This document shows, piece by piece, positions 1 through 64,000 of a DNA stretch of 64,000 nt. Source of the stretch: Siphonodentalium dalli (lineage: Eukaryota; Mollusca; Scaphopoda; Gadilida; Siphonodentaliidae). Below the pieces are notes generated by a model. That model was not told where the DNA came from. It saw only the letters and a program-made list of their open reading frames with translations, and made no database searches. Made by a program: the position numbers and the translations under genes. Where the stretch lies: contig CP136063.1 of the NCBI GenBank assembly GCA_032622095.1, forward strand, positions 211,997,982 to 212,061,981, in the 5' to 3' direction. Each line of letters starts with the position of its first letter. Position 1 is the stretch's first letter.

Positions 1-207
1 AGATGCTTCAAAAATGGCACGCAGTCAGCAAAAAAAATAGATGTTCCACATTAACAATTTTGGATTTTAATACAGAATCTTGAATTATTTAAAAGCAGAC
101 TGTCCACATGTTATCTGTAGAATTGTAGCTCATATATATCAAGACTAAACACGCTGAATGAATATTCTAGCTTCACAGACGACCATGATGATGCAAATGC
201 TTGTGTA

Positions 208-463
208 TACAGTAATGCCCTAATTAATCAACTCCCTAACCACAGCAGAATTATGGGTAACTTTTCAGGATTTGGTCGGAAATATGGCTTGTTGCCATTC
301 ATCGGAAAGCTCTCCTAGAAATATGGCTTCTTGCCATTCATCAGAAAGCTCTCTGCGAGAGCTTTCCAATAAATAGCAACAAGCCATATTTCCGACTAAA
401 TCCTGAAAAGTTACCCATAATTCTGCTGTGGTTAGGGAGTCAATTAATTAGGGCATTACTGTA
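208..463. repeat. foldback element, family 1, copy 1
   Basis: Long inverted repeat. The left arm begins TACAGTAATGCCCTAATTAA at 208 and the right arm ends with its complement at 463. The arms match for about 90 bases, through the stretch containing CCACAGCAGAATTATGGG, and the loop is short. A second, shorter member lies at 59510-59669. The structure fits a non-autonomous foldback or MITE. No ORF or clear target duplication was seen. Confidence 0.8.
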
Positions 464-2869
464 GTAGTGATTACCAGTCAACATAGAACATTACTTGACC
501 CAGATAATGATGATTTAATTTTAAATTAATACGATATCCATTATTATGAAGATTTTAATTTTGATTACTTATTATATACTAGAGGTTCCAATTTCATCAC
601 TTTCACATAAATGCAGAAGTTATCACATTGTGACAATTGTATACCATTGTGAATTTTAAGAACCACTAAATTTGTTATTTTGTATTAAACTTAAACTGCC
701 GGTATGGGCCTAAATGAATGGTCAACACTTGGGATTTGTTCGACTACATGTATATTTTATATCTATAGTTGCTCTATATATATAGTGAATTTATATGATG
801 ATGAAGATGATAAAGTGGAGACGATGGTGAAGATGAGTTTATAGATAAAAACAAAAGGATTCCAATATACTTTTATATTGCCAAGCTAAATTTTACATGT
901 CTATGCTCACCATTATGGCATATCTGACATCAATGAATCAAGATAATTATTTCATTGTGTCAATAGTTGCGACTGGATCTGGACACTATATTTTTGAGTC
1001 AGTCATATGACAACAAAGGGTGAGTTAATGAACCCCAAGCACACAAGTCCCTCACATAAAAGTCATATCTCTAACTGTATATATGACTACAAGTCTAAAA
1101 TAATTCAGGAACAATCAAAGTAAACTGTTAGAAGTTTTTGACAAAATGTGAATGATATTTACGAGGATGTGCAATGATCTCTGTATGAGAACATATGAAA
1201 CTAACCACAATTTTTGACCCATACTTAGTGTTGATTTGCGAAAATTCCCCCCTGTAATATTATTGAGCCCCCATACTATTATTTATTTTAAAGGAAATTT
1301 CACCCCTGTACTATTATTCCGCCCCTACTATTATTTGGATCCCGAGAGTAGCATATACATTGTAACTGCTTGAAATTTAGCACCAGCTGTCAAAGCCACC
1401 TCGCCTTTTAACGATCGACATGAGGATTTTTGGATCAATTCCAAGTCACCTCGCCATATCGCTTCATGACATGAGGATCTTTCGAGAGCTGTGCCTTGAG
1501 CAGTTTTAATATGAGATTGAGACACAAAAGTACTTTCAACTTTGAATCATCAGATCATGCAACTTGAAAGATCACGGGACCCCAATTTTAAATTTGCATG
1601 GTTGAATGAAGCTATTACTATTAGTCAAAATACATTGTTCTGAACAACAAATCTGGAAAAACAATTGCCATACAGCCTACAGGTACATGCGAGTTCACTT
1701 GTGAGCAAGTCACCCAATTTCGATGCACATTTATTGATTCAAAATTATTTCTGGGTATTCATCTCTGAACAGACTGAATTTAAAACAACTAATACTAATG
1801 CCGTACGTCAGTTGTCACATTGACATTGTGTAATATATTAATTATTTTGTCGGCAAACACGACGATGATGATGATGATGATGACATTGACTGACTGATGT
1901 TAGACGATAAACGATGATGATAAAAAAAACTTTAAAATTCATGAAATCTCACGCCAAGGTGAAGGTCAATGAGGACTCCAGAGGGGTAATTTAAAAAATG
2001 GGAATATTTGAGCAACTAATACGGAAATTACGATGTTCTGTTCAGTTACTTAGAAGTTAGATTTTCATCAAATTGTTAATAACATACTATCATACTATGA
2101 TACTAGTAAATATGATACTAGCAATATAATTTACCGTTAATTAATATGTTATAGTACTTGCAAGATCTTTCAATGAAATTCCAATTTCCACATCTAAATG
2201 TCCTAAATGATATATCCATGATGAATGATAGTAAATAAAAAATCCGCCCTCGCTTCGGGATGAAGGACGTGTAGCTAATTTCAGGCGGCGCTGGATAGGA
2301 ACATAAATTATAGTCCGGGGAAAATAATAAAATATATAGGCTAGATGATAATGGCATCATGCATAATACTAGTCTATAGTAATCAAATGAAAATGATGTA
2401 AATTATTAATTTAATTATTCAAAATCTAAAGTAAAGTTGGCCTACCTAGTCAAGAATAGTAGCCTACGATTTATGTTGGTGTTTTCAATGAAATTTCACA
2501 ACTTAATGAAAAATAATGAAGTCAAAACATTGCCGCGTTTCCGTTACCACGATTCCGACATGTGGACAGTCTGTAATTACATGAAAATTCCATGATTCCA
2601 ATGGATAAAGAATAGTTTACTTTCCAAGCATTGAGACAAAATGGCGTCACGGTCGAAAAAATGACGCTGCGAAAAAATGACGTTGCACATCGGCACGTGA
2701 TCGCTACATACGCCACGTTACTCTTTATTTGAGTACTTATTAATCAATTGTACTCTTTTATAGTGTAACTAGCAGGGTAGCCCGCCACCGGCGGCTTGTC
2801 CGAAACATGACATTTTTTGTTTTTCAATGAGTTAATTGTGACATTTGTTTATATTTTTTTTTTATTTTT
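464..2869. other. AT-rich stretch, no gene seen
   Basis: No reading frame with convincing coding character. The open frames here are short and hit stops in AT-rich sequence. Contents noted are a GAT-rich microsatellite near 1863-1885 and a twice-repeated TCGAAAAAATGACG-like phrase near 2655-2685. Confidence 0.6.
1863..1885. repeat. (GAT)n microsatellite
   Basis: About seven GAT/ATG trinucleotides in a row. Smaller GATGAT clusters lie nearby at 797-830 and 1910-1920. Confidence 0.85.
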
Positions 2870-3175
2870 AGCTCCACGCGTTTCAATAAGAAAAAATTGT
2901 ACCCGGTAGCTCCACCCGTTTCCGAGATCTGGTCTGCGCATGCGCGAAGCTGGCGTCGCACGGGCTCGGCGACCCGATCAAATTTGTACCCGGCCCAAGA
3001 TACATTCACATAGCAAATTTCAAGTCGATAGCTCCACCCGTTTCAGAGATCTCGTCTGCGCATGCGCTGCACGGGCGTCGCATGGGCTCGGCGACCCGAT
3101 AAAATTTGTACCCGGTGCAAGATACATTCACATAGCAAATTTCAGGTCGATAGCTCCACCCGTTTCCGAGATCTG
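2870..3175. repeat. tandem repeat, 122-bp period
   Basis: The phrase AGCTCCACCCGTTTC recurs at 2908, 3030 and 3152, exactly 122 bases apart, with the intervening sequence (CGCATGCGC, GGGCTCGGCGACCCGAT, TACATTCACATAGC) also repeated. A degenerate start, AGCTCCACGCG, lies at 2870. This gives two full units and partial ends. The sequence is more GC-rich than its surroundings. Open frames on both strands are a by-product of the repeat. Confidence 0.85.
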
Positions 3176-3190
3176 CCTTTCTGCATAATA

Positions 3191-3800
3191 TTTCGAGCGA
3201 TAACATTGCATTGAAATGTCAGACTCCCATCGTGAACCTCAACACGAAGTAAACACGTGTTTCGAGCGATAACATTGCATTGAAATGACTCCCATCGTGA
3301 ACCTCAAGACGACGTAAAACACGTGTTGCGTTCTAGGAAATGCACTCAATGCAGATGCTAATTGAGTTCGTATATATATATATAATGACGTTATTAACCC
3401 CGGCCGTGCCGTTTGAGCTGATTTTTATGACTGGGAGTGGAGTACGGGTGCTCGGAGCTTCTGGAAAACGCGTGGACGACATCGTACGTGCTATTTTACC
3501 ATTAGATAGGAAGTTTGAGCTCAATCTGTCCAGACGTTCCCGTCCTAATGTACTATTTCGAGCGATAACAATTGTCAGACTCCCATCGTGAACCTCAACA
3601 CGAAGTAAACACGTGTTTCGAGCGATAACATTGCATTGAAGTCAGACTCCCATCGTGGACCCCCAAGACGACGAAAACACGTGTTTGTTCCGGTATAACT
3701 TTGGAGACTCTGACTTCATATATATATATAATGACGTTATTAACCCCGGCCGTACCGTTTGAGCTGATTTCGATGACTGGGAGTGGATAAAGGGTGCTCA
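3191..3800. repeat. nested direct duplication (units of about 69 bp and 350 bp)
   Basis: TTTCGAGCGATAACA starts at 3191, 3260, 3556 and 3616, giving two pairs of units of 60-69 bp. Each pair is followed, after an AT microsatellite, by the same phrase ATGACGTTATTAACCCCGG (3384 and 3731) and GACTGGGAGTGGA. The whole block of about 350 bp has therefore been duplicated. No gene is evident. Confidence 0.8.
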
Positions 3801-3900
3801 GAGCTTCTCGAAAACACGATTACGGCGGTGTCGGTGGGATTTTACACTTACATACGAAATTTGATCTCAATCTGTACACGCGTTTTGGATTCTATGAAGT

Positions 3901-3931
3901 ACACACACACATATATACACACATATATACG
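3901..3931. repeat. CA/TA microsatellite
   Basis: Alternating ACACAC and ATATAT dinucleotides. Confidence 0.7.
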
Positions 3932-4064
3932 AAGTCTCAAAATATATAGTATAGATTAGTTGTCGCGCGCCATACGTCTTGTGGCATTTCTACACAATGG
4001 ATGTGTAAATACGATATCTACAAAATAATAGAGTAGACGTTTCTACTCTTTATTTATTTCCGTG

Positions 4065-4231
4065 TAACTGCTATAAATGACACAAAGACAACAAATGAAC
4101 CAGATGCGGTAGAGAAACGTGATGAACATGAACCGAAGGAGAGAAAAGCCTTCACAAAGAAACTCAAGAAGTTCTACAAGAGCTGCAAACTCCAGACTAA
4201 ACGAGGGCTCCGTATTCTCACCTTCCTGTGA
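4065..4231 (+). pseudogene. family B type 1, copy 1: 3' fragment of exon 2
   Basis: This is the last part of exon 2 of the short gene found complete at 10849-12268. It enters at the codons for TAINDTKTTNEP and runs in frame to TGA at 4229-4231, ending in the basic stretch KKLKKFYKSCK. It lacks three codons (EKY) present in the other copies and has no 5' part. The 3' flank is also conserved, with AATAAA at 4375. It is read as a 5'-truncated duplicate. The function of the family is unknown. Confidence 0.8.
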
Positions 4232-4374
4232 TGCACCATTATCCCCTCACATTGCTGTTTTCTCATCACGTGACCATTATTGTACAATTATTGTATATAA
4301 ATAATATGAAATTGTATATACCAATCAAAATTGTACAGCATTATATCGTTGTTGAGTTTGTTTAGTTTTGTTTC

Positions 4375-4380
4375 AATAAA
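4375..4380 (+). promoter_or_regulatory. poly(A) signal AATAAA, family B copy 1
   Basis: AATAAA lies about 145 bases after the stop codon, in a 3' flank shared with the copies at 6891, 12412 and 56952. This conservation suggests the 3' ends of real transcripts. Confidence 0.6.
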
Positions 4381-4489
4381 TATTATTTTTGTTTTTAACC
4401 CTTTCTGAATTGTCTATCTATTGGAACATACGCGAACCGGGTTCGTAAAAGGTTGGGTGGCTTATTTTGTACTGACCAAGAATATTGCA

Positions 4490-4905
4490 TAATTATGCTT
4501 ATTAATCTATGTCTTAAACATTTGAACTAGTTGTTTACATATATGATATATGACATCTGTTTATAAAGTGTTCGGATGCGATTCTGTTTGCCAGATAGAC
4601 AGAAAACATCCACATACATATTCCATACAATTTTACTTTGTTTTCTTTGAACCAAAACAAGGCCAGAAAGTCGAAAATGGTATCACTCATAAAACAAATT
4701 ATTGGACCAAACTCAGATTAAATTTGTACACATAGACCACACACATGTCACCTTTAATTCCGAACTTCCGAGCCAAAAAGTGCAAAAATAATTTGACTAA
4801 AACATATTCGAACTTGACATGTATTTTTACTGAGAAACACACATACCGACTTCAGTTCCGATAAAATAATCCAAAACGTTATGCCGTGATCGGTCGGATC
4901 GGGGG
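4490..4905. repeat. mosaic block P, copy 1
   Basis: This block starts near TTATGCTTATTAATCTATGTC and ends near CCGTGATCGGTCGG. It recurs, whole or in part, at 7060-7323, 8179-8352, 12560-12878, 38270-38730 and 57605-58050. No consistent ORF survives across copies. The block sits between family B copies and probably belongs to the ancestral duplicated unit. Confidence 0.75.
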
Positions 4906-5265
4906 GTCCATCTGCAACTGGGGGTTGCATTATTTTATGAGTCGCTATCGCAATAATATATATTTATTTTATTACCCTGTATGTATGCATGTTCCCAGAG
5001 TAGATTCATAACATAGCATATATGCATGCTGGTAATTAAAGGACGGGACTTTTTTGTTGTTGTTGTTTTTTTTATAATTTGTCACAATGGATGCCTTTCG
5101 GTTCTGCGCCCGATGATAGAAATATTCCTTTTTATCATTACCGCTCGATAATCTAGTAGCTAAACGCATCATTTGTGCGATGCCGCTAAATTAACAGTGT
5201 TCACCAATCACCAGTGGTACCGTTGTGTGTAATTCGGACATAACACACCTTTAAGCGATGCCGCC

Positions 5266-6747
5266 ATGGTTGTTTTGATTGCAAGTCGGCTTCTCTTAGT
5301 CGGGTTGTTTGTCGTCAAACATTCTGACGATAATTCAGGTGATGGGCGATCAACGGCAATCACTCTGTAAAAACAGACCCCTACCAGGATATATATATAG
5401 GGATAAATGTGCTGCTCGACATTCAGAACATCCCTAAGAACACATGCACTTTCATTATTCAGAAAACTTTTAGTCGAGGAACTGTACCGTTAAATATTAG
5501 GTAAGTTTCTATCTATTGAAATTGAGCTTGGTGCATCGGCATTTATGTAACTAATTTGATATATTCCCCGAAATATTCTGTACAGATTCATTCCGGGATA
5601 TAAATAAACTTTAATTCAGCCAGGGAGTACAGTAATCAAGAGCTTCAACCAAAATGTGAGAATTTTATTTTATATAGAACAATTCACTTTAATAGAAACA
5701 CTATACATTCCTATACTGGAGATGTTTCCAGACCTCCCGTAACAATTAACAGCAACAATATAAATCAACAATGTGTTCTCCTCATCGTGTAATCTGGACC
5801 ATTAAATACCAAAGAATATAATTTTGTTATTGAAAAAATAACAAAATAATTTGTGGTGTCCCTCTAAAATATCCAAATTCTATGAAATAAATGCATAAAC
5901 AATTCAACATCGAGTATAATAGATATATGTACTAAATCTCCCATTGGGTTACGAAAGAATGTATTAGACAACTATTCACCTGGAGTCGTGTTCAGGAAAA
6001 TGAGCAGATGACAGTACGAATAAAATATAACACATGACGACTGCAGAAGATCGAATCGCATGCAAACGTTCTGAGAAATGTTCAGATATAGTTCAACAAG
6101 TTCAACTAACGCCCTATCTGAGCACTCCATATAAGGGGCTATGGGAGTTACGAGCCAGTGAATATTTAGTATCGAAATGGTTAAGCAGCGTATACTGGAG
6201 TGTAAGAATTCAACGTTAACAATAATTTGTTCAATGTTTTCATGATTTTGTTCTTAATTTCAGGCCACAAAATGCAGCGAGTTGAAACACCCATGTCTAC
6301 AAAACAAGGGACAGCAGTGTCGTCATCTGGAGCATGAACGGAGATGATAGTCTAGAGACACAGTATCTCCGTAACATAGGAAACACGATACACGACACAT
6401 CGACAGAATTCGCACTAAATGCCACGTTCACGTGCAAAACACCAGGATACGCCAAGACCGGTAACTCTAAACGAGCGTCTCCAAGAGAGCTGCTGTTCAG
6501 AAACCGACTTGTGACTACGGGAGTGACAAGACATATCTCCACTCCCAAGAACTGCGTGTCCATGCCCAACCTAACTGCTATAAATGACACAAAGACAACA
6601 AATGAACCAGAGGCGGTAGAGAAACGTGATGAACATGAGAAGTACGAACCGAAGGAGAGAAAAGCCTTCACAAAGAAACTCAAGAAGTTCTACAAGAGCT
6701 GCAAACTCCAGACTAAACGAGGGCTGCGTATTCTCACCTTCATGTGA
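5266..6747 (+). pseudogene. family B type 1, copy 2: two exons, frameshifted exon 2
   Basis: Exon 1 is read at 5266-5338, with an ATG in GCCGCCATGG and a hydrophobic stretch, ending TCAG before GTGATG. Exon 2 starts after TTTCAG at 6264 and ends at TGA 6747. The phases agree (one base left over, then GC). Exon 2 lacks one G that copies 4 and 5 have (GAGTTGAAAC against GAGTTGGAAAC), so the spliced frame meets a stop just before the second half. The VVIW motif is present in the DNA but out of frame. An internal ATG at 6334 opens the last 137 codons. This copy has no SINE in its intron and so shows the empty site for the insertions at 9357, 11482 and 56022. Confidence 0.65.
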
Positions 6748-6890
6748 GGCACCATTATCCTCTCACACTGCTGTTTTCTCATCACGTGACCATTATTGTA
6801 CAATTGTTGTATATAAATAATATGAAATTGTATATAGCAATCCAAATTGTACAGCATTATATCGTTGTTGAATTTGTTTAGTTTTGTTTC

Positions 6891-6896
6891 AATAAA
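6891..6896 (+). promoter_or_regulatory. poly(A) signal AATAAA, family B copy 2
   Basis: Conserved position about 145 bases after the stop, as in the other type 1 copies. Confidence 0.6.
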
Positions 6897-7059
6897 TATT
6901 ATTTTTGTTTTCAACCCTTTCTGAATTGTCTATCTATTGGAACATACGCGAACCGGGTTCGTAAAATGTGGGGTGGATTAATTATTTTGTACTGACCAAG
7001 AATATTGCATAATTACAGGGGGGGGGGGGTGAAAAAATACATATTCCATAAAATTTTAC

Positions 7060-7323
7060 TATGTTTCTTTGAACCAACACAAGGCCAGATAGTCGAAAAT
7101 GGTATCACTCATGAAACAAATTATTGGACCAAACTAAGATTAAATTTTGATACATAGACCACACACATGTCACCTTTAATTCCGAACTTACGAGCCAAAA
7201 AGTGCAAATATAATTTGACTAAAACATATTCGAACTTAATTGACATGTATTTTTACTGAGAAACACACATACCGACTTAATTTCCGATAAAATAATCCAA
7301 AACGTTATGCCGTGATCGGTCGT
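7060..7323. repeat. mosaic block P, copy 2 (partial)
   Basis: It matches the P block at 4490 from the CACAAGGCCAGA-like region to the GATCGGTCG end. A 24-base G run at the right edge joins it to the sequence that normally precedes exon 1 of family B. Confidence 0.65.
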
Positions 7324-7347
7324 GGGGGGGGGGGGGGGGGGGGGGGG
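7324..7347. repeat. 24-base poly(G) tract
   Basis: Uninterrupted G run at the junction between block P and the TCCATCTGCAACTGG block. Shorter runs mark equivalent junctions at 8356-8375 and 10485-10496. Runs at 7018-7029, 12539-12552 and 57079-57090 follow the 3' flanks of family B copies. The length is likely unstable and the base count uncertain. Confidence 0.85.
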
Positions 7348-7705
7348 TCCATCTGCAACTGGAGGTTGCATGATTTTTATGAGTCGCTCTCGCTATAATA
7401 TATATTTATTTGATTACCCTGTATGTATGCATGTTCCCATAGTAGATTCATAACATAGCATATATGCTGGTAATTAAAGGAGGGGACTTTTTTTTCTTTT
7501 TTTTAATAATTTGTCACAATGCCTTTCGGTTCTGCGCCCGATGATAGAAATATTACTTTTTTATCATGAAATGAGTGGTTCGGGGGGCTAGCCCGGGATT
7601 GTCGGAAGCACCGAATAATCCTCCCCTTAATCCCTCATGTTGTTGCCTTTATTGGTGAATAAAAATTTTTTTTTTTTAAAAAGGTAAGCATTTTTATGAT
7701 TGATT

Positions 7706-8197
7706 TTATTTCTTCTTTTTTCTTTTCTTTTTAGGGTTTCGTTTCTCCGTTGATGACTGTGGAGATGGAGGAGATTCCTGTTGTTGTTGTATGAAGAGTT
7801 GGAGTGTTCTTACGTTCCGATCATGGATTCTTTGGGTTTCAGCAATTGTCTCCTCCACAGAGCGAGTGTCGATGTTGTTGTTGTTGGTGCTGGTGGAGCT
7901 GGGGGACACCGGGATGTGTTGGTAATCCGGTGTCCAAGGTGTATAACTATCCAGTTCCACGTCGAAGCTGGCGGCAGGAACATCTGGGGTGGTATCCACG
8001 TCCCTGTCTCCGCAAGCCTCGACGACGACAGCAGGGACCTCCGGCAGATCCACGGAGTCCCTGCTAGCTGGTACTATGTCGTCAGTCTCCATGCAGGTCG
8101 AGTCGTCTGTGCGTCTCTCAGACAACTTCGACCCGCCGGCTATGACTATAGACGGCTGAACCACAAGGGGAGGGTGCATAGACCACACACATGTCAC
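7706..8197 (-). CDS. family A protein, inverted copy (Gln-rich, lysine tail)
   Basis: A 163-codon open frame on the minus strand. The middle is acidic and rich in D, E, V and P. Then come an N/S/T-rich linker (NNNNID), a helix-prone stretch ending LQLFIQQQQE, and the tail SSTEKRNPKKKRKKKK. The tail matches that of the three array ORFs at 40123, 44486 and 48822 (SSTEKPNSKKKRKKKK), so all are one family. The 3' flank is shared too (AATAAAGGCAA, then CTTCCGACAATCCCGGG). The lysine tail could act as a nuclear localisation signal; this is inference. The segment 7562-8178 interrupts sequence continuous in other copies, so it is an inverted insertion. The first codons overlap block P and the real start is uncertain. 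The product is not recognised. Confidence 0.5.
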   Translation of the reverse strand: MTCVWSMHPPLVVQPSIVIAGGSKLSERRTDDSTCMETDDIVPASRDSVDLPEVPAVVVEACGDRDVDTTPDVPAASFDVELDSYTPWTPDYQHIPVSPSSTSTNNNNIDTRSVEETIAETQRIHDRNVRTLQLFIQQQQESPPSPQSSTEKRNPKKKRKKKK

Positions 8198-8352
8198 CTT
8201 TAATTCCGAACTTACGAGCCAAAAAGTGCAAATATAATTTGACTAAAACATATTCGAACTTAATTGACATGTATTTTTACTGAGAAACACATCGCATACC
8301 GACTTAATTTCCGATAAAATAATCCAAAACGTTATGCCGTGATCGGTCGTGT
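8179..8352. repeat. mosaic block P, copy 3 (partial)
   Basis: It resumes at CATAGACCACACACATGTCACC right after the inverted family A segment and ends at a G run at 8356-8375, as in copy 2. Confidence 0.65.
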
Positions 8353-8355
8353 GGA

Positions 8356-8375
8356 GGGGGGGGGGGGGGGGGGGG
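8356..8375. repeat. 20-base poly(G) tract
   Basis: Pure G run at the same block junction as 7324-7347. Confidence 0.85.
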
Positions 8376-8727
8376 TCCATCTGCAACTGGAGGTTGCATG
8401 ATTTTTATGAGTCGCTCTCGCAATAATATATATTTATTTGATTACCCTGTATGTATGCATGTTCCCAGAGTAGATTCATAACATAGCATATATGCTGGTA
8501 ATTAAAGGAGGGGATTTTTTTTGTTTGTTTTTTAATAATTTGTCACAATGCCTTTCGGTTCTGCGCCCGATGATAGAAATATAACTTTTTGTATCATTAC
8601 CGCTATAGATTGTTCTAATAGCTAAGCGCATCCTTTGTGCAATGCCGCGAAATTAACAGTGTTCACCAACCACCAGTGGTACCGTTGTGTGTAATTCGGA
8701 CATAACACACCTTTAAGCGATGCCGCC

Positions 8728-9610
8728 ATGGTTGTTTTGATTGCAAGTCGGCTTCTCTTCTCAGTCGGGTTGTTTGTCGTCAAACATTCTGACCAGAATT
8801 CAGGTGAGGGCGATCAACGGCAATCACTCTGTAAAAACAGACCCCTACCAGGATATATATATATAGGGGTAAATGTGCTGCTCGACATTCAGAACATCCA
8901 TAAGAACACAGGCACTTTCATTATTCAGAAAACGTTTAGTCGAGGAACTGTACCGTTAAATATTAGGTAAGTTTCTATCTATTGAAATTGAGCTTGGTGC
9001 ATCGGCATTTATGTAACTAATTTGATCTATTCCCAGAGATAAATAAACTTTAATTGAGACAGGGAGTACATTAATCAAGAGCTTCAACCCCAATGTGAGA
9101 TTTTTATTATTATATAGAACAATTCACTTTAATAGAAACACTATAAAATCCTATACTGGAGATGTTTCCAGACCTCCCGTAACAATTAACAACAACAGTC
9201 CGCCGTTCAGGAAAATGAGCAGATGACAGTACGAATAAAATATAACACATGACGACTGCAGAAGATCGAATCGCATGCAAACATTCTGAGAAATGTTCAG
9301 ATATAGTTCAACAAGTTCAACTAACGCCCTATCTGAGCACTCCATAACGGGCTATGCTTGATTGATTGATTGGGGTTTATTGTCGCTTTAGCCACCAAGG
9401 CCATATCACGACATTGCCAGTTTTAGTGGTGGAGGAAATCCGCACACTTGCGAATAATCTAACAGTGATTTCAATGGCTGATAAACTCGTCAACCATGTG
9501 CGGCAAACCACCGGCCATCGGCGAGTAACATAACGGGCTATGGGAATTACGAGCCAGTGAATATTTAGTATCGAAATGGTCAAGCAGCGTATACTGGAGA
9601 GTAAGAATTC
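8728..9610 (+). pseudogene. family B type 1, copy 3: exon 1 and intron, exon 2 lost
   Basis: Exon 1 is read at 8728-8803: ATG in a GCCGCCATGG context, start MVVLIASRLLFSVG, a hydrophobic N-terminus like a signal peptide or anchor, ending TCAG before GTGAGG, a good donor. The intron is recognisable up to TTCAACGTTAACAA near 9620. There it joins GTTATGCCGTGATCGG of block P, and exon 2 is gone. A one-base deletion after the donor lets the unspliced frame stay open to TAA at 8968, inside the alternative donor ATTAGGTAAGT. A SINE-like insertion sits in the intron. This copy is probably dead. Confidence 0.6.
9357..9529 (-). mobile_element. SINE-like retroposon, copy 1
   Basis: This insert of about 173 bp is flanked by the 13-base direct repeat ATAACGGGCTATG (9344-9356 and 9530-9542). 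It ends, read on the minus strand, in an (AATC)n tail. Copy 2 of the same intron (near 6130) lacks the insert and has a single version of the target. The minus-strand 3' part (GCGACAATAAACCCC then AATC repeats) looks like SINE or LINE tails common in invertebrates. The exact family is unverified. Confidence 0.75.
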
Positions 9611-9680
9611 AACGTTAACAACTTGTTATGCCGTGATCGGTCGGAAACCAAAATGTTAACGGACGGACATAAAATAATAT

Positions 9681-10080
9681 ATATACGACCGTTCTTTTCA
9701 AACCAGTGGATGTAATTTGGGCTATAAAACTGTCTGACCCTTTCTTGGCGATCTCCTTACAATCTGACATTCTGTATAGGAACTCCTATTGCGTGGCCTA
9801 CTACTTGGCTTGCATCTAAATAGCTCCCCACCATACATGCTCCGCGAATTTGCCATGCTTTTAAAGCGTCTTTTAAAGGTCTCTGTTTTGTGAGACCAGT
9901 TTAGTCTGGTTATCGCACGTGAAAGCGCGTGTTTTATGTATCTCTCCGATATGATCAAAACTATATTTGATCGAAGAATTGTATTGAGTGCATACACGTT
10001 GTTCCTATATATAGCTACTTGCATGGTGGCAGCTTTTACGACGACGGCCTCTTTCACGTGCAACAATTTTCCCCCGACCC
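9681..10080. repeat. mosaic block Q, copy 1
   Basis: This block runs from ACGACCGTTCTTTTCAAACC to CCTCTTTCACGTGCAACAA. Other copies are at 18869-19300, 38731-39180 and (cut short) 58061-58350. A diverged form begins each 4.35-kb array unit. The minus strand is partly open (starts MSDCKEIAKKG and MLHVKEA) in several copies, but the frames end differently, so they are not called genes. Confidence 0.8.
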
Positions 10081-10254
10081 CCCCTGTAATTATGCTTATT
10101 AATCTATGTCTTAAACAGTTGAACTAGTTGTTTACATATATATGATATACGACATCGGTTTATAAAGTGTTCGGTTGCGATCATATCGGAGAGATACATA
10201 AAACACGCGCTGTCACGTGCGATAACCAGACTAAACTGGTCTCACAAAACAGAG
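9881..10254. repeat. inverted repeat, 76-base arms, copy 1
   Basis: The arm at 9881-9956 (CTCTGTTTTGTGAGACC to ATATGATC) is repeated as its complement at 10179-10254. The loop is about 220 bases. The same arrangement is kept at 19112-19486. Each arm also contains the small hairpin GGTCTC...GAGACC. Confidence 0.85.
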
Positions 10255-10484
10255 ACGCTCCTGTATTAAAAAAAATACAAACCCAAACCATGACGCAATG
10301 CCTTTCGGACCATGCATGTACGGATGGTGCCTGTTAGAATTATTTCCTGCCACTATTGCCACTAGATCATACCATGAATCTCTACTCTTGATAACGCGTA
10401 CATGTAAAGATCATTCTCCACCCGTTCAAACAATAATATAGTTAACAGTAAGGGAGACCCGCATATGTGTGTGCGTGTGTGTGT

Positions 10485-10496
10485 GGGGGGGGGGGG
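10485..10496. repeat. poly(G) tract after (GT)n
   Basis: Twelve G bases after a GTGTGT run (about 10466-10484), at the same junction class as 7324-7347. Confidence 0.7.
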
Positions 10497-10848
10497 TCCA
10501 TCTGCAACTGGAGGTTGCATGACTTTTATGAGTCGCTCTCGCAATACTATATATTTATTTGATTACCCTGTATGCATGTATGCATGTTCCCAGAGTAGAT
10601 TCATAACATAGCATATATGCTGGTAATTAAAGGAGGGGATTTTTTATTTTTTTTTTAAAATAATTTGTCACAATGCCTTTCGGTTCTGCGCCCGATGATA
10701 GAAATATTCCTTTTTATCATTACCGCTCGATTGTTCTAGTATCTAAGCGCATCCTTTGTGCAATGCCGCGAAATTAACAGTGTTCACCAACCACCAGTGG
10801 TACCGTTGTGTGTAATTCGGACATAACACACCTTTAAGCGATGCCGCC

Positions 10849-12268
10849 ATGGTTGTTTTTATTGCAAGTCGGCTTCTCTTCTCAGTCGGGTTGTTTGTCG
10901 TCAAACATTCTGACGAGAATTCAGGTGATGGGCGATCAACGGCAATCACTCTGTAAAAACATACCCCTACCAGGATATATATACTGTATACGGGTAAATG
11001 TGCTGCTCGACATTCAGAACATCCCTAAAAACACAGGCACTTTCATTATTCAGAAAACGTTTAGTCGAGGAACTGTACCGTTAAATATTAGGTAAGTTTC
11101 TATCTATTGAAATTGAGCTTGGTGCATCGGCATTTATGTAACTAATTTGATCTATTCCCAGAGATAAATAAACTTTAATTGAGCCAGGGAGTACATTAAT
11201 CAAGAGCTTCAACCACAATGTGAGAATTTTATTATTATATAGAACAATTCACTTTAATAGAAACACTATAAAATCCTATACTGGAGATGTTTCCAGACCT
11301 CCCGTAACAATTAACAACAACAGTCCGCCGTTCAGGAAAATGAGTAGATGATAATACGAATAAAATATAACACATGACGACTGCAGAAGATCGAATCGCA
11401 TGCAAACATTCTGAGAAATGTTCAGATATAGTTCAACAAGTTCAACTAACGCCCTATCTGAGCACTCCATAACGGGCTATGATTGATTGATTGGGGTTTA
11501 TTGTCGCTTTAGCCACTAAGGCCATATCACGACATTGCCAGTTTTAGTGGTGGAGGAAATCCGCACACTTGCGACTAATCTAACAGTGATTTCAATGGCT
11601 GATAAACTCGTCAACCATGTGCGGCAAACCACCGGCCATCGGCGAGTAACATAACGGGCTATGGGAATTACGAGCCAGTGAATATTTAGTATCGAAATGG
11701 TCAAGCAGCGTATACTGGAGTGTAAGAATTCAACGTTAACAATAATTTGTTCAATGTTTTCATGATTTTATTCTTAATTTCAGGCCACACAATGCAGCGA
11801 GTTGGAAACACCCATCTCTACAAAACAAGGGACAGCAGTGTCGTCATCTGGAACATGAACGGAGATGATAGTCTAGAGACACAGTATCTCCGTAACATAG
11901 GAAACAAGATACACGACACATCGACAGAATTCGCATTAAATGCCACGTTCACGTGCAAAACACCAGGATACGCCAAGACCGGTAACTCTAAACGAGCGTC
12001 TCCAAGAGAGCTGCTGTTCAGAAACCGACTTGTGACTACGGGAGTGACAAGACATATCTCCACTCCCAAGAACTGCGTGTCCATGCACAACCTAACTGCT
12101 ATAAATGACACAAAGACAACAAATGAACCAGAGGCGGTAGAGAAACGTGATGAACATGAGAAGTACGAACCGAAGGAGAGAAAAGCCTTCACAAAGAAAC
12201 TCAAGAAGTTCTACAAGAGCTGCAAACTCCAGACTAAACGAGGGCTGCGTATTCTCACCTTCCTGTGA
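10849..12268 (+). CDS. family B type 1, copy 4: intact two-exon gene
   Basis: Best complete member. Exon 1 is 10849-10924 (25 codons plus one base; ATG in GCCGCCATGG; start MVVFIASRLLFSVGLFVV, hydrophobic and signal-peptide-like), ending TCAG before GTGATG. Exon 2 is 11784-12268, after TTCTTAATTTCAG. The phases agree and give 186 residues. VVIW lies at about residues 45-48, inside VVIW-x-M-x-G-x2-S-x-E-x-Q-Y-x-R. A Lys/Glu-rich region follows, and the C-terminus KKLKKFYKSCK to RGLRILTFL is basic. AATAAA is at 12412. Translation could instead start at the ATG near the start of exon 2 (11792), with exon 1 as leader; a stronger donor, ATTAGGTAAGT, lies downstream but is out of phase. The motif is shared with the array genes at 41097-42674. 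The function is unknown; a secreted or membrane-anchored small basic protein is one reading. Confidence 0.55.
11482..11650 (-). mobile_element. SINE-like retroposon, copy 2
   Basis: Same insert as 9357-9529, in the intron of copy 4, with ATAACGGGCTATG on both sides (11469-11481, 11651-11663). The identical site and flank show it was inherited by duplication of the intron, not inserted anew. Confidence 0.8.
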
Positions 12269-12411
12269 GGCACCATTATCCTCTCACACTGCTGTTTTCT
12301 CATCACGTGACCATTATTGTACAATTGTTGTATATAAATAATATGAAATTGTATATAGCAATCCAAATTGTACAGCATTATATCGTTGTTGAATTTGTTT
12401 AGTTTTGTTTC

Positions 12412-12417
12412 AATAAA
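12412..12417 (+). promoter_or_regulatory. poly(A) signal AATAAA, family B copy 4
   Basis: About 145 bases after the TGA of the intact copy. A palindrome, CGAACCGGGTTCG, lies 55-70 bases further on and is also conserved among type 1 copies. Confidence 0.65.
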
Positions 12418-12559
12418 TATTATTTTTGTTTTCAACCCTTTCTGAATTGTCTATCTATTGGAACATACGCGAACCGGGTTCGTAAAATGTGGGGTGGATT
12501 AATTATTTTGTACTGACCAAGAATATTGCATAATTACAGGGGGGGGGGGGGGTGAAAAA

Positions 12560-12878
12560 TACATATTCCATAAAATTTTACTATGTTTTCTTTGAAAAGG
12601 CCAGAAAGTCGAACATGGTATCACTCATGAAACAAATTATTGGACCAAACTAAGATTAAATTTTGATACATAGACCACACGCATGTCACCTTTAATTCCG
12701 AACTTACGAGCCAAAAAGTGCAAATATAATTTGACTAAAACATATTCGAACTTAATTGACATGTATTTTTACTGAGAAACACACATACCGACTTAATTTC
12801 CGATAAAATAATCCAAAACGTTATGCCGTGATTGGTCGGAAACCAAAATGTTAACGGACGGACATAAAATAATATATA
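12560..12878. repeat. mosaic block P, copy 4, cut by the 6-kb element
   Basis: P sequence continues through GGACATAAAATAATATATAT and stops at 12879. In the copies at 9681, 38731 and 58061 the same words run straight into ACGACCGTTC, which here resumes only at 18873. Confidence 0.75.
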
Positions 12879-13979
12879 TGAGTCAATATCAATTTTGGTC
12901 AAAATTTATGTCCTCGGTGGATTATGAGTGCATAATGCAACGTGCGGATCCCAACTATTGTTCCCAGTGTGCATCTCCATCACTGTCATAACATGCATAC
13001 ACAAATAAGCGTGATGTTCGGGTATATATGTATGTAATGGGCTCATTAATGGCCAAATTTGACCAAAATGGCCTGTCCCCAGGAAAATTTTACAGGCTAA
13101 AATCGAAATTTCGATATATTAACTACATGCCACCGAGAAAATCCTCTGGCATATCATTAGTTTAGTTCTTGATATGAACTAATGTCACATATACACCACC
13201 CAAGATTGAACTTAACTAAGTGAAAATTGCTCAGAAACTTTGTACCTCAGCATTTTGTCTCTCATGTAACGAAGTGCTATTTACTTGACATAATGACGTA
13301 TCCCTGATATTTATAATCTCCGTATTTTGTGCTCCGTGACGCTGTGTATGTCACAATATCGGAAACGCATGTCGTCTGAATCAAAAAACAACTTGCGATA
13401 ACACAATTATATAATAGGTAGGTTGACCCCCTCGCGTACTTTTCAAAGTCGTCTTTTAAATAACGCATGTTTGTTCGCTATAACATATGTATAATTATAT
13501 TTCAAATATATGTTTCCGAAGCCACTGTGGTGTATTTTATACTTCCATATTTTCGCCATACTGGAGGGAGAACTCATTGAATGCCGTGACCAGAATGGTC
13601 TGTACATCTCTACTGTAACGTTCTCTGCTGTAGCAGGCCAAAACGTTACAGGAGAGACCAATACTGTAACGAAAGGGGAAGGCTGCTGTTTACAGAGGCT
13701 GTTTGTGCGTGAATACAAGCAACACCAAGCTGAAATATCTAGAGGGTGTAACTGGGGTCTTGTTCTTCTTTCAGATTACAAAATGTGTTTGATTTGGAAA
13801 ATATTATCATTTTCGTGCGTCGATGTTTTGAATTTTCGTTACATGAAAGATATGTTTATGTTACATTAAAGATGTTCTTATGTGGTAAGTCAATTTTGCA
13901 TTTCATGTGATTGTTATGAAACCATGATAGCCGGGAGAAAACATCAATTATAACGAGACTGTTACTTTTTATTAGTTAT

Positions 13980-14850
13980 TCCTTCGGTTGCAACATGATT
14001 CCGTGTACGATCTAACTCAAATCGAGTGGCCGTTACAGTAAATACAACAATTGTTATCCAGAGGACATGCCTGTGGCATTTAATAATTTTTCTCTTTTCT
14101 TTGCCGCGGAAATATATCACACGATATACATAATATTTAATTGGTTATGTTTGTCTTTCAACTCGAACTATTTTTCTGGTTTGGATAATAGTAACCTTTC
14201 TAGTGTTAAATTTGGGGAATTAGTGTTACACGACGGATATATGTATGTTATAGTAAGGATATTGATACGTTGTGAGTTGATTATGCGTTAGGGGGACGTC
14301 TTTTAAACAATATGGTAATGGGGTAAAATGTATTATAATGAGTTCGCTAAGTTATAATAATCACGCGTGCCAATTCCTTCACGATATCATGTACGCTCTT
14401 CTGAAAGCATGTGTCCGTTACATTAAATACATCCAATGCCATGTGTACGATCTGCCTGAGTTTCCCGATGCCTTAAAGTTTCCAGTGTGCCGGGAAATAT
14501 ATCACATGATGTGCCAATGATTGAGCAATACTTTATTTATCATTCACCAAGCAATAGTTCTCTGATTTTAAAAATATTATGTTTTCTAGCGTTGAGGTTT
14601 TGGCTTTATTGTTACACGAAATATATTGTTGTTAGGTTAAGTATGTTCGTGTATGTTATGTCGATATTTTGTTTCAGGGAAGGCTTCCAAACTACGACAA
14701 TATGAAGTAAATATATATTATAATGCTTTTCGTTAGTTATATTAGTCGTGTGCGTTCATTGTGTGCACGATCGAACACAACTTGAGTGGTTGTTACAGAA
14801 ATACAGCCAGTGTTATTGGAAGGACATGTTCTTGTAAAGTGTTAAAACAT
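13980..14850. repeat. left subterminal degenerate tandem repeats
   Basis: Three diverged units of about 370-390 bp. Each has a GTGTACGATC or GTGCACGATC word, then GTTACAGTAAATAC or a close variant (about 14034, 14414, 14794), then a phrase like CCAGAGGACATG or GGAAGGACATG. The short open frames here follow the repeat and are not called as genes. Confidence 0.6.
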
Positions 14851-14906
14851 ATTGTCCCATATAGAAATGAATTGTGTCACGAACATTGAAAACAGTTAGC
14901 GGAACT

Positions 14907-17221
14907 ATGAGGAGTCATCAATTGAAGTCGGTTACACCACTGAACATTTCTTTCAGAGATACTAGCTGTGAATGTGACAGTGAGAGTGGTATTTGAAAGG
15001 GTCGTGCATTTAAAACTGCTAATTTTGAAAGCCAGGTGAGCGAGACAGGTGGTAAAGGGGAACAGGATGCAGAAGTTTGTGTTGAAGATAGGGGTAAATC
15101 AGTAAGAGTTGCGCCTTGCGTTGAAGTTATTTGTGAGAACGTAGTTCTGAATAAGATATATGTGATTGATGAGAGCGACAAAGTTGCCGAGAATGTAGTT
15201 GTGCAAGTTGCAAAGAAATTCGAAAAGCGTATTGTGGCTCGGAGGAATGTGAAACGGTGTGTAAAGAGAACAAGTAATGTGACGGGTGAATATGGGGCGC
15301 CATCCCTGCAAATATTCGTTTTCGGAGATATTTCCTTGGATCCAAGCAGATATCTGCTCGCATTATGGAGATATCTCCTCGGTTTCAAGGAGATATCTGC
15401 TTGGAATATGGAGATATCTCTTCGGAAATATTTTCAAGGAGATATCACCTTGAAACCGATGAGATATCTCCATAATGCGAGCAGATATCTGCTCGCATTA
15501 TGGAGATATCTGCTTGAAAATATTTCAAGGAGATATCTCCATGTTCCGAGCATATATCTGCTTGGATGTATTTCGAAAAAATGGAAAAATCATTAATATT
15601 TCATGGCCGCGGTTTTCCAATGAGATATCTCCATAATCCAAGATATCTGCTTGGAATATCAAGGAAATATCTGCTTGGAATATGGAGATATCTCCTTGGG
15701 TCCAAGGAGATATCTCGTTGAAAACTATTTCAAGGAGATATCTCCATAATCCGAGCAGATATCTGCTTGGATTATGGAGATATTTCCTCGGTTTCAAGGA
15801 GAGGAGATATCTCCTAGGATCCAAGGAGATATCTCCATAATCCAAGCAGATATCTCATTGGATCCAAGGAGATATCTCCATAATGGACCATATTCCAATC
15901 AGATATCTGCTAGGAATTGCAATTCCAAGGAGATATCTCATCGAAACCGAGGAGATATCTCCGAATTACGAGGAGATATATCCGAAAACGAATATTTGCA
16001 GGGATGGCGCCCCATAGGTGAAGGCATATGTGATGGAAGTAGGATTGCAAGGGGTGAGGAGATACGCGAAGGGGTTGAGCAAGGTGGTAGCGTGGTTAAC
16101 GAATGTTGTGAGTCGAGTGGTGTGCTGGTAGATGTGGGGATTGAGGGTGAGAAGATGGAGGTTGAGGAACGAGGTAGCGTGGTTAATGAATGTTGTGAGT
16201 CGAGTGGACGTGTGCTGGTAGATGTGGGTGTGAGGGATCGGGAGATATGCGACGAGACATGTGAGGAGATAGTTGTTGAACAAGGTGGTAGCGTGGTTAA
16301 TGAATGTTCTGAGTCGAATGGTGTGCTGTTAGATGCGGTTGTGAGAGATCGGGAGATATGCGAGGAAACATGTGAGGAGAGAGTGGTTGAACAAGGTGGT
16401 AGCGTGGTTAATGCATGTTGTGAGTCGAGCGACGTGGTCGTTGAGGGTGAGGAGATATGCACGATTGCGGAGGCAGATCCAGTTTGTAGCGAGATTAGCG
16501 CGATTGAGTTTGATGTTGCAGCGGAAGTGGTTGTGGGTGGTCAGGAGATGTGTGAGGAGGTGGAGGTCTAGCAAGGTAGCGTGGTCAGTGAAAGTTGTGA
16601 GCAGAGTGGTGTGCGCGTCGATGTGACTGTTATTGATGAGGACATAGTTGATGGAAGCTGGGTTGAACACGATTATTGCAAGAATTATGAGTCGAGCATG
16701 CACCAAGGTTCACATGTAGAGTTTGCCGCGGAAATACGGGGCGAGCAGATATGTGAGAAGACGGTGGTTGGGCAAGGTGGTAGCGTGGTTAATGCATGCG
16801 GCGTGCATGATGTGGGTGTAGTTTTTGGAGATGGGGAGATATGTGAAGAGATGAAGGCTGAGAAACGTAGAGACGTGGGTGTAGAGGTAGGTCCGATGAG
16901 TGAGTGTTGTGCGAATGGAAAGGCAGATAGCATGATTCCTGTTGTGAATAAGTACGTACTGGTTGAGTATCAGAAATCCATATACCCTGGTATTGTATAG
17001 AAGAAATGTCTGAGCGTGAATTGCTTGTTAAATGCATGAAGCGTGTTGGCGTTAAATATTCTAACTGCTTTTGCTGGCCGAAAAAATGTAATGACATTTC
17101 TTGGTATAATTATGATGAAGTGATCTCGTTTATTCCAGATCCACAACTGATCGAGGGGTCTCATTCACATTTCGCTGTTGGGGAATGTGCGTGGGACTCG
17201 GCGACGAGTAAACTGTTTTAA
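14907..17221 (+). pseudogene. broken gene inside the 6-kb element: Cys/Val-rich repeats with a Tudor-like C-terminus
   Basis: One frame can be followed through several lesions. It starts at ATG 14907. TGA at 14994-14996 breaks it. A 726-bp foldback with a 6-base duplication, in frame, interrupts it at 15291-16016. TAG at 16569-16571 stands where a Glu codon is expected. A frameshift lies near 16997, and the last frame stops at 17221. The middle has five or six diverged repeats built on GGSVVNECCESSG and EICEETCEE (16083, 16173, 16284, 16394, 16574, 16775). The end reads NKYVLVEY, YPGIV, LLVKCM, FCWPKKCNDISWYNYDEVI and IPDPQL. This spacing of aromatic residues and PG resembles Tudor/SH3-like barrels at the C-termini of some invertebrate transposon-linked proteins; that is inference. 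Not otherwise recognised. Confidence 0.5.
15291..16016. mobile_element. 726-bp foldback of AGATATCT palindromes
   Basis: The ends are inverted repeats (TATGGGGCGCCATCCCTGCA onward, 15291; complement ending 16016, about 35 bases each), flanked by the 6-base duplication GGTGAA (15285-15290 and 16017-16022). Nearly all the interior is variants of GGAGATATCTCC and CAGATATCTGC, joined by phrases such as CTTGGATCCAAG, TTGGAATATGG and ATTATGG, in both orientations. Dozens of GATATC sites result. The element interrupts the central gene without changing its frame. Open frames in it are by-products of the repeats. Confidence 0.85.
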
Positions 17222-17699
17222 AAGTTATCATTACTTCACCTAACTAATATACTTTTTTTTATATGTGAATATAATCACAGGTCCCCATTTTTTTGTTCTG
17301 GGGACCTGTGAATATAATGAAGGTGGAATTCATGCTTATAATGATGAATTCGAGCAACATGCATCGGGATAGCTTATCTAACACCAGGAACATGTACTTA
17401 TATTTATGAAACACGGACATGCACTTGTTTTAATTTATCTCAACCGAGCACAAAGCTAAACGAGACAGGTATATACGAAAGGGATTCAAATATACAATGT
17501 GTGCTAATTTACATGTATTCGGATAATCCCATAGCATATCCCTGTCGTACGTTACTCGAATCTATCACAATAGTTTAACCTACACACAATATTATTTATC
17601 CTTACATATTGTCCAGTACGCGGGCACCTCTTCACCACATAGTTGTATTACATTTAAACAAAATGAATGTTAGTGTACGTTCATATTATTTCATCTGAT
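17222..17699. other. AT-rich stretch inside the 6-kb element
   Basis: Nothing gene-like. A short hairpin with GGTCCCC arms lies at 17281-17308 (CAGGTCCCC...GGGGACCTG) just after the end of the broken gene and could mark a transcript end; this is only a suggestion. Confidence 0.45.
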
Positions 17700-18360
17700 A
17701 AAGCAAGGGATAGAGTGTTCACCCGACTATAACCAATGTCTATCGTGTAATGACAATTTATTTACTATGGTATTCAGTTAACAATATTCGTTATACCATA
17801 TGTGTACTAAATGTGTAAAAAAACAGTGGGGCATTTATTATGAAAAGAAATTCTACAAATTGAACCTCGTTTTATATAATAGGCTGTATATATGCTATGC
17901 GCCTTTTTTTGTCAATCGTGTAATCTTTACTGTAACGCACATTATATATTGATATAGAAATACGCGTCAGAAAACATCATTAAGTATTTGGGACATGAAT
18001 TCTCGCGAGAATCGCAATAATATTGAATTTGCATTGATGCCAGTACATGATTATGATACCTATATGTATAGAAATGACATTTCGCATATGACTGTGTCAG
18101 TTGTGTAACGTTGTGGTCCTTATTGTAACAAAGCATATTCCTACATCGTATACCAAACGTCAGATATCCTGATTGTGTAGTTCGTCGCTGTATTTTCTTT
18201 ATGAATAACAGGTTTTATCATCTTGTTAGCATATTTCGTAACTCTGGATTTCGACATGACTTTTATACAGAAATTTATCAGATATTGTCCACCCCGTAGC
18301 AAATATGTGTCTTTCGTGTTGCGCTGAAGTCCGTCGTGTAACACATATTATTTTTTCATC
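17700..18360. repeat. right subterminal degenerate repeats
   Basis: Units of about 190 bp marked by TCGTGTAA or TTGTGTAA words (about 17735, 17920, 18103, 18333), most followed by CTGTAACGCACATTATA-like text. The TGTAAC words run opposite to those on the left flank (13980-14850), making a symmetric element. Confidence 0.5.
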
Positions 18361-18868
18361 TATAAATGAAACGTTATATATTTCAATTTCAGTTTTGTTC
18401 AATATTTGGTGGACAAGGAGTGTCCAATTCAATATTATGTTAGAAAGTGTGTGACATTTGATTATCTTGATTTAATAAAGTTTAATGTTGTGCTGAAATT
18501 AAATTTGTATGAGAAAAATGTGTTCCATTGTGGCCCCCATTGAAAACAAGCTATACAAAGGGTAAACGTTTTCTCGGTCTATGCATTACCGGTCAATACT
18601 CAATTCGGATCAAAAAGTACTCCAATATCTCTATTCTGAAAAATTATATACCAGATGATAATACTGTTACAGAAGAGACATAATTTCCAGACATCCACCA
18701 TTCATAGCATCATAAAATATCAGTGCTGGATGTTTAAGCTCGAACTTCAGTCGTTTCTTCCAGTTCAATAGCTATATATCTCGAAATGATAACAACTTTC
18801 CCCATTATCGGAACTAAAAAAATGCCATGTGGCATATCTGTAATTTTGACCAAAATTGATATTGACTC

Positions 18869-19310
18869 ATATACGACCGTTCTTTTCAAACCAGTGGATG
18901 TAATTTGGGCTATAAAACTGTCTGACCCTTTCTTGGCGATCTCCTTACAATCTGACATTCTTCATATAGGAACTCCTATTGCTTGGCTTGCATCTAAATA
19001 GCTCCCCACCATACATGCTCCGCGAATTTGCCATGCTATGTATTTTGGTACCTTTTGTTACACAGCGCCATGGTGTTGTATATGTGTATGTATGGAGCGT
19101 CTTTTAAAGGTCTCTGTTTTGTGAGACCAGTTTAGTCTGGTTATCGCACGTGAAAGCGCGTGTTTTATGTATCTCTCCGATATGATCAAAACTATATTTG
19201 ATCTAAGGATTGTATTGAGTGCATACACGTTGTTCCTATATAGCTACTTGCATGGTGGCAGCTTTTACGACGGATGCCTCTTTCACATGCAACAATTTTC
19301 CCCCGACCCC
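18869..19310. repeat. mosaic block Q, copy 2
   Basis: It resumes the sequence broken at 12879: ATATACGACCGTTC onward, through CACAGCGCCATGG, to CTCTTTCACATGCAACAA. It ends in a C-rich run (ACCCCCCCCCC, to about 19317) and then the start of block P. Confidence 0.75.
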
Positions 19311-19486
19311 CCCCCCTTTAATTATGCTTATTAATCTATGTCTTAAACAGTTGAACTAGTTGTTTACATATATATGATATACGACATATGTTTATAAAGT
19401 GTTCGGTTGCGATCATATCGGAGAGATACATAAAACACGCGCTTTCACGTGCGATAACCAGACTAAACTGGTCTCACAAAACAGAG
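19112..19486. repeat. inverted repeat, 76-base arms, copy 2
   Basis: Arms 19112-19187 and 19411-19486 are complements, matching the structure at 9881-10254 in arm length and content. Confidence 0.85.
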
Positions 19487-19533
19487 ACGCTCCTGTATTA
19501 AAACAAATACAAACCCAAACCATGACGCTTGAA

Positions 19534-19715
19534 CAGCGTGCATCAAATCTGAATGTAGCACGGTCAAATGTAATCGGCGCAGAACGAGTAGCGAAACGAG
19601 CACACCCGCGCGTTGTTGTCTATAGATACCGTTCATCGGCCGCTTCAGCGTGCATCAAATCTGAATGTGGTACGGTACAATTTGATCGGCGCAGAACGGA
19701 GTAGCGAAACGAGCC
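19534..19715. repeat. diverged tandem duplication, 112-bp period
   Basis: CAGCGTGCATCAAATCTGAA starts at 19534 and 19646. Each copy continues with CGGCGCAGAACG and AGTAGCGAAACGAG. Open frames on both strands reflect the repeat. Confidence 0.75.
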
Positions 19716-19900
19716 AACCCGCCCCCCCCCACAGGAAATGGTTACGGAGCAGTGTTCCGAGTAACGCAATGGACACACCCAATGATTTGTGCACGGTGAC
19801 AACGGCGAAATGAAAGTCTCGATTCGTGTCATGAAAATGACTAAATGATACTTTTTATACAGTTTTTTTTTGCAAATTCCTTGCTAGATTGAATTACAAT

Positions 19901-20046
19901 GGAGATAAACGTACCCTGTTTCGTTGTACATTCTGGGATTCGAGCATGAAAACAGTTTGTGAACTCGCCGGCACGCCGGCTCGTTCACAAACTGTTTTCA
20001 TGCTCGAATCCCAGAATGTACAACTCAACAGGGTATGTTTATCTCC
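19901..20046. repeat. near-perfect 146-bp hairpin
   Basis: Arms of about 65 bases, from GGAGATAAACGTACCCTGTT to AACAGTTTGTGAAC, with complement to 20046, meet at a small GC-rich centre (CGCCGGCACGCCGGC). There are few mismatches. No ORF of note. It could be a young foldback element or a transcribed hairpin. Confidence 0.85.
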
Positions 20047-22019
20047 TAAATGACCCCTTTTACACTGCTAAAAATTTGAAGATATATAAACGTGTCACAT
20101 GTTTTATTAAAATTGGTAGTGTTTATAAATATACGGATCATGTGTTTATTTGTAACATATGAAATCGCTAGTGTTTATAATAAAACACTCGACATGTTTT
20201 AAACAGTTGCATTACTATCTTCGACAGTGCAGCACTGTAATTTAAAATCTGAATACAATTGTCCAATTTATTAATTCAACTACAAATTAACTTTAAAATA
20301 AATATATGTGGTAATAAATGTCCTTCAACAAATATTTATGGCTAATTGCACTTGTTGCGTATGGTATAAAACGCCAGCGTTTATATCTTGACGTATGTCT
20401 TAAACACCACCGTTTATGACCACACCAGAGCGACTTCCCGACATGTATCATGCTGTGATTTGTCTATCAATAGTCTACTGGGTGTAATACAATACCATTG
20501 ATATGGTAGAATTCGGTGACTTTTGGATGGAATAACATCTGTGCTAAGTTACCACGCATGGAAAGCCAGTTAAGTTTGGCCTCATTTAAATCACACTCTG
20601 CATTGTGTATGTTTACTGTATCTATTTGTCTGTGATGTCTATAACTCAATGTTCAATCAATTCTTCATAGAATAACAGTCTTCTTTGGATTTTGTGGTAT
20701 CGTGAAATTGAGGTAAGTTTATATCTATGGTATTAGCAAGAAGTAATGCAGATATAATCGATCTATATCGAAATGAAAAGGATATATTGTATATGTGCAT
20801 GTCATCTGAAATGGATAGGGTGACACTATCTAAATCTCAAACTCTCTCAGTTACGCGTGTATCTTTTTGAGTTGCAAGAATATAGAATCCGTTTTGGGGG
20901 CTAGTCTCACCAGTGGTAAAACAAAATTTAAAGCGGCACATAAGTTTCAAACCCTTTATTCTAAAATCATTATTACTGACCGTATATTATGTATCTGTCT
21001 TAATTGCACGTACGGGTTGGTGAATGTCCAAGCTCGCGATTGCATGATTTATGTGACTTTGGTGAGCGATTTTGATTTGCGTCTCTTACAATGATGAAAA
21101 TTTCCCGTGTATTAATCAACTCAATGGTCCCTGCATTAGTTTTTCAATATTACAAAGTTCGCTGTCAACACAAGTCAGAATATCAACAAGTATCCGTATT
21201 CAACGGTTTATAATATGACCGCTATATATACGAATGATCTAAGTTGCTGTTTGCTTTTCAGATATTTTCACTAAAGTTTAATTAATTAATTTTAAATCTT
21301 CATTGTTTCAGGATTCTGAATGACCAGGCAATATTACAGGAGACGGGAAAGTTAAGGAACTGGCGAGATATTACGCAGTTAGTGTACACAAATGGAGGAC
21401 TAACGGAGCACACGAGTTGTATAACGGCACGAGCTGAGATTTGAAACCATGATTTAAATATTATGAAGAGCATGCAGTGATAAACTGAAACACAAGCTTT
21501 CCGTGCACAGAGATTCCACCAGTGATCTGATGATCAGTCATCTTGTACTCAAAACAGAGCCAGAAGATTAAACTACCACTTCTTTCCAAAACCTCGGAGA
21601 TGGTCCCAAATATGGGATTCAGAGCTATTATACGGGATACACATGGATTCTACATACGACGACATATAGGATATATATATATATATATAGAAGTTCAACA
21701 TACAATATGGTCTATACCGTATAACTAGATATACAGAATGTGGAACTGCACGGCATTGGACTACACATAAAGAATCACTGGATTATATCAGGAACTATAT
21801 ACACATGACTTATCAGAACATTTTTTAATTCACAGCATTGGATTAAAAGAAACCACGTGACTTTTAATATTCTCACAATGGATTTATCAGAAACCACGTG
21901 ACTTTAAATATTATATTATGGATTTACAAGAAACCAAAGACTCGTGCCATTATACGACATTTGAGTCATTTATGGTTTTTACTCTAATTTCATGACTGGA
22001 GATTCCTGAAGTTTTGCGA

Positions 22020-22205
22020 AAATCATATTCCAATGCATTCTCTTATATATGCGAATTTCCCATAGAGAGCCTCGCATATACAAGATAATACATTGGCCAA
22101 TCAATATTGATCTTGTAAGCCAATGCATTATCTTATATATGCGATGCTCCCCGTGAGAGACTCGCATAAGTAAGAGAATCAATGGCACATGATCTTTAAT
22201 GCTGC
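22020..22205. repeat. foldback family 2, copy 1 (decayed)
   Basis: CCAATGCATTCTCTTATATA, GCGA and their complements recur several times in alternating orientation, and the right flank reads GATCTTTAATGCTGCAA. The copies at 27155-27483 and 63271-63532 share these words; this one has more mismatches. Confidence 0.7.
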
Positions 22206-22564
22206 AACAGTGCAGCTCCCGTCATGAAAGTGTTAAGAAACAAGGTGGATTCAAAAATGACAATTAATAATAATTAGTGTCAAATATAAAATAAATCTCA
22301 ATCTCCGCGAACAAATCCATCTTTAATTCTAAATGTATATAATATTCTACATTCATTCAATGTCGACCAGTTATTTGCATGCACATGTACGAGGATCACA
22401 TCGAACTAGTTCGAAACAACCTAGTTCCATGAGTTTAAGAACATTTTGTGTTCTTATCAAATTGACGACCAATCGAAACACTAGTTAACCAATGAACATT
22501 TTGAAGATGATGTTGAACAATTTGTTGAATTGTACCGAAATTTGTTTTTGAGAATAAAATATTT

Positions 22565-22935
22565 ATAAACACATCGGGTGTTTTATTTTCATAATAATAA
22601 ACACGTCATAGTGTTTATAAAGTGTGTCTGGAAAATCAACACGTTGTGTGTTTATTATAAAACGCTATGACATGTTTTAATATAAACACTAGTGTTAATT
22701 CATAATCGGATAGAGTGTTGATTTTAAAACACTATGACGTGTTTTTATATAAACACTGGTGTTTATTCATAATTGGATGGAGTGCTTATTATAAAACACT
22801 GTGACATGTTTTTATATAAACACTGGTGCTTTAATTATAAAACACGTGTGTTTTTACTAAAACAGACCACATGTCTTATAAGTGTGTCTCTCAGGTGTTT
22901 TTAATTAAACGCGTTTATAGGAAATTATTTTTTGC
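22565..22935. repeat. AAACAC/GTGTTT palindromic array
   Basis: About seven diverged units of 45-60 bp built from ATAAAACAC(T), GTGACATGTTTTTATATAAAC and ACTGGTGTTTATTCATAAT. A smaller matching array lies at 20080-20220. No coding content. Confidence 0.7.
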
Positions 22936-23539
22936 AGTGTAGTGCCTTCCTTATATTGAAAAAATACGAGTGACTCTCACTTTGTTGTTGAACGTTAGTT
23001 GAAAAAGTAAACTAAATTAATTAGTACATGTATTTATTACTTGTATATGTTAATTGTAAATTTGTTAGTCTAGAGTGGATAATGTTATACAAATATTTAC
23101 TATAATTTTGCCTTACATTCATCAGGGTACATGTACTACTACATGTATAGCTAAATAAGTTCATGAAACATAACTGACACTCACAGAAAGAACATACATC
23201 GGTGTTATGGCCCCAAGTTTATGAAATTCCTGCGATCCCATATGAATAACACATGAGGTATTTCACTGTTCGTGCAGAATATTATGCTATCTTTGCAAAT
23301 TTGCACTCGGATGCTAAACTGAGGACTTGAACACATACAATCAGTCGTTTGTACCGGTATATATTTCATACCAACGTTTCATATTGATATAGTGGCACAT
23401 GCGTCCATATGCTTGCGATATACACTATATACACTATGGCAAGAGTCTGCTAATTTGGTCATTTCTTATCTTAACAATGTGTTCCAGACACGTGATGTTT
23501 CAATATTTTTCGATATACCTCGAGTTTTCTAGAAAAGGG

Positions 23540-24366
23540 TCAAATGGTTACCATCTCGCCAAAGTTCGCCTTCAACAATGTTACCTGGATATTAAAAATT
23601 GGATGGAACTAAATAAACTCAAACTTAACGATGATAAGTCAGAATTTCTTGTGATAGGATCTCGATATTCGTTGAAAGTGTTGTCAGAGACTGTAAATGG
23701 ACAAGCAGACGCCAAATTTCAAATTCAGCTTGCTGACTCTATAATTGACTCAAGTTCGGAAATTCGAAACCTGGGCTCCTATTTTGATAATACTACATGT
23801 ATGTCGATGACCGTGACAGTTAACAATTTGTTGAAGTCGTGTTATTTTCACCTAAGGTGCCTATAAGGAGAGTTAAATGTCATCTGACCCCGAAGGCGAT
23901 CAAGCATGCTGTTCTCACCTTAGTGGTAGCGTGCGTGGATAGTCTCAACTCACTTCTTACAAATTTGACAAAAGGGAACATTAAAAGAATCAACCTGTTA
24001 TTGAATAACTGTGCTCGGCTTATTGGGAACATCTCGAAGTTTGACCACATAACACGAGTTCTAATACATAATCACATAATGACGTTCGAATTCAGGATGC
24101 AGTTTAAATGTGCTGTGATCGTTTTTAAATCCCTCAGAAAACAAGTACCTTCATACATAACAGACATGTTTATCCTGAAATCGTGTGACAGAGTTACCCG
24201 TTTAGGTGCGTGTGGTCTAAACTTAACCAACATCAGGAAACCAGACGGACGTTATGGTGAAAAATGCTACCAAGAGACATCTATCCCGATCAGACGTTCA
24301 AAAACAACCTCCGAATTTAAGAAAAAACTGAAAACCTTTCTTTTAAAAAAATGTTTCAATTTATAG
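23540..24366 (+). pseudogene. non-LTR retrotransposon fragment (CR1/L2-like RT C-terminus)
   Basis: The first part (to about 23866) carries the end of a reverse transcriptase: DIKNWMELNKLKLNDDKSE, then a GS turn, then SEIRNLGSYFD. This matches the familiar W-M-x2-NKLKLN-DK and RNLG-x2-FD blocks of CR1, L2 and Jockey type elements. After a frameshift near 23855 the frame continues through HAVLTLVV, SLLTNL, NNCARLIGN, FDHITRVL, VFKSL, PSYITDM and FKKKLKTFLLKK, to TAG at 24364. These are the usual C-terminal blocks of this protein. The catalytic YADD region is absent, so the copy is 5'-truncated and inactive. The AT-rich 3' flank runs to about 24550. Confidence 0.8.
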
Positions 24367-24555
24367 ATCGTTATTTTTGGATATCTTATTGCAGTTGTTA
24401 TTTCAATACACACCGTTGTTAAAGTTATACTTTATTCTTTTATTTTAATTTTGTTTTATGAATCAAACTTTAAATTTTTTACTGAAATTTCAATTTTATT
24501 TAGCTTTAATTTTACAGTAATTTTCATTAAATTTAATTTTTTTTTCTTAACATAG

Positions 24556-25084
24556 TTAAAGGTGGAATATCTTTTTGTAAACATGCATTATATAGTTACC
24601 GGGGTTATAAAATATTAGATTTGAATCGAAGACTCCTGTCCGGAAATTCTTCTATCCATTGATATTAATTATATTTCGAATATTTTCTGGTCTAAAAAGG
24701 TGTGTTTGTTCAGCTAACGAACAATAGTGGTTACTGTTAACAGAGACCAGAAATTATATTGTGCAATTTTGTCACAAATAAACGTTAATTATACTCATTA
24801 TCGCTTATATCTGTGGAACAAAACAATACACACAACCAATCTGTGACATTTGACATTCGTTGCGTAGCCGATGGAACAGCCCGGTGTTCTATATCGCAAT
24901 ACAATCTCATCCGAATGGTCGGTTCTAAAAATAGTAACATAAACGGGCCCGATTTAATATTCGAAATAAAATCAATATTAATTGATAGAAGCTTTTCCGG
25001 ACATAGGTCTTCAGTTCATATCTATTATTTTATACCCACGCAACTATTTAAAATTTGTTATTTAAAGAGATAATCCATCTTTAA
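24556..25084. mobile_element. TTAA-flanked MITE, copy 1
   Basis: TTAA followed by AGGTGGAATATCTTTTTG at the left (24556) and GAGATAATCCATCT followed by TTAA at the right (25081-25084). The size is 529 bp. TTAA targets with short inverted ends are typical of Kolobok and piggyBac derived MITEs. A frame of 86 codons (24813-25073) also exists in copy 2, but differs by several amino-acid changes and is not treated as a gene. Confidence 0.75.
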
Positions 25085-25305
25085 GTTTTTTTTTTTTTTT
25101 TTTAATCCATATTTACCAAATTGTATTTAATAGTAGTAGGCCTATTGTTTGTATTCTTATAGTTTTATGTGCCTTTATTGTATTTACTTGTAAAGCGCAT
25201 TGGAACATTATGTAGAATGCGTTTTTTAAATGTAATAAATAATAATAATAATTGCATGTTCCTTACTTGTCGACAGTGTATGTCAGATACTCGTGCATGC
25301 ATCTC

Positions 25306-26193
25306 TTAAAGGTGGATTATCTCTTTGTAAACATGTATTATATGGTTACTGGGGTATACAATATTATATTTGAATCGAAGACTCTTGTCCGGAAATGCTT
25401 CTATCGATTAATATTAATTTTATTTCGAATAATTTCTGGTCTACAAAGGTGTGTTTGTTCAGCTGACGAACAATAGTGGTTACTGTTAAAGGTGGATTAT
25501 CTCTTTGTAAACATGTATTATATGGTTACTGGGTTATAAAATATTAGATTTGAATCGAAGACTCTTAACTGGAAATGCTTCTATCGATTAATATTAATTT
25601 TATTTCGAATAATTTCTGGTCTACAAAGGTGTGTTTGTTCAGCTGACGAACAATAGTGGTTACTGTTAAAGGTGGATTATCTCTTTGTAAACATGTATTA
25701 TATGGTTACTGGGTTATAAAATATTAGATTTGAATCGAAGACTCTTAACTGGAAATGCTTCTATCGATTAATATTAATTTTATTTCGAATAATTTCTGGT
25801 CTACAAAGGTGTGTTTGTTCAGCTGACGAACAATAGTGGTTACTGTTAACAGAAACCAAACATTTTATTCAACAATTTTGTCACACATAAACGTTAATTA
25901 TACTTATTAGCGCTTATATCTGTGGAACAAAACAATACAAACAACCAATCTGTGACATTTGACATTCGTTGCGTAGCCGTAGGAACAGCCCAGTGCTCTA
26001 TATCGCAATACGGTATCATCCGAATGGTCGGTTCTAAAAATAGTAACATAAACGGTCCCGATTTAATATTGGAAATAAGATCAATATTAATTGATAGAAG
26101 CTTTTCCGGGCATGGGTCTTCAGTTCATATCTATTATTTTATACCCACGCAACTATTTAATATTTGTTATTTAAAGAGATAATCCATCTTTAA
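25306..26193. mobile_element. TTAA-flanked MITE, copy 2, with internal triplication
   Basis: Same ends as copy 1 (TTAAAGGTGGATTATCTCTT at 25306; ATCCATCTTTAA to 26193). The left 180 bp is present three times in tandem (starts 25306, 25486, 25666), and the second and third copies are nearly identical. A broken copy of the right end, in inverted arrangement, follows at 26194-26285. Confidence 0.85.
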
Positions 26194-26285
26194 AGATGAT
26201 TATCTCTTTAAATAACAAATTTTAAATCTTTAAAGATGGATTATCTCTTTAAATAACAAATAACAGATAATTCACCTTTAAGGGG
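26194..26285. repeat. inverted MITE ends
   Basis: AAAGATGATTATCTCTTTAAATAACAAAT-like phrases occur twice, complementary to the right end of copy 2, closing with TAATTCACCTTTAA. They appear to be remnants of further insertions of the same family. Confidence 0.7.
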
Positions 26286-27154
26286 AACAATAATGTTGTT
26301 TTTTTGGCAGATTGCGCTATCCTATGCCATTGAACTCGTCCGGCATACTGACAACAGTAGCCTACACGCGTAGTTGTGTGTATATGTTCCATACCAATCG
26401 TTCGACATTGATATCGTGTCATAAGTGCATCCGTATGCTTGCGACATACACTAGTTATGGCAATAATCTGTCCAACCGGTAGTGGTACATTGTATTCAAT
26501 TTTGGCTACTTCTTAATTTCACATTGCGTTCCTAAGTTGATCAACATATCCTGGTGTATATTGACTGAAAATTTCTTTATTGACGTATAGTAGCAGTGTA
26601 CGATGTATAGCAACGCTTTGCACACAAACAAATAACGTCTTATAACGGTGTGACATAACCTGTAATTGGCTACAATATTCTCGACTCTGGTATGACTGAA
26701 TTTTGGGCATTATGTGCATGCCTGCGTCGTGTAAGGATGACACTCATGGTATTGGCTGAACGTGCTGTCCTTACACATTGCAATCGTTCGGTTTACTGAT
26801 ACCAGTAACACACGCGTGCGGTTTTGTGTATGTATCCCACATATTTATATAGTGTCAAATGCATGCGTGCGTTTGCTTGCGAAATACTCTGTGACATGGG
26901 TCTGTCAATCCGTTAATGTCACTATGTTCAATCGTGGTTACTTCTTAATGTCACGCATGTGTTCTTTAGTTGAGATATGGGACGAACGCCCGTATGCTTG
27001 CGACATGACTGTAACAGGCCTTGTTCCTTCAGGTTGTGAACTGTACTATACTATATGACATCACCATGTGCTCACACAATTCCATCCAACTTATGCAAAT
27101 AAGCATTTCCATCTCAAATTTGAATAGACGGTGGATATTGTCGGACTACATTAC
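26286..27154. repeat. diverged repeats of about 430 bp, no gene
   Basis: Two copies of a phrase set: CATACCAATCG or similar, then ATGCTTGCGACATACACT or TTTGCTTGCGAAATACTC, then GGCTACTTCTTAATTTCACA or GGTTACTTCTTAATGTCACG, near 26390-26540 and 26830-26970. A third copy lies at 23350-23500, just before the LINE fragment. No supported ORF. Confidence 0.5.
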
Positions 27155-27483
27155 TTAACCCTTTACCCAACAAAACGGCCAAAAACGCCCAAATAAAGCT
27201 TCAACAGCCTAAAATATCTTCGGTCTATCTCAATAACACCATACAAATATGGATATCATTGGAACCGGTTCATTGACCACATTGTGATGTTACAGTTATG
27301 CCCTGTGCCAATGCATTCTCTTATATATGCGAGTCGACCATAGGTCGCCTCGCATATATAAGAGAATGCATTGGCCTAAAAAAAGCCAATGCATTCTCTT
27401 ATATATGCGAGGCGACCTATGGTCGACTCGCATATATAAGAGAATGCATTGGCACAGGGCCGTTATGTTGGGTAAAGTGTTAA
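27155..27483. mobile_element. foldback family 2, copy 2: palindrome of palindromes
   Basis: The outer inverted repeat starts TTAACCCTTTACCCAACAAA at 27155 and has its complement ending TTAA at 27483, fitting a TTAA target. Inside, 27301-27375 and 27385-27459 are perfect 75-base complements around a 9-base spacer (CTAAAAAAA). Each 75-base arm is itself a hairpin (CCAATGCATTCTCTTATATA and GCGAG, a centre near GACCATAGGTC, then the complement). Open frames on both strands are by-products. Confidence 0.9.
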
Positions 27484-28399
27484 CTGTGTAGCAACATACC
27501 ATGATCTATACAGAACTCTCTATAATCATCTCACAGGTAGTGACGAATTTCGACACACAACTTGGAGTATATTGTAATGTAATTTTAATATATCTCCACG
27601 CTGTCCAGCAGACCAGCTCTTCGCTGTTACCAGTAAACACATCGAGTAGATACCATATTGTGAAAATGTGAACAGTGCCGCACAACAGAACACCTCTTCG
27701 AAAGTTATATTTGAGCGCAGAAAGTCATGTAATTATTTCCCTTTATCTTTGCCACAGCAATTAGGTCGACTAGTTTCGATACCGGTATAATTCAAAAGTG
27801 GTTATTATTATAAATGTATATTGGATCGCAAACTGCCAGATTTAATATACGTGGTCTTTATTACGTTATTATTATTTATTAACACGGCGTATAATCTTGA
27901 CAACAATGTGCTATTTATGATATTGATGATTGGTATAAGAACAAGGTCTGTCTATATTTTAAAATTCGTTCTGTCTATAGAGGTTTTAACAATACTCACC
28001 GTGAAGGCCATCCGTAGGGGCCTATATATCCTGCATTGGCAGCCTTCATTGAACTTTATTGGTCGGAATAATTTGGTTTGGGTATAACACTACTCTCATC
28101 CCACGGACCGTGAACACAATGACAGCCTCCGGGACACTGTCACTATTGTGTCCTATCTTCGTCTTCGAATATGCAAGGTTTTCAGGTCCCATTACTCTTT
28201 CATAGACTTAGTCCTGTAACATCGTTCTATTCCGACCTCTGTTGATTAAAACCCCTTTAAATCTGAAACCTTAAACATTTTTTTATTTTGTTTTGGAGCG
28301 TATGATACGGGAGGTTCCTGTGGCACTCAACTTCATCATTTTCTCGATAAATGAGCTTTCACGCGACAGTCTCTGTTAGCTTTACACTTTGTTGAAAAT
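27484..28399. other. AT-rich spacer upstream of the zinc-finger gene
   Basis: No supported gene. An open frame of about 88 codons at 27821-28087 is hydrophobic and AT-driven. The last in-frame stop before the zinc-finger ATG is TGA at 28352. A possible acceptor, TCTCTGTTAG, lies at 28371-28380, so an upstream coding exon cannot be excluded. Confidence 0.5.
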
Positions 28400-29473
28400 A
28401 TGTATGAATCAATGGAGCCATCAGCCATGGAGACCAGGGAGGATAAACACACATTGGGGACCAGGGAGGATAAACACACAGTGGATACCAGGGAGGATAA
28501 ACACACAGTGGAGACCAGGGAGGATAAACACACAGTGGAGACCAGGGATGATAAACACACAGTGGGGGATGCTTATCAAACATTCGCGGGTTCGTGTAGG
28601 CCTACCCAGTTGAACAATAACACGAAGCGCAGGGATGTTTCTACTTATCAGTGCGATATTTGCTGGAAATCATTCGCCACATCTCAAACTTTGCTCTCAC
28701 ATAAGAGGATTCACGCAGGGGACCGCCCATATCAATGTGATGTGTGCGAGAAATCATTTACTCAGACGAGTAGCTTGACGAAGCATAAGAAGGTCCACAC
28801 CGGGGATCGCCAGTATCAATGTGATGTGTGCGAGAAATCATTTATTCAGATGAGTGACATGACGAGGCATAAAAGGATCCACACTGGGGATCGCCAGTAT
28901 CAATGTGATGTGTGCGAGAAATCATTTATTCAGATATGTAGCCTGACGATACATAAGAGGGTCCACACCGGGGATCGCCCATATCAATGTGATGTGTGCG
29001 AGAAATCATTTATTCAGATGGGTAGCCTGACGATGCATAAGAGGGTCCACGCCGGAGATCGCCCGTATCAATGTGATGTGTGCGAGAAATCATTTATTCG
29101 GCTGAGTCACCTGACGTGTCATGAGAAGATCCACACAGGGGATCGCCAGTATCAATGTGATGTGTGCGAGAAATCATTTATTTGGCTGAGTGGCCTGACG
29201 AGACATACGAGGGTCCACACCGGGGATCGCCCATATCAATGTGATGTGTGCGAGAAATCATTTATTCAGATGGGTAGCCTGACGATGCATAAGAGGGTCC
29301 ACGCCGGAGATCGCCCGTATCAATGTGATGTGTGCGAGAAATCATTTATTCAGATGGGTAGCCTGACGGTGCATAAGAGGGTCCACACCGGAGATCGCCC
29401 GTATCAATGTGATGTGTGCGAGAAATCATTTATTTGGCTGAGTGGCCTGACGAGACATAAGAGGATCCACTAA
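28400..29473 (+). CDS. C2H2 zinc-finger protein, ten fingers
   Basis: 357 codons. Residues about 10-55 are five copies of a nine-residue acidic/basic repeat (ETREDKHTV). From about residue 80 come ten C2H2 fingers of the form YQCDVCEKSF-x5-L-x2-H-x3-H, joined by HTGDRPY or HTGDRQY linkers (HTGEKPY in the usual family). The Cys and His ligands are intact in all ten. Fingers 5, 8 and 9 are almost the same (IQMGSLTMHKRVH), showing recent internal duplication. Such proteins bind DNA in the nucleus; the target here is unknown. TAA at 29471 comes exactly where the next linker should start, and three more fingers follow in frame, so this may be a shortened gene. There is no KRAB, SCAN or BTB domain. 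An upstream exon is possible. Confidence 0.8.
   Translation: MYESMEPSAMETREDKHTLGTREDKHTVDTREDKHTVETREDKHTVETRDDKHTVGDAYQTFAGSCRPTQLNNNTKRRDVSTYQCDICWKSFATSQTLLSHKRIHAGDRPYQCDVCEKSFTQTSSLTKHKKVHTGDRQYQCDVCEKSFIQMSDMTRHKRIHTGDRQYQCDVCEKSFIQICSLTIHKRVHTGDRPYQCDVCEKSFIQMGSLTMHKRVHAGDRPYQCDVCEKSFIRLSHLTCHEKIHTGDRQYQCDVCEKSFIWLSGLTRHTRVHTGDRPYQCDVCEKSFIQMGSLTMHKRVHAGDRPYQCDVCEKSFIQMGSLTVHKRVHTGDRPYQCDVCEKSFIWLSGLTRHKRIH
28429..28563. repeat. 27-bp minisatellite in the N-terminal coding region
   Basis: Exactly five units of 27 bp (GGAGACCAGGGAGGATAAAC plus ACACAGT, with small changes), encoding the nine-residue repeat. The number of units is likely to vary between alleles. Confidence 0.85.
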
Positions 29474-30315
<842 letters not shown>

Positions 30316-30616
30316 CCGGAATGAACAAGAGATAATTCACATGGAGACCGTCCGTATTCGTGTGGTGTGTGCGGAAAGTCATTAACTCCGTCGGAAACCT
30401 GACTGAACAAGAGATAATTCACACTGGAGATCGACCGTATTTGTGTGATGTTTGCGGAAAGTCATTAACTCCGTCGGAAACCTGACTGAACAAGAGATAA
30501 TTCACATGGAGATCGTCTGTATTCGTGTGATGTGTGCGGAAAGTCATTATCTCCGTCGGAAACCTGACTGAACAAGAGATAATTCACACTGGAGATCGAC
30601 CGTATTTGTGTGATGT
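30316..30616 (+). pseudogene. array module 1: frameshifted zinc fingers (unit 1; repeats every 1590 bp)
   Basis: About four finger relics per unit. Each keeps HTGDRPY-like, CDVCGKS and GNLTEQEIIH pieces, but the second half is one frame away from the first, and the first His is Gln (EQEIIH). All relics carry the same lesion, so a single dead finger was copied. They join the decaying fingers at 30240-30315 without a break. Confidence 0.8.
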
Positions 30617-31030
30617 GCACTGCAAATACAAATGTTCAGATTTGAACACCAAAAATGCAACAGATATTGAACATGTTCTATGTAGTATGTGTTCAATGTT
30701 GAACACTAGCGTTCAATGGAGTAATTTGAACACTATGTGTTCATTTTTTTTAATGTTGGTGTTAAATTTTGAACACTGTGTGTTCAAATTTTTTTTACGT
30801 TGGTGTTCTAATTTTGAACACTATGTGTTCAAATGTTTTTAACGCTGGTGTTCAAATTTGAATACTATGTGTTCAAATGTTTTTAACGCTGGTGTTCAAA
30901 TTTGAATACTATGTGTTCAAATGTTTTTAACACTGGTGTTCAATTTTGAATACTGTGTGTTCAGTTTTTTAAACGCTAGTATTCAAACATGTCAACACTG
31001 GCATTAAAATTTGAACACTAGTGTCGTGTC
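30617..31030. repeat. array module 2: GTGTTCAAATTTGAACAC palindromes (unit 1)
   Basis: About eight diverged units of 45-50 bp alternating TTTGAACACTATGTGTTCAA and AATGTTTTTAACGCTGGTG. It opens with CACTGCAAATACAAATGTTC. In design it resembles the AAACAC arrays at 20070 and 22565. The hydrophobic frames through it are not considered genes. Confidence 0.8.
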
Positions 31031-31905
31031 GTCCTCATTGGACAACACCGACCCTGTCTTGAAAACAGCAACCTTTGCATTTTTGCTTGGTGGTGGTGAG
31101 TTCAAGCCATCAACGTGGCCACCTTTCTTCTTTTCTGCCATTCGCATATGCCGAATTTTCTGGGAAAACTAATGAAGTAGTAAACTCTGAAAATATCAAT
31201 AATGTTAGGTCATTTATATGTGACCATAAGAATCATGACATGATTTGTACATGCTGCACATATGATTATGAAGCAAAACCCATTAGCAGTTGCTCAGTCA
31301 GTTCTATATTCTATAACTTATATACTACAGTACTTGGGCCTACTAGTACTACTACTAGGCCAAATTTGTTTTTTGAAAGAAATGTATGTAGCCTATACTT
31401 ATAATATATACCAACTAATAGATCTACAATTTTCTACATGCATGACTATACTATATACGTATTCCGAATTGTCAAGGTTATACTTATAGTAACTTATACT
31501 GATGAAAATGAATAATTATGAGTTCATGGTGATGGAAATTGAAATTACATAATTTCTAAATTCTTGGCACAAAAATTTAATGTGAATACTCACCACTAAC
31601 GTACACGTAGAATACATGTCCATGCGTCGAAATAAAAACAAATATCCGCTAGGCCTATTTACTGAAGATCGATTTTCTTGAGCCACACAAATTTCACAAT
31701 AACACAACCACAATGACGCCAGGCATCTCTGCTAATTACAGTGAATTTCCCCCCGCAAATATCTGTTTTAGTGTTAAAAGGGGGGTGGGTGTCAATAATG
31801 GTCGGAAAAAACTGCCGAAAACGGAAACAAATTTGGCGGTGGGGGTGAGTGGGTACAAAAATGATCGAAAGGGAAAAAAATGCCATACATGCCTGAAATT
31901 TTTTT
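31031..31905. repeat. array module 3: spacer and GGTCGGAAAAAACTGCC block (unit 1)
   Basis: 31031-31710 is AT-rich with no supported gene. 31735-31905 (CAGTGAATTTCCCCCCGCAA to GAAATTTTTTTCCG) is found once more outside the array at 57423-57598, where it continues into ACCCCCCACCTGTAATTAT, as at the end of unit 5. Confidence 0.75.
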
Positions 31906-34900
31906 CCGGAATGAACAAGAGATAATTCACATGGAGACCGTCCGTATTCGTGTGGTGTGTGCGGAAAGTCATTAACTCCGTCGGAAACCTGACTGAACAA
32001 GAGATAATTCACACTGGAGATCGACCGTATTTGTGTGATGTTTGCGGAAAGTCATTAACTCCGTCGGAAACCTGACTGAACAAGAGATAATTCACATGGA
32101 GATCGTCTGTATTCGTGTGATGTGTGCGGAAAGTCATTATCTCCGTCGGAAACCTGACTGAACAAGAGATAATTCACACTGGAGATCGACCGTATTTGTG
32201 TGATGTGCACTGCAAATACAAATGTTCAGATTTGAACACCAAAAATGCAACAGATATTGAACATGTTCTATGTAGTATGTGTTCAATGTTGAACACTAGC
32301 GTTCAATGGAGTAATTTGAACACTATGTGTTCATTTTTTTTAATGTTGGTGTTAAATTTTGAACACTGTGTGTTCAAATTTTTTTTACGTTGGTGTTCTA
32401 ATTTTGAACACTATGTGTTCAAATGTTTTTAACGCTGGTGTTCAAATTTGAATACTATGTGTTCAAATGTTTTTAACGCTGGTGTTCAAATTTGAATACT
32501 ATGTGTTCAAATGTTTTTAACACTGGTGTTCAATTTTGAATACTGTGTGTTCAGTTTTTTAAACGCTAGTATTCAAACATGTCAACACTGGCATTAAAAT
32601 TTGAACACTAGTGTCGTGTCGTCCTCATTGGACAACACCGACCCTGTCTTGAAAACAGCAACCTTTGCATTTTTGCTTGGTGGTGGTGAGTTCAAGCCAT
32701 CAACGTGGCCACCTTTCTTCTTTTCTGCCATTCGCATATGCCGAATTTTCTGGGAAAACTAATGAAGTAGTAAACTCTGAAAATATCAATAATGTTAGGT
32801 CATTTATATGTGACCATAAGAATCATGACATGATTTGTACATGCTGCACATATGATTATGAAGCAAAACCCATTTGCAGTTGCTCAGTCAGTTCTATATT
32901 CTATAACTTATATACTACAGTACTTGGGCCTACTAGTACTACTACTAGGCCAAATTTGTTTTTTGAAAGAAATGTATGTAGCCTATACTTATAATATATA
33001 CCAACTAATAGATCTACAATTTTCTACATGCATGACTATACTATATACGTATTCCGAATTGTCAAGGTTATACTTATAGTAACTTATACTGATGAAAATG
33101 AATAATTATGAGTTCATGGTGATGGAAATTGAAATTACATAATTTCTAAATTCTTGGCACAAAAATTTAATGTGAATACTCACCACTAACGTACACGTAG
33201 AATACATGTCCATGCGTCGAAATAAAAACAAATATCCGCTAGGCCTATTTACTGAAGATCGATTTTCTTGAGCCACACAAATTTCACAATAACACAACCA
33301 CAATGACGCCAGGCATCTCTGCTAATTACAGTGAATTTCCCCCCGCAAATATCTGTTTTAGTGTTAAAAGGGGGGTGGGTGTCAATAATGGTCGGAAAAA
33401 ACTGCCGAAAACGGAAACAAATTTGGCGGTGGGGGTGGGTGGGTACAAAAATGATCGAAAGGGAAAAAAATGCCATACATGCCTGAAATTTTTTTCCGGA
33501 ATGAACAAGAGATAATTCACATGGAGACCGTCCGTATTCGTGTGGTGTGTGCGGAAAGTCATTAACTCCGTCGGAAACCTGACTGAACAAGAGATAATTC
33601 ACACTGGAGATCGACCGTATTTGTGTGATGTTTGCGGAAAGTCATTAACTCCGTCGGAAACCTGACTGAACAAGAGATAATTCACATGGAGATCGTCTGT
33701 ATTCGTGTGATGTGTGCGGAAAGTCATTATCTCCGTCGGAAACCTGACTGAACAAGAGATAATTCACACTGGAGATCGACCGTATTTGTGTGATGTGCAC
33801 TGCAAATACAAATGTTCAGATTTGAACACCAAAAATGCAACAGATATTGAACATGTTCTATGTAGTATGTGTTCAATGTTGAACACTAGCGTTCAATGGA
33901 GTAATTTGAACACTATGTGTTCATTTTTTTTAATGTTGGTGTTAAATTTTGAACACTGTGTGTTCAAATTTTTTTTACGTTGGTGTTCTAATTTTGAACA
34001 CTATGTGTTCAAATGTTTTTAACGCTGGTGTTCAAATTTGAATACTATGTGTTCAAATGTTTTTAACGCTGGTGTTCAAATTTGAATACTATGTGTTCAA
34101 ATGTTTTTAACACTGGTGTTCAATTTTGAATACTGTGTGTTCAGTTTTTTAAACGCTAGTATTCAAACATGTCAACACTGGCATTAAAATTTGAACACTA
34201 GTGTCGTGTCGTCCTCATTGGACAACACCGACCCTGTCTTGAAAACAGCAACCTTTGCATTTTTGCTTGGTGGTGGTGAGTTCAAGCCATCAACGTGGCC
34301 ACCTTTCTTCTTTTCTGCCATTCGCATATGCCGAATTTTCTGGGAAAACTAATGAAGTAGTAAACTCTGAAAATATCAATAATGTTAGGTCATTTATATG
34401 TGACCATAAGAATCATGACATGATTTGTACATGCTGCACATATGATTATGAAGCAAAACCCATTTGCAGTTGCTCAGTCAGTTCTATATTCTATAACTTA
34501 TATACTACAGTACTTGGGCCTACTAGTACTACTACTAGGCCAAATTTGTTTTTTGAAAGAAATGTATGTAGCCTATACTTATAATATATACCAACTAATA
34601 GATCTACAATTTTCTACATGCATGACTATACTATATACGTATTCCGAATTGTCAAGGTTATACTTATAGTAACTTATACTGATGAAAATGAATAATTATG
34701 AGTTCATGGTGATGGAAATTGAAATTACATAATTTCTAAATTCTTGGCACAAAAATTTAATGTGAATACTCACCACTAACGTACACGTAGAATACATGTC
34801 CATGCGTCGAAATAAAAACAAATATCCGCTAGGCCTATTTACTGAAGATCGATTTTCTTGAGCCACACAAATTTCACAATAACACAACCACAATGACGCC

Positions 34901-37900
34901 AGGCATCTCTGCTAATTACAGTGAATTTCCCCCCGCAAATATCTGTTTTAGTGTTAAAAGGGGGGTGGGTGTCAATAATGGTCGGAAAAAACTGCCGAAA
35001 ACGGAAACAAATTTGGCGGTGGGGGTGGGTGGGTACAAAAATGATCGAAAGGGAAAAAAATGCCATACATGCCTGAAATTTTTTTCCGGAATGAACAAGA
35101 GATAATTCACATGGAGACCGTCCGTATTCGTGTGGTGTGTGCGGAAAGTCATTAACTCCGTCGGAAACCTGACTGAACAAGAGATAATTCACACTGGAGA
35201 TCGACCGTATTTGTGTGATGTTTGCGGAAAGTCATTAACTCCGTCGGAAACCTGACTGAACAAGAGATAATTCACATGGAGATCGTCTGTATTCGTGTGA
35301 TGTGTGCGGAAAGTCATTATCTCCGTCGGAAACCTGACTGAACAAGAGATAATTCACACTGGAGATCGACCGTATTTGTGTGATGTGCACTGCAAATACA
35401 AATGTTCAGATTTGAACACCAAAAATGCAACAGATATTGAACATGTTCTATGTAGTATGTGTTCAATGTTGAACACTAGCGTTCAATGGAGTAATTTGAA
35501 CACTATGTGTTCATTTTTTTTAATGTTGGTGTTAAATTTTGAACACTGTGTGTTCAAATTTTTTTTACGTTGGTGTTCTAATTTTGAACACTATGTGTTC
35601 AAATGTTTTTAACGCTGGTGTTCAAATTTGAATACTATGTGTTCAAATGTTTTTAACGCTGGTGTTCAAATTTGAATACTATGTGTTCAAATGTTTTTAA
35701 CACTGGTGTTCAATTTTGAATACTGTGTGTTCAGTTTTTTAAACGCTAGTATTCAAACATGTCAACACTGGCATTAAAATTTGAACACTAGTGTCGTGTC
35801 GTCCTCATTGGACAACACCGACCCTGTCTTGAAAACAGCAACCTTTGCATTTTTGCTTGGTGGTGGTGAGTTCAAGCCATCAACGTGGCCACCTTTCTTC
35901 TTTTCTGCCATTCGCATATGCCGAATTTTCTGGGAAAACTAATGAAGTAGTAAACTCTGAAAATATCAATAATGTTAGGTCATTTATATGTGACCATAAG
36001 AATCATGACATGATTTGTACATGCTGCACATATGATTATGAAGCAAAACCCATTTGCAGTTGCTCAGTCAGTTCTATATTCTATAACTTATATACTACAG
36101 TACTTGGGCCTACTAGTACTACTACTAGGCCAAATTTGTTTTTTGAAAGAAATGTATGTAGCCTATACTTATAATATATACCAACTAATAGATCTACAAT
36201 TTTCTACATGCATGACTATACTATATACGTATTCCGAATTGTCAAGGTTATACTTATAGTAACTTATACTGATGAAAATGAATAATTATGAGTTCATGGT
36301 GATGGAAATTGAAATTACATAATTTCTAAATTCTTGGCACAAAAATTTAATGTGAATACTCACCACTAACGTACACGTAGAATACATGTCCATGCGTCGA
36401 AATAAAAACAAATATCCGCTAGGCCTATTTACTGAAGATCGATTTTCTTGAGCCACACAAATTTCACAATAACACAACCACAATGACGCCAGGCATCTCT
36501 GCTAATTACAGTGAATTTCCCCCCGCAAATATCTGTTTTAGTGTTAAAAGGGGGGTGGGTGTCAATAATGGTCGGAAAAAACTGCCGAAAACGGAAACAA
36601 ATTTGGCGGTGGGGGTGGGTGGGTACAAAAATGATCGAAAGGGAAAAAAATGCCATACATGCCTGAAAATTTTTTCCGGAATGAACAAGAGATAATTCAC
36701 ATGGAGACCGTCCGTATTCGTGTGGTGTGTGCGGAAAGTCATTAACTCCGTCGGAAACCTGACTGAACAAGAGATAATTCACACTGGAGATCGACCGTAT
36801 TTGTGTGATGTTTGCGGAAAGTCATTAACTCCGTCGGAAACCTGACTGAACAAGAGATAATTCACATGGAGATCGTCTGTATTCGTGTGATGTGTGCGGA
36901 AAGTCATTATCTCCGTCGGAAACCTGACTGAACAAGAGATAATTCACACTGGAGATCGACCGTATTTGTGTGATGTGCACTGCAAATACAAATGTTCAGA
37001 TTTGAACACCAAAAATGCAACAGATATTGAACATGTTCTATGTAGTATGTGTTCAATGTTGAACACTAGCGTTCAATGGAGTAATTTGAACACTATGTGT
37101 TCATTTTTTTAAATGTTGGTGTTAAATTTTGAACACTGTGTGTTCAAATTTTTTTTACGTTGGTGTTCTAATTTTGAACACTATGTGTTCAAATGTTTTT
37201 AACGCTGGTGTTCAAATTTGAATACTATGTGTTCAAATGTTTTTAACGCTGGTGTTCAAATTTGAATACTATGTGTTCAAATGTTTTTAACACTGGTGTT
37301 CAATTTTGAATACTGTGTGTTCAGTTTTTTAAACGCTAGTATTCAAACATGTCAACACTGGCATTAAAATTTGAACACTAGTGTCGTGTCGTCCTCATTG
37401 GACAACACCGACCCTGTCTTGAAAACAGCAACCTTTGCATTTTTGCTTGGTGGTGGTGAGTTCAAGCCATCAACGTGGCCACCTTTCTTCTTTTCTGCCA
37501 TTCGCATATGCCGAATTTTCTGGGAAAACTAATGAAGTAGTAAACTCTGAAAATATCAATAATGTTAGGTCATTTATATGTGACCATAAGAATCATGACA
37601 TGATTTGTACATGCTGCACATATGATTATGAAGCAAAACCCATTTGCAGTTGCTCAGTCAGTTCTATATTCTATAACTTATATACTACAGTACTTGGGCC
37701 TACTAGTACTACTACTAGGCCAAATTTGTTTTTTGAAAGAAATGTATGTAGCCTATACTTATAATATATACCAACTAATAGATCTACAATTTTCTACATG
37801 CATGACTATACTATATACGTATTCCGAATTGTCAAGGTTATACTTATAGTAACTTATACTGATGAAAATGAATAATTATGAGTTCATGGTGATGGAAATT

Positions 37901-38264
37901 GAAATTACATAATTTCTAAATTCTTGGCACAAAAATTTAATGTGAATACTCACCACTAACGTACACGTAGAATACATGTCCATGCGTCGAAATAAAAACA
38001 AATATCCGCTAGGCCTATTTACTGAAGATCGATTTTCTTGAGCCACACAAATTTCACAATAACACAACCACAATGACGCCAGGCATCTCTGCTAATTACA
38101 GTGAATTTCCCCCCGCAAATATCTGTTTTAGTGTTAAAGGGGGGTGGGTGTCAATAATGGTCGGAAAAAACTGCCGAAAACGGAAACAAATTTGGCGGTG
38201 GGGGTGGGTGGGTACAAAAATGATCGAAAGGGAAAAAAATGCCATACATGCCTGAAATTTTTTT

Positions 38265-38730
38265 CCGACCCCCCACCTGTAATTATGCTTATTAATCTAT
38301 GTCTTAAACAGTTGAACTAGTTGTTTACATATATATGATATACGACATCTGTTTATAAAGTGTTCGGTTGCGATTCTGTTTGCCAGATAGATAGAAAACA
38401 TCCACATACATATTCCATAAAATTTTACTATGTTTTCTTTGAACCAACACAAGGCCAGAAAGTCGAAAATGGTATCACTCATGAAACAAATTATTGGACC
38501 AAACTAAGATTAAATTTTGATACATAGACCATACACATGTCACCTTTAATTCCGAACTTACGAGCCAAAAAGTGCAAATATAATTTGACTAAAACATATT
38601 CGAACTTGACATGTATTTTTACTGAGAAACACACATACCGACTTAATTTCCGATAAAATAATCCAAAACGTTATGCCGTGATCGGTCGGAAACCAAAATG
38701 TTAACGTACGGACATAAAATAATATATATA
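38265..38730. repeat. mosaic block P, copy 5
   Basis: Intact P block from ACCCCCCACCTGTAATTATG to ACATAAAATAATATATATACG, followed directly by block Q. It shows the undisturbed P-Q order and the empty site of the 6-kb element. Confidence 0.8.
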
Positions 38731-39180
38731 CGACCGTTCTTTTCAAACCAGTGGATGTAATTTGGGCTATAAAACTGTCTGACCCTTTCTTGGCGATCTC
38801 CTTACAATCTGACATTCTTCATATAGGAACTCCTATTGCGTGGCCTACTACTTGGCTTGCATCTAAATAGCTCCCCACCATACATGCTCCGCGAATTTGC
38901 CATGCTTTGTATTTTGGTACCTTTTGTTACACAGCGCCATGGTGTTGTATATGTATATGCATGGAGCGTCTTTTAAAGGTCTCTGTTTGTGAGACCAGTT
39001 TAGTTATTGTCTGGTTATCGCACGCGAAAGGGCGTGTTTTATGTATCTCTCCGATATGATCAAAACTATATTTGATCGAAGGATTGTATTGAGTGCATAC
39101 ACGTTGTTCTATATATCTAACTACTTGCATGGTGGCAGCTTTTACGACGGCGGCCTCTTTCACATGCAACAACGATAAAC
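38731..39180. repeat. mosaic block Q, copy 3
   Basis: Uninterrupted Q block. GTTTTATGT occurs once at 39036-39044, the empty target of the 420-bp element present in the array units. Confidence 0.8.
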
Positions 39181-39380
39181 AGGTCTCACAAAACGGAGAC
39201 CTTTACAAGACGCTCCTGTATACAAAATATACAATACCAAACCATGACGCAATGCCTTTCGGACCATGGCCGGATGGGGCCTGATATAATTATTCCCTAC
39301 CACTATTGCCACTAGATCATGGGATCCATCTGCAACTGGAGGTTGCATGATTTTTATGAGTCGCTATCGCAATAATATAT
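39181..39380. repeat. hybrid junction between mosaic blocks and the 4.35-kb array
   Basis: Contains GAGACC-rich pieces of the Q inverted repeat, then CCATCTGCAACTGGAGGTTG and GAGTCGC as found before exon 1 of type 1 copies, then enters the array at ATTTATTTGATTACCCTGTA. Confidence 0.6.
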
Positions 39381-39605
39381 ATTTATTTGATTACCCTGTA
39401 TGTATGCGTGGCCTACTACTTGGCTTGCATCTCAAATAGCTCCCCACCATACATGCTCCGCGAATTTATTATGCATTCTATTTCTGTACCTTTTTTTACA
39501 CAACGCCATGGTTTTGTATATGTGTATGTGGGAGCGTCTTTTAAAGGTCTCCGTTTTTTGAAACCCGTTTAGTTACTGTCTGATCTGAAAGCAAGTGTTT
39601 TATGT

Positions 39606-40025
39606 CAAACTCCATACAGCGCCCTCTACGTTATAACTGCGATATAGCACTGCCACAAGGATGGTACTTTGCAGACGATAAATCTATTTTTACATATCGT
39701 CGCGGAACAATATTTAGTCACATATTATCTTGTTTTGACCACCAAATTTTATTTAAAGTTTGCAATAATGGTAATTCTTTCGGTATTGATAAGAACAATA
39801 TGAACTGAGCCAGACATAGACAATTTTAATCCTAAAACATAAGAACTAAAAACACGTAAGAAATCCCAAACTGTACACAGCGCCATCTACGCTCATGCTA
39901 TGATGTCCCGCGTAGCGTAGGGGACTGAACTCTGTCTTGCAGCTTGAAGAAATCCTTACCAATTAATGTCCTTATGTCAGTGGTATCTCAGCGGAGCGAT
40001 GGGAGATAACTCTGCCTGGAGTTTG
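39606..40025. mobile_element. 420-bp TIR element, unit 1
   Basis: Ends CAAACTCCA and TGGAGTTTG are complements. The 9-base duplication GTTTTATGT flanks it (39597-39605, 40026-40034), and paralogous Q blocks have the site empty (39036). The start (CAAACTCCATACAGCGCCCT) is echoed internally near 39871 (CAAACTGTACACAGCGCCAT). The 8-9 base target fits hAT-like or Mutator-like MITEs. A 68-codon frame (39602-39808) lies mostly inside and is not taken as a gene. Confidence 0.85.
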
Positions 40026-40122
40026 GTTTTATGTATCTCTCCAATATGATTAAACTATGTTTGATCGAAGGGTTGTATTTAATGCAGATACGTTATTCCT
40101 ATGTATCTGACTACTGGCATGC

Positions 40123-40446
40123 ATGGTGGCAACTTTTACCATTGCGGACTCTTTCACATGCAAAACATTAACAGCGGAGGACTACAATCCACCGACAACG
40201 AGACCTCCGGTGTCCCCCGACTGCATCGCGGAAGAGGAGCAGGCATCACCACCCCATGTTCCTGTTGAAGATGCTGAAATTGAACACCAAAAGTACATGG
40301 AAGAAGCAGAACATCAACAGTACTTAGTGAGCCATCAACTAAAATTCCAACAGCTCCAGGATCTAATCCTACAGCAGCAACAACAACAACAGATATCTTC
40401 AACCGAGAAACCTAATTCGAAGAAAAAGAGGAAAAAGAAAAAATAA
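40123..40446 (+). CDS. family A protein, array unit 1
   Basis: 107 residues. The first 16 codons (MVATFTIADSFTCKT) lie in sequence shared with block Q; family-specific sequence starts at about LTAEDYNPP. An alternative is a splice acceptor, ACATTAACAG, at 40164-40174. The parts are a Pro-rich acidic stretch (PPTTRPPVSPDC, EEEQASPP), a charged helix-prone segment (EIEHQKYMEEAEHQQYLVSH), LQDLILQQQQQQQ, then SSTEKPNSKKKRKKKK. The lysine tail could be a nuclear localisation signal and the Q-rich helix an interaction surface, both inferred. AATAAAGGCAA follows at about 40490. It lies about 650 bases before family B exon 1 on the same strand. The tail matches the inverted copy at 7706-8197. No known family recognised. 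Confidence 0.5.
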   Translation: MVATFTIADSFTCKTLTAEDYNPPTTRPPVSPDCIAEEEQASPPHVPVEDAEIEHQKYMEEAEHQQYLVSHQLKFQQLQDLILQQQQQQQISSTEKPNSKKKRKKKK

Positions 40447-40599
40447 AGTTAACATCTTAAATTGCTTCTTTTTTTAGGTTAATTCTATAATAAAGGCAAA
40501 AAACATGAGGGGTTAAAGGGAGGACCAATCGGTCCTTCCGACAATCCCGGGGTTACCCCCCCCCCCCCCCAAACCACCCATGCAAAAAAAAAGTCTAAC

Positions 40600-40700
40600 A
40601 TTAATTGTAAGCCACCGTGGATGCTCATTGAAAAAAACAATCCAAGAGGAAAACAGCGTTATCGAGCTTGAAACTTCTATATCAGACGTGAGTAGACCAT
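40600..40700. repeat. diverged internal duplication in the array unit, first copy
   Basis: AAGCCACCGTGGATGCTCATTGAAAAAAA through ATATCAGACGTGAGTAG corresponds to 41285-41395 (AACCACTGTGGATGTTCATT to TTTCAGACGTCAGTAAG), about 690 bases downstream. The same pair occurs in units 2 and 3. Confidence 0.55.
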
Positions 40701-41096
40701 CAGACGATTCAGTTATATATTTTTGCGTGGGCTATCAGTGCAAATTTGATGAAATAATTTGTGTATTGCTCTTGGGGTTTACCCACAAAAAATAGCTTAC
40801 TATATTTTGGCGTTTCGGTCCATGCCACCCAATGATAGCATATTTATTAAATTAGCATTGAAAATGATTACGTATAAAATACTATTAGATTTAGATGAAA
40901 ACGTATATCTATCTAATGCGACAGGCACTTGTTAATGGATTGTATGTGTTGTGTCTTAGTTATAATATTATGGTGCATTTGTTATGGAAATGTTATATAA
41001 TTGTTAACGTATATATAAATTGTTTTTATATATATAAGATCAGTATTCACACACCCTTTGTGCAATCCCGCAGAATGAAGCGTGTTCACCAATATT

Positions 41097-42674
41097 ATGA
41101 CCATTGGTACCGTTGTGTTGTTTCAATTTCCTCAGATCGCGGCCGCCACCTTTGGTGTGATCTATGTTCAGGTGATCATATATATATTCATTAACATCTT
41201 AAGCAATCAAAAGGCGAATATGTCCCATATTGAGGAACCCTATATATATAGAATTAATGTCGTGTGTAAAAGTCCTACGTTACTTGGGAACCACTGTGGA
41301 TGTTCATTAAAAAAAAATTAAAAACAAAAAACAACTTGTTCTATCGATTTTCCAATTTCAGACGTCAGTAAGCGAAGTTTTGATATTTTGCAGTTATATC
41401 AGTTAAAATTGAGTAATTCGCGGACATATATTCTAAATTGAAACGTGTGTTGGCATTGCCGCCACAAGTCACCTGACTGACCATTTCACCTACATTCTAG
41501 GCCAACACGATCATTTTTGAATTTATGGAAAGATGTTATTTTGATTGAAGTTAATTAAATATACATAATCCGAATTAACGCTCCTAAATTACCATTTCTT
41601 TGGCTTCGGGGGTATAAATATTTGATTCGAGTCGAGGAACCCATCCATCAAAGTTATCACTGATATCGATTTTTGAAATCTGTTATTTTCTCCAATAATT
41701 ATTGGACTATTTGGCGGCCAAGAAAATATTCGATGAGCCGACCCGACAAACTCTCGATATCAAATTGCGTTGAAAAAAATATATAACATGTTTTGGAAAA
41801 TCTTATAAGAGTTGACAGCGGTTAGAATTATTTTTTGGTAATGATCGATACTGATAACTAAATCGTCCTTTGAAGAAATGTTGATTTTGGAATCTGACGA
41901 TACGGGACCATCGAATCGGGATTGTGTACCTTTAAATGTATCACTTGAGACCTTGTTGGGGTTGGGTCCCTACAAGTAGATATAAACATGTAGGTTTGGC
42001 GTTGTCAAGCTAATAATAATAATAATAAAACATCTTTCAAATCACATTATATTCACTTGAGAAGTGTGTGTTCATAAACCAACTTATTAAATTGGCGTAG
42101 CCTTACATACTGAAATAATGTAATTGAAACTGTCAAATAAAATTAAGAATATCATGTCAATTATCTGTCTACTTATTTATTTCAGATGGAGAGAAGAGAC
42201 AATAATGTAGTCATTTGGGACATGGAAGGTGAGGGTAGCATTGAAGAGCAGTACATGAGGCTAACAGAGAGTGGGGAAGGTTCAAATATGAAGTCTAAGA
42301 ATCGTCGGAAGTCAGTTACTAAAGGCAGGAGACAAAGATCAGTAATGTACAAAGAATATATGAAGGGAATTTCAACCAAAAGAATCTCCGCCCAGTACAC
42401 CAGCCGCACCGAGCGAACAATAAGGCAGGGCACACCGACTAGACGATCTCTCAGAAGGCAGGTGCTGGTACGACAAGCTGTCAACGTCGGACTCCCGTTA
42501 TATGCATCAACATCAAGGCATTCTATATGTCAGCCTTCAGTTGTTAGCTTCTCAACTACGCCGAGTATGGATGGTATCAAAATATATTCACGTATTGATG
42601 TAGCATCTATAGTCAAAATCGAAAATATAAACGAGTGGAGAAGAAAAGGAAGAGCTTGGCAAATTTACGACTGA
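41097..42674 (+). CDS. family B type 2, array unit 1: two-exon gene
   Basis: Exon 1 is 41097-41171 (25 codons, MTIGTVVLFQF...GVIYVQ, hydrophobic), ending GTTCAG before GTGATC. Exon 2 is 42186-42674, after TTATTTATTTCAG. The phase is 0 on both sides and the total is 187 residues, against 186 in type 1. VVIW lies at about residues 33-36, in RDNNVVIW-D-M-E-G, followed by S-x-E-E-Q-Y-M-R. Then comes a very basic region (KNRRKSVTKGRRQRS, RRSLRRQVLVRQ) and the end RRKGRAWQIYD. AATAAA is at 42800. Sequence before exon 1 (TTTGTGCAATCCCGC, GTGTTCACCAA, GGTACCGTTGTGT) is shared with type 1, but the type 1 start ATG is lost. Exon 2 itself begins with ATG, so translation could start there. The function is unknown. 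Confidence 0.5.
41584..41720. repeat. intronic dispersed repeat
   Basis: CTAAATTACCATTTCTTTGG through CCATCCATCAAAGTT recurs, diverged, at 59910-60030. It is present in all three array introns. Confidence 0.65.
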
Positions 42675-42799
42675 GAATTTTCAGCTTCGCATGAGATGTT
42701 TCGTGCTGAAAAGGAATTACTATTTGCATGAAGTCTGTTTTGTTATGTTTGTCTTTGTTTTTATGTTTGATTGATCTTGTTCTGATTTTAATATTATTA

Positions 42800-42805
42800 A
42801 ATAAA
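42800..42805 (+). promoter_or_regulatory. poly(A) signal, type 2 unit 1
   Basis: AATAAA about 125 bases after the TGA, in conserved 3' flank. Confidence 0.6.
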
Positions 42806-42839
42806 CATACACATGTCAAATTCAGAGTATTTTAATTTT

Positions 42840-43743
42840 GTTACCTATGGACTGTTGTCTGCTAATCAGATCTACTGATATTATTACAGAAAATAAATGG
42901 ATAAATTACCACAGGTCACTTAAATTTCAACAATTTTTTTTAAGGACATTCAGTGATCAAAACCGGTTGTATAGTACTTGATACTAATTACATATTATGA
43001 GAAAACCAATGTAATGATATTTTGTCAAATGTTTTCAACTGATATTAGCAGGAACATATCTATATCAACCCCTTTCTTGACTAAGTACTCATTGATGAGA
43101 TATTCCCATAAGTAAGGTTCAGATAATAAGCTCAAGGGCCATAATGCCATAGGTCATTTGTTTAACTTGTTATCTGAACATCTCCCACCATATAATGCAC
43201 TTGTATTATCTGTTGCCTGCTTATATTTCCTGAACATCCTTCCAAACATAATAGACCATTCCAATCTAAACTTTTATAAATCAATTGACGAATCCATTTA
43301 GTAACAAAAGGGGTTTAAATGCTTGGAAAAGATATAATTAAAGACTTGAACATTAAGTGGATAAAATTATATCCGATGTTGTTTATGAGGGGGTTTTCGA
43401 AAAAAATGTAAATACAATTATACTGTTTACTCATAAACAATTTATTTATACAAATGAACAAAAATACAATTATTCAAAATTACTCTGACCATTCAATAGT
43501 TCATATGTGGGTGATATTAAACAAAGACAGCATATCATATATTAATTTCTGGCATTCAAATAGTCATCACATTTCAAACACAAATGACAGATTTTCAAAC
43601 TTGATCTAAGTTGATGGACATCTCAATGTACCATTTTGATTGATATATTGCCATTTTGATAACAAAAGCCCCATTAAAATTTGTTCACCCATCAGTGGGC
43701 GATGCTGGTGAATTGATAACTTGAAAAAAAGTTACACGCCATT
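42840..43743. other. spacer between array units 1 and 2
   Basis: AT-rich and found only in the array (again 47170-48079 and 53260-54166). No gene supported. Confidence 0.6.
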
Positions 43744-43968
43744 ATTTATTTGATTACCCTGTATGTGTACGTGGCCTACTACTTGGCTTGCATCTCAAAT
43801 AGCTCCCCACCATACATGCTCCGCGAATTTATTATGCATTCTATTTCTGTACCTTTTTTTACACAACGCCATGGTTTTGTATATGTGTATGTGGGAGCGT
43901 CTTTTAAAGGTCTCCGTTTTTTGAAACCCGTTTAGTTACTGTCTGATCTGAAAGCAAGTGTTTTATGT

Positions 43969-44388
43969 CAAACTCCATACAGCGCCCTCTACGTTATAAC
44001 TGCGATATAGCACTGCCACAAGGATGGTACTTTGCAGACGATAAATCTATTTTTACATATTGTCGCGGAACAATATTTAGTCACATATTATCTTGTTTTG
44101 ACCACCAAATTTTATTTAAAGTTTGCAATAATGGTAATTCTTTCGGTATTGATAAGAACAATATGAACTGAGCCAGACATAGACAATTTTAATCCTAAAA
44201 CATAAGAACTAAAAACACGTAAGAAATCCCAAACTGTACACAGCGCCATCTACGCTCATGCTATGATGTCCCGCGTAGCGTAGGGGACTGAACTCTGCCT
44301 TGCAGCTTGAAGAAATCCTTACCAATTAATGTCCTTATGTCAGTGGTATCTCAGCGGAGCGATGGGAGATAACGCTGCCTGGAGTTTG
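43969..44388. mobile_element. 420-bp TIR element, unit 2
   Basis: Same position and ends as in unit 1, with GTTTTATGT at 43960-43968 and 44389-44397. Confidence 0.85.
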
Positions 44389-44485
44389 GTTTTATGTATC
44401 TCTCCAATATGATTAAACTATGTTTGATCGAAGGGTTGTATTGAATGCAGATACGTTATTCCTATGTATCTGACTACTGGCATGC

Positions 44486-44815
44486 ATGGTGGCAACTTTT
44501 ACCATTGCGGACTCTTTCACATGCAAAACATTAACAGCGGAGGACTACAATCCACCGACAACGAGACCTCCGGTGTCCCCCGACTGCATCGCGGAAGAGG
44601 AGCAGGCATCACCACCCCATGTTCCTGTTGAAGATGCTGAAATTGAACACCAAAAGTACATGGAAGAAGCAGAAGCAGAACATCAACAGTACTTAGTGAG
44701 CCATCAACTAAAATTCCAACAGCTCCAGGATCTAATCCTACAGCAGCAACAACAACAACAGATATCTTCAACCGAGAAACCTAATTCGAAGAAAAAGAGG
44801 AAAAAGAAAAAATAA
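44486..44815 (+). CDS. family A protein, array unit 2
   Basis: 109 residues, like unit 1 but with one extra GAAGCA unit (MEEAEAEHQQ). The lysine tail is complete (KKKRKKKK). The length change in a short repeat keeps the frame, which is compatible with, but does not prove, coding constraint. Upstream and downstream order is as in unit 1. Confidence 0.5.
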   Translation: MVATFTIADSFTCKTLTAEDYNPPTTRPPVSPDCIAEEEQASPPHVPVEDAEIEHQKYMEEAEAEHQQYLVSHQLKFQQLQDLILQQQQQQQISSTEKPNSKKKRKKKK

Positions 44816-45461
44816 AGTTAACATCTTAAATTGCTTCTTTTTTTAGGTTAATTCTATAATAAAGGCAAAAAACATGAGGGGTTAAAGGGAGGACCAATCG
44901 GTCCTTCCGACAATCCCGGGGTTATCCCCCCCCCCAAACCACCCATGCAAACAAAAAGTCTAACATTAATTGTAAGCCACCGTGGATGCTCATTGAAAAA
45001 AACAATCCAAGAGGAAAACAGCGTTATCGAGCTTGAAACTTCTATATCAGACGTGAGTAGACCATCAGACGATTCAGTTATATATTTTTGCTTGGGCTAT
45101 CAGTGCAAATTTTATGAAATAATTTGTGTATTGCTCTTGGGGTTTACCCACAAAAAATAGCTTACTATATTTTGGCGTATCGGGCCATGCCACCCAATGA
45201 TAGCATATTTATTAAATTAGCATTGAAAATGATTACGTATAAAATACTATTAGATTTAGATGAAAACGTATATCTATCTAATGCGACAGGCACTTGTTAA
45301 TGGATTGTATGTGTTGTGTCTTAGTTATAATATTATGGTGCATTTGTTATGGAAATGTTATATAATTGTTAACGTATATATAAATTGTTTTTATATATAT
45401 AAGATCAGTATTCACACACCCTTTGTGCAATCCCGCAGAATGAAGCGTGTTCACCAATATT

Positions 45462-47010
45462 ATGACCATTGGTACCGTTGTGTTGTTTCAATTTCCTCAG
45501 ATCGCGGCCGCCACCTTTGGTGTGATCTATGTTCAGGTGATCATATATATATTCATTAACATCTTAAGCAATCAAAAGGCGAATATGTCCCATATTGAGG
45601 AACCCTATATATATAGAATTAATGTCGTGTGTAAAAGTCCTACGTTACTTGGGAACCACTGTGGATGTTCATTGAAAAAAATTAAAAACAAAAAACAACT
45701 TGTTCTATCGATTTTCCAATTTCAGACGTCAGTAAGCGAAGTTTTGATATTTTGCAGTTATATCAGTTAAAATTGAGTAATTCGCGGACATATATTCTAA
45801 ATTGAAACGTGTGTTGGCATTGCCGCCACAAGTCACCTGACTGACCATTTCACCTACATTCTAGGCCAACACGATCATTTTTGAATTTATGGAAAGATGT
45901 TTTTTTGATTGAAGTTAATTAAATATACATAATCCGAATTAACGCTCCTAAATTACCATTTCTTTGGCTTCGGGGGTATAAATATTTGATTCGAGTCGAG
46001 GAACCCATCCATCAAAGTTATCACTGATATCGATTTTTGAAATCTGTTATTGGCCAAGAAAATATTCGATGAGCCGACCCGACAAACTCTCGATATCAAA
46101 TTGCGTTGAAAAAAATATATAACATGTTTTGGAAAATCTTATAAGAGTTGACAGCGGTTAGAATTATTTTTTGGTAATGATCGATACTGATAACTAAATC
46201 GTCCTTTGAAGAAATGTTGATTTTGGAATCTGACGATACGGGACCATCGAATCGGGATTGTGTACCTTTAAATGTATCACTTGAGACCTTGTTGGGGTTG
46301 GGTCCCTACAAGTAGATATAAACATGTAGGTTTGGCGTTGTCAAGCTAATAATAATAATAATAAAACATCTTTCAAATCACATTATATTCACTTGAGAAG
46401 TGTGTGTTCATAAACCAACTTATTAAATTGGCGTAGCCTTACATACTGAAATAATGTAATTGAAACTGTCAAATAAAATTAAGAATATCATGTCAATTAT
46501 CTGTCTACTTATTTATTTCAGATGGAGAGAATAGACAATAATGTAGTCATTTGGGACATGGAAGGTGAGGGTAGCATTGAAGAGCAGTACATGAGGCTAA
46601 CAGAGAGTGGGGAAGGTTCAAATCTGATGTCTAAGAATCGTCGGAAGTCAGTTACTAAAGGCAGGAGACAAAGATCAGTAATGTACAAAGAATATATGAA
46701 GGGAATTTCAACCAAAAGAATCTCCGCCCAGTACACCAGCCGCACCGAGCGAACAATAAGGCAGGGCACACCGACTAGACGATCTCTCAGAAGGCAGGTG
46801 CTGGTACGACAAGCTGTCAACGTCGGACTCCCGTTATATGCATCAACATCAAGGCATTCTATATGTCAGCCTTCAGTTGTTAGCTTCTCAACTACGCCGA
46901 GTATGGATGGTATCAAAATATATTCACGTATTGATGTAGCATCTATAGTCAAAATCGAAAATATAAACGAGTGGAGAAGAAACGGAAGAGCTTGGCAAAT
47001 TTACGACTGA
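45462..47010 (+). CDS. family B type 2, array unit 2: two-exon gene
   Basis: Exon 1 is 45462-45536 and exon 2 is 46522-47010, with the same junctions and phase as unit 1. It has small substitutions (MERIDNN for MERRDNN, NLMSKN for NMKSKN, RRNGRAW for RRKGRAW) and no stop or frameshift. Its intron lacks about 30 bases present in unit 1 near 41690. AATAAA at 47136. Confidence 0.5.
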
Positions 47011-47135
47011 GAATTTTCAGCTTCGCATGAGATGTTTCGTGCTGAAAAGGAATTACTATTTGCATGAAGTCTGTTTTGTTATGTTTGTCTTTGTTTTTAT
47101 GTTTGATTGATCTTGTTCTGATTTTAATATTATTA

Positions 47136-47141
47136 AATAAA
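47136..47141 (+). promoter_or_regulatory. poly(A) signal, type 2 unit 2
   Basis: Conserved AATAAA in the 3' flank, at the same distance as in unit 1. Confidence 0.6.
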
Positions 47142-48304
47142 CATACACATGTCAAATTCAGAGTATTTTAATTTTGTTACCTATGGACTGTTGTCTTCTA
47201 ATCAGATCTACTGATATTATTACAGAAAATAATTGGATAAATTACCACAGGTCACTTAAATTTCAACAATTTTTTTTAAGGACATTCAGTGATCAAAACC
47301 GGTTGTATAGTACTTGATACTAATTACATATTATGAGAAAACCAATGTAATGATATTTTGTCAAATGTTTTCAACTGATATTAGCAGGAACATATCTAAA
47401 TCAACCCCTTTCTTGACTAAGTACTCATTGATGAGATATTCCCATAAGTAAGGTTCAGATAATAAGCTCAAGGGCCATAATGCCATAGGTCATTTGTTTA
47501 ACTTGTTATCTGAACATCTCCCACCATATAATGCACTTGTATTATCTGTTGCCTGCTTATATTTCCTGAACATCCTTCCAAACATAATAGACCATTCCAA
47601 TCTAAACTTTTATAAATCAATTGACGAATCCATTTAGTAACAAAAGGGGTTTAAATGCTTGGAAAAGATATAATAAAAGACTTGAACATTAAGTGGATAA
47701 AATTATATCCGATGTTGTTTATGAGGGGGTTTTCGAAAAAAATGTAAATACAATTATACTGTTTACTCATAAACAATTTATTTATACAAATGAACAAAAA
47801 TACAATTATTCAAAATTACTCTGACCATTCAATAGTTCATATGTGGGTGATATTAAACAAAGACAGCATATCATATATTAATTTCTGGCATTCAAATAGT
47901 CATCACATTTCAAACACAATTGACAGATTTTCAAACTTGATCTAAGTTGATGGACATCTCAATGTACCATTTTGATTGATATATTGCCATTTTGATAACA
48001 AAAGCCCCATTAAAATTTGTTCACCCATCAGTGGGCGATGCTGGTGAATTGATAACTTGAAAAAAAGTTACACGCCATTATTTATTTGATTACCCTGTAT
48101 GTGTACGTGGCCTACTACTTGGCTTGCATCTCAAATAGCTCCCCACCATACATGCTCCGCGAATTTGTTATGCATTCTATTTCTGTACCTTTTTTTACAC
48201 AACGCCATGGTTTTGTATATGTGTATGTGGGAGCGTCTTTTAAAGGTCTCCGTTTTTTGAAACCCGTTTAGTTACTGTCTGATCTGAAAGCAAGTGTTTT
48301 ATGT

Positions 48305-48724
48305 CAAACTCCATACAGCGCCCTCTACGTTATAACTGCGATATAGCACTGCCACAAGGATGGTACTTTGCAGACGATAAATCTATTTTTACATATCGTC
48401 GCGGAACAATATTTAGTCACATATTATCTTGTTTTGACCACCAAATTTTATTTAAAGTTTGCAATAATGGTAATTCTTTCGGTATTGATAAGAACAATAT
48501 GAACTGAGCCAGACATAGACAATTTTAATCCTAAAACATAAGAACTAAAAACACGTAAGAAATCCCAAACTGTACACAGCGCCATCTACGCTCATGCTAT
48601 GATGTCCCGCGTAGCGTAGGGGACTGAACTCTGCCTTGCAGCTTGAAGAAATCCTTACCAATTAATGTCCTTATGTCAGTGGTATCTCAGCGGAGCGATG
48701 GGAGATAACTCTGCCTGGAGTTTG
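48305..48724. mobile_element. 420-bp TIR element, unit 3
   Basis: GTTTTATGT flanks at 48296-48304 and 48725-48733; same ends. Confidence 0.85.
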
Positions 48725-48821
48725 GTTTTATGTATCTCTCCAATATGATTAAACTATGTTTGATCGAAGGGTTGTATTTAATGCAGATACGTTATTCCTA
48801 TGTATCTGACTACTGGCATGC

Positions 48822-49142
48822 ATGGTGGCAACTTTTACCATTGCGGACTCTTTCACATGCAAAACATTAACAGCGGAGGACTACAATCCACCGACAACGA
48901 GACCCCCGGTGTCCCCCGACTGCATCGCGGAAGAGGAGCAGGCATCACCACCCCATGTTCCTGTTGAAGATGCTGAAATTGAACACCAAAAGTACATGGA
49001 AGAAGCAGAAGCAGAACATCAACAGTACTTAGTGAGCCATCAACTAAAATTCCAACAGCTCCAGGATCTAATCCTACAGCAGCAACAACAACAACAGATA
49101 TCTTCAACCGAGAAACCTAATTCGAAGAAAAAGAAAAAATAA
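48822..49142 (+). CDS. family A protein, array unit 3
   Basis: 106 residues. It carries the GAAGCA insertion of unit 2 but a shorter lysine tail (NSKKKKK), from loss of the AGGAAA-type segment. Otherwise nearly the same as the other two. Confidence 0.5.
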   Translation: MVATFTIADSFTCKTLTAEDYNPPTTRPPVSPDCIAEEEQASPPHVPVEDAEIEHQKYMEEAEAEHQQYLVSHQLKFQQLQDLILQQQQQQQISSTEKPNSKKKKK

Positions 49143-49700
49143 AGTTAACATCTTAAATTGCTTCTTTTTTTAGGTTAATTCTATAATAAAGGCAAAAAAC
49201 ATGAGGGGTTAAAGGGAGGACCAATCGGTCCTTCCGACAATCCCGGGGTTATCCCCCCCCCAAACCACCCATGCAAAAAAAAAGTCTAACATTAATTGTA
49301 AGCCACCGTGGATGCTCATTGAAAAAAACAATCCAAGAGGAAAACAGCGTTATCGAGCTTGAAACTTCTATATCAGACGTGAGTAGACCATCAGACGATT
49401 CAGTTATATATTTTTGCGTGGGCTATCAGTGCAAATTTGATGAAATAATTTGTGTATTGCTCTTGGGGTTTACCCACAAAAAATAGCTTACTATATTTTG
49501 GCGTTTCGGGCCATGCCACCCAATGATAGCATATTTATTAAATTAGCATTGAAAATGATTACGTATAAAATACTATTAGATTTAGATGAAAACGTATATC
49601 TATCTAATGCGACAGGCACTTGTTAATGGATTGTATGTGTTGTGTCTTAGTTATAATATTATGGTGCATTTGTTATGGAAATGTTATATAATTGTTAACG

Positions 49701-49828
49701 TATATATAAATTGTTTTTATATATATAAGATCAGTATTCACACACCCTTTGTGCAATCCCGCAGAATGAAGCGTGTTCACCAATATTATGACCATTGGTA
49801 CCGTTGTGTTGTTTCAATTTCCTCAGAT
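49701..49828. repeat. left copy of the 128-bp LINE target duplication
   Basis: Same 128 bases as 51432-51559 (TATATATAAATTG to TTTCCTCAGAT). It includes the first 41 bases of family B exon 1, cut off by the LINE. Confidence 0.9.
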
Positions 49829-51431
49829 GGAATCTAGGGGAATCTCAGATCAGGGAGGATACGCGAACAACTCATTTGGGGATACCACTCGATAAATACG
49901 ATTTCAACGGTGCCTTCGTTGAAAATATTTGCGAAAAAACTAGAAGTACGTTTATGATGCTCACAAATGCTGGTGTTCATCCGGGTGGTATAACTCCAAA
50001 GAGCTGTTCGATTATCTACTCGTCTGTGGTACTTCCGAGGGGATTGTACGGTTCTGAATTACTTTGGAATTTGTCTCAGAATAACCGTGATCGTCTGGAA
50101 AGAACACATCGATTTTGCGTTAAATTTTTCCAGGGTCTACATACACGCACAAAGACAGAAATAGCACTTGGGCTTGTCGGTCTTCCTCCACTCATGTCTT
50201 TAATCGATAAACGCAAACTCTCATTCTTTGGCTCGCTTTGTAATCTGTCGCTAAACAAAACTGTTAAAGCTATTTTCTTAACCCGTTTGTATCAATATGT
50301 CGTGGGGTGTTCAGAGATAAGCGATAAAACATTCATAGCTGACATTATTACAACACTCCAGAAATATAACATGGTCGACTACCTGATCACTTTTATTGAT
50401 TTACACGAATTCCCGAATAAACTAACATGGAAAAATGTATTGAAAGACAAATGGAAAATCCGGTGTTCTGAAGAGTGGACAGCAATTATAAATGGCGACA
50501 ATAGACTTGCTCGGTTCGCTGCCATACAACCAGAATTAACCATGTCTCACCTTTGGGGAAAATGTCGATGCTTCCCAAAATATAAATCATCGTACACGCT
50601 TGTTGCCCGCCTTATGGCTATGTTACCTGGTGAGAAACAGGTATGTCCTCTCTGCAGCCACGAACACAGCGACGTTGTTAAACATACCATATGCGAATGT
50701 ACGTCAATAACGTCGGAGAGGAACCTTGTAGAATTCGACATTTTGAACATATTTGATATAGAATTCTACCTAAAGTTTGACAAACTGAGTCCAGAATCTA
50801 AAACTCGAATTTTTCTTTCTGGATTATCAGATTTCATGACGATTCCACTTGAATATACGGAGGACCCAATTAATTTTTTTGTTAAAAAGTCTGCTGATCT
50901 ATGGAAACGCTACGTTGACCTAATAACTTTATCTGAGAATGCGACGAATTCAGAAACATCAGCTCCAGCAGATCAGCAAAGGTTGACATATTTCACTATA
51001 TAAGTAAAGGAAATATACATACATGTAACAGCTATGCTCGGGTGGGCATTATTCGTTATTGCCACACACTCTTGGCAAAATGATCGCTGACAATTGAGAT
51101 TGTTTTCTGCGATACATTTACCCGATAATGCTTGGAATACATTTACATTGAAAACATTTTATGTCTATATGTACATGTAGATAATGCATTATAGGTTCGT
51201 ATAAGCTCACTTGGTGCATGCATGAATGATGTGTATGTAATAGATTATGACCGTGCCAATGTTCTACTTGCATTGAATCTATAATATATTCTTATTATCT
51301 CATTGTAAATAAATGATATATGGCGTTATGTCCTATGTGTGTATACCTTTTCCGTTGTTTATTTGTCTTTGTGTAATTTAATTGTATATGTATCAATGAT
51401 CTCCCACGAGGAGGAAATAAAGATATATATA
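49829..51431 (+). mobile_element. 5'-truncated non-LTR retrotransposon in array unit 3
   Basis: It interrupts exon 1 of the unit 3 family B gene. Flanked by a 128-bp direct repeat (49701-49828 and 51432-51559), present once in units 1 and 2. The 3' end after the stop has GGAGGAAATAAAG and a run of AT dinucleotides, a likely tail. The insertion is newer than the array, since the other units lack it. Confidence 0.9.
49831..51003 (+). pseudogene. LINE ORF2 C-terminal part with terminal zinc knuckle
   Basis: Open for about 390 codons with no stop or frameshift to TAA at 51001, but lacking the 5' part, endonuclease and RT core. Recognisable pieces: THLGIPLDK (end of RT), then a thumb-like region with PKSCSIIYSSVVLPRGLYGSE, LERTHRFCVKFFQGL, GLVGLPPL, and near the end the knuckle CPLC-x3-H-x5-H-x2-C. 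These fit the C-terminal region of invertebrate non-LTR elements; the clade was not determined. The good state of the frame points to a recent insertion. Confidence 0.8.
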
Positions 51432-51559
51432 TATATATAAATTGTTTTTATATATATAAGATCAGTATTCACACACCCTTTGTGCAATCCCGCAGAATGA
51501 AGCGTGTTCACCAATATTATGACCATTGGTACCGTTGTGTTGTTTCAATTTCCTCAGAT
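51432..51559. repeat. right copy of the 128-bp LINE target duplication
   Basis: It carries exon 1 again from its ATG (51519) and runs on into the rest of the exon, so an uninterrupted exon 1 lies after the LINE. Confidence 0.9.
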
Positions 51560-53097
51560 CGCGGCCGCCACCTTTGGTGTGATCTATGTTCAGGTGATCA
51601 TATATATATTCATTAACATCTTAAGCAATCAAAAGGCGAATATGTCCCATATTGAGGAACCCTATATATATAGAATTAATGTCGTGTGTAAAAGTCCTAC
51701 GTTACTTGGGAACCACTGTGGATGTTCATTAAAAAAAAATTAAAAACAAAAAACAACTTGTTCTATCGATTTTCCAATTTCAGACGTCAGTAAGCGAAGT
51801 TTTGATATTTTGCAGTTATATCAGTTAAAATTGAGTAATTCGCGGACATATATTCTAAATTGAAACGTGTGTTGGCATTGCCGCCACAAGTCACCTGACT
51901 GACCATTTCACCTACATTCTAGGCCAACACGATCATTTTTGAATTTATGGAAAGATGTTATTTTGATTGAAGTTAATTAAATATACATAATCCGAATTAA
52001 CGCTCCTAAATTACCATTTCTTTGGCTTCGGGGGTATAAATATTTGATTCGAGTCGAGGAACCCATCCATCAAAGTTATCACTGATATCGATTTTTGAAA
52101 TCTGTTATTTTCTCAAATAATTATTGGACTATTTGGCGGCCAAGAAAATATTCGATGAGCCGACCCGACAAACTCTCGATATCAAATTGCGTTGAAAAAA
52201 ATATATAACATGTTTTTGGAAAATCTTATAAGAGTTGACAGCGGTTAGAATTATTTTTTGGTAATGATCGATACTGATAACTAAATCGTCCTTTGAAGAA
52301 ATGTTGATTTTGGAATCTGACGATACGGGACCATCGAATCGGGATTGTGTACCTTTAAATGTATCACTTGAGACCTTGTTGGGGTTGGGTCCCTACAAGT
52401 AGATATAAACATGTAGGTTTGGCGTTGTCAAGCTAATAATAATAATAATAAAACATCTTTCAAATCACATTATATTCACTTGAGAAGTGTGTGTTCATAA
52501 ACCAACTTATTAAATTGGCGTAGCCTTACATACTGAAATAATGTAATTGAAACTGTCAAATAAAATTAAGAATATCATGTCAATTATCTGTCTACTTATT
52601 TATTTCAGATGGAGAGAATAGACAATAATGTAGTCATTTGGGACATGGAAGGTGAGGGTAGCATTGAAGAGCAGTACATGAGGCTAACAGAGAGTGGGGA
52701 AGGTTCAAATCTGATGTCTAAGAATCGTCGGAAGTCAGTTACTAAAGGCAGGAGACAAAGATCAGTAATGTACAAAGAATATATGAAGGGAATTTCAACC
52801 AAAAGAATCTCCGCCCAGTACACCAGCCGCACCGAGCGAACAATAAGGCAGGGCACACCGACTAGACGATCTCTCAGAAGGCAGGTGCTGGTACGACAAG
52901 CTGTCAACGTCGGACTCCCGTTATATGCATCAACATCAAGGCATTCTATATGTCAGCCTTCAGTTGTTAGCTTCTCAACTACGCCGAGTATGGATGGTAT
53001 CAAAATATATTCACGTATTGATGTAGCATCTATAGTCAAAATCGAAAATATAAACGAGTGGAGAAGAAAAGGAAGAGCTTGGCAAATTTACGACTGA
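51519..53097 (+). CDS. family B type 2, array unit 3: two-exon gene after the LINE
   Basis: Exon 1 is 51519-51593, rebuilt by the long target duplication; exon 2 is 52609-53097. Phase and junctions are as in unit 1. The frame is intact and the sequence close to unit 2 (MERIDNN, NLMSKN) with the RRKGRAW end of unit 1. The LINE now separates the gene from most of its usual upstream sequence except the last 83 bases of the duplication before the ATG, so its expression may differ. AATAAA at 53223. Confidence 0.45.
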
Positions 53098-53222
53098 GAA
53101 TTTTCAGCTTCGCATGAGATGTTTCGTGCTGAAAAGGAATTACTATTTGCATGAAGTCTGTTTTGTTATGTTTGTCTTTGTTTTTATGTTTGATTGATCT
53201 TGTTCTGATTTTAATATTATTA

Positions 53223-53228
53223 AATAAA
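53223..53228 (+). promoter_or_regulatory. poly(A) signal, type 2 unit 3
   Basis: Conserved AATAAA, same distance as in units 1 and 2. Confidence 0.6.
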
Positions 53229-54391
53229 CATACACATGTCAAATTCAGAGTATTTTAATTTTGTTACCTATGGACTGTTGTCTGCTAATCAGATCTACTG
53301 ATATTATTACAGAAAATAAATGGATAAATTACCACAGGTCACTTAAATTTCAACAATTTTTTTTAAGGACATTCAGTGATCAAAACCGGTTGTATAGTAC
53401 TTGATACTAATTACATATTATGAGAAAACCAATGTAATGATATTTTGTCAAATGTTTTCAACTGATATTAGCAGGAACATATCTATATCAACCCCTTTCT
53501 TGACTAAGTACTCATTGATGAGATATTCCCATAAGTAAGGTTCAGATAATAAGCTCAAGGGCCATAATGCCATAGGTCATTTGTTTAACTTGTTATCTGA
53601 ACATCTCCCACCATATAATGCACTTGTATTATCTGTTGCCTGCTTATATTTCCTGAACATCCTTCCAAACATAATAGACCATTCCAATCTAAACTTTTAT
53701 AAATCAATTGACGAATCCATTTAGTAACAAAAGGGGTTTAAATGCTTGGAAAAGATATAATTAAAGACTTGAACATTAAGTGGATAAAATTATATCCGAT
53801 GTTGTTTATGAGGGGGTTTTCGAAAAAAATGTAAATACAATTATACTGTTTACTCATAAACAATTTATTTATACAAATGAACAAAAATACAATTATTCAA
53901 AATTACTCTGACCATTCAATAGTTCATATGTGGGTGATATTAAACAAAGACAGCATATCATATATTAATTTCTGGCATTCAAATAGTCATCACATTTCAA
54001 ACACAAATGACAGATTTTCAAACTTGATCTAAGTTGATGGACATCTCAATGTACCATTTTGATTGATATATTGCCATTTTGATAACAAAAGCCCCATTAA
54101 AATTTGTTCACCCATCAGTGGGCGATGCTGGTGAATTGATAACTTGAAAAAAAGTTACACGCCATTATTTATTTGATTACCCTGTATGTGTACGTGGCCT
54201 ACTACTTGGCTTGCATCTCAAATAGCTCCCCACCATACATGCTCCGCGAATTTGTTATGCATTCTATTTCTGTACCTTTTTTTACACAACGCCATGGTTT
54301 TGTATATGTGTATGTGGGAGCGTCTTTTAAGGGTCTCCGTTTTTTGAAACCCGTTTAGTTACTGTCTGATCTGAAAGCAAGTGTTTTATGT

Positions 54392-54811
54392 CAAACTCCA
54401 TACAGCGCCCTCTACGTTATAACTGCGATATAGCACTGCCACAAGGATGGTACTTTGCAGACGTTAAATCTATTTTTACATATCGTCGCGGAACAATATT
54501 TAGTCACTTATTATCTTGTTTTGACCACCAAATTTTATTTAAAGTTTGCAATAATGGTAATTCTTTCGGTATTGATAAGAACAATATGAACTGAGCCAGA
54601 CATAGACAATTTTAATCCTAAAACATAAGAACTAAAAACACGTAAGAAATCCCAAACTGTACACAGCGCCATCTACGCTCATGCTATGATGTCCCGCGAA
54701 GCGTAGGGGACTGAACTCTGCCTTGCAGCTTGAAGAAATCCTTACCAATTAATGTCCTTATGTCAGTGGTATCTCAGCGGAGCGATGGGAGATAACTCTG
54801 CCTGGAGTTTG
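54392..54811. mobile_element. 420-bp TIR element, partial unit 4
   Basis: GTTTTATGT flanks at 54383-54391 and 54812-54820. The unit then runs on only to about 54945, before the family A specific part. Confidence 0.85.
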
Positions 54812-54945
54812 GTTTTATGTATCTCTCCAATATGATTAAACTATGTTTGATCGAAGGGTTGTATTGAATGCAGATACGTTATTCCTATTTATCTGACTAC
54901 TGGCATGGTGGCAACTTTTACCATTGCGGACTCTTTCACATGCAA

Positions 54946-55724
54946 AACACAGGCAACAAGAAAACCATAGTCAGAAATGGTAACGCGCTCAAGATCATAT
55001 ATTATATACCCATGCTTGTAATAATAGAATATAAAATATATTGGTTTCGCGAATGACCAACTCAGAATTAATTCCGTTAAAATAACAATAACAACCAGCA
55101 CCTAATTAACGAACCGGCGGCCGACTCGGCCGTCTCCGACCACGACCATCAGCGGGCTGCAGAACGAAACCTATGTATAACAGTTGAAATATAAGACTTA
55201 CAAATTATCTTTTAAATTTCTTTTATTGGTAATTGATATAGCTTGTCACAAACCAAAAATCAACATTATTGACTTAATAATGTAAAGGACAATAAACGAA
55301 ATTTAAATTCCCAACTACACCTTTTACCGGACTCGGCCTCCTGATCGCGCAGTTCGACTTTTAAACCGGAAAAAACAATTATCTATAAATAAAACGCCCA
55401 TCTGACCACAGCTTTCATTCAAGATTATTCACGTTTCCGGTAACTCAGGGGATGGACGTGCCAGCGAGAGCTCCTCGCTTATCCTAGAGTGACCGTTTAT
55501 TTTTCTGTCGGGCTTGTCTGATCATGGGTGATTTAATCCCCAGCCAAGTCCGCAACGTGCTGAGCGGCTACCAATCTGCCCATTGTATTAGCTGGTATCT
55601 CCATGCTAATACGGGCAGATTGGACGTGGTCTTGAAGTTCCAGGTCACCCCGGTAGAACCTTCTACCGGCCGTGGCCTGGAAGGACCGACCCCACCAGCG
55701 AAAGACCCCACCAGGGGCGGAATC
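54946..55724. other. unrelated insert between unit 4 and type 1 copy 5
   Basis: Not found elsewhere in the window. It begins where unit 4 stops (CACATGCAAAACACAGGC) and ends where type 1 intron sequence starts (CAGGGAGTACATTAATC). 55100-55160 and 55430-55720 are clearly more GC-rich than the surroundings. A TATA-like CTATAAATAAAACG lies at 55383-55396. This could be the promoter and start of a larger mobile element or gene that was cut off, but no terminal repeats were found. Confidence 0.5.
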
Positions 55725-55739
55725 CAGGGAGTACATTAA
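55524..55739 (+). CDS. unrecognised truncated ORF in GC-rich insert
   Basis: 71 codons from ATG in GATCATGGGT, about 135 bases after the TATA-like motif at 55383. The start is MGDLIPSQVRNVLSGYQ, then a stretch that looks structured (HCISWYLHANTG, LDVVLKFQV), then a Pro-rich end that runs into type 1 intron sequence. Codon use is more GC-rich than in the neighbouring genes. It could be the N-terminus of a mobile-element or host protein cut by rearrangement. Low confidence that it is expressed. Confidence 0.3.
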   Translation: MGDLIPSQVRNVLSGYQSAHCISWYLHANTGRLDVVLKFQVTPVEPSTGRGLEGPTPPAKDPTRGGIQGVH

Positions 55740-56296
55740 TCAAGAGCTTCAACCACAATGTGAGAATTTTATTATTATCTAGAACAATTCACTTTAATAG
55801 AAACACTATAAAATCCTATACTGGAGATGTTTCCATACCACCCGTAACAATTAACAACAACAGTCCGCCGTTCAGGAAAATGAGCAGATGACAGTACGAA
55901 TAAAATATAACACATGACGACTGCAAAAGATCGAATCGCATGCAAACATTCTGAGAAATGTTCAGATATAGTTCAACAAGTTCAACTAACGCCCTATCTG
56001 AGCACTCCATTACGGGCTATGATTGATTGATTGGGGTTTATTGTCGCTTTAGCCACTAAGGCCATATCACGACATTGCCAGTTTTAGTGGTGGAGAAAAT
56101 CCGCACACTTGCGACTAATCTAACAGTGATTTCAATGGCTGATAAACTCGTCAACCATGTGCGGCAAACCACCGGCCATCGGCGAGTAACATAACGGGCT
56201 ATGGGAATTACGAGCCAGTGAATATTTAGTATCGAAATGGTCAAGCAGCGTATACTGGAGTGTAAGAATTCAACGTTAACAATAATTTGTTCAATG
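55725..56296. repeat. intron remnant of family B type 1, copy 5
   Basis: Matches the intron of copy 4 from GGGAGTACATTAATCAAGAG onward. Exon 1 and the first part of the intron are missing. Confidence 0.75.
56022..56190 (-). mobile_element. SINE-like retroposon, copy 3
   Basis: Same site as in copies 3 and 4, with ATTACGGGCTATG (56009-56021) and ATAACGGGCTATG (56191-56203) flanks, one base of the duplication having changed. Confidence 0.8.
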
Positions 56297-56323
56297 TTTT
56301 CATGATTTTATTCTTAATTTCAG

Positions 56324-56808
56324 GCCACACAATGCAGCGAGTTGGAAACACACATCTCTACAAAACAAGGGACAGCAGTGTCATCATCTGGAGCATGAAC
56401 GGAGATGATAGTCTAGAGACACAGTATCTCCGTAACATAGGAAACAAGATACACGACACATCGACAGAATTCGCATTAAATACCACGTTCACGTGCAAAA
56501 CACCAGGATACGCCAAGACCGGTAACTCTAAACGAGCGTCTCCAAGAGAGCTGCTGTTCAGAAACCGACTTGTGACCACAGGAGTGACAATACATATCTC
56601 CACTCACAAGAACTGCGTGTCCATGCCCAACCTAACTGCTATAAATGACACAAAGACAAAAAATGAACCAGAGGCGGTAGAGAAACGTGATGAACATGAG
56701 AAGTACGAACCGAAGGAGAGAAAAGCCTTCACAAAGAAACTCAAGAAGTTCTACAAGAGCTGCAAACTCCAGACTAAACGAGGGCTACGTATTCTCACCT
56801 TCCTGTGA
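56324..56808 (+). pseudogene. family B type 1, copy 5: exon 2 only
   Basis: Acceptor TTCTTAATTTCAG at 56311-56323, then an intact exon 2 to TGA at 56808. VIIW replaces VVIW and M-N-G-D-D-S-L-E is kept. Substitutions against copy 4 include TRHIST to TIHIST and STPKN to STHKN. With exon 1 missing it would need another first exon or would start at the ATG at 56332. Poly(A) signal at 56952. Possibly dead, but the frame is still open. Confidence 0.6.
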
Positions 56809-56951
56809 GGCACCATTATCCTCTCACACTGCTGCCATATCATCACGTGACCATTATTATACAATTGTTGTATATAAATAATATGAAATTGTATATAGCA
56901 ATCCAAATTGTACAGCATTATATCGTTGTTGAATTTGTTTAGTTTTGTTTC

Positions 56952-56957
56952 AATAAA
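56952..56957 (+). promoter_or_regulatory. poly(A) signal AATAAA, family B copy 5
   Basis: Conserved position after copy 5. Confidence 0.6.
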
Positions 56958-57090
56958 TATAATTTTTGTTTTCAACCCTTTCTGAATTGTCTATCTATTG
57001 GAACATACGCGAACCGGGTTCGTAAAATGTGGGGTGGATTAATTATTTTGTACTGACCAAGAATATTGCATAATTACAGGGGGGGGGGGG

Positions 57091-57422
57091 TTGAAAAAAA
57101 TGCCGGGGTGAGTGGGTGATCAAAGCCACCAACAAGCAATTTTTTCCGCAACTAAAAAAACAATTCCTGCTTGTTTTTTTAGTGTTTTGGCAATGAGTTG
57201 GGCTTCAAAACCACTTTGAATGAGAGAAATAATGTAATTCTATCTGGTAAACTGACTGCAGGCAGTTATCGTGTTGTATTTTGTTGCAAATTTTGAAATC
57301 CAAGATGGCCGCTGGCAGCCATGTTTTTTTGGCCGAATGACCTCAAAATGACTCATTCCTATTTACATGTCCATGTTAACATCCATGATAAATAGTATGC
57401 ACAGAAATTCATATACAGCTGT
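57091..57422. other. single-copy stretch, no gene
   Basis: It contains CAAGATGGCCGCTGGCAGCC at 57301, a phrase partly echoed at 62276 (CCAAGATGGCCGAATGACC). No supported ORF. Confidence 0.5.
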
Positions 57423-58350
57423 TTACAGTGAATCCCCCCCCCCCGCAAATATCTGTTTTGGTGTTAAAAGGGGGGGTGGGTGTCAATAATGGTCGGAAAA
57501 AACTGCCGAAAAACGGAAAAAAAATTGGCGGTGGGGGTGGGTGGGTACAAAAATGATCGAAAGGGAAAAAATGCCATACGTGCCTGAAATTTTTTTCCGA
57601 CCCCCCACCTGTAATTATTCTTATTAATCTATTAAACAGTTGAACTAGTTGTTTACATATATATGATATACGACATCTGTTTATAAAGTGTTCGGTTGCG
57701 ATTCTGTTTGCCAGATAGATAGAAAACATCCACATACATATTCCATAAAATTTTACTATGTTTTCTTTGAACCAACACAAGGCCAGAAAGTCGAAAATGG
57801 TATCACTCATGAAACAAATTATTGGACCAAACTAAGATTAAATTTTGATACATAGACCACACACATGTCACCTTTAATACCGAACTTACGAGCCAAAAAG
57901 TGCAAATATAATTTGACTAAAACATATTCGAACTTGACATGTATTTTTACTGAGAAACTCACATACCGACTTAATTTCCGATAAAATAATCCAAAACGTT
58001 ATGCCGTGATCGGTCGGAAACCAAAATGTTAACGTACGGACATAAAATAATATATATACGACCGTTCTTTTCAAACCAGTGGATGTAATTTGGGCTATAA
58101 AACTGTCTGACCCTTTCTTGGCGATCTCCTTACAATCTGACATTCTTCATATAGGAACTCCTATTGCGTGGCCTACTACTTGGCTTGCATCTAAATAGCT
58201 CCCCACCATACATGCTCCGCGAATTTGCCATGCTTTGTATTTTGGTACATTTTGTTACACAGCGCCATGGTGTTCTATATGTATATGTATGGAGCGTCTT
58301 TTAAAGGTCTCTGTTTGTGAGACCAGTTTAGTTATTGTCTGGTTATCGCA
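57423..58350. repeat. GGTCGGAAAAAACTGCC block, then mosaic blocks P and Q (truncated)
   Basis: 57423-57598 is the only copy of array module 3 end outside the 1590-bp array. P (57605-58050) and Q (58061-58350) follow in the same order as at 38265-39180. Q ends abruptly at TCTGGTTATCGCA, before the GTTTTATGT site. A minus-strand frame of 133 codons (57409-57810) crosses two blocks and is not a gene. Confidence 0.8.
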
Positions 58351-59509
58351 GGTAGGCAGTTGTTACCGGCCGGCTTAGGAAGGTCGGCTGTACGCATGCG
58401 CGGACATTCAACAGGAAGTACATTAACATGAAAGCAGTTAGTAGTCACGATACATCGAGCGTTAAACCAGTTTGGAAAGTGTTTACATCCGCGAATTACG
58501 AAATGTTTTTCAAATTATTAGATAATCGCGGTCAAATGTAATGGAAACAAAGGAATCCAGAATACAATACAATATGAATTTAGAATGATTACGTTGCAGA
58601 ACGGGATGGAATCGATGTGCTTACAATACAACTGAGAGTGTTGTGCCTCGTCTCAGAGTCAGTCAAAGTTACACCGAGTCAGTGAGTCACACTCACAGAG
58701 TCTGGCAATGTCCTGAGTGTGGGATTCTGAAATTCTGTTAATTCATGACTAGTTAAGTTAAGAGTCAACAATTCTCTCCCAGACTACCGCAATGTCCATG
58801 AAGATAGAAGTTAGAACTCTGCAACACAACATCAGTCATCATGAATGTACACACGGACCAGCAGCAGCTAACCAGCATTGACATTGTTAATCTGACACAG
58901 TGAAAGGAACAGTACAAATCCAGACTCTAATTGTTGAAATTATAATATTACTAGTGGTCTAGTATAGAATATTAATAACAGTATGATTAAATTTATTTCA
59001 ATCCAAATTAATTCCATTTTTTGGGGGCGGGGGATATTACTTTATTAAGATTAATATTATGAAGCCCCAAATGTCGGTCACAAACCCCACCCCTCTCAAT
59101 GCACCATAGTTGGTTTTGTTAAAAATAACTTAACTGTAGAAATGTTATTTTTCCAATGTTGTCAATCCGGTCAAGTTCAGCATTGACAAAAACTTTAAAT
59201 TTAAGTCATAGGCCTAGTGTCAGTTGTTGAAAATAGTCGGTTGTGGTTATCTTCACTATGTTCAATAGTTGAGTTCAGTCTTGAAGATTTTCATCCCACC
59301 CTGCATTAATTAAAGCTTACCAGACGTGTTTATATATCATTCACCGTCACTCAAAATTTTTTTTATTCATGATGTGAATTCCACCAAAAAAAAATTGTCT
59401 AGCAGTGATAACATAATTATTGTTAGAAATATGACAAACTTACATTTTTGTGAAAAATAATTTTATAGTGGAGTGTAATTTTGTGGGATATTCCAAGTTC
59501 AATGTACAG
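58351..59509. other. single-copy AT-rich stretch
   Basis: 58351-58900 is less AT-rich than what follows and contains ACGCATGCGCGG and an AGTCAGTCA-like run; a leader exon is conceivable but no frame supports it. 58960-59500 is AT-rich with no features. Confidence 0.4.
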
Positions 59510-59669
59510 TACAGTAATGCTCTAAGTATATGATCCGTTAACCACAGCAGAATTATGGGAATTTTTTCAGGATTTAGTCGGAAATATGGCAATATTTCCA
59601 ACTAAATCTTGAACAAATTCCCCAAATGCTGCTGTGGTTTAGAGGTTGATTATATAGGACATTACTGTA
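59510..59669. repeat. foldback element, family 1, copy 2
   Basis: Starts TACAGTAATGCTCTAAGTAT and ends CATTACTGTA. It shares CCACAGCAGAATTATGGG and GGATTTAGTCGGAAATATGG with 208-463, with about 75-base arms and almost no loop. Confidence 0.8.
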
Positions 59670-62379
59670 GATTCAGTGAGAAACAACTCATTTTATAAGT
59701 TTTGTTGTGTTATTGTTATTAACTTAAGGGAAAACAATAGAAAACATCAAGTTATTGAATCAATTATTCATGGTGTCTACTTTGGGGCAAGTAGTTGGGT
59801 TTGGCCTTGGGGATTATCCATGCATGCAGGATGCAATATTTACACTACCTGTAGTTAAATTGACTAGCTAGTGTGAATGGATTTATTGATACTCATTCCT
59901 ATCAGTAGCTCCTAAATTACTATTTCTTTGGCTTTGGGGGGGGGGGGGTAATAAATATTTGATTCAAGTTGAGGATCCCACCCATCAAAGTTGATATAAA
60001 TTGTTTAAGTTTGTTATTTCTCGAGATGTACATAATAATATGTGGCCCATAAAGTTGGCATAAACACATGGTCAAACAGGGTTGAAGATGGATAACTCTA
60101 AAATCAATAATCATATCAAAAACATTTTGCTGGCCATTTCAGGATAAAACAATATCAGTAATCACTGAGTAAAAAAAAATTCTCACTTGGAAAAAAAAAT
60201 ATTTATGTTCTTCCGGATCTACAGCCTATGTTTAGGGACAACAGGGGAACTCGGAGAGTCGGAGGATGAGCTTGTTCATTGACAACAAACACTGTAGTTC
60301 AGATTCAATTGGGCTGTTTATTATTATAAACATAAACAACCAATAAAAACTTAAACAAAATATATTGTCAAGAAGGTGGAGGCCAATAACCGCCTTCCCA
60401 CCTGTTGATATATAACAATGTTCCATAAACATACCTAGCATCATAAACTAGCTATTGCCTTAGTAATAGTGGTAACATATATGTAGCCATAATAAAAGTT
60501 TTCGAATTTCAAGAGACGGATAAGTGATAGATGAAACATAAATATCAAGCTGCTAACATAATATTGGGGTGGGAGGCTGTGGGAGGGTGGGAAAATGAAT
60601 TCTGATATAAAAGGAATTACGGGAATTATGTTTGGACAAAATAAATATTGATTCTATTCCCGATAGACGGAGGACAAAGCGACTGCGCATGACCGTATAT
60701 AAAATGTACATCCTGTTGTTAAAGGGGTACCGAGGTCCGTCCCGGACATATTTAATTTAGTACGCTCCCTAGAAAATAAAATTGATTATTTCATAATCAA
60801 GGTTATATAAAATATATAAAAAAATATAATTAAATCTCAAAAAGTATTTTTTCTGGCCATTTCAGGATCAAACAATATAAAAGGAGTCAATTTTGTTATT
60901 TATAGGTGGGGTGGGATGATATCCAGGAGGGAAATGTCCAGGGTGGGGGAATATCCAGGGGACATGACATGTTACTCTGGGTTTGCCATTTGTTCTCATA
61001 AATGCACTAGACTTTCAAGATTTCTTCACAAATACAGATCCAGGGAATTTTAGATGTATATAGTATTTCTTCCTGACCAAAAAGGTGTATAACTTGGCTG
61101 ATTTAATCCAACATCTGCCCCACAGCATACTGTTACATTACCACTGCAGTAGGCAAAATCCTATAAAAATCACCATACAGGTACATGTATGGACCCAGTG
61201 GCTATTCACCTAATATAACTGTATGTTTACCATGATGGCCCTTGCTAGTCAAAAGCATGGATATTCATGATATTAAGCTGGATCATTGTACCAACTATAA
61301 GCACATTTGGTGGGCTAAGATATCATATTGAAGATTGATCCATATCAATTCACAAGACAAAGAACAATAAGATAATATAATATAACAACCACCTATTTAC
61401 TCAAGTGACACCTACTTATTGAATTTATGCACAGGACATCCATCGTTTCCCCAACACCAATAGAGAAAAAACTGCCACTTGGGCCTCCAGTCAAGCCATA
61501 CACAGTTGACTTGTGCATGGATATTATATAGGTTTAGCACTATCACAGATTCAAATAAATGTTCCAGAAATTAGGAATAGTGCAGAGAAAAAGGATGAAG
61601 TACATAGAAATCCATAATTCCATATGCATTAACATTTGTGCTAAATATTTGTCATGGAAATACATTATATGGTGAAAAATAATCTGATCCTATTTAAATT
61701 CGAACAATAACCAGAACAAAAATGTATACCTTTAAGGTATCCACCCTTGCGCTATTATCAAGGCTATTTAACCCAGAACTAGATATTTCCATGTATTTAA
61801 GATTCAGCAGACAAGATTGGACCTAAGCCCTTGGCCAAAGTTAAAATTTGTGTCTATTATCAAAATCAATGTTTGGCATTTGTTGAAGAAATAACAGGTT
61901 GTGACCTTAAAATATGTCTCATAAGAAAGCCCTGAAATAATATTTTTTTAAATGGATTCATGTTGACACTGGGAGTATCATAAGAAAGGCGCAGATATCT
62001 TTAAAAAGACACTAATATTTAATTTAACTAAATAAATAATTATATATTGGCATCTGGAATTGAATTTATTCACTGTGGTAAATTGACCCGATGAGTGCCA
62101 TCGGATAGGTGTTGTTGACCTCATGTGACTTAAAGATGCACTAATAATCAAATTTTAATTAAATGAAAGTGTCAATGACAATGTCAATTGAAGAATTTTT
62201 GTGTTACAGTCAATGGAGTGATTAGGAATGTGGAAAGTTGAAAGGCCTACATGTAGTTATGCAAAGAGTAAAATCCAAGATGGCCGAATGACCATATGGT
62301 TCACCTGACCAGGGGAATAAAATGGAATAGGCGCCTTTGACCTCAAATGACTTAAGCGGGACTAATAAATTATACTAAC
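59670..62379. other. AT-rich single-copy region, no gene
   Basis: 59910-60030 is a diverged copy of the intronic repeat at 41584. GGCCATTTCAGGAT-A/C-AAACAATAT occurs at 60133 and 60855. Open frames are short and AT-driven. The first members of the TTGACCTCA repeat are at 62110 and 62335. Confidence 0.5.
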
Positions 62380-62887
62380 ATACATGTAGATGACCAATGG
62401 AGAATTGTTGTTATCAGCTCCATGGTATAGGTGTCATTGACCTAAGATTAGATGCACTAATAATTGGCACTAAAGAGCGTTTATTAACTTCATTATCAAT
62501 TAAAAGATAGTGTTCGAGAAAACTTTTTCTGGAGATTAATTTTCTTCAATTTTTTGTGTGTAATTTTTTAAGTTTGTTCAATCTAGTATATATAATGTTA
62601 ATATGAGAAAAGTAGAGCATATGGATTTCAATTATTTAATTTTGCTCTTGCTTTTAAAATACTTTACTAGAATATGTAGAATTTGGCACATTCCCAGTTT
62701 CTTTCTTTAAGTTGACAATAAACGCTCTTTATTTGTAATTATTAGTGCCTCTTTAAGTCATCTGAGGTCAATAACAACTATCCCATGACACTCCCTATGT
62801 CAATTTATCTCTGTGTACACAAATTATCCCACATATCTTCTGAGCTAATAACAAGCGCTCTTCATTGATCATCTACCTACATGTATG
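62380..62887. repeat. imperfect foldback of about 500 bp
   Basis: The left arm starts CATACATGTAGATGACCAAT and contains CACTAAAGAGCGTTTATT; the right arm has the complements AATAAACGCTCTTT at 62717 and GATCATCTACCTACATGTAT at 62866. The right arm has an extra stretch of about 60 bases. The loop is AT-rich. Confidence 0.65.
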
Positions 62888-62997
62888 GGTTTTTTTACTA
62901 AGAAAAAAAACGCATTTAGTCCCTATAGTATAAATATAAATGCAAAAATAAATATCAGAACATTTTCGACTTATAGTTAGTTTGAAATATACCAGGT

Positions 62998-63270
62998 ATG
63001 AAATTCCCAACTGTTAAAAAAATTGGGGTGTGGAATCTAGTGGATAAACCCCACCCCTATCACCAATTCACCACATTGTTTAGTTATAAAAGGGTTAATT
63101 CCAATGAAGTACTATTTACTGAAAATGAACAAGTCATTCACATTATTTACCTTAAAATTCAGTCTAGTTTGGACACCAGTGAAACATATACATGTATGTA
63201 CAAAATAACAATTTTGCTATTTAAATTTGCTATTATATTCCCAATATTGAGCCAATATGGTCATTTATAA
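62998..63270. other. AT-rich stretch with an unsupported open frame
   Basis: A 90-codon frame from ATG at 62998 is compositionally AT-driven and has no recognisable motif. Nothing else was seen. Confidence 0.4.
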
Positions 63271-63532
63271 TTAACCCTTCCATGATTGGGGCTTCATGAA
63301 ATTTTGTGAAAAACCCTGTGCCAATGCATTCTCTTACATATATAAAGATCCTGTGCCAGTACATTCTCTTATATATGAGTCTCCCATAGGGATCATCACA
63401 TATATGAGAGCATACCTTGTCCTAACAATATTTACCTCAACCTTGTAAACCAGTGCATTCTCCCTATGGGAGACTACACATATATAAGAGAATGCACTGG
63501 CACGGGATCTTTAATGCTGCAAACGGGTTAAT
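63271..63532. repeat. foldback family 2, copy 3
   Basis: Begins TTAACCCTTCCATG and ends AAACGGGTTAA. Inside are CCAATGCATTCTCTTA and TATATAAGAGAATGCACTGG with CTCCCATAGGG and CCTATGGGAG. It shares GATCTTTAATGCTGCAA with the copy at 22020-22205. The inner pairing is imperfect. Confidence 0.75.
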
Positions 63533-63681
63533 ATAATTTATCTTGGCAAAATATGGACAAAACTGATTATAAGTCTTCAACAAAGATGCCTTCTGATATT
63601 CTCTGTATCAAGATTGGCTGGTACCGGTGTACACGTACCACGTCTTCTGCCCCTGGTTATCTTTCCCAACTCTGTATATCT

Positions 63682-63701
63682 CCCCCCCCCCCCCCCCCCC
63701 C
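63682..63701. repeat. 20-base poly(C) tract
   Basis: Uninterrupted C run. Open frames reading through it as Pro are not genes. Confidence 0.85.
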
Positions 63702-64000
63702 ACCATGGAAAAAAATTCACATACACAAATATTTTATATATATTTTGGCTAGAGGAGTTGATGAAAATTGGTACACATGGGCAAATTGAGTGTCATAGGA
63801 TAAGTGGCATTGACCTCAGACAACTTAAAGGGGCACCAATAAATAATTTTAATTAAATAATTAATGACAAATCCAAACTAGTAACTAGTTGGACCCTGGT
63901 CACTTGAAATTGGTACGGTATGTAGGGATAAATTGACCCAGGAGTACCATTGGATAGGTGCCATTGACCCTAAAGGCAAACTTAAAAATTATATTATCAT

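Follow-up and report, generated by a model that had tools for sequence, protein, structure and literature searches.

Within the 64-kb window analysed here (the whole stretch C3:211997982-212061981 of the scaphopod Siphonodentalium dalli) we found members of a small gene family with a VVIW motif, which occurs in two types and is arranged in head-to-tail arrays on two contigs. On the evidence of the sequence the gene family is real. With modest confidence we think that exon 1 is a 5' untranslated region (UTR) and that translation starts at the ATG of exon 2, giving a basic protein; that this protein is a nuclear adaptor is a proposal of low confidence. In a typical unit a leader whose donor is conserved is followed by a putative intron of about 0.7-1 kb, an acceptor 0-8 bases 5' of the ATG and one coding exon. 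Read from the exon-2 ATG, the predicted products would lack a hydrophobic leader and would be basic proteins of 158 aa (type 1; pI 9.9, 12/158 residues arginine) and 169 aa (type 2; pI 10.9, 23/169 arginine).

Structure of the genes in the window

The type 1 gene proposed in the first-pass annotation (10849-12268) was confirmed in each of its parts, namely exon 1, the donor GT, the TTTCAG acceptor, exon 2 and the stop codon (Table 1). That annotation had also counted five type 1 copies, one of them fully intact, and the window does hold five partial or whole copies of which one is complete. Intact type 1 exon-2 ORFs occur only at 11784 and 56324, and an exon 1 lies nearby only for the former; no exon 1 was found within 1.5 kb upstream of the 56324 copy, and a genome search gave no leader match from 10.8 kb of the window to past its right end. 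A 41-bp block upstream of exon 1 recurs in genes of both types with 83% identity (blastn); the sequence TTTGTGCAATGCCGC had 10 matches in the window at ≤3 mismatches vs 1.6 expected, these copies being mutual duplicates. A bZIP-like site in this block was dropped as a candidate, as CGAT replaces CAAT in most type 1 copies.

Table 1. Positions in the window of type 1 and type 2 genes, their copies and adjoining elements.
Feature	Position	Strand	Remarks
Upstream block, putative proximal promoter or 5' leader	10750-10790	+	41 bp, blastn
Type 1 exon 1 (25-codon hydrophobic stretch)	10849-10924	+	donor CAG/GTGA conserved; coding or 5' UTR
Type 1 intron, putative	10925-11783	+	859 bp; GT...TTTCAG
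Type 1 exon 2	11784-12268	+	CDS 11792-12268, 158 aa from ATG; stop 12266-12268; intact
AATAAA, polyadenylation-signal-like hexamer 3' of type 1	12412-12417	+	read from the sequence
Second intact type 1 exon 2	56324-56808	+	CDS 56332-56808
Type 1 exon 2, pseudogene	6262-6747	+	frameshift near start; exon 1 at about 5266-5338
Type 1 exon 2, 3' fragment	4064-4228	+	
Type 1 exon 1 (intron follows, no exon 2)	8728-8803	+	within partial duplicate 8364-9621
Type 2 exon 1-like segment	41097-41171; also 45462-45536, 51519-51593	+	
Type 2 exon-1 stub	49788-49828		41 bp
Type 2 CDS, copy 1	42186-42674	+	162 aa, frameshifted C terminus; ATG is first codon of exon 2
Type 2 CDS, copy 2	46522-47010	+	C-terminal frameshift as in copy 1
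Type 2 CDS, copy 3	52609-53097	+	C-terminal frameshift as in copy 1

The three type 2 copies noted previously are likewise present as exon-2 ORFs, each preceded by an exon-1-like segment that ends in CAG before GT. In all three (3/3) one base has been lost near codon 145 by comparison with the 18 intact copies of 169 aa in the rest of the genome, and the last ~18 residues of the window ORFs are a frameshift product. Intact type 2 genes encode 169 aa from the ATG, and those that were read end in LRIFSF, two of them with a one-residue variant. The arithmetic by which the joined proteins had been assigned total lengths of 186 and 187 residues and splice phases of 1 and 0 is correct, but the near-equality of the lengths is a coincidence without meaning, because the 162-aa window ORF and the total of 187 both result from the one-base deletion that frameshifts the type 2 C terminus.

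Several other features lie between these genes. A 1590-bp unit is repeated head to tail about five times at 30316-38267 (99.7-99.9% identity) and contains zinc-finger-like repeats and a 44-bp tandem array, and an ORF at 28355-29470 encodes ten C2H2 zinc fingers, with a 27-bp tandem repeat near its start. ORFs with a lysine-rich tail at 7706-8242 (-), 40111-40446 (+), 44474 and 48810 belong to dispersed elements with >100 matches genome-wide; the first two were considered as partners of the family and rejected on that ground. A 403-aa ORF at 49792-51003, without a Pfam match, overlaps the end of the type 2 exon-1 stub and resembles the terminal part of a reverse transcriptase from a non-LTR retrotransposon, and imperfect 21-bp tandem repeats at 15324-15884 are built on GGAGATATCTCC-like palindromes.

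Two arrays in the genome

Copies of the family were sought across the genome (2.23 Gb, 9 contigs), in which some stretches were masked as N, and all copy counts given here are lower bounds. Protein searches with the window copies at E 0.001 returned at least 51 type 1 and at least 29 type 2 matches, all on contigs C3 and C5, and among the matches listed there was none at this threshold outside the arrays on these two contigs. When L005, an outlying type 1 copy, served as query, at least 29 of 55 matches (E up to 10) were full-length without a stop, and with a type 2 copy of 169 aa at least 18 of 57 were full-length and stop-free (14 on C3 and 4 on C5). The remaining matches were fragments, frameshifted copies (the three in the window included), cross-matches between type 1 and type 2, and a weak match on C4 (E 0.07). 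A degenerate VVIW pattern, the last letters of which exclude type 1 so that its count bears on type 2 only, had 23 matches in the genome, all inside the two arrays, compared to 0 for the reversed control.

The larger array spans C3 211.80-212.19 Mb (about 390 kb) and the smaller one C5 192.73-192.78 Mb. Matches to the family lie on the plus strand of both arrays, save one minus-strand fragment, and the units are head-to-tail. For a large part of type 1 the spacing is near 2.80 or 3.25 kb; on C3 the 17 type 2 genes follow one another at distances of 4.3-23 kb. As in macrosatellites, multi-kilobase head-to-tail units were found at one or two chromosomal places, and many units (at least 29 type 1 and at least 18 type 2) contain an intact ORF. 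In five type 2 genes (L016, L019, L020, L021 and L022) the leader/promoter block is present two to three times upstream, the extra copies having altered donors.

Both arrays are flanked on the right by an exon that matches Pfam Bax1-I (E 4.7e-9) and is present at exactly two places. The 10-kb right flanks (L062, C3:212195000-212204999; L064, C5:192786000-192795999) are 98.1% and 99.8% identical over two long pieces, while the left flanks (L061 and L063) gave no alignment to each other. Since the flanks align on the right but not on the left, the C5 array looks like the product of a recent segmental (inter-chromosomal) duplication that took in the right-hand end of the C3 array, or else like an assembly error or duplicate. 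The left flank on C5 (L063, C5:192712000-192721999) contains a ~164-bp tandem repeat in which long minus-strand frames stay open across several units.

Homology of the two types and their predicted product

Type 1 and type 2 proteins of the window matched each other by tblastn (E 8e-7 to 2e-5), and their local alignment scored 112, against a mean of 30 and a maximum of 61 for 2000 shuffles. The part beyond the VVIW block scored 80 vs a shuffled maximum of 73, and the last 30 residues alone gave a weaker signal, with 18/2000 shuffles reaching the score. By these alignments the two types are homologous. M1, R3, D14, VVIW, M22, G24, S27, E29, QY and R34 were invariant in all eight rows of an alignment of four proteins per type, as were STP at 90-92 and the C-terminal LRI..F. 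The proteins have an N-terminal block, VVIWxMxGxxSxExQYxR, and a basic C-terminal part ending in LRI[LF][TS]F; the region between the two is divergent in type 1.

This combination of a conserved N-terminal block with a basic C-terminal part suggests a nuclear adaptor. With low confidence, and from composition and motif resemblance, we propose that the protein would work in the nucleus as an adaptor; still tentatively, the N-terminal block might bind a partner and the basic parts nucleic acid, and the number of array units might set the amount of protein made. We take the VVIW block to resemble a SUMO-interacting motif, and SUMO binding is offered as an idea only. A PP1-type C-terminal motif was considered and does not fit type 2. 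AlphaFold models (mean pLDDT 42 and 45) showed a few helices of low confidence, and the type 1 model also had strands; they were built with 8-9 similar sequences, a depth at which low pLDDT is no proof of disorder.

The first-pass annotation had called the small family, with its VVIW-x-M-x-G motif, undescribed, and within Pfam, NCBIfam, PHROGs, PDB and viral contigs this holds. The Pfam HMM search gave sub-threshold matches only, the best being DUF6615 in 2/2 type 2 proteins (E 0.00064; 19.7 bits vs a cut-off of 23.8), and NCBIfam gave no match to the family proteins. The best match in PHROGs, which have no curated cut-off, had E 0.098; two matches among PDB sequences (E 0.6 and 0.86) were taken as chance, and 25 pattern matches in viral contigs included no relative. 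By title, the literature covered, which lies largely outside subscription journals, does not describe this protein.

Selection on the coding exon

For type 2 all 18 of 18 intact ORFs were used, 11 of them distinct; of their 34 distinct codon changes, 19 were synonymous vs 27-29% expected (P 0.0003-0.0009, transition bias included), and by this measure type 2 is under purifying selection. Within the type 1 array, 10/34 changes were synonymous, as expected without constraint (P 0.40), in a set of 27/29 intact ORFs (17 distinct) from which L005 and L032 were dropped for their misfit to the acceptor pattern. A comparison of L005 with L011 gave a pN/pS of 0.45 for columns 1-80, 1.04 for columns 81-125 and 0.29 for columns 126-160 (0.65 overall). 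Pooling the two ends, which were picked after viewing the alignment, 14/32 changes were synonymous (P 0.02-0.05), and constraint on type 1, apparently at its ends only, is thus weakly shown.

L005 differs from other type 1 ORFs by two length differences (9 and 6 bases). Against L011, identity in this copy (L005:2011-2481) falls to about 60% in mid-exon, compared with 82-100% over the remainder of the coding exon and the 3' flank and 94% for the 250 bases that follow the stop. The divergence in mid-exon may reflect relaxed evolution, or else the exchange of a patch with a diverged copy since lost. Antisense ORFs over exon 2 (130 and 115 aa) were not favoured as an alternative, since certain type 2 pairs, among those that have diverged furthest, change at sense third positions (L015 vs L019: 1, 2 and 12 changes at codon positions one, two and three). 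The corresponding counts for the window type 1 copy vs L005 were 30, 21 and 25, with no third-position excess.

Start of translation and rival readings

The hydrophobic 25-codon exon had been described as splicing in phase to exon 2; its position, its donor and the open joined frame all stand, while its coding role is uncertain. A joined frame with an in-frame exon-1 ATG was found in 19/27 intact type 1 and 15/18 intact type 2 genes, in a search that covered 1.5 kb upstream (1.3 kb for some genes) and in which L019 was counted with a different ATG. In L015 the in-frame exon-1 ATG lies 1.7 kb upstream, beyond the stretch searched. Eight of the 27 intact type 1 genes had no joined in-frame exon-1 ATG within these 1.5 kb (or 1.3 kb); in L002, L003 and L008, all with an intact exon 2, the donor is kept and the ATG is gone. 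In five more intact type 1 genes the stretch covered gave no exact match to the donor; two of these genes (L024 and L044) have a leader 1.7-1.9 kb upstream, ahead of a truncated exon 2.

Homology between the types begins at the exon-2 methionine (MQRV and MERI aligned at M1). Moreover, GGTACCGTTGTGT, common to both types, lies about 50 bases 5' of the type 1 ATG, yet inside the putative exon 1 of type 2; this difference in placement indicates that the exon-1 ATGs of the two types are not homologous. Reading all copies as far as they could be aligned, 3/15 exon-1 codon changes were synonymous (P 0.27-0.46). A narrower count, without seven copies (five of type 1, two of type 2) that have indels or >8 base differences, gave 0/11; the view that exon-1 changes are amino-acid changes only was rejected on the wider count. 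With 3/15 synonymous, exon-1 substitutions do not separate the untranslated and coding models, and our confidence in a 5' UTR is lower for this reason.

Exon 1 might encode a 25-residue hydrophobic leader, acting as a signal peptide or anchor and spliced in phase, in which case the proteins would be secreted or membrane-bound, a reading that we consider possible though rather unlikely. It would account for the frequency of in-frame exon-1 ATGs in both types, for the hydrophobic N terminus of the joined protein (Kyte-Doolittle 2.0 and 1.7; proteins read from exon 2 only have no such terminus), for the paired indels by which L009 and L017/L019 keep the joined frame open, and for the position of the type 1 exon-1 ATG in GCCGCCATGG, a strong start context. 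It is opposed by the non-homologous exon-1 starts and differing splice phases (1 vs 0) of the two types, the existence of intact exon-2 copies without an exon-1 ATG, the two V>D changes in L005 and the absence of visible protein-level constraint in exon 1 generally; pyrimidine-rich DNA, moreover, by itself reads as hydrophobic residues. We favour a 5' UTR intron, which from the sequence we would rate about twice as likely as the hydrophobic leader.

With either start codon, the arrays could also represent a decaying satellite in which type 1 ORFs are a relic within amplified DNA and only type 2, or a few copies, are functional. The neutral appearance of type 1 changes inside the array, the many truncated and frameshifted copies and the frameshifted C termini of the window's type 2 copies all fit such decay, which we nevertheless hold to be doubtful, given the number of intact type 1 ORFs, the low pN/pS at both type 1 ends against L005 and the fact that the two types can still be aligned over most of their length despite saturated synonymous divergence. 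An origin of the family as part of a transposon or viral insertion is very improbable. Transposon-like ORFs (7706-8242 and 40111-40446) are interspersed among the units, but these have copies scattered across many contigs, in contrast to the VVIW gene, which was found in two arrays of head-to-tail units only; the viral contigs gave no relative and PHROGs no match better than E 0.098. On the distribution of copies, a transposon origin was rejected.

Discussion

Coding arrays like these have parallels among human repeats. Units of RS447 and D4Z4 carry an ORF and, besides a main locus, have copies on another chromosome (PMC3018141); the arrays described here are like D4Z4/DUX4 and RS447/deubiquitinase in having kilobase-scale head-to-tail ORF units at a main locus and on a second chromosome. 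As in those repeats, the number of units would provide many templates for the product. Unlike in those systems, unit length varies here, transposon-like ORFs lie among the units and the protein had no relatives in our searches; the comparison covers one assembly. To our knowledge, the arrays known to have an ORF in each unit are human ones.

The family also resembles orphan gene families that have expanded in tandem, in that it is amplified in tandem and has no recognisable homologue in the libraries searched; orphan families are taxonomically restricted, whereas the absence of homologues here covers Pfam, NCBIfam, PHROGs, PDB sequences and viral contigs. Histones and protamine-like proteins are likewise small, basic and arrayed, but the VVIW proteins have no Pfam histone or protamine match, and the block that is invariant near their N terminus is hydrophobic and in part acidic. 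The arginine content of protamines is far above the 12/158 and 23/169 found here. We give only a small chance to the further idea of a nuclear family in which two coding arrays, on separate chromosomes, would set the dose. This would be an array-based dosage or conflict system, possibly of the germline, like that of ampliconic genes; its terminal interaction motifs would be kept constant, and the outlying type 1 copy would be free to diverge in its middle.

As an orphan coding array, the family is interesting yet ordinary in kind. It also serves as a warning that, where genes were duplicated recently, an upstream exon that has stayed open can be mistaken for a coding one. A large array that codes for an unrecognised protein in another animal would offer another place in which to ask why some small proteins are kept at a high and variable dose.
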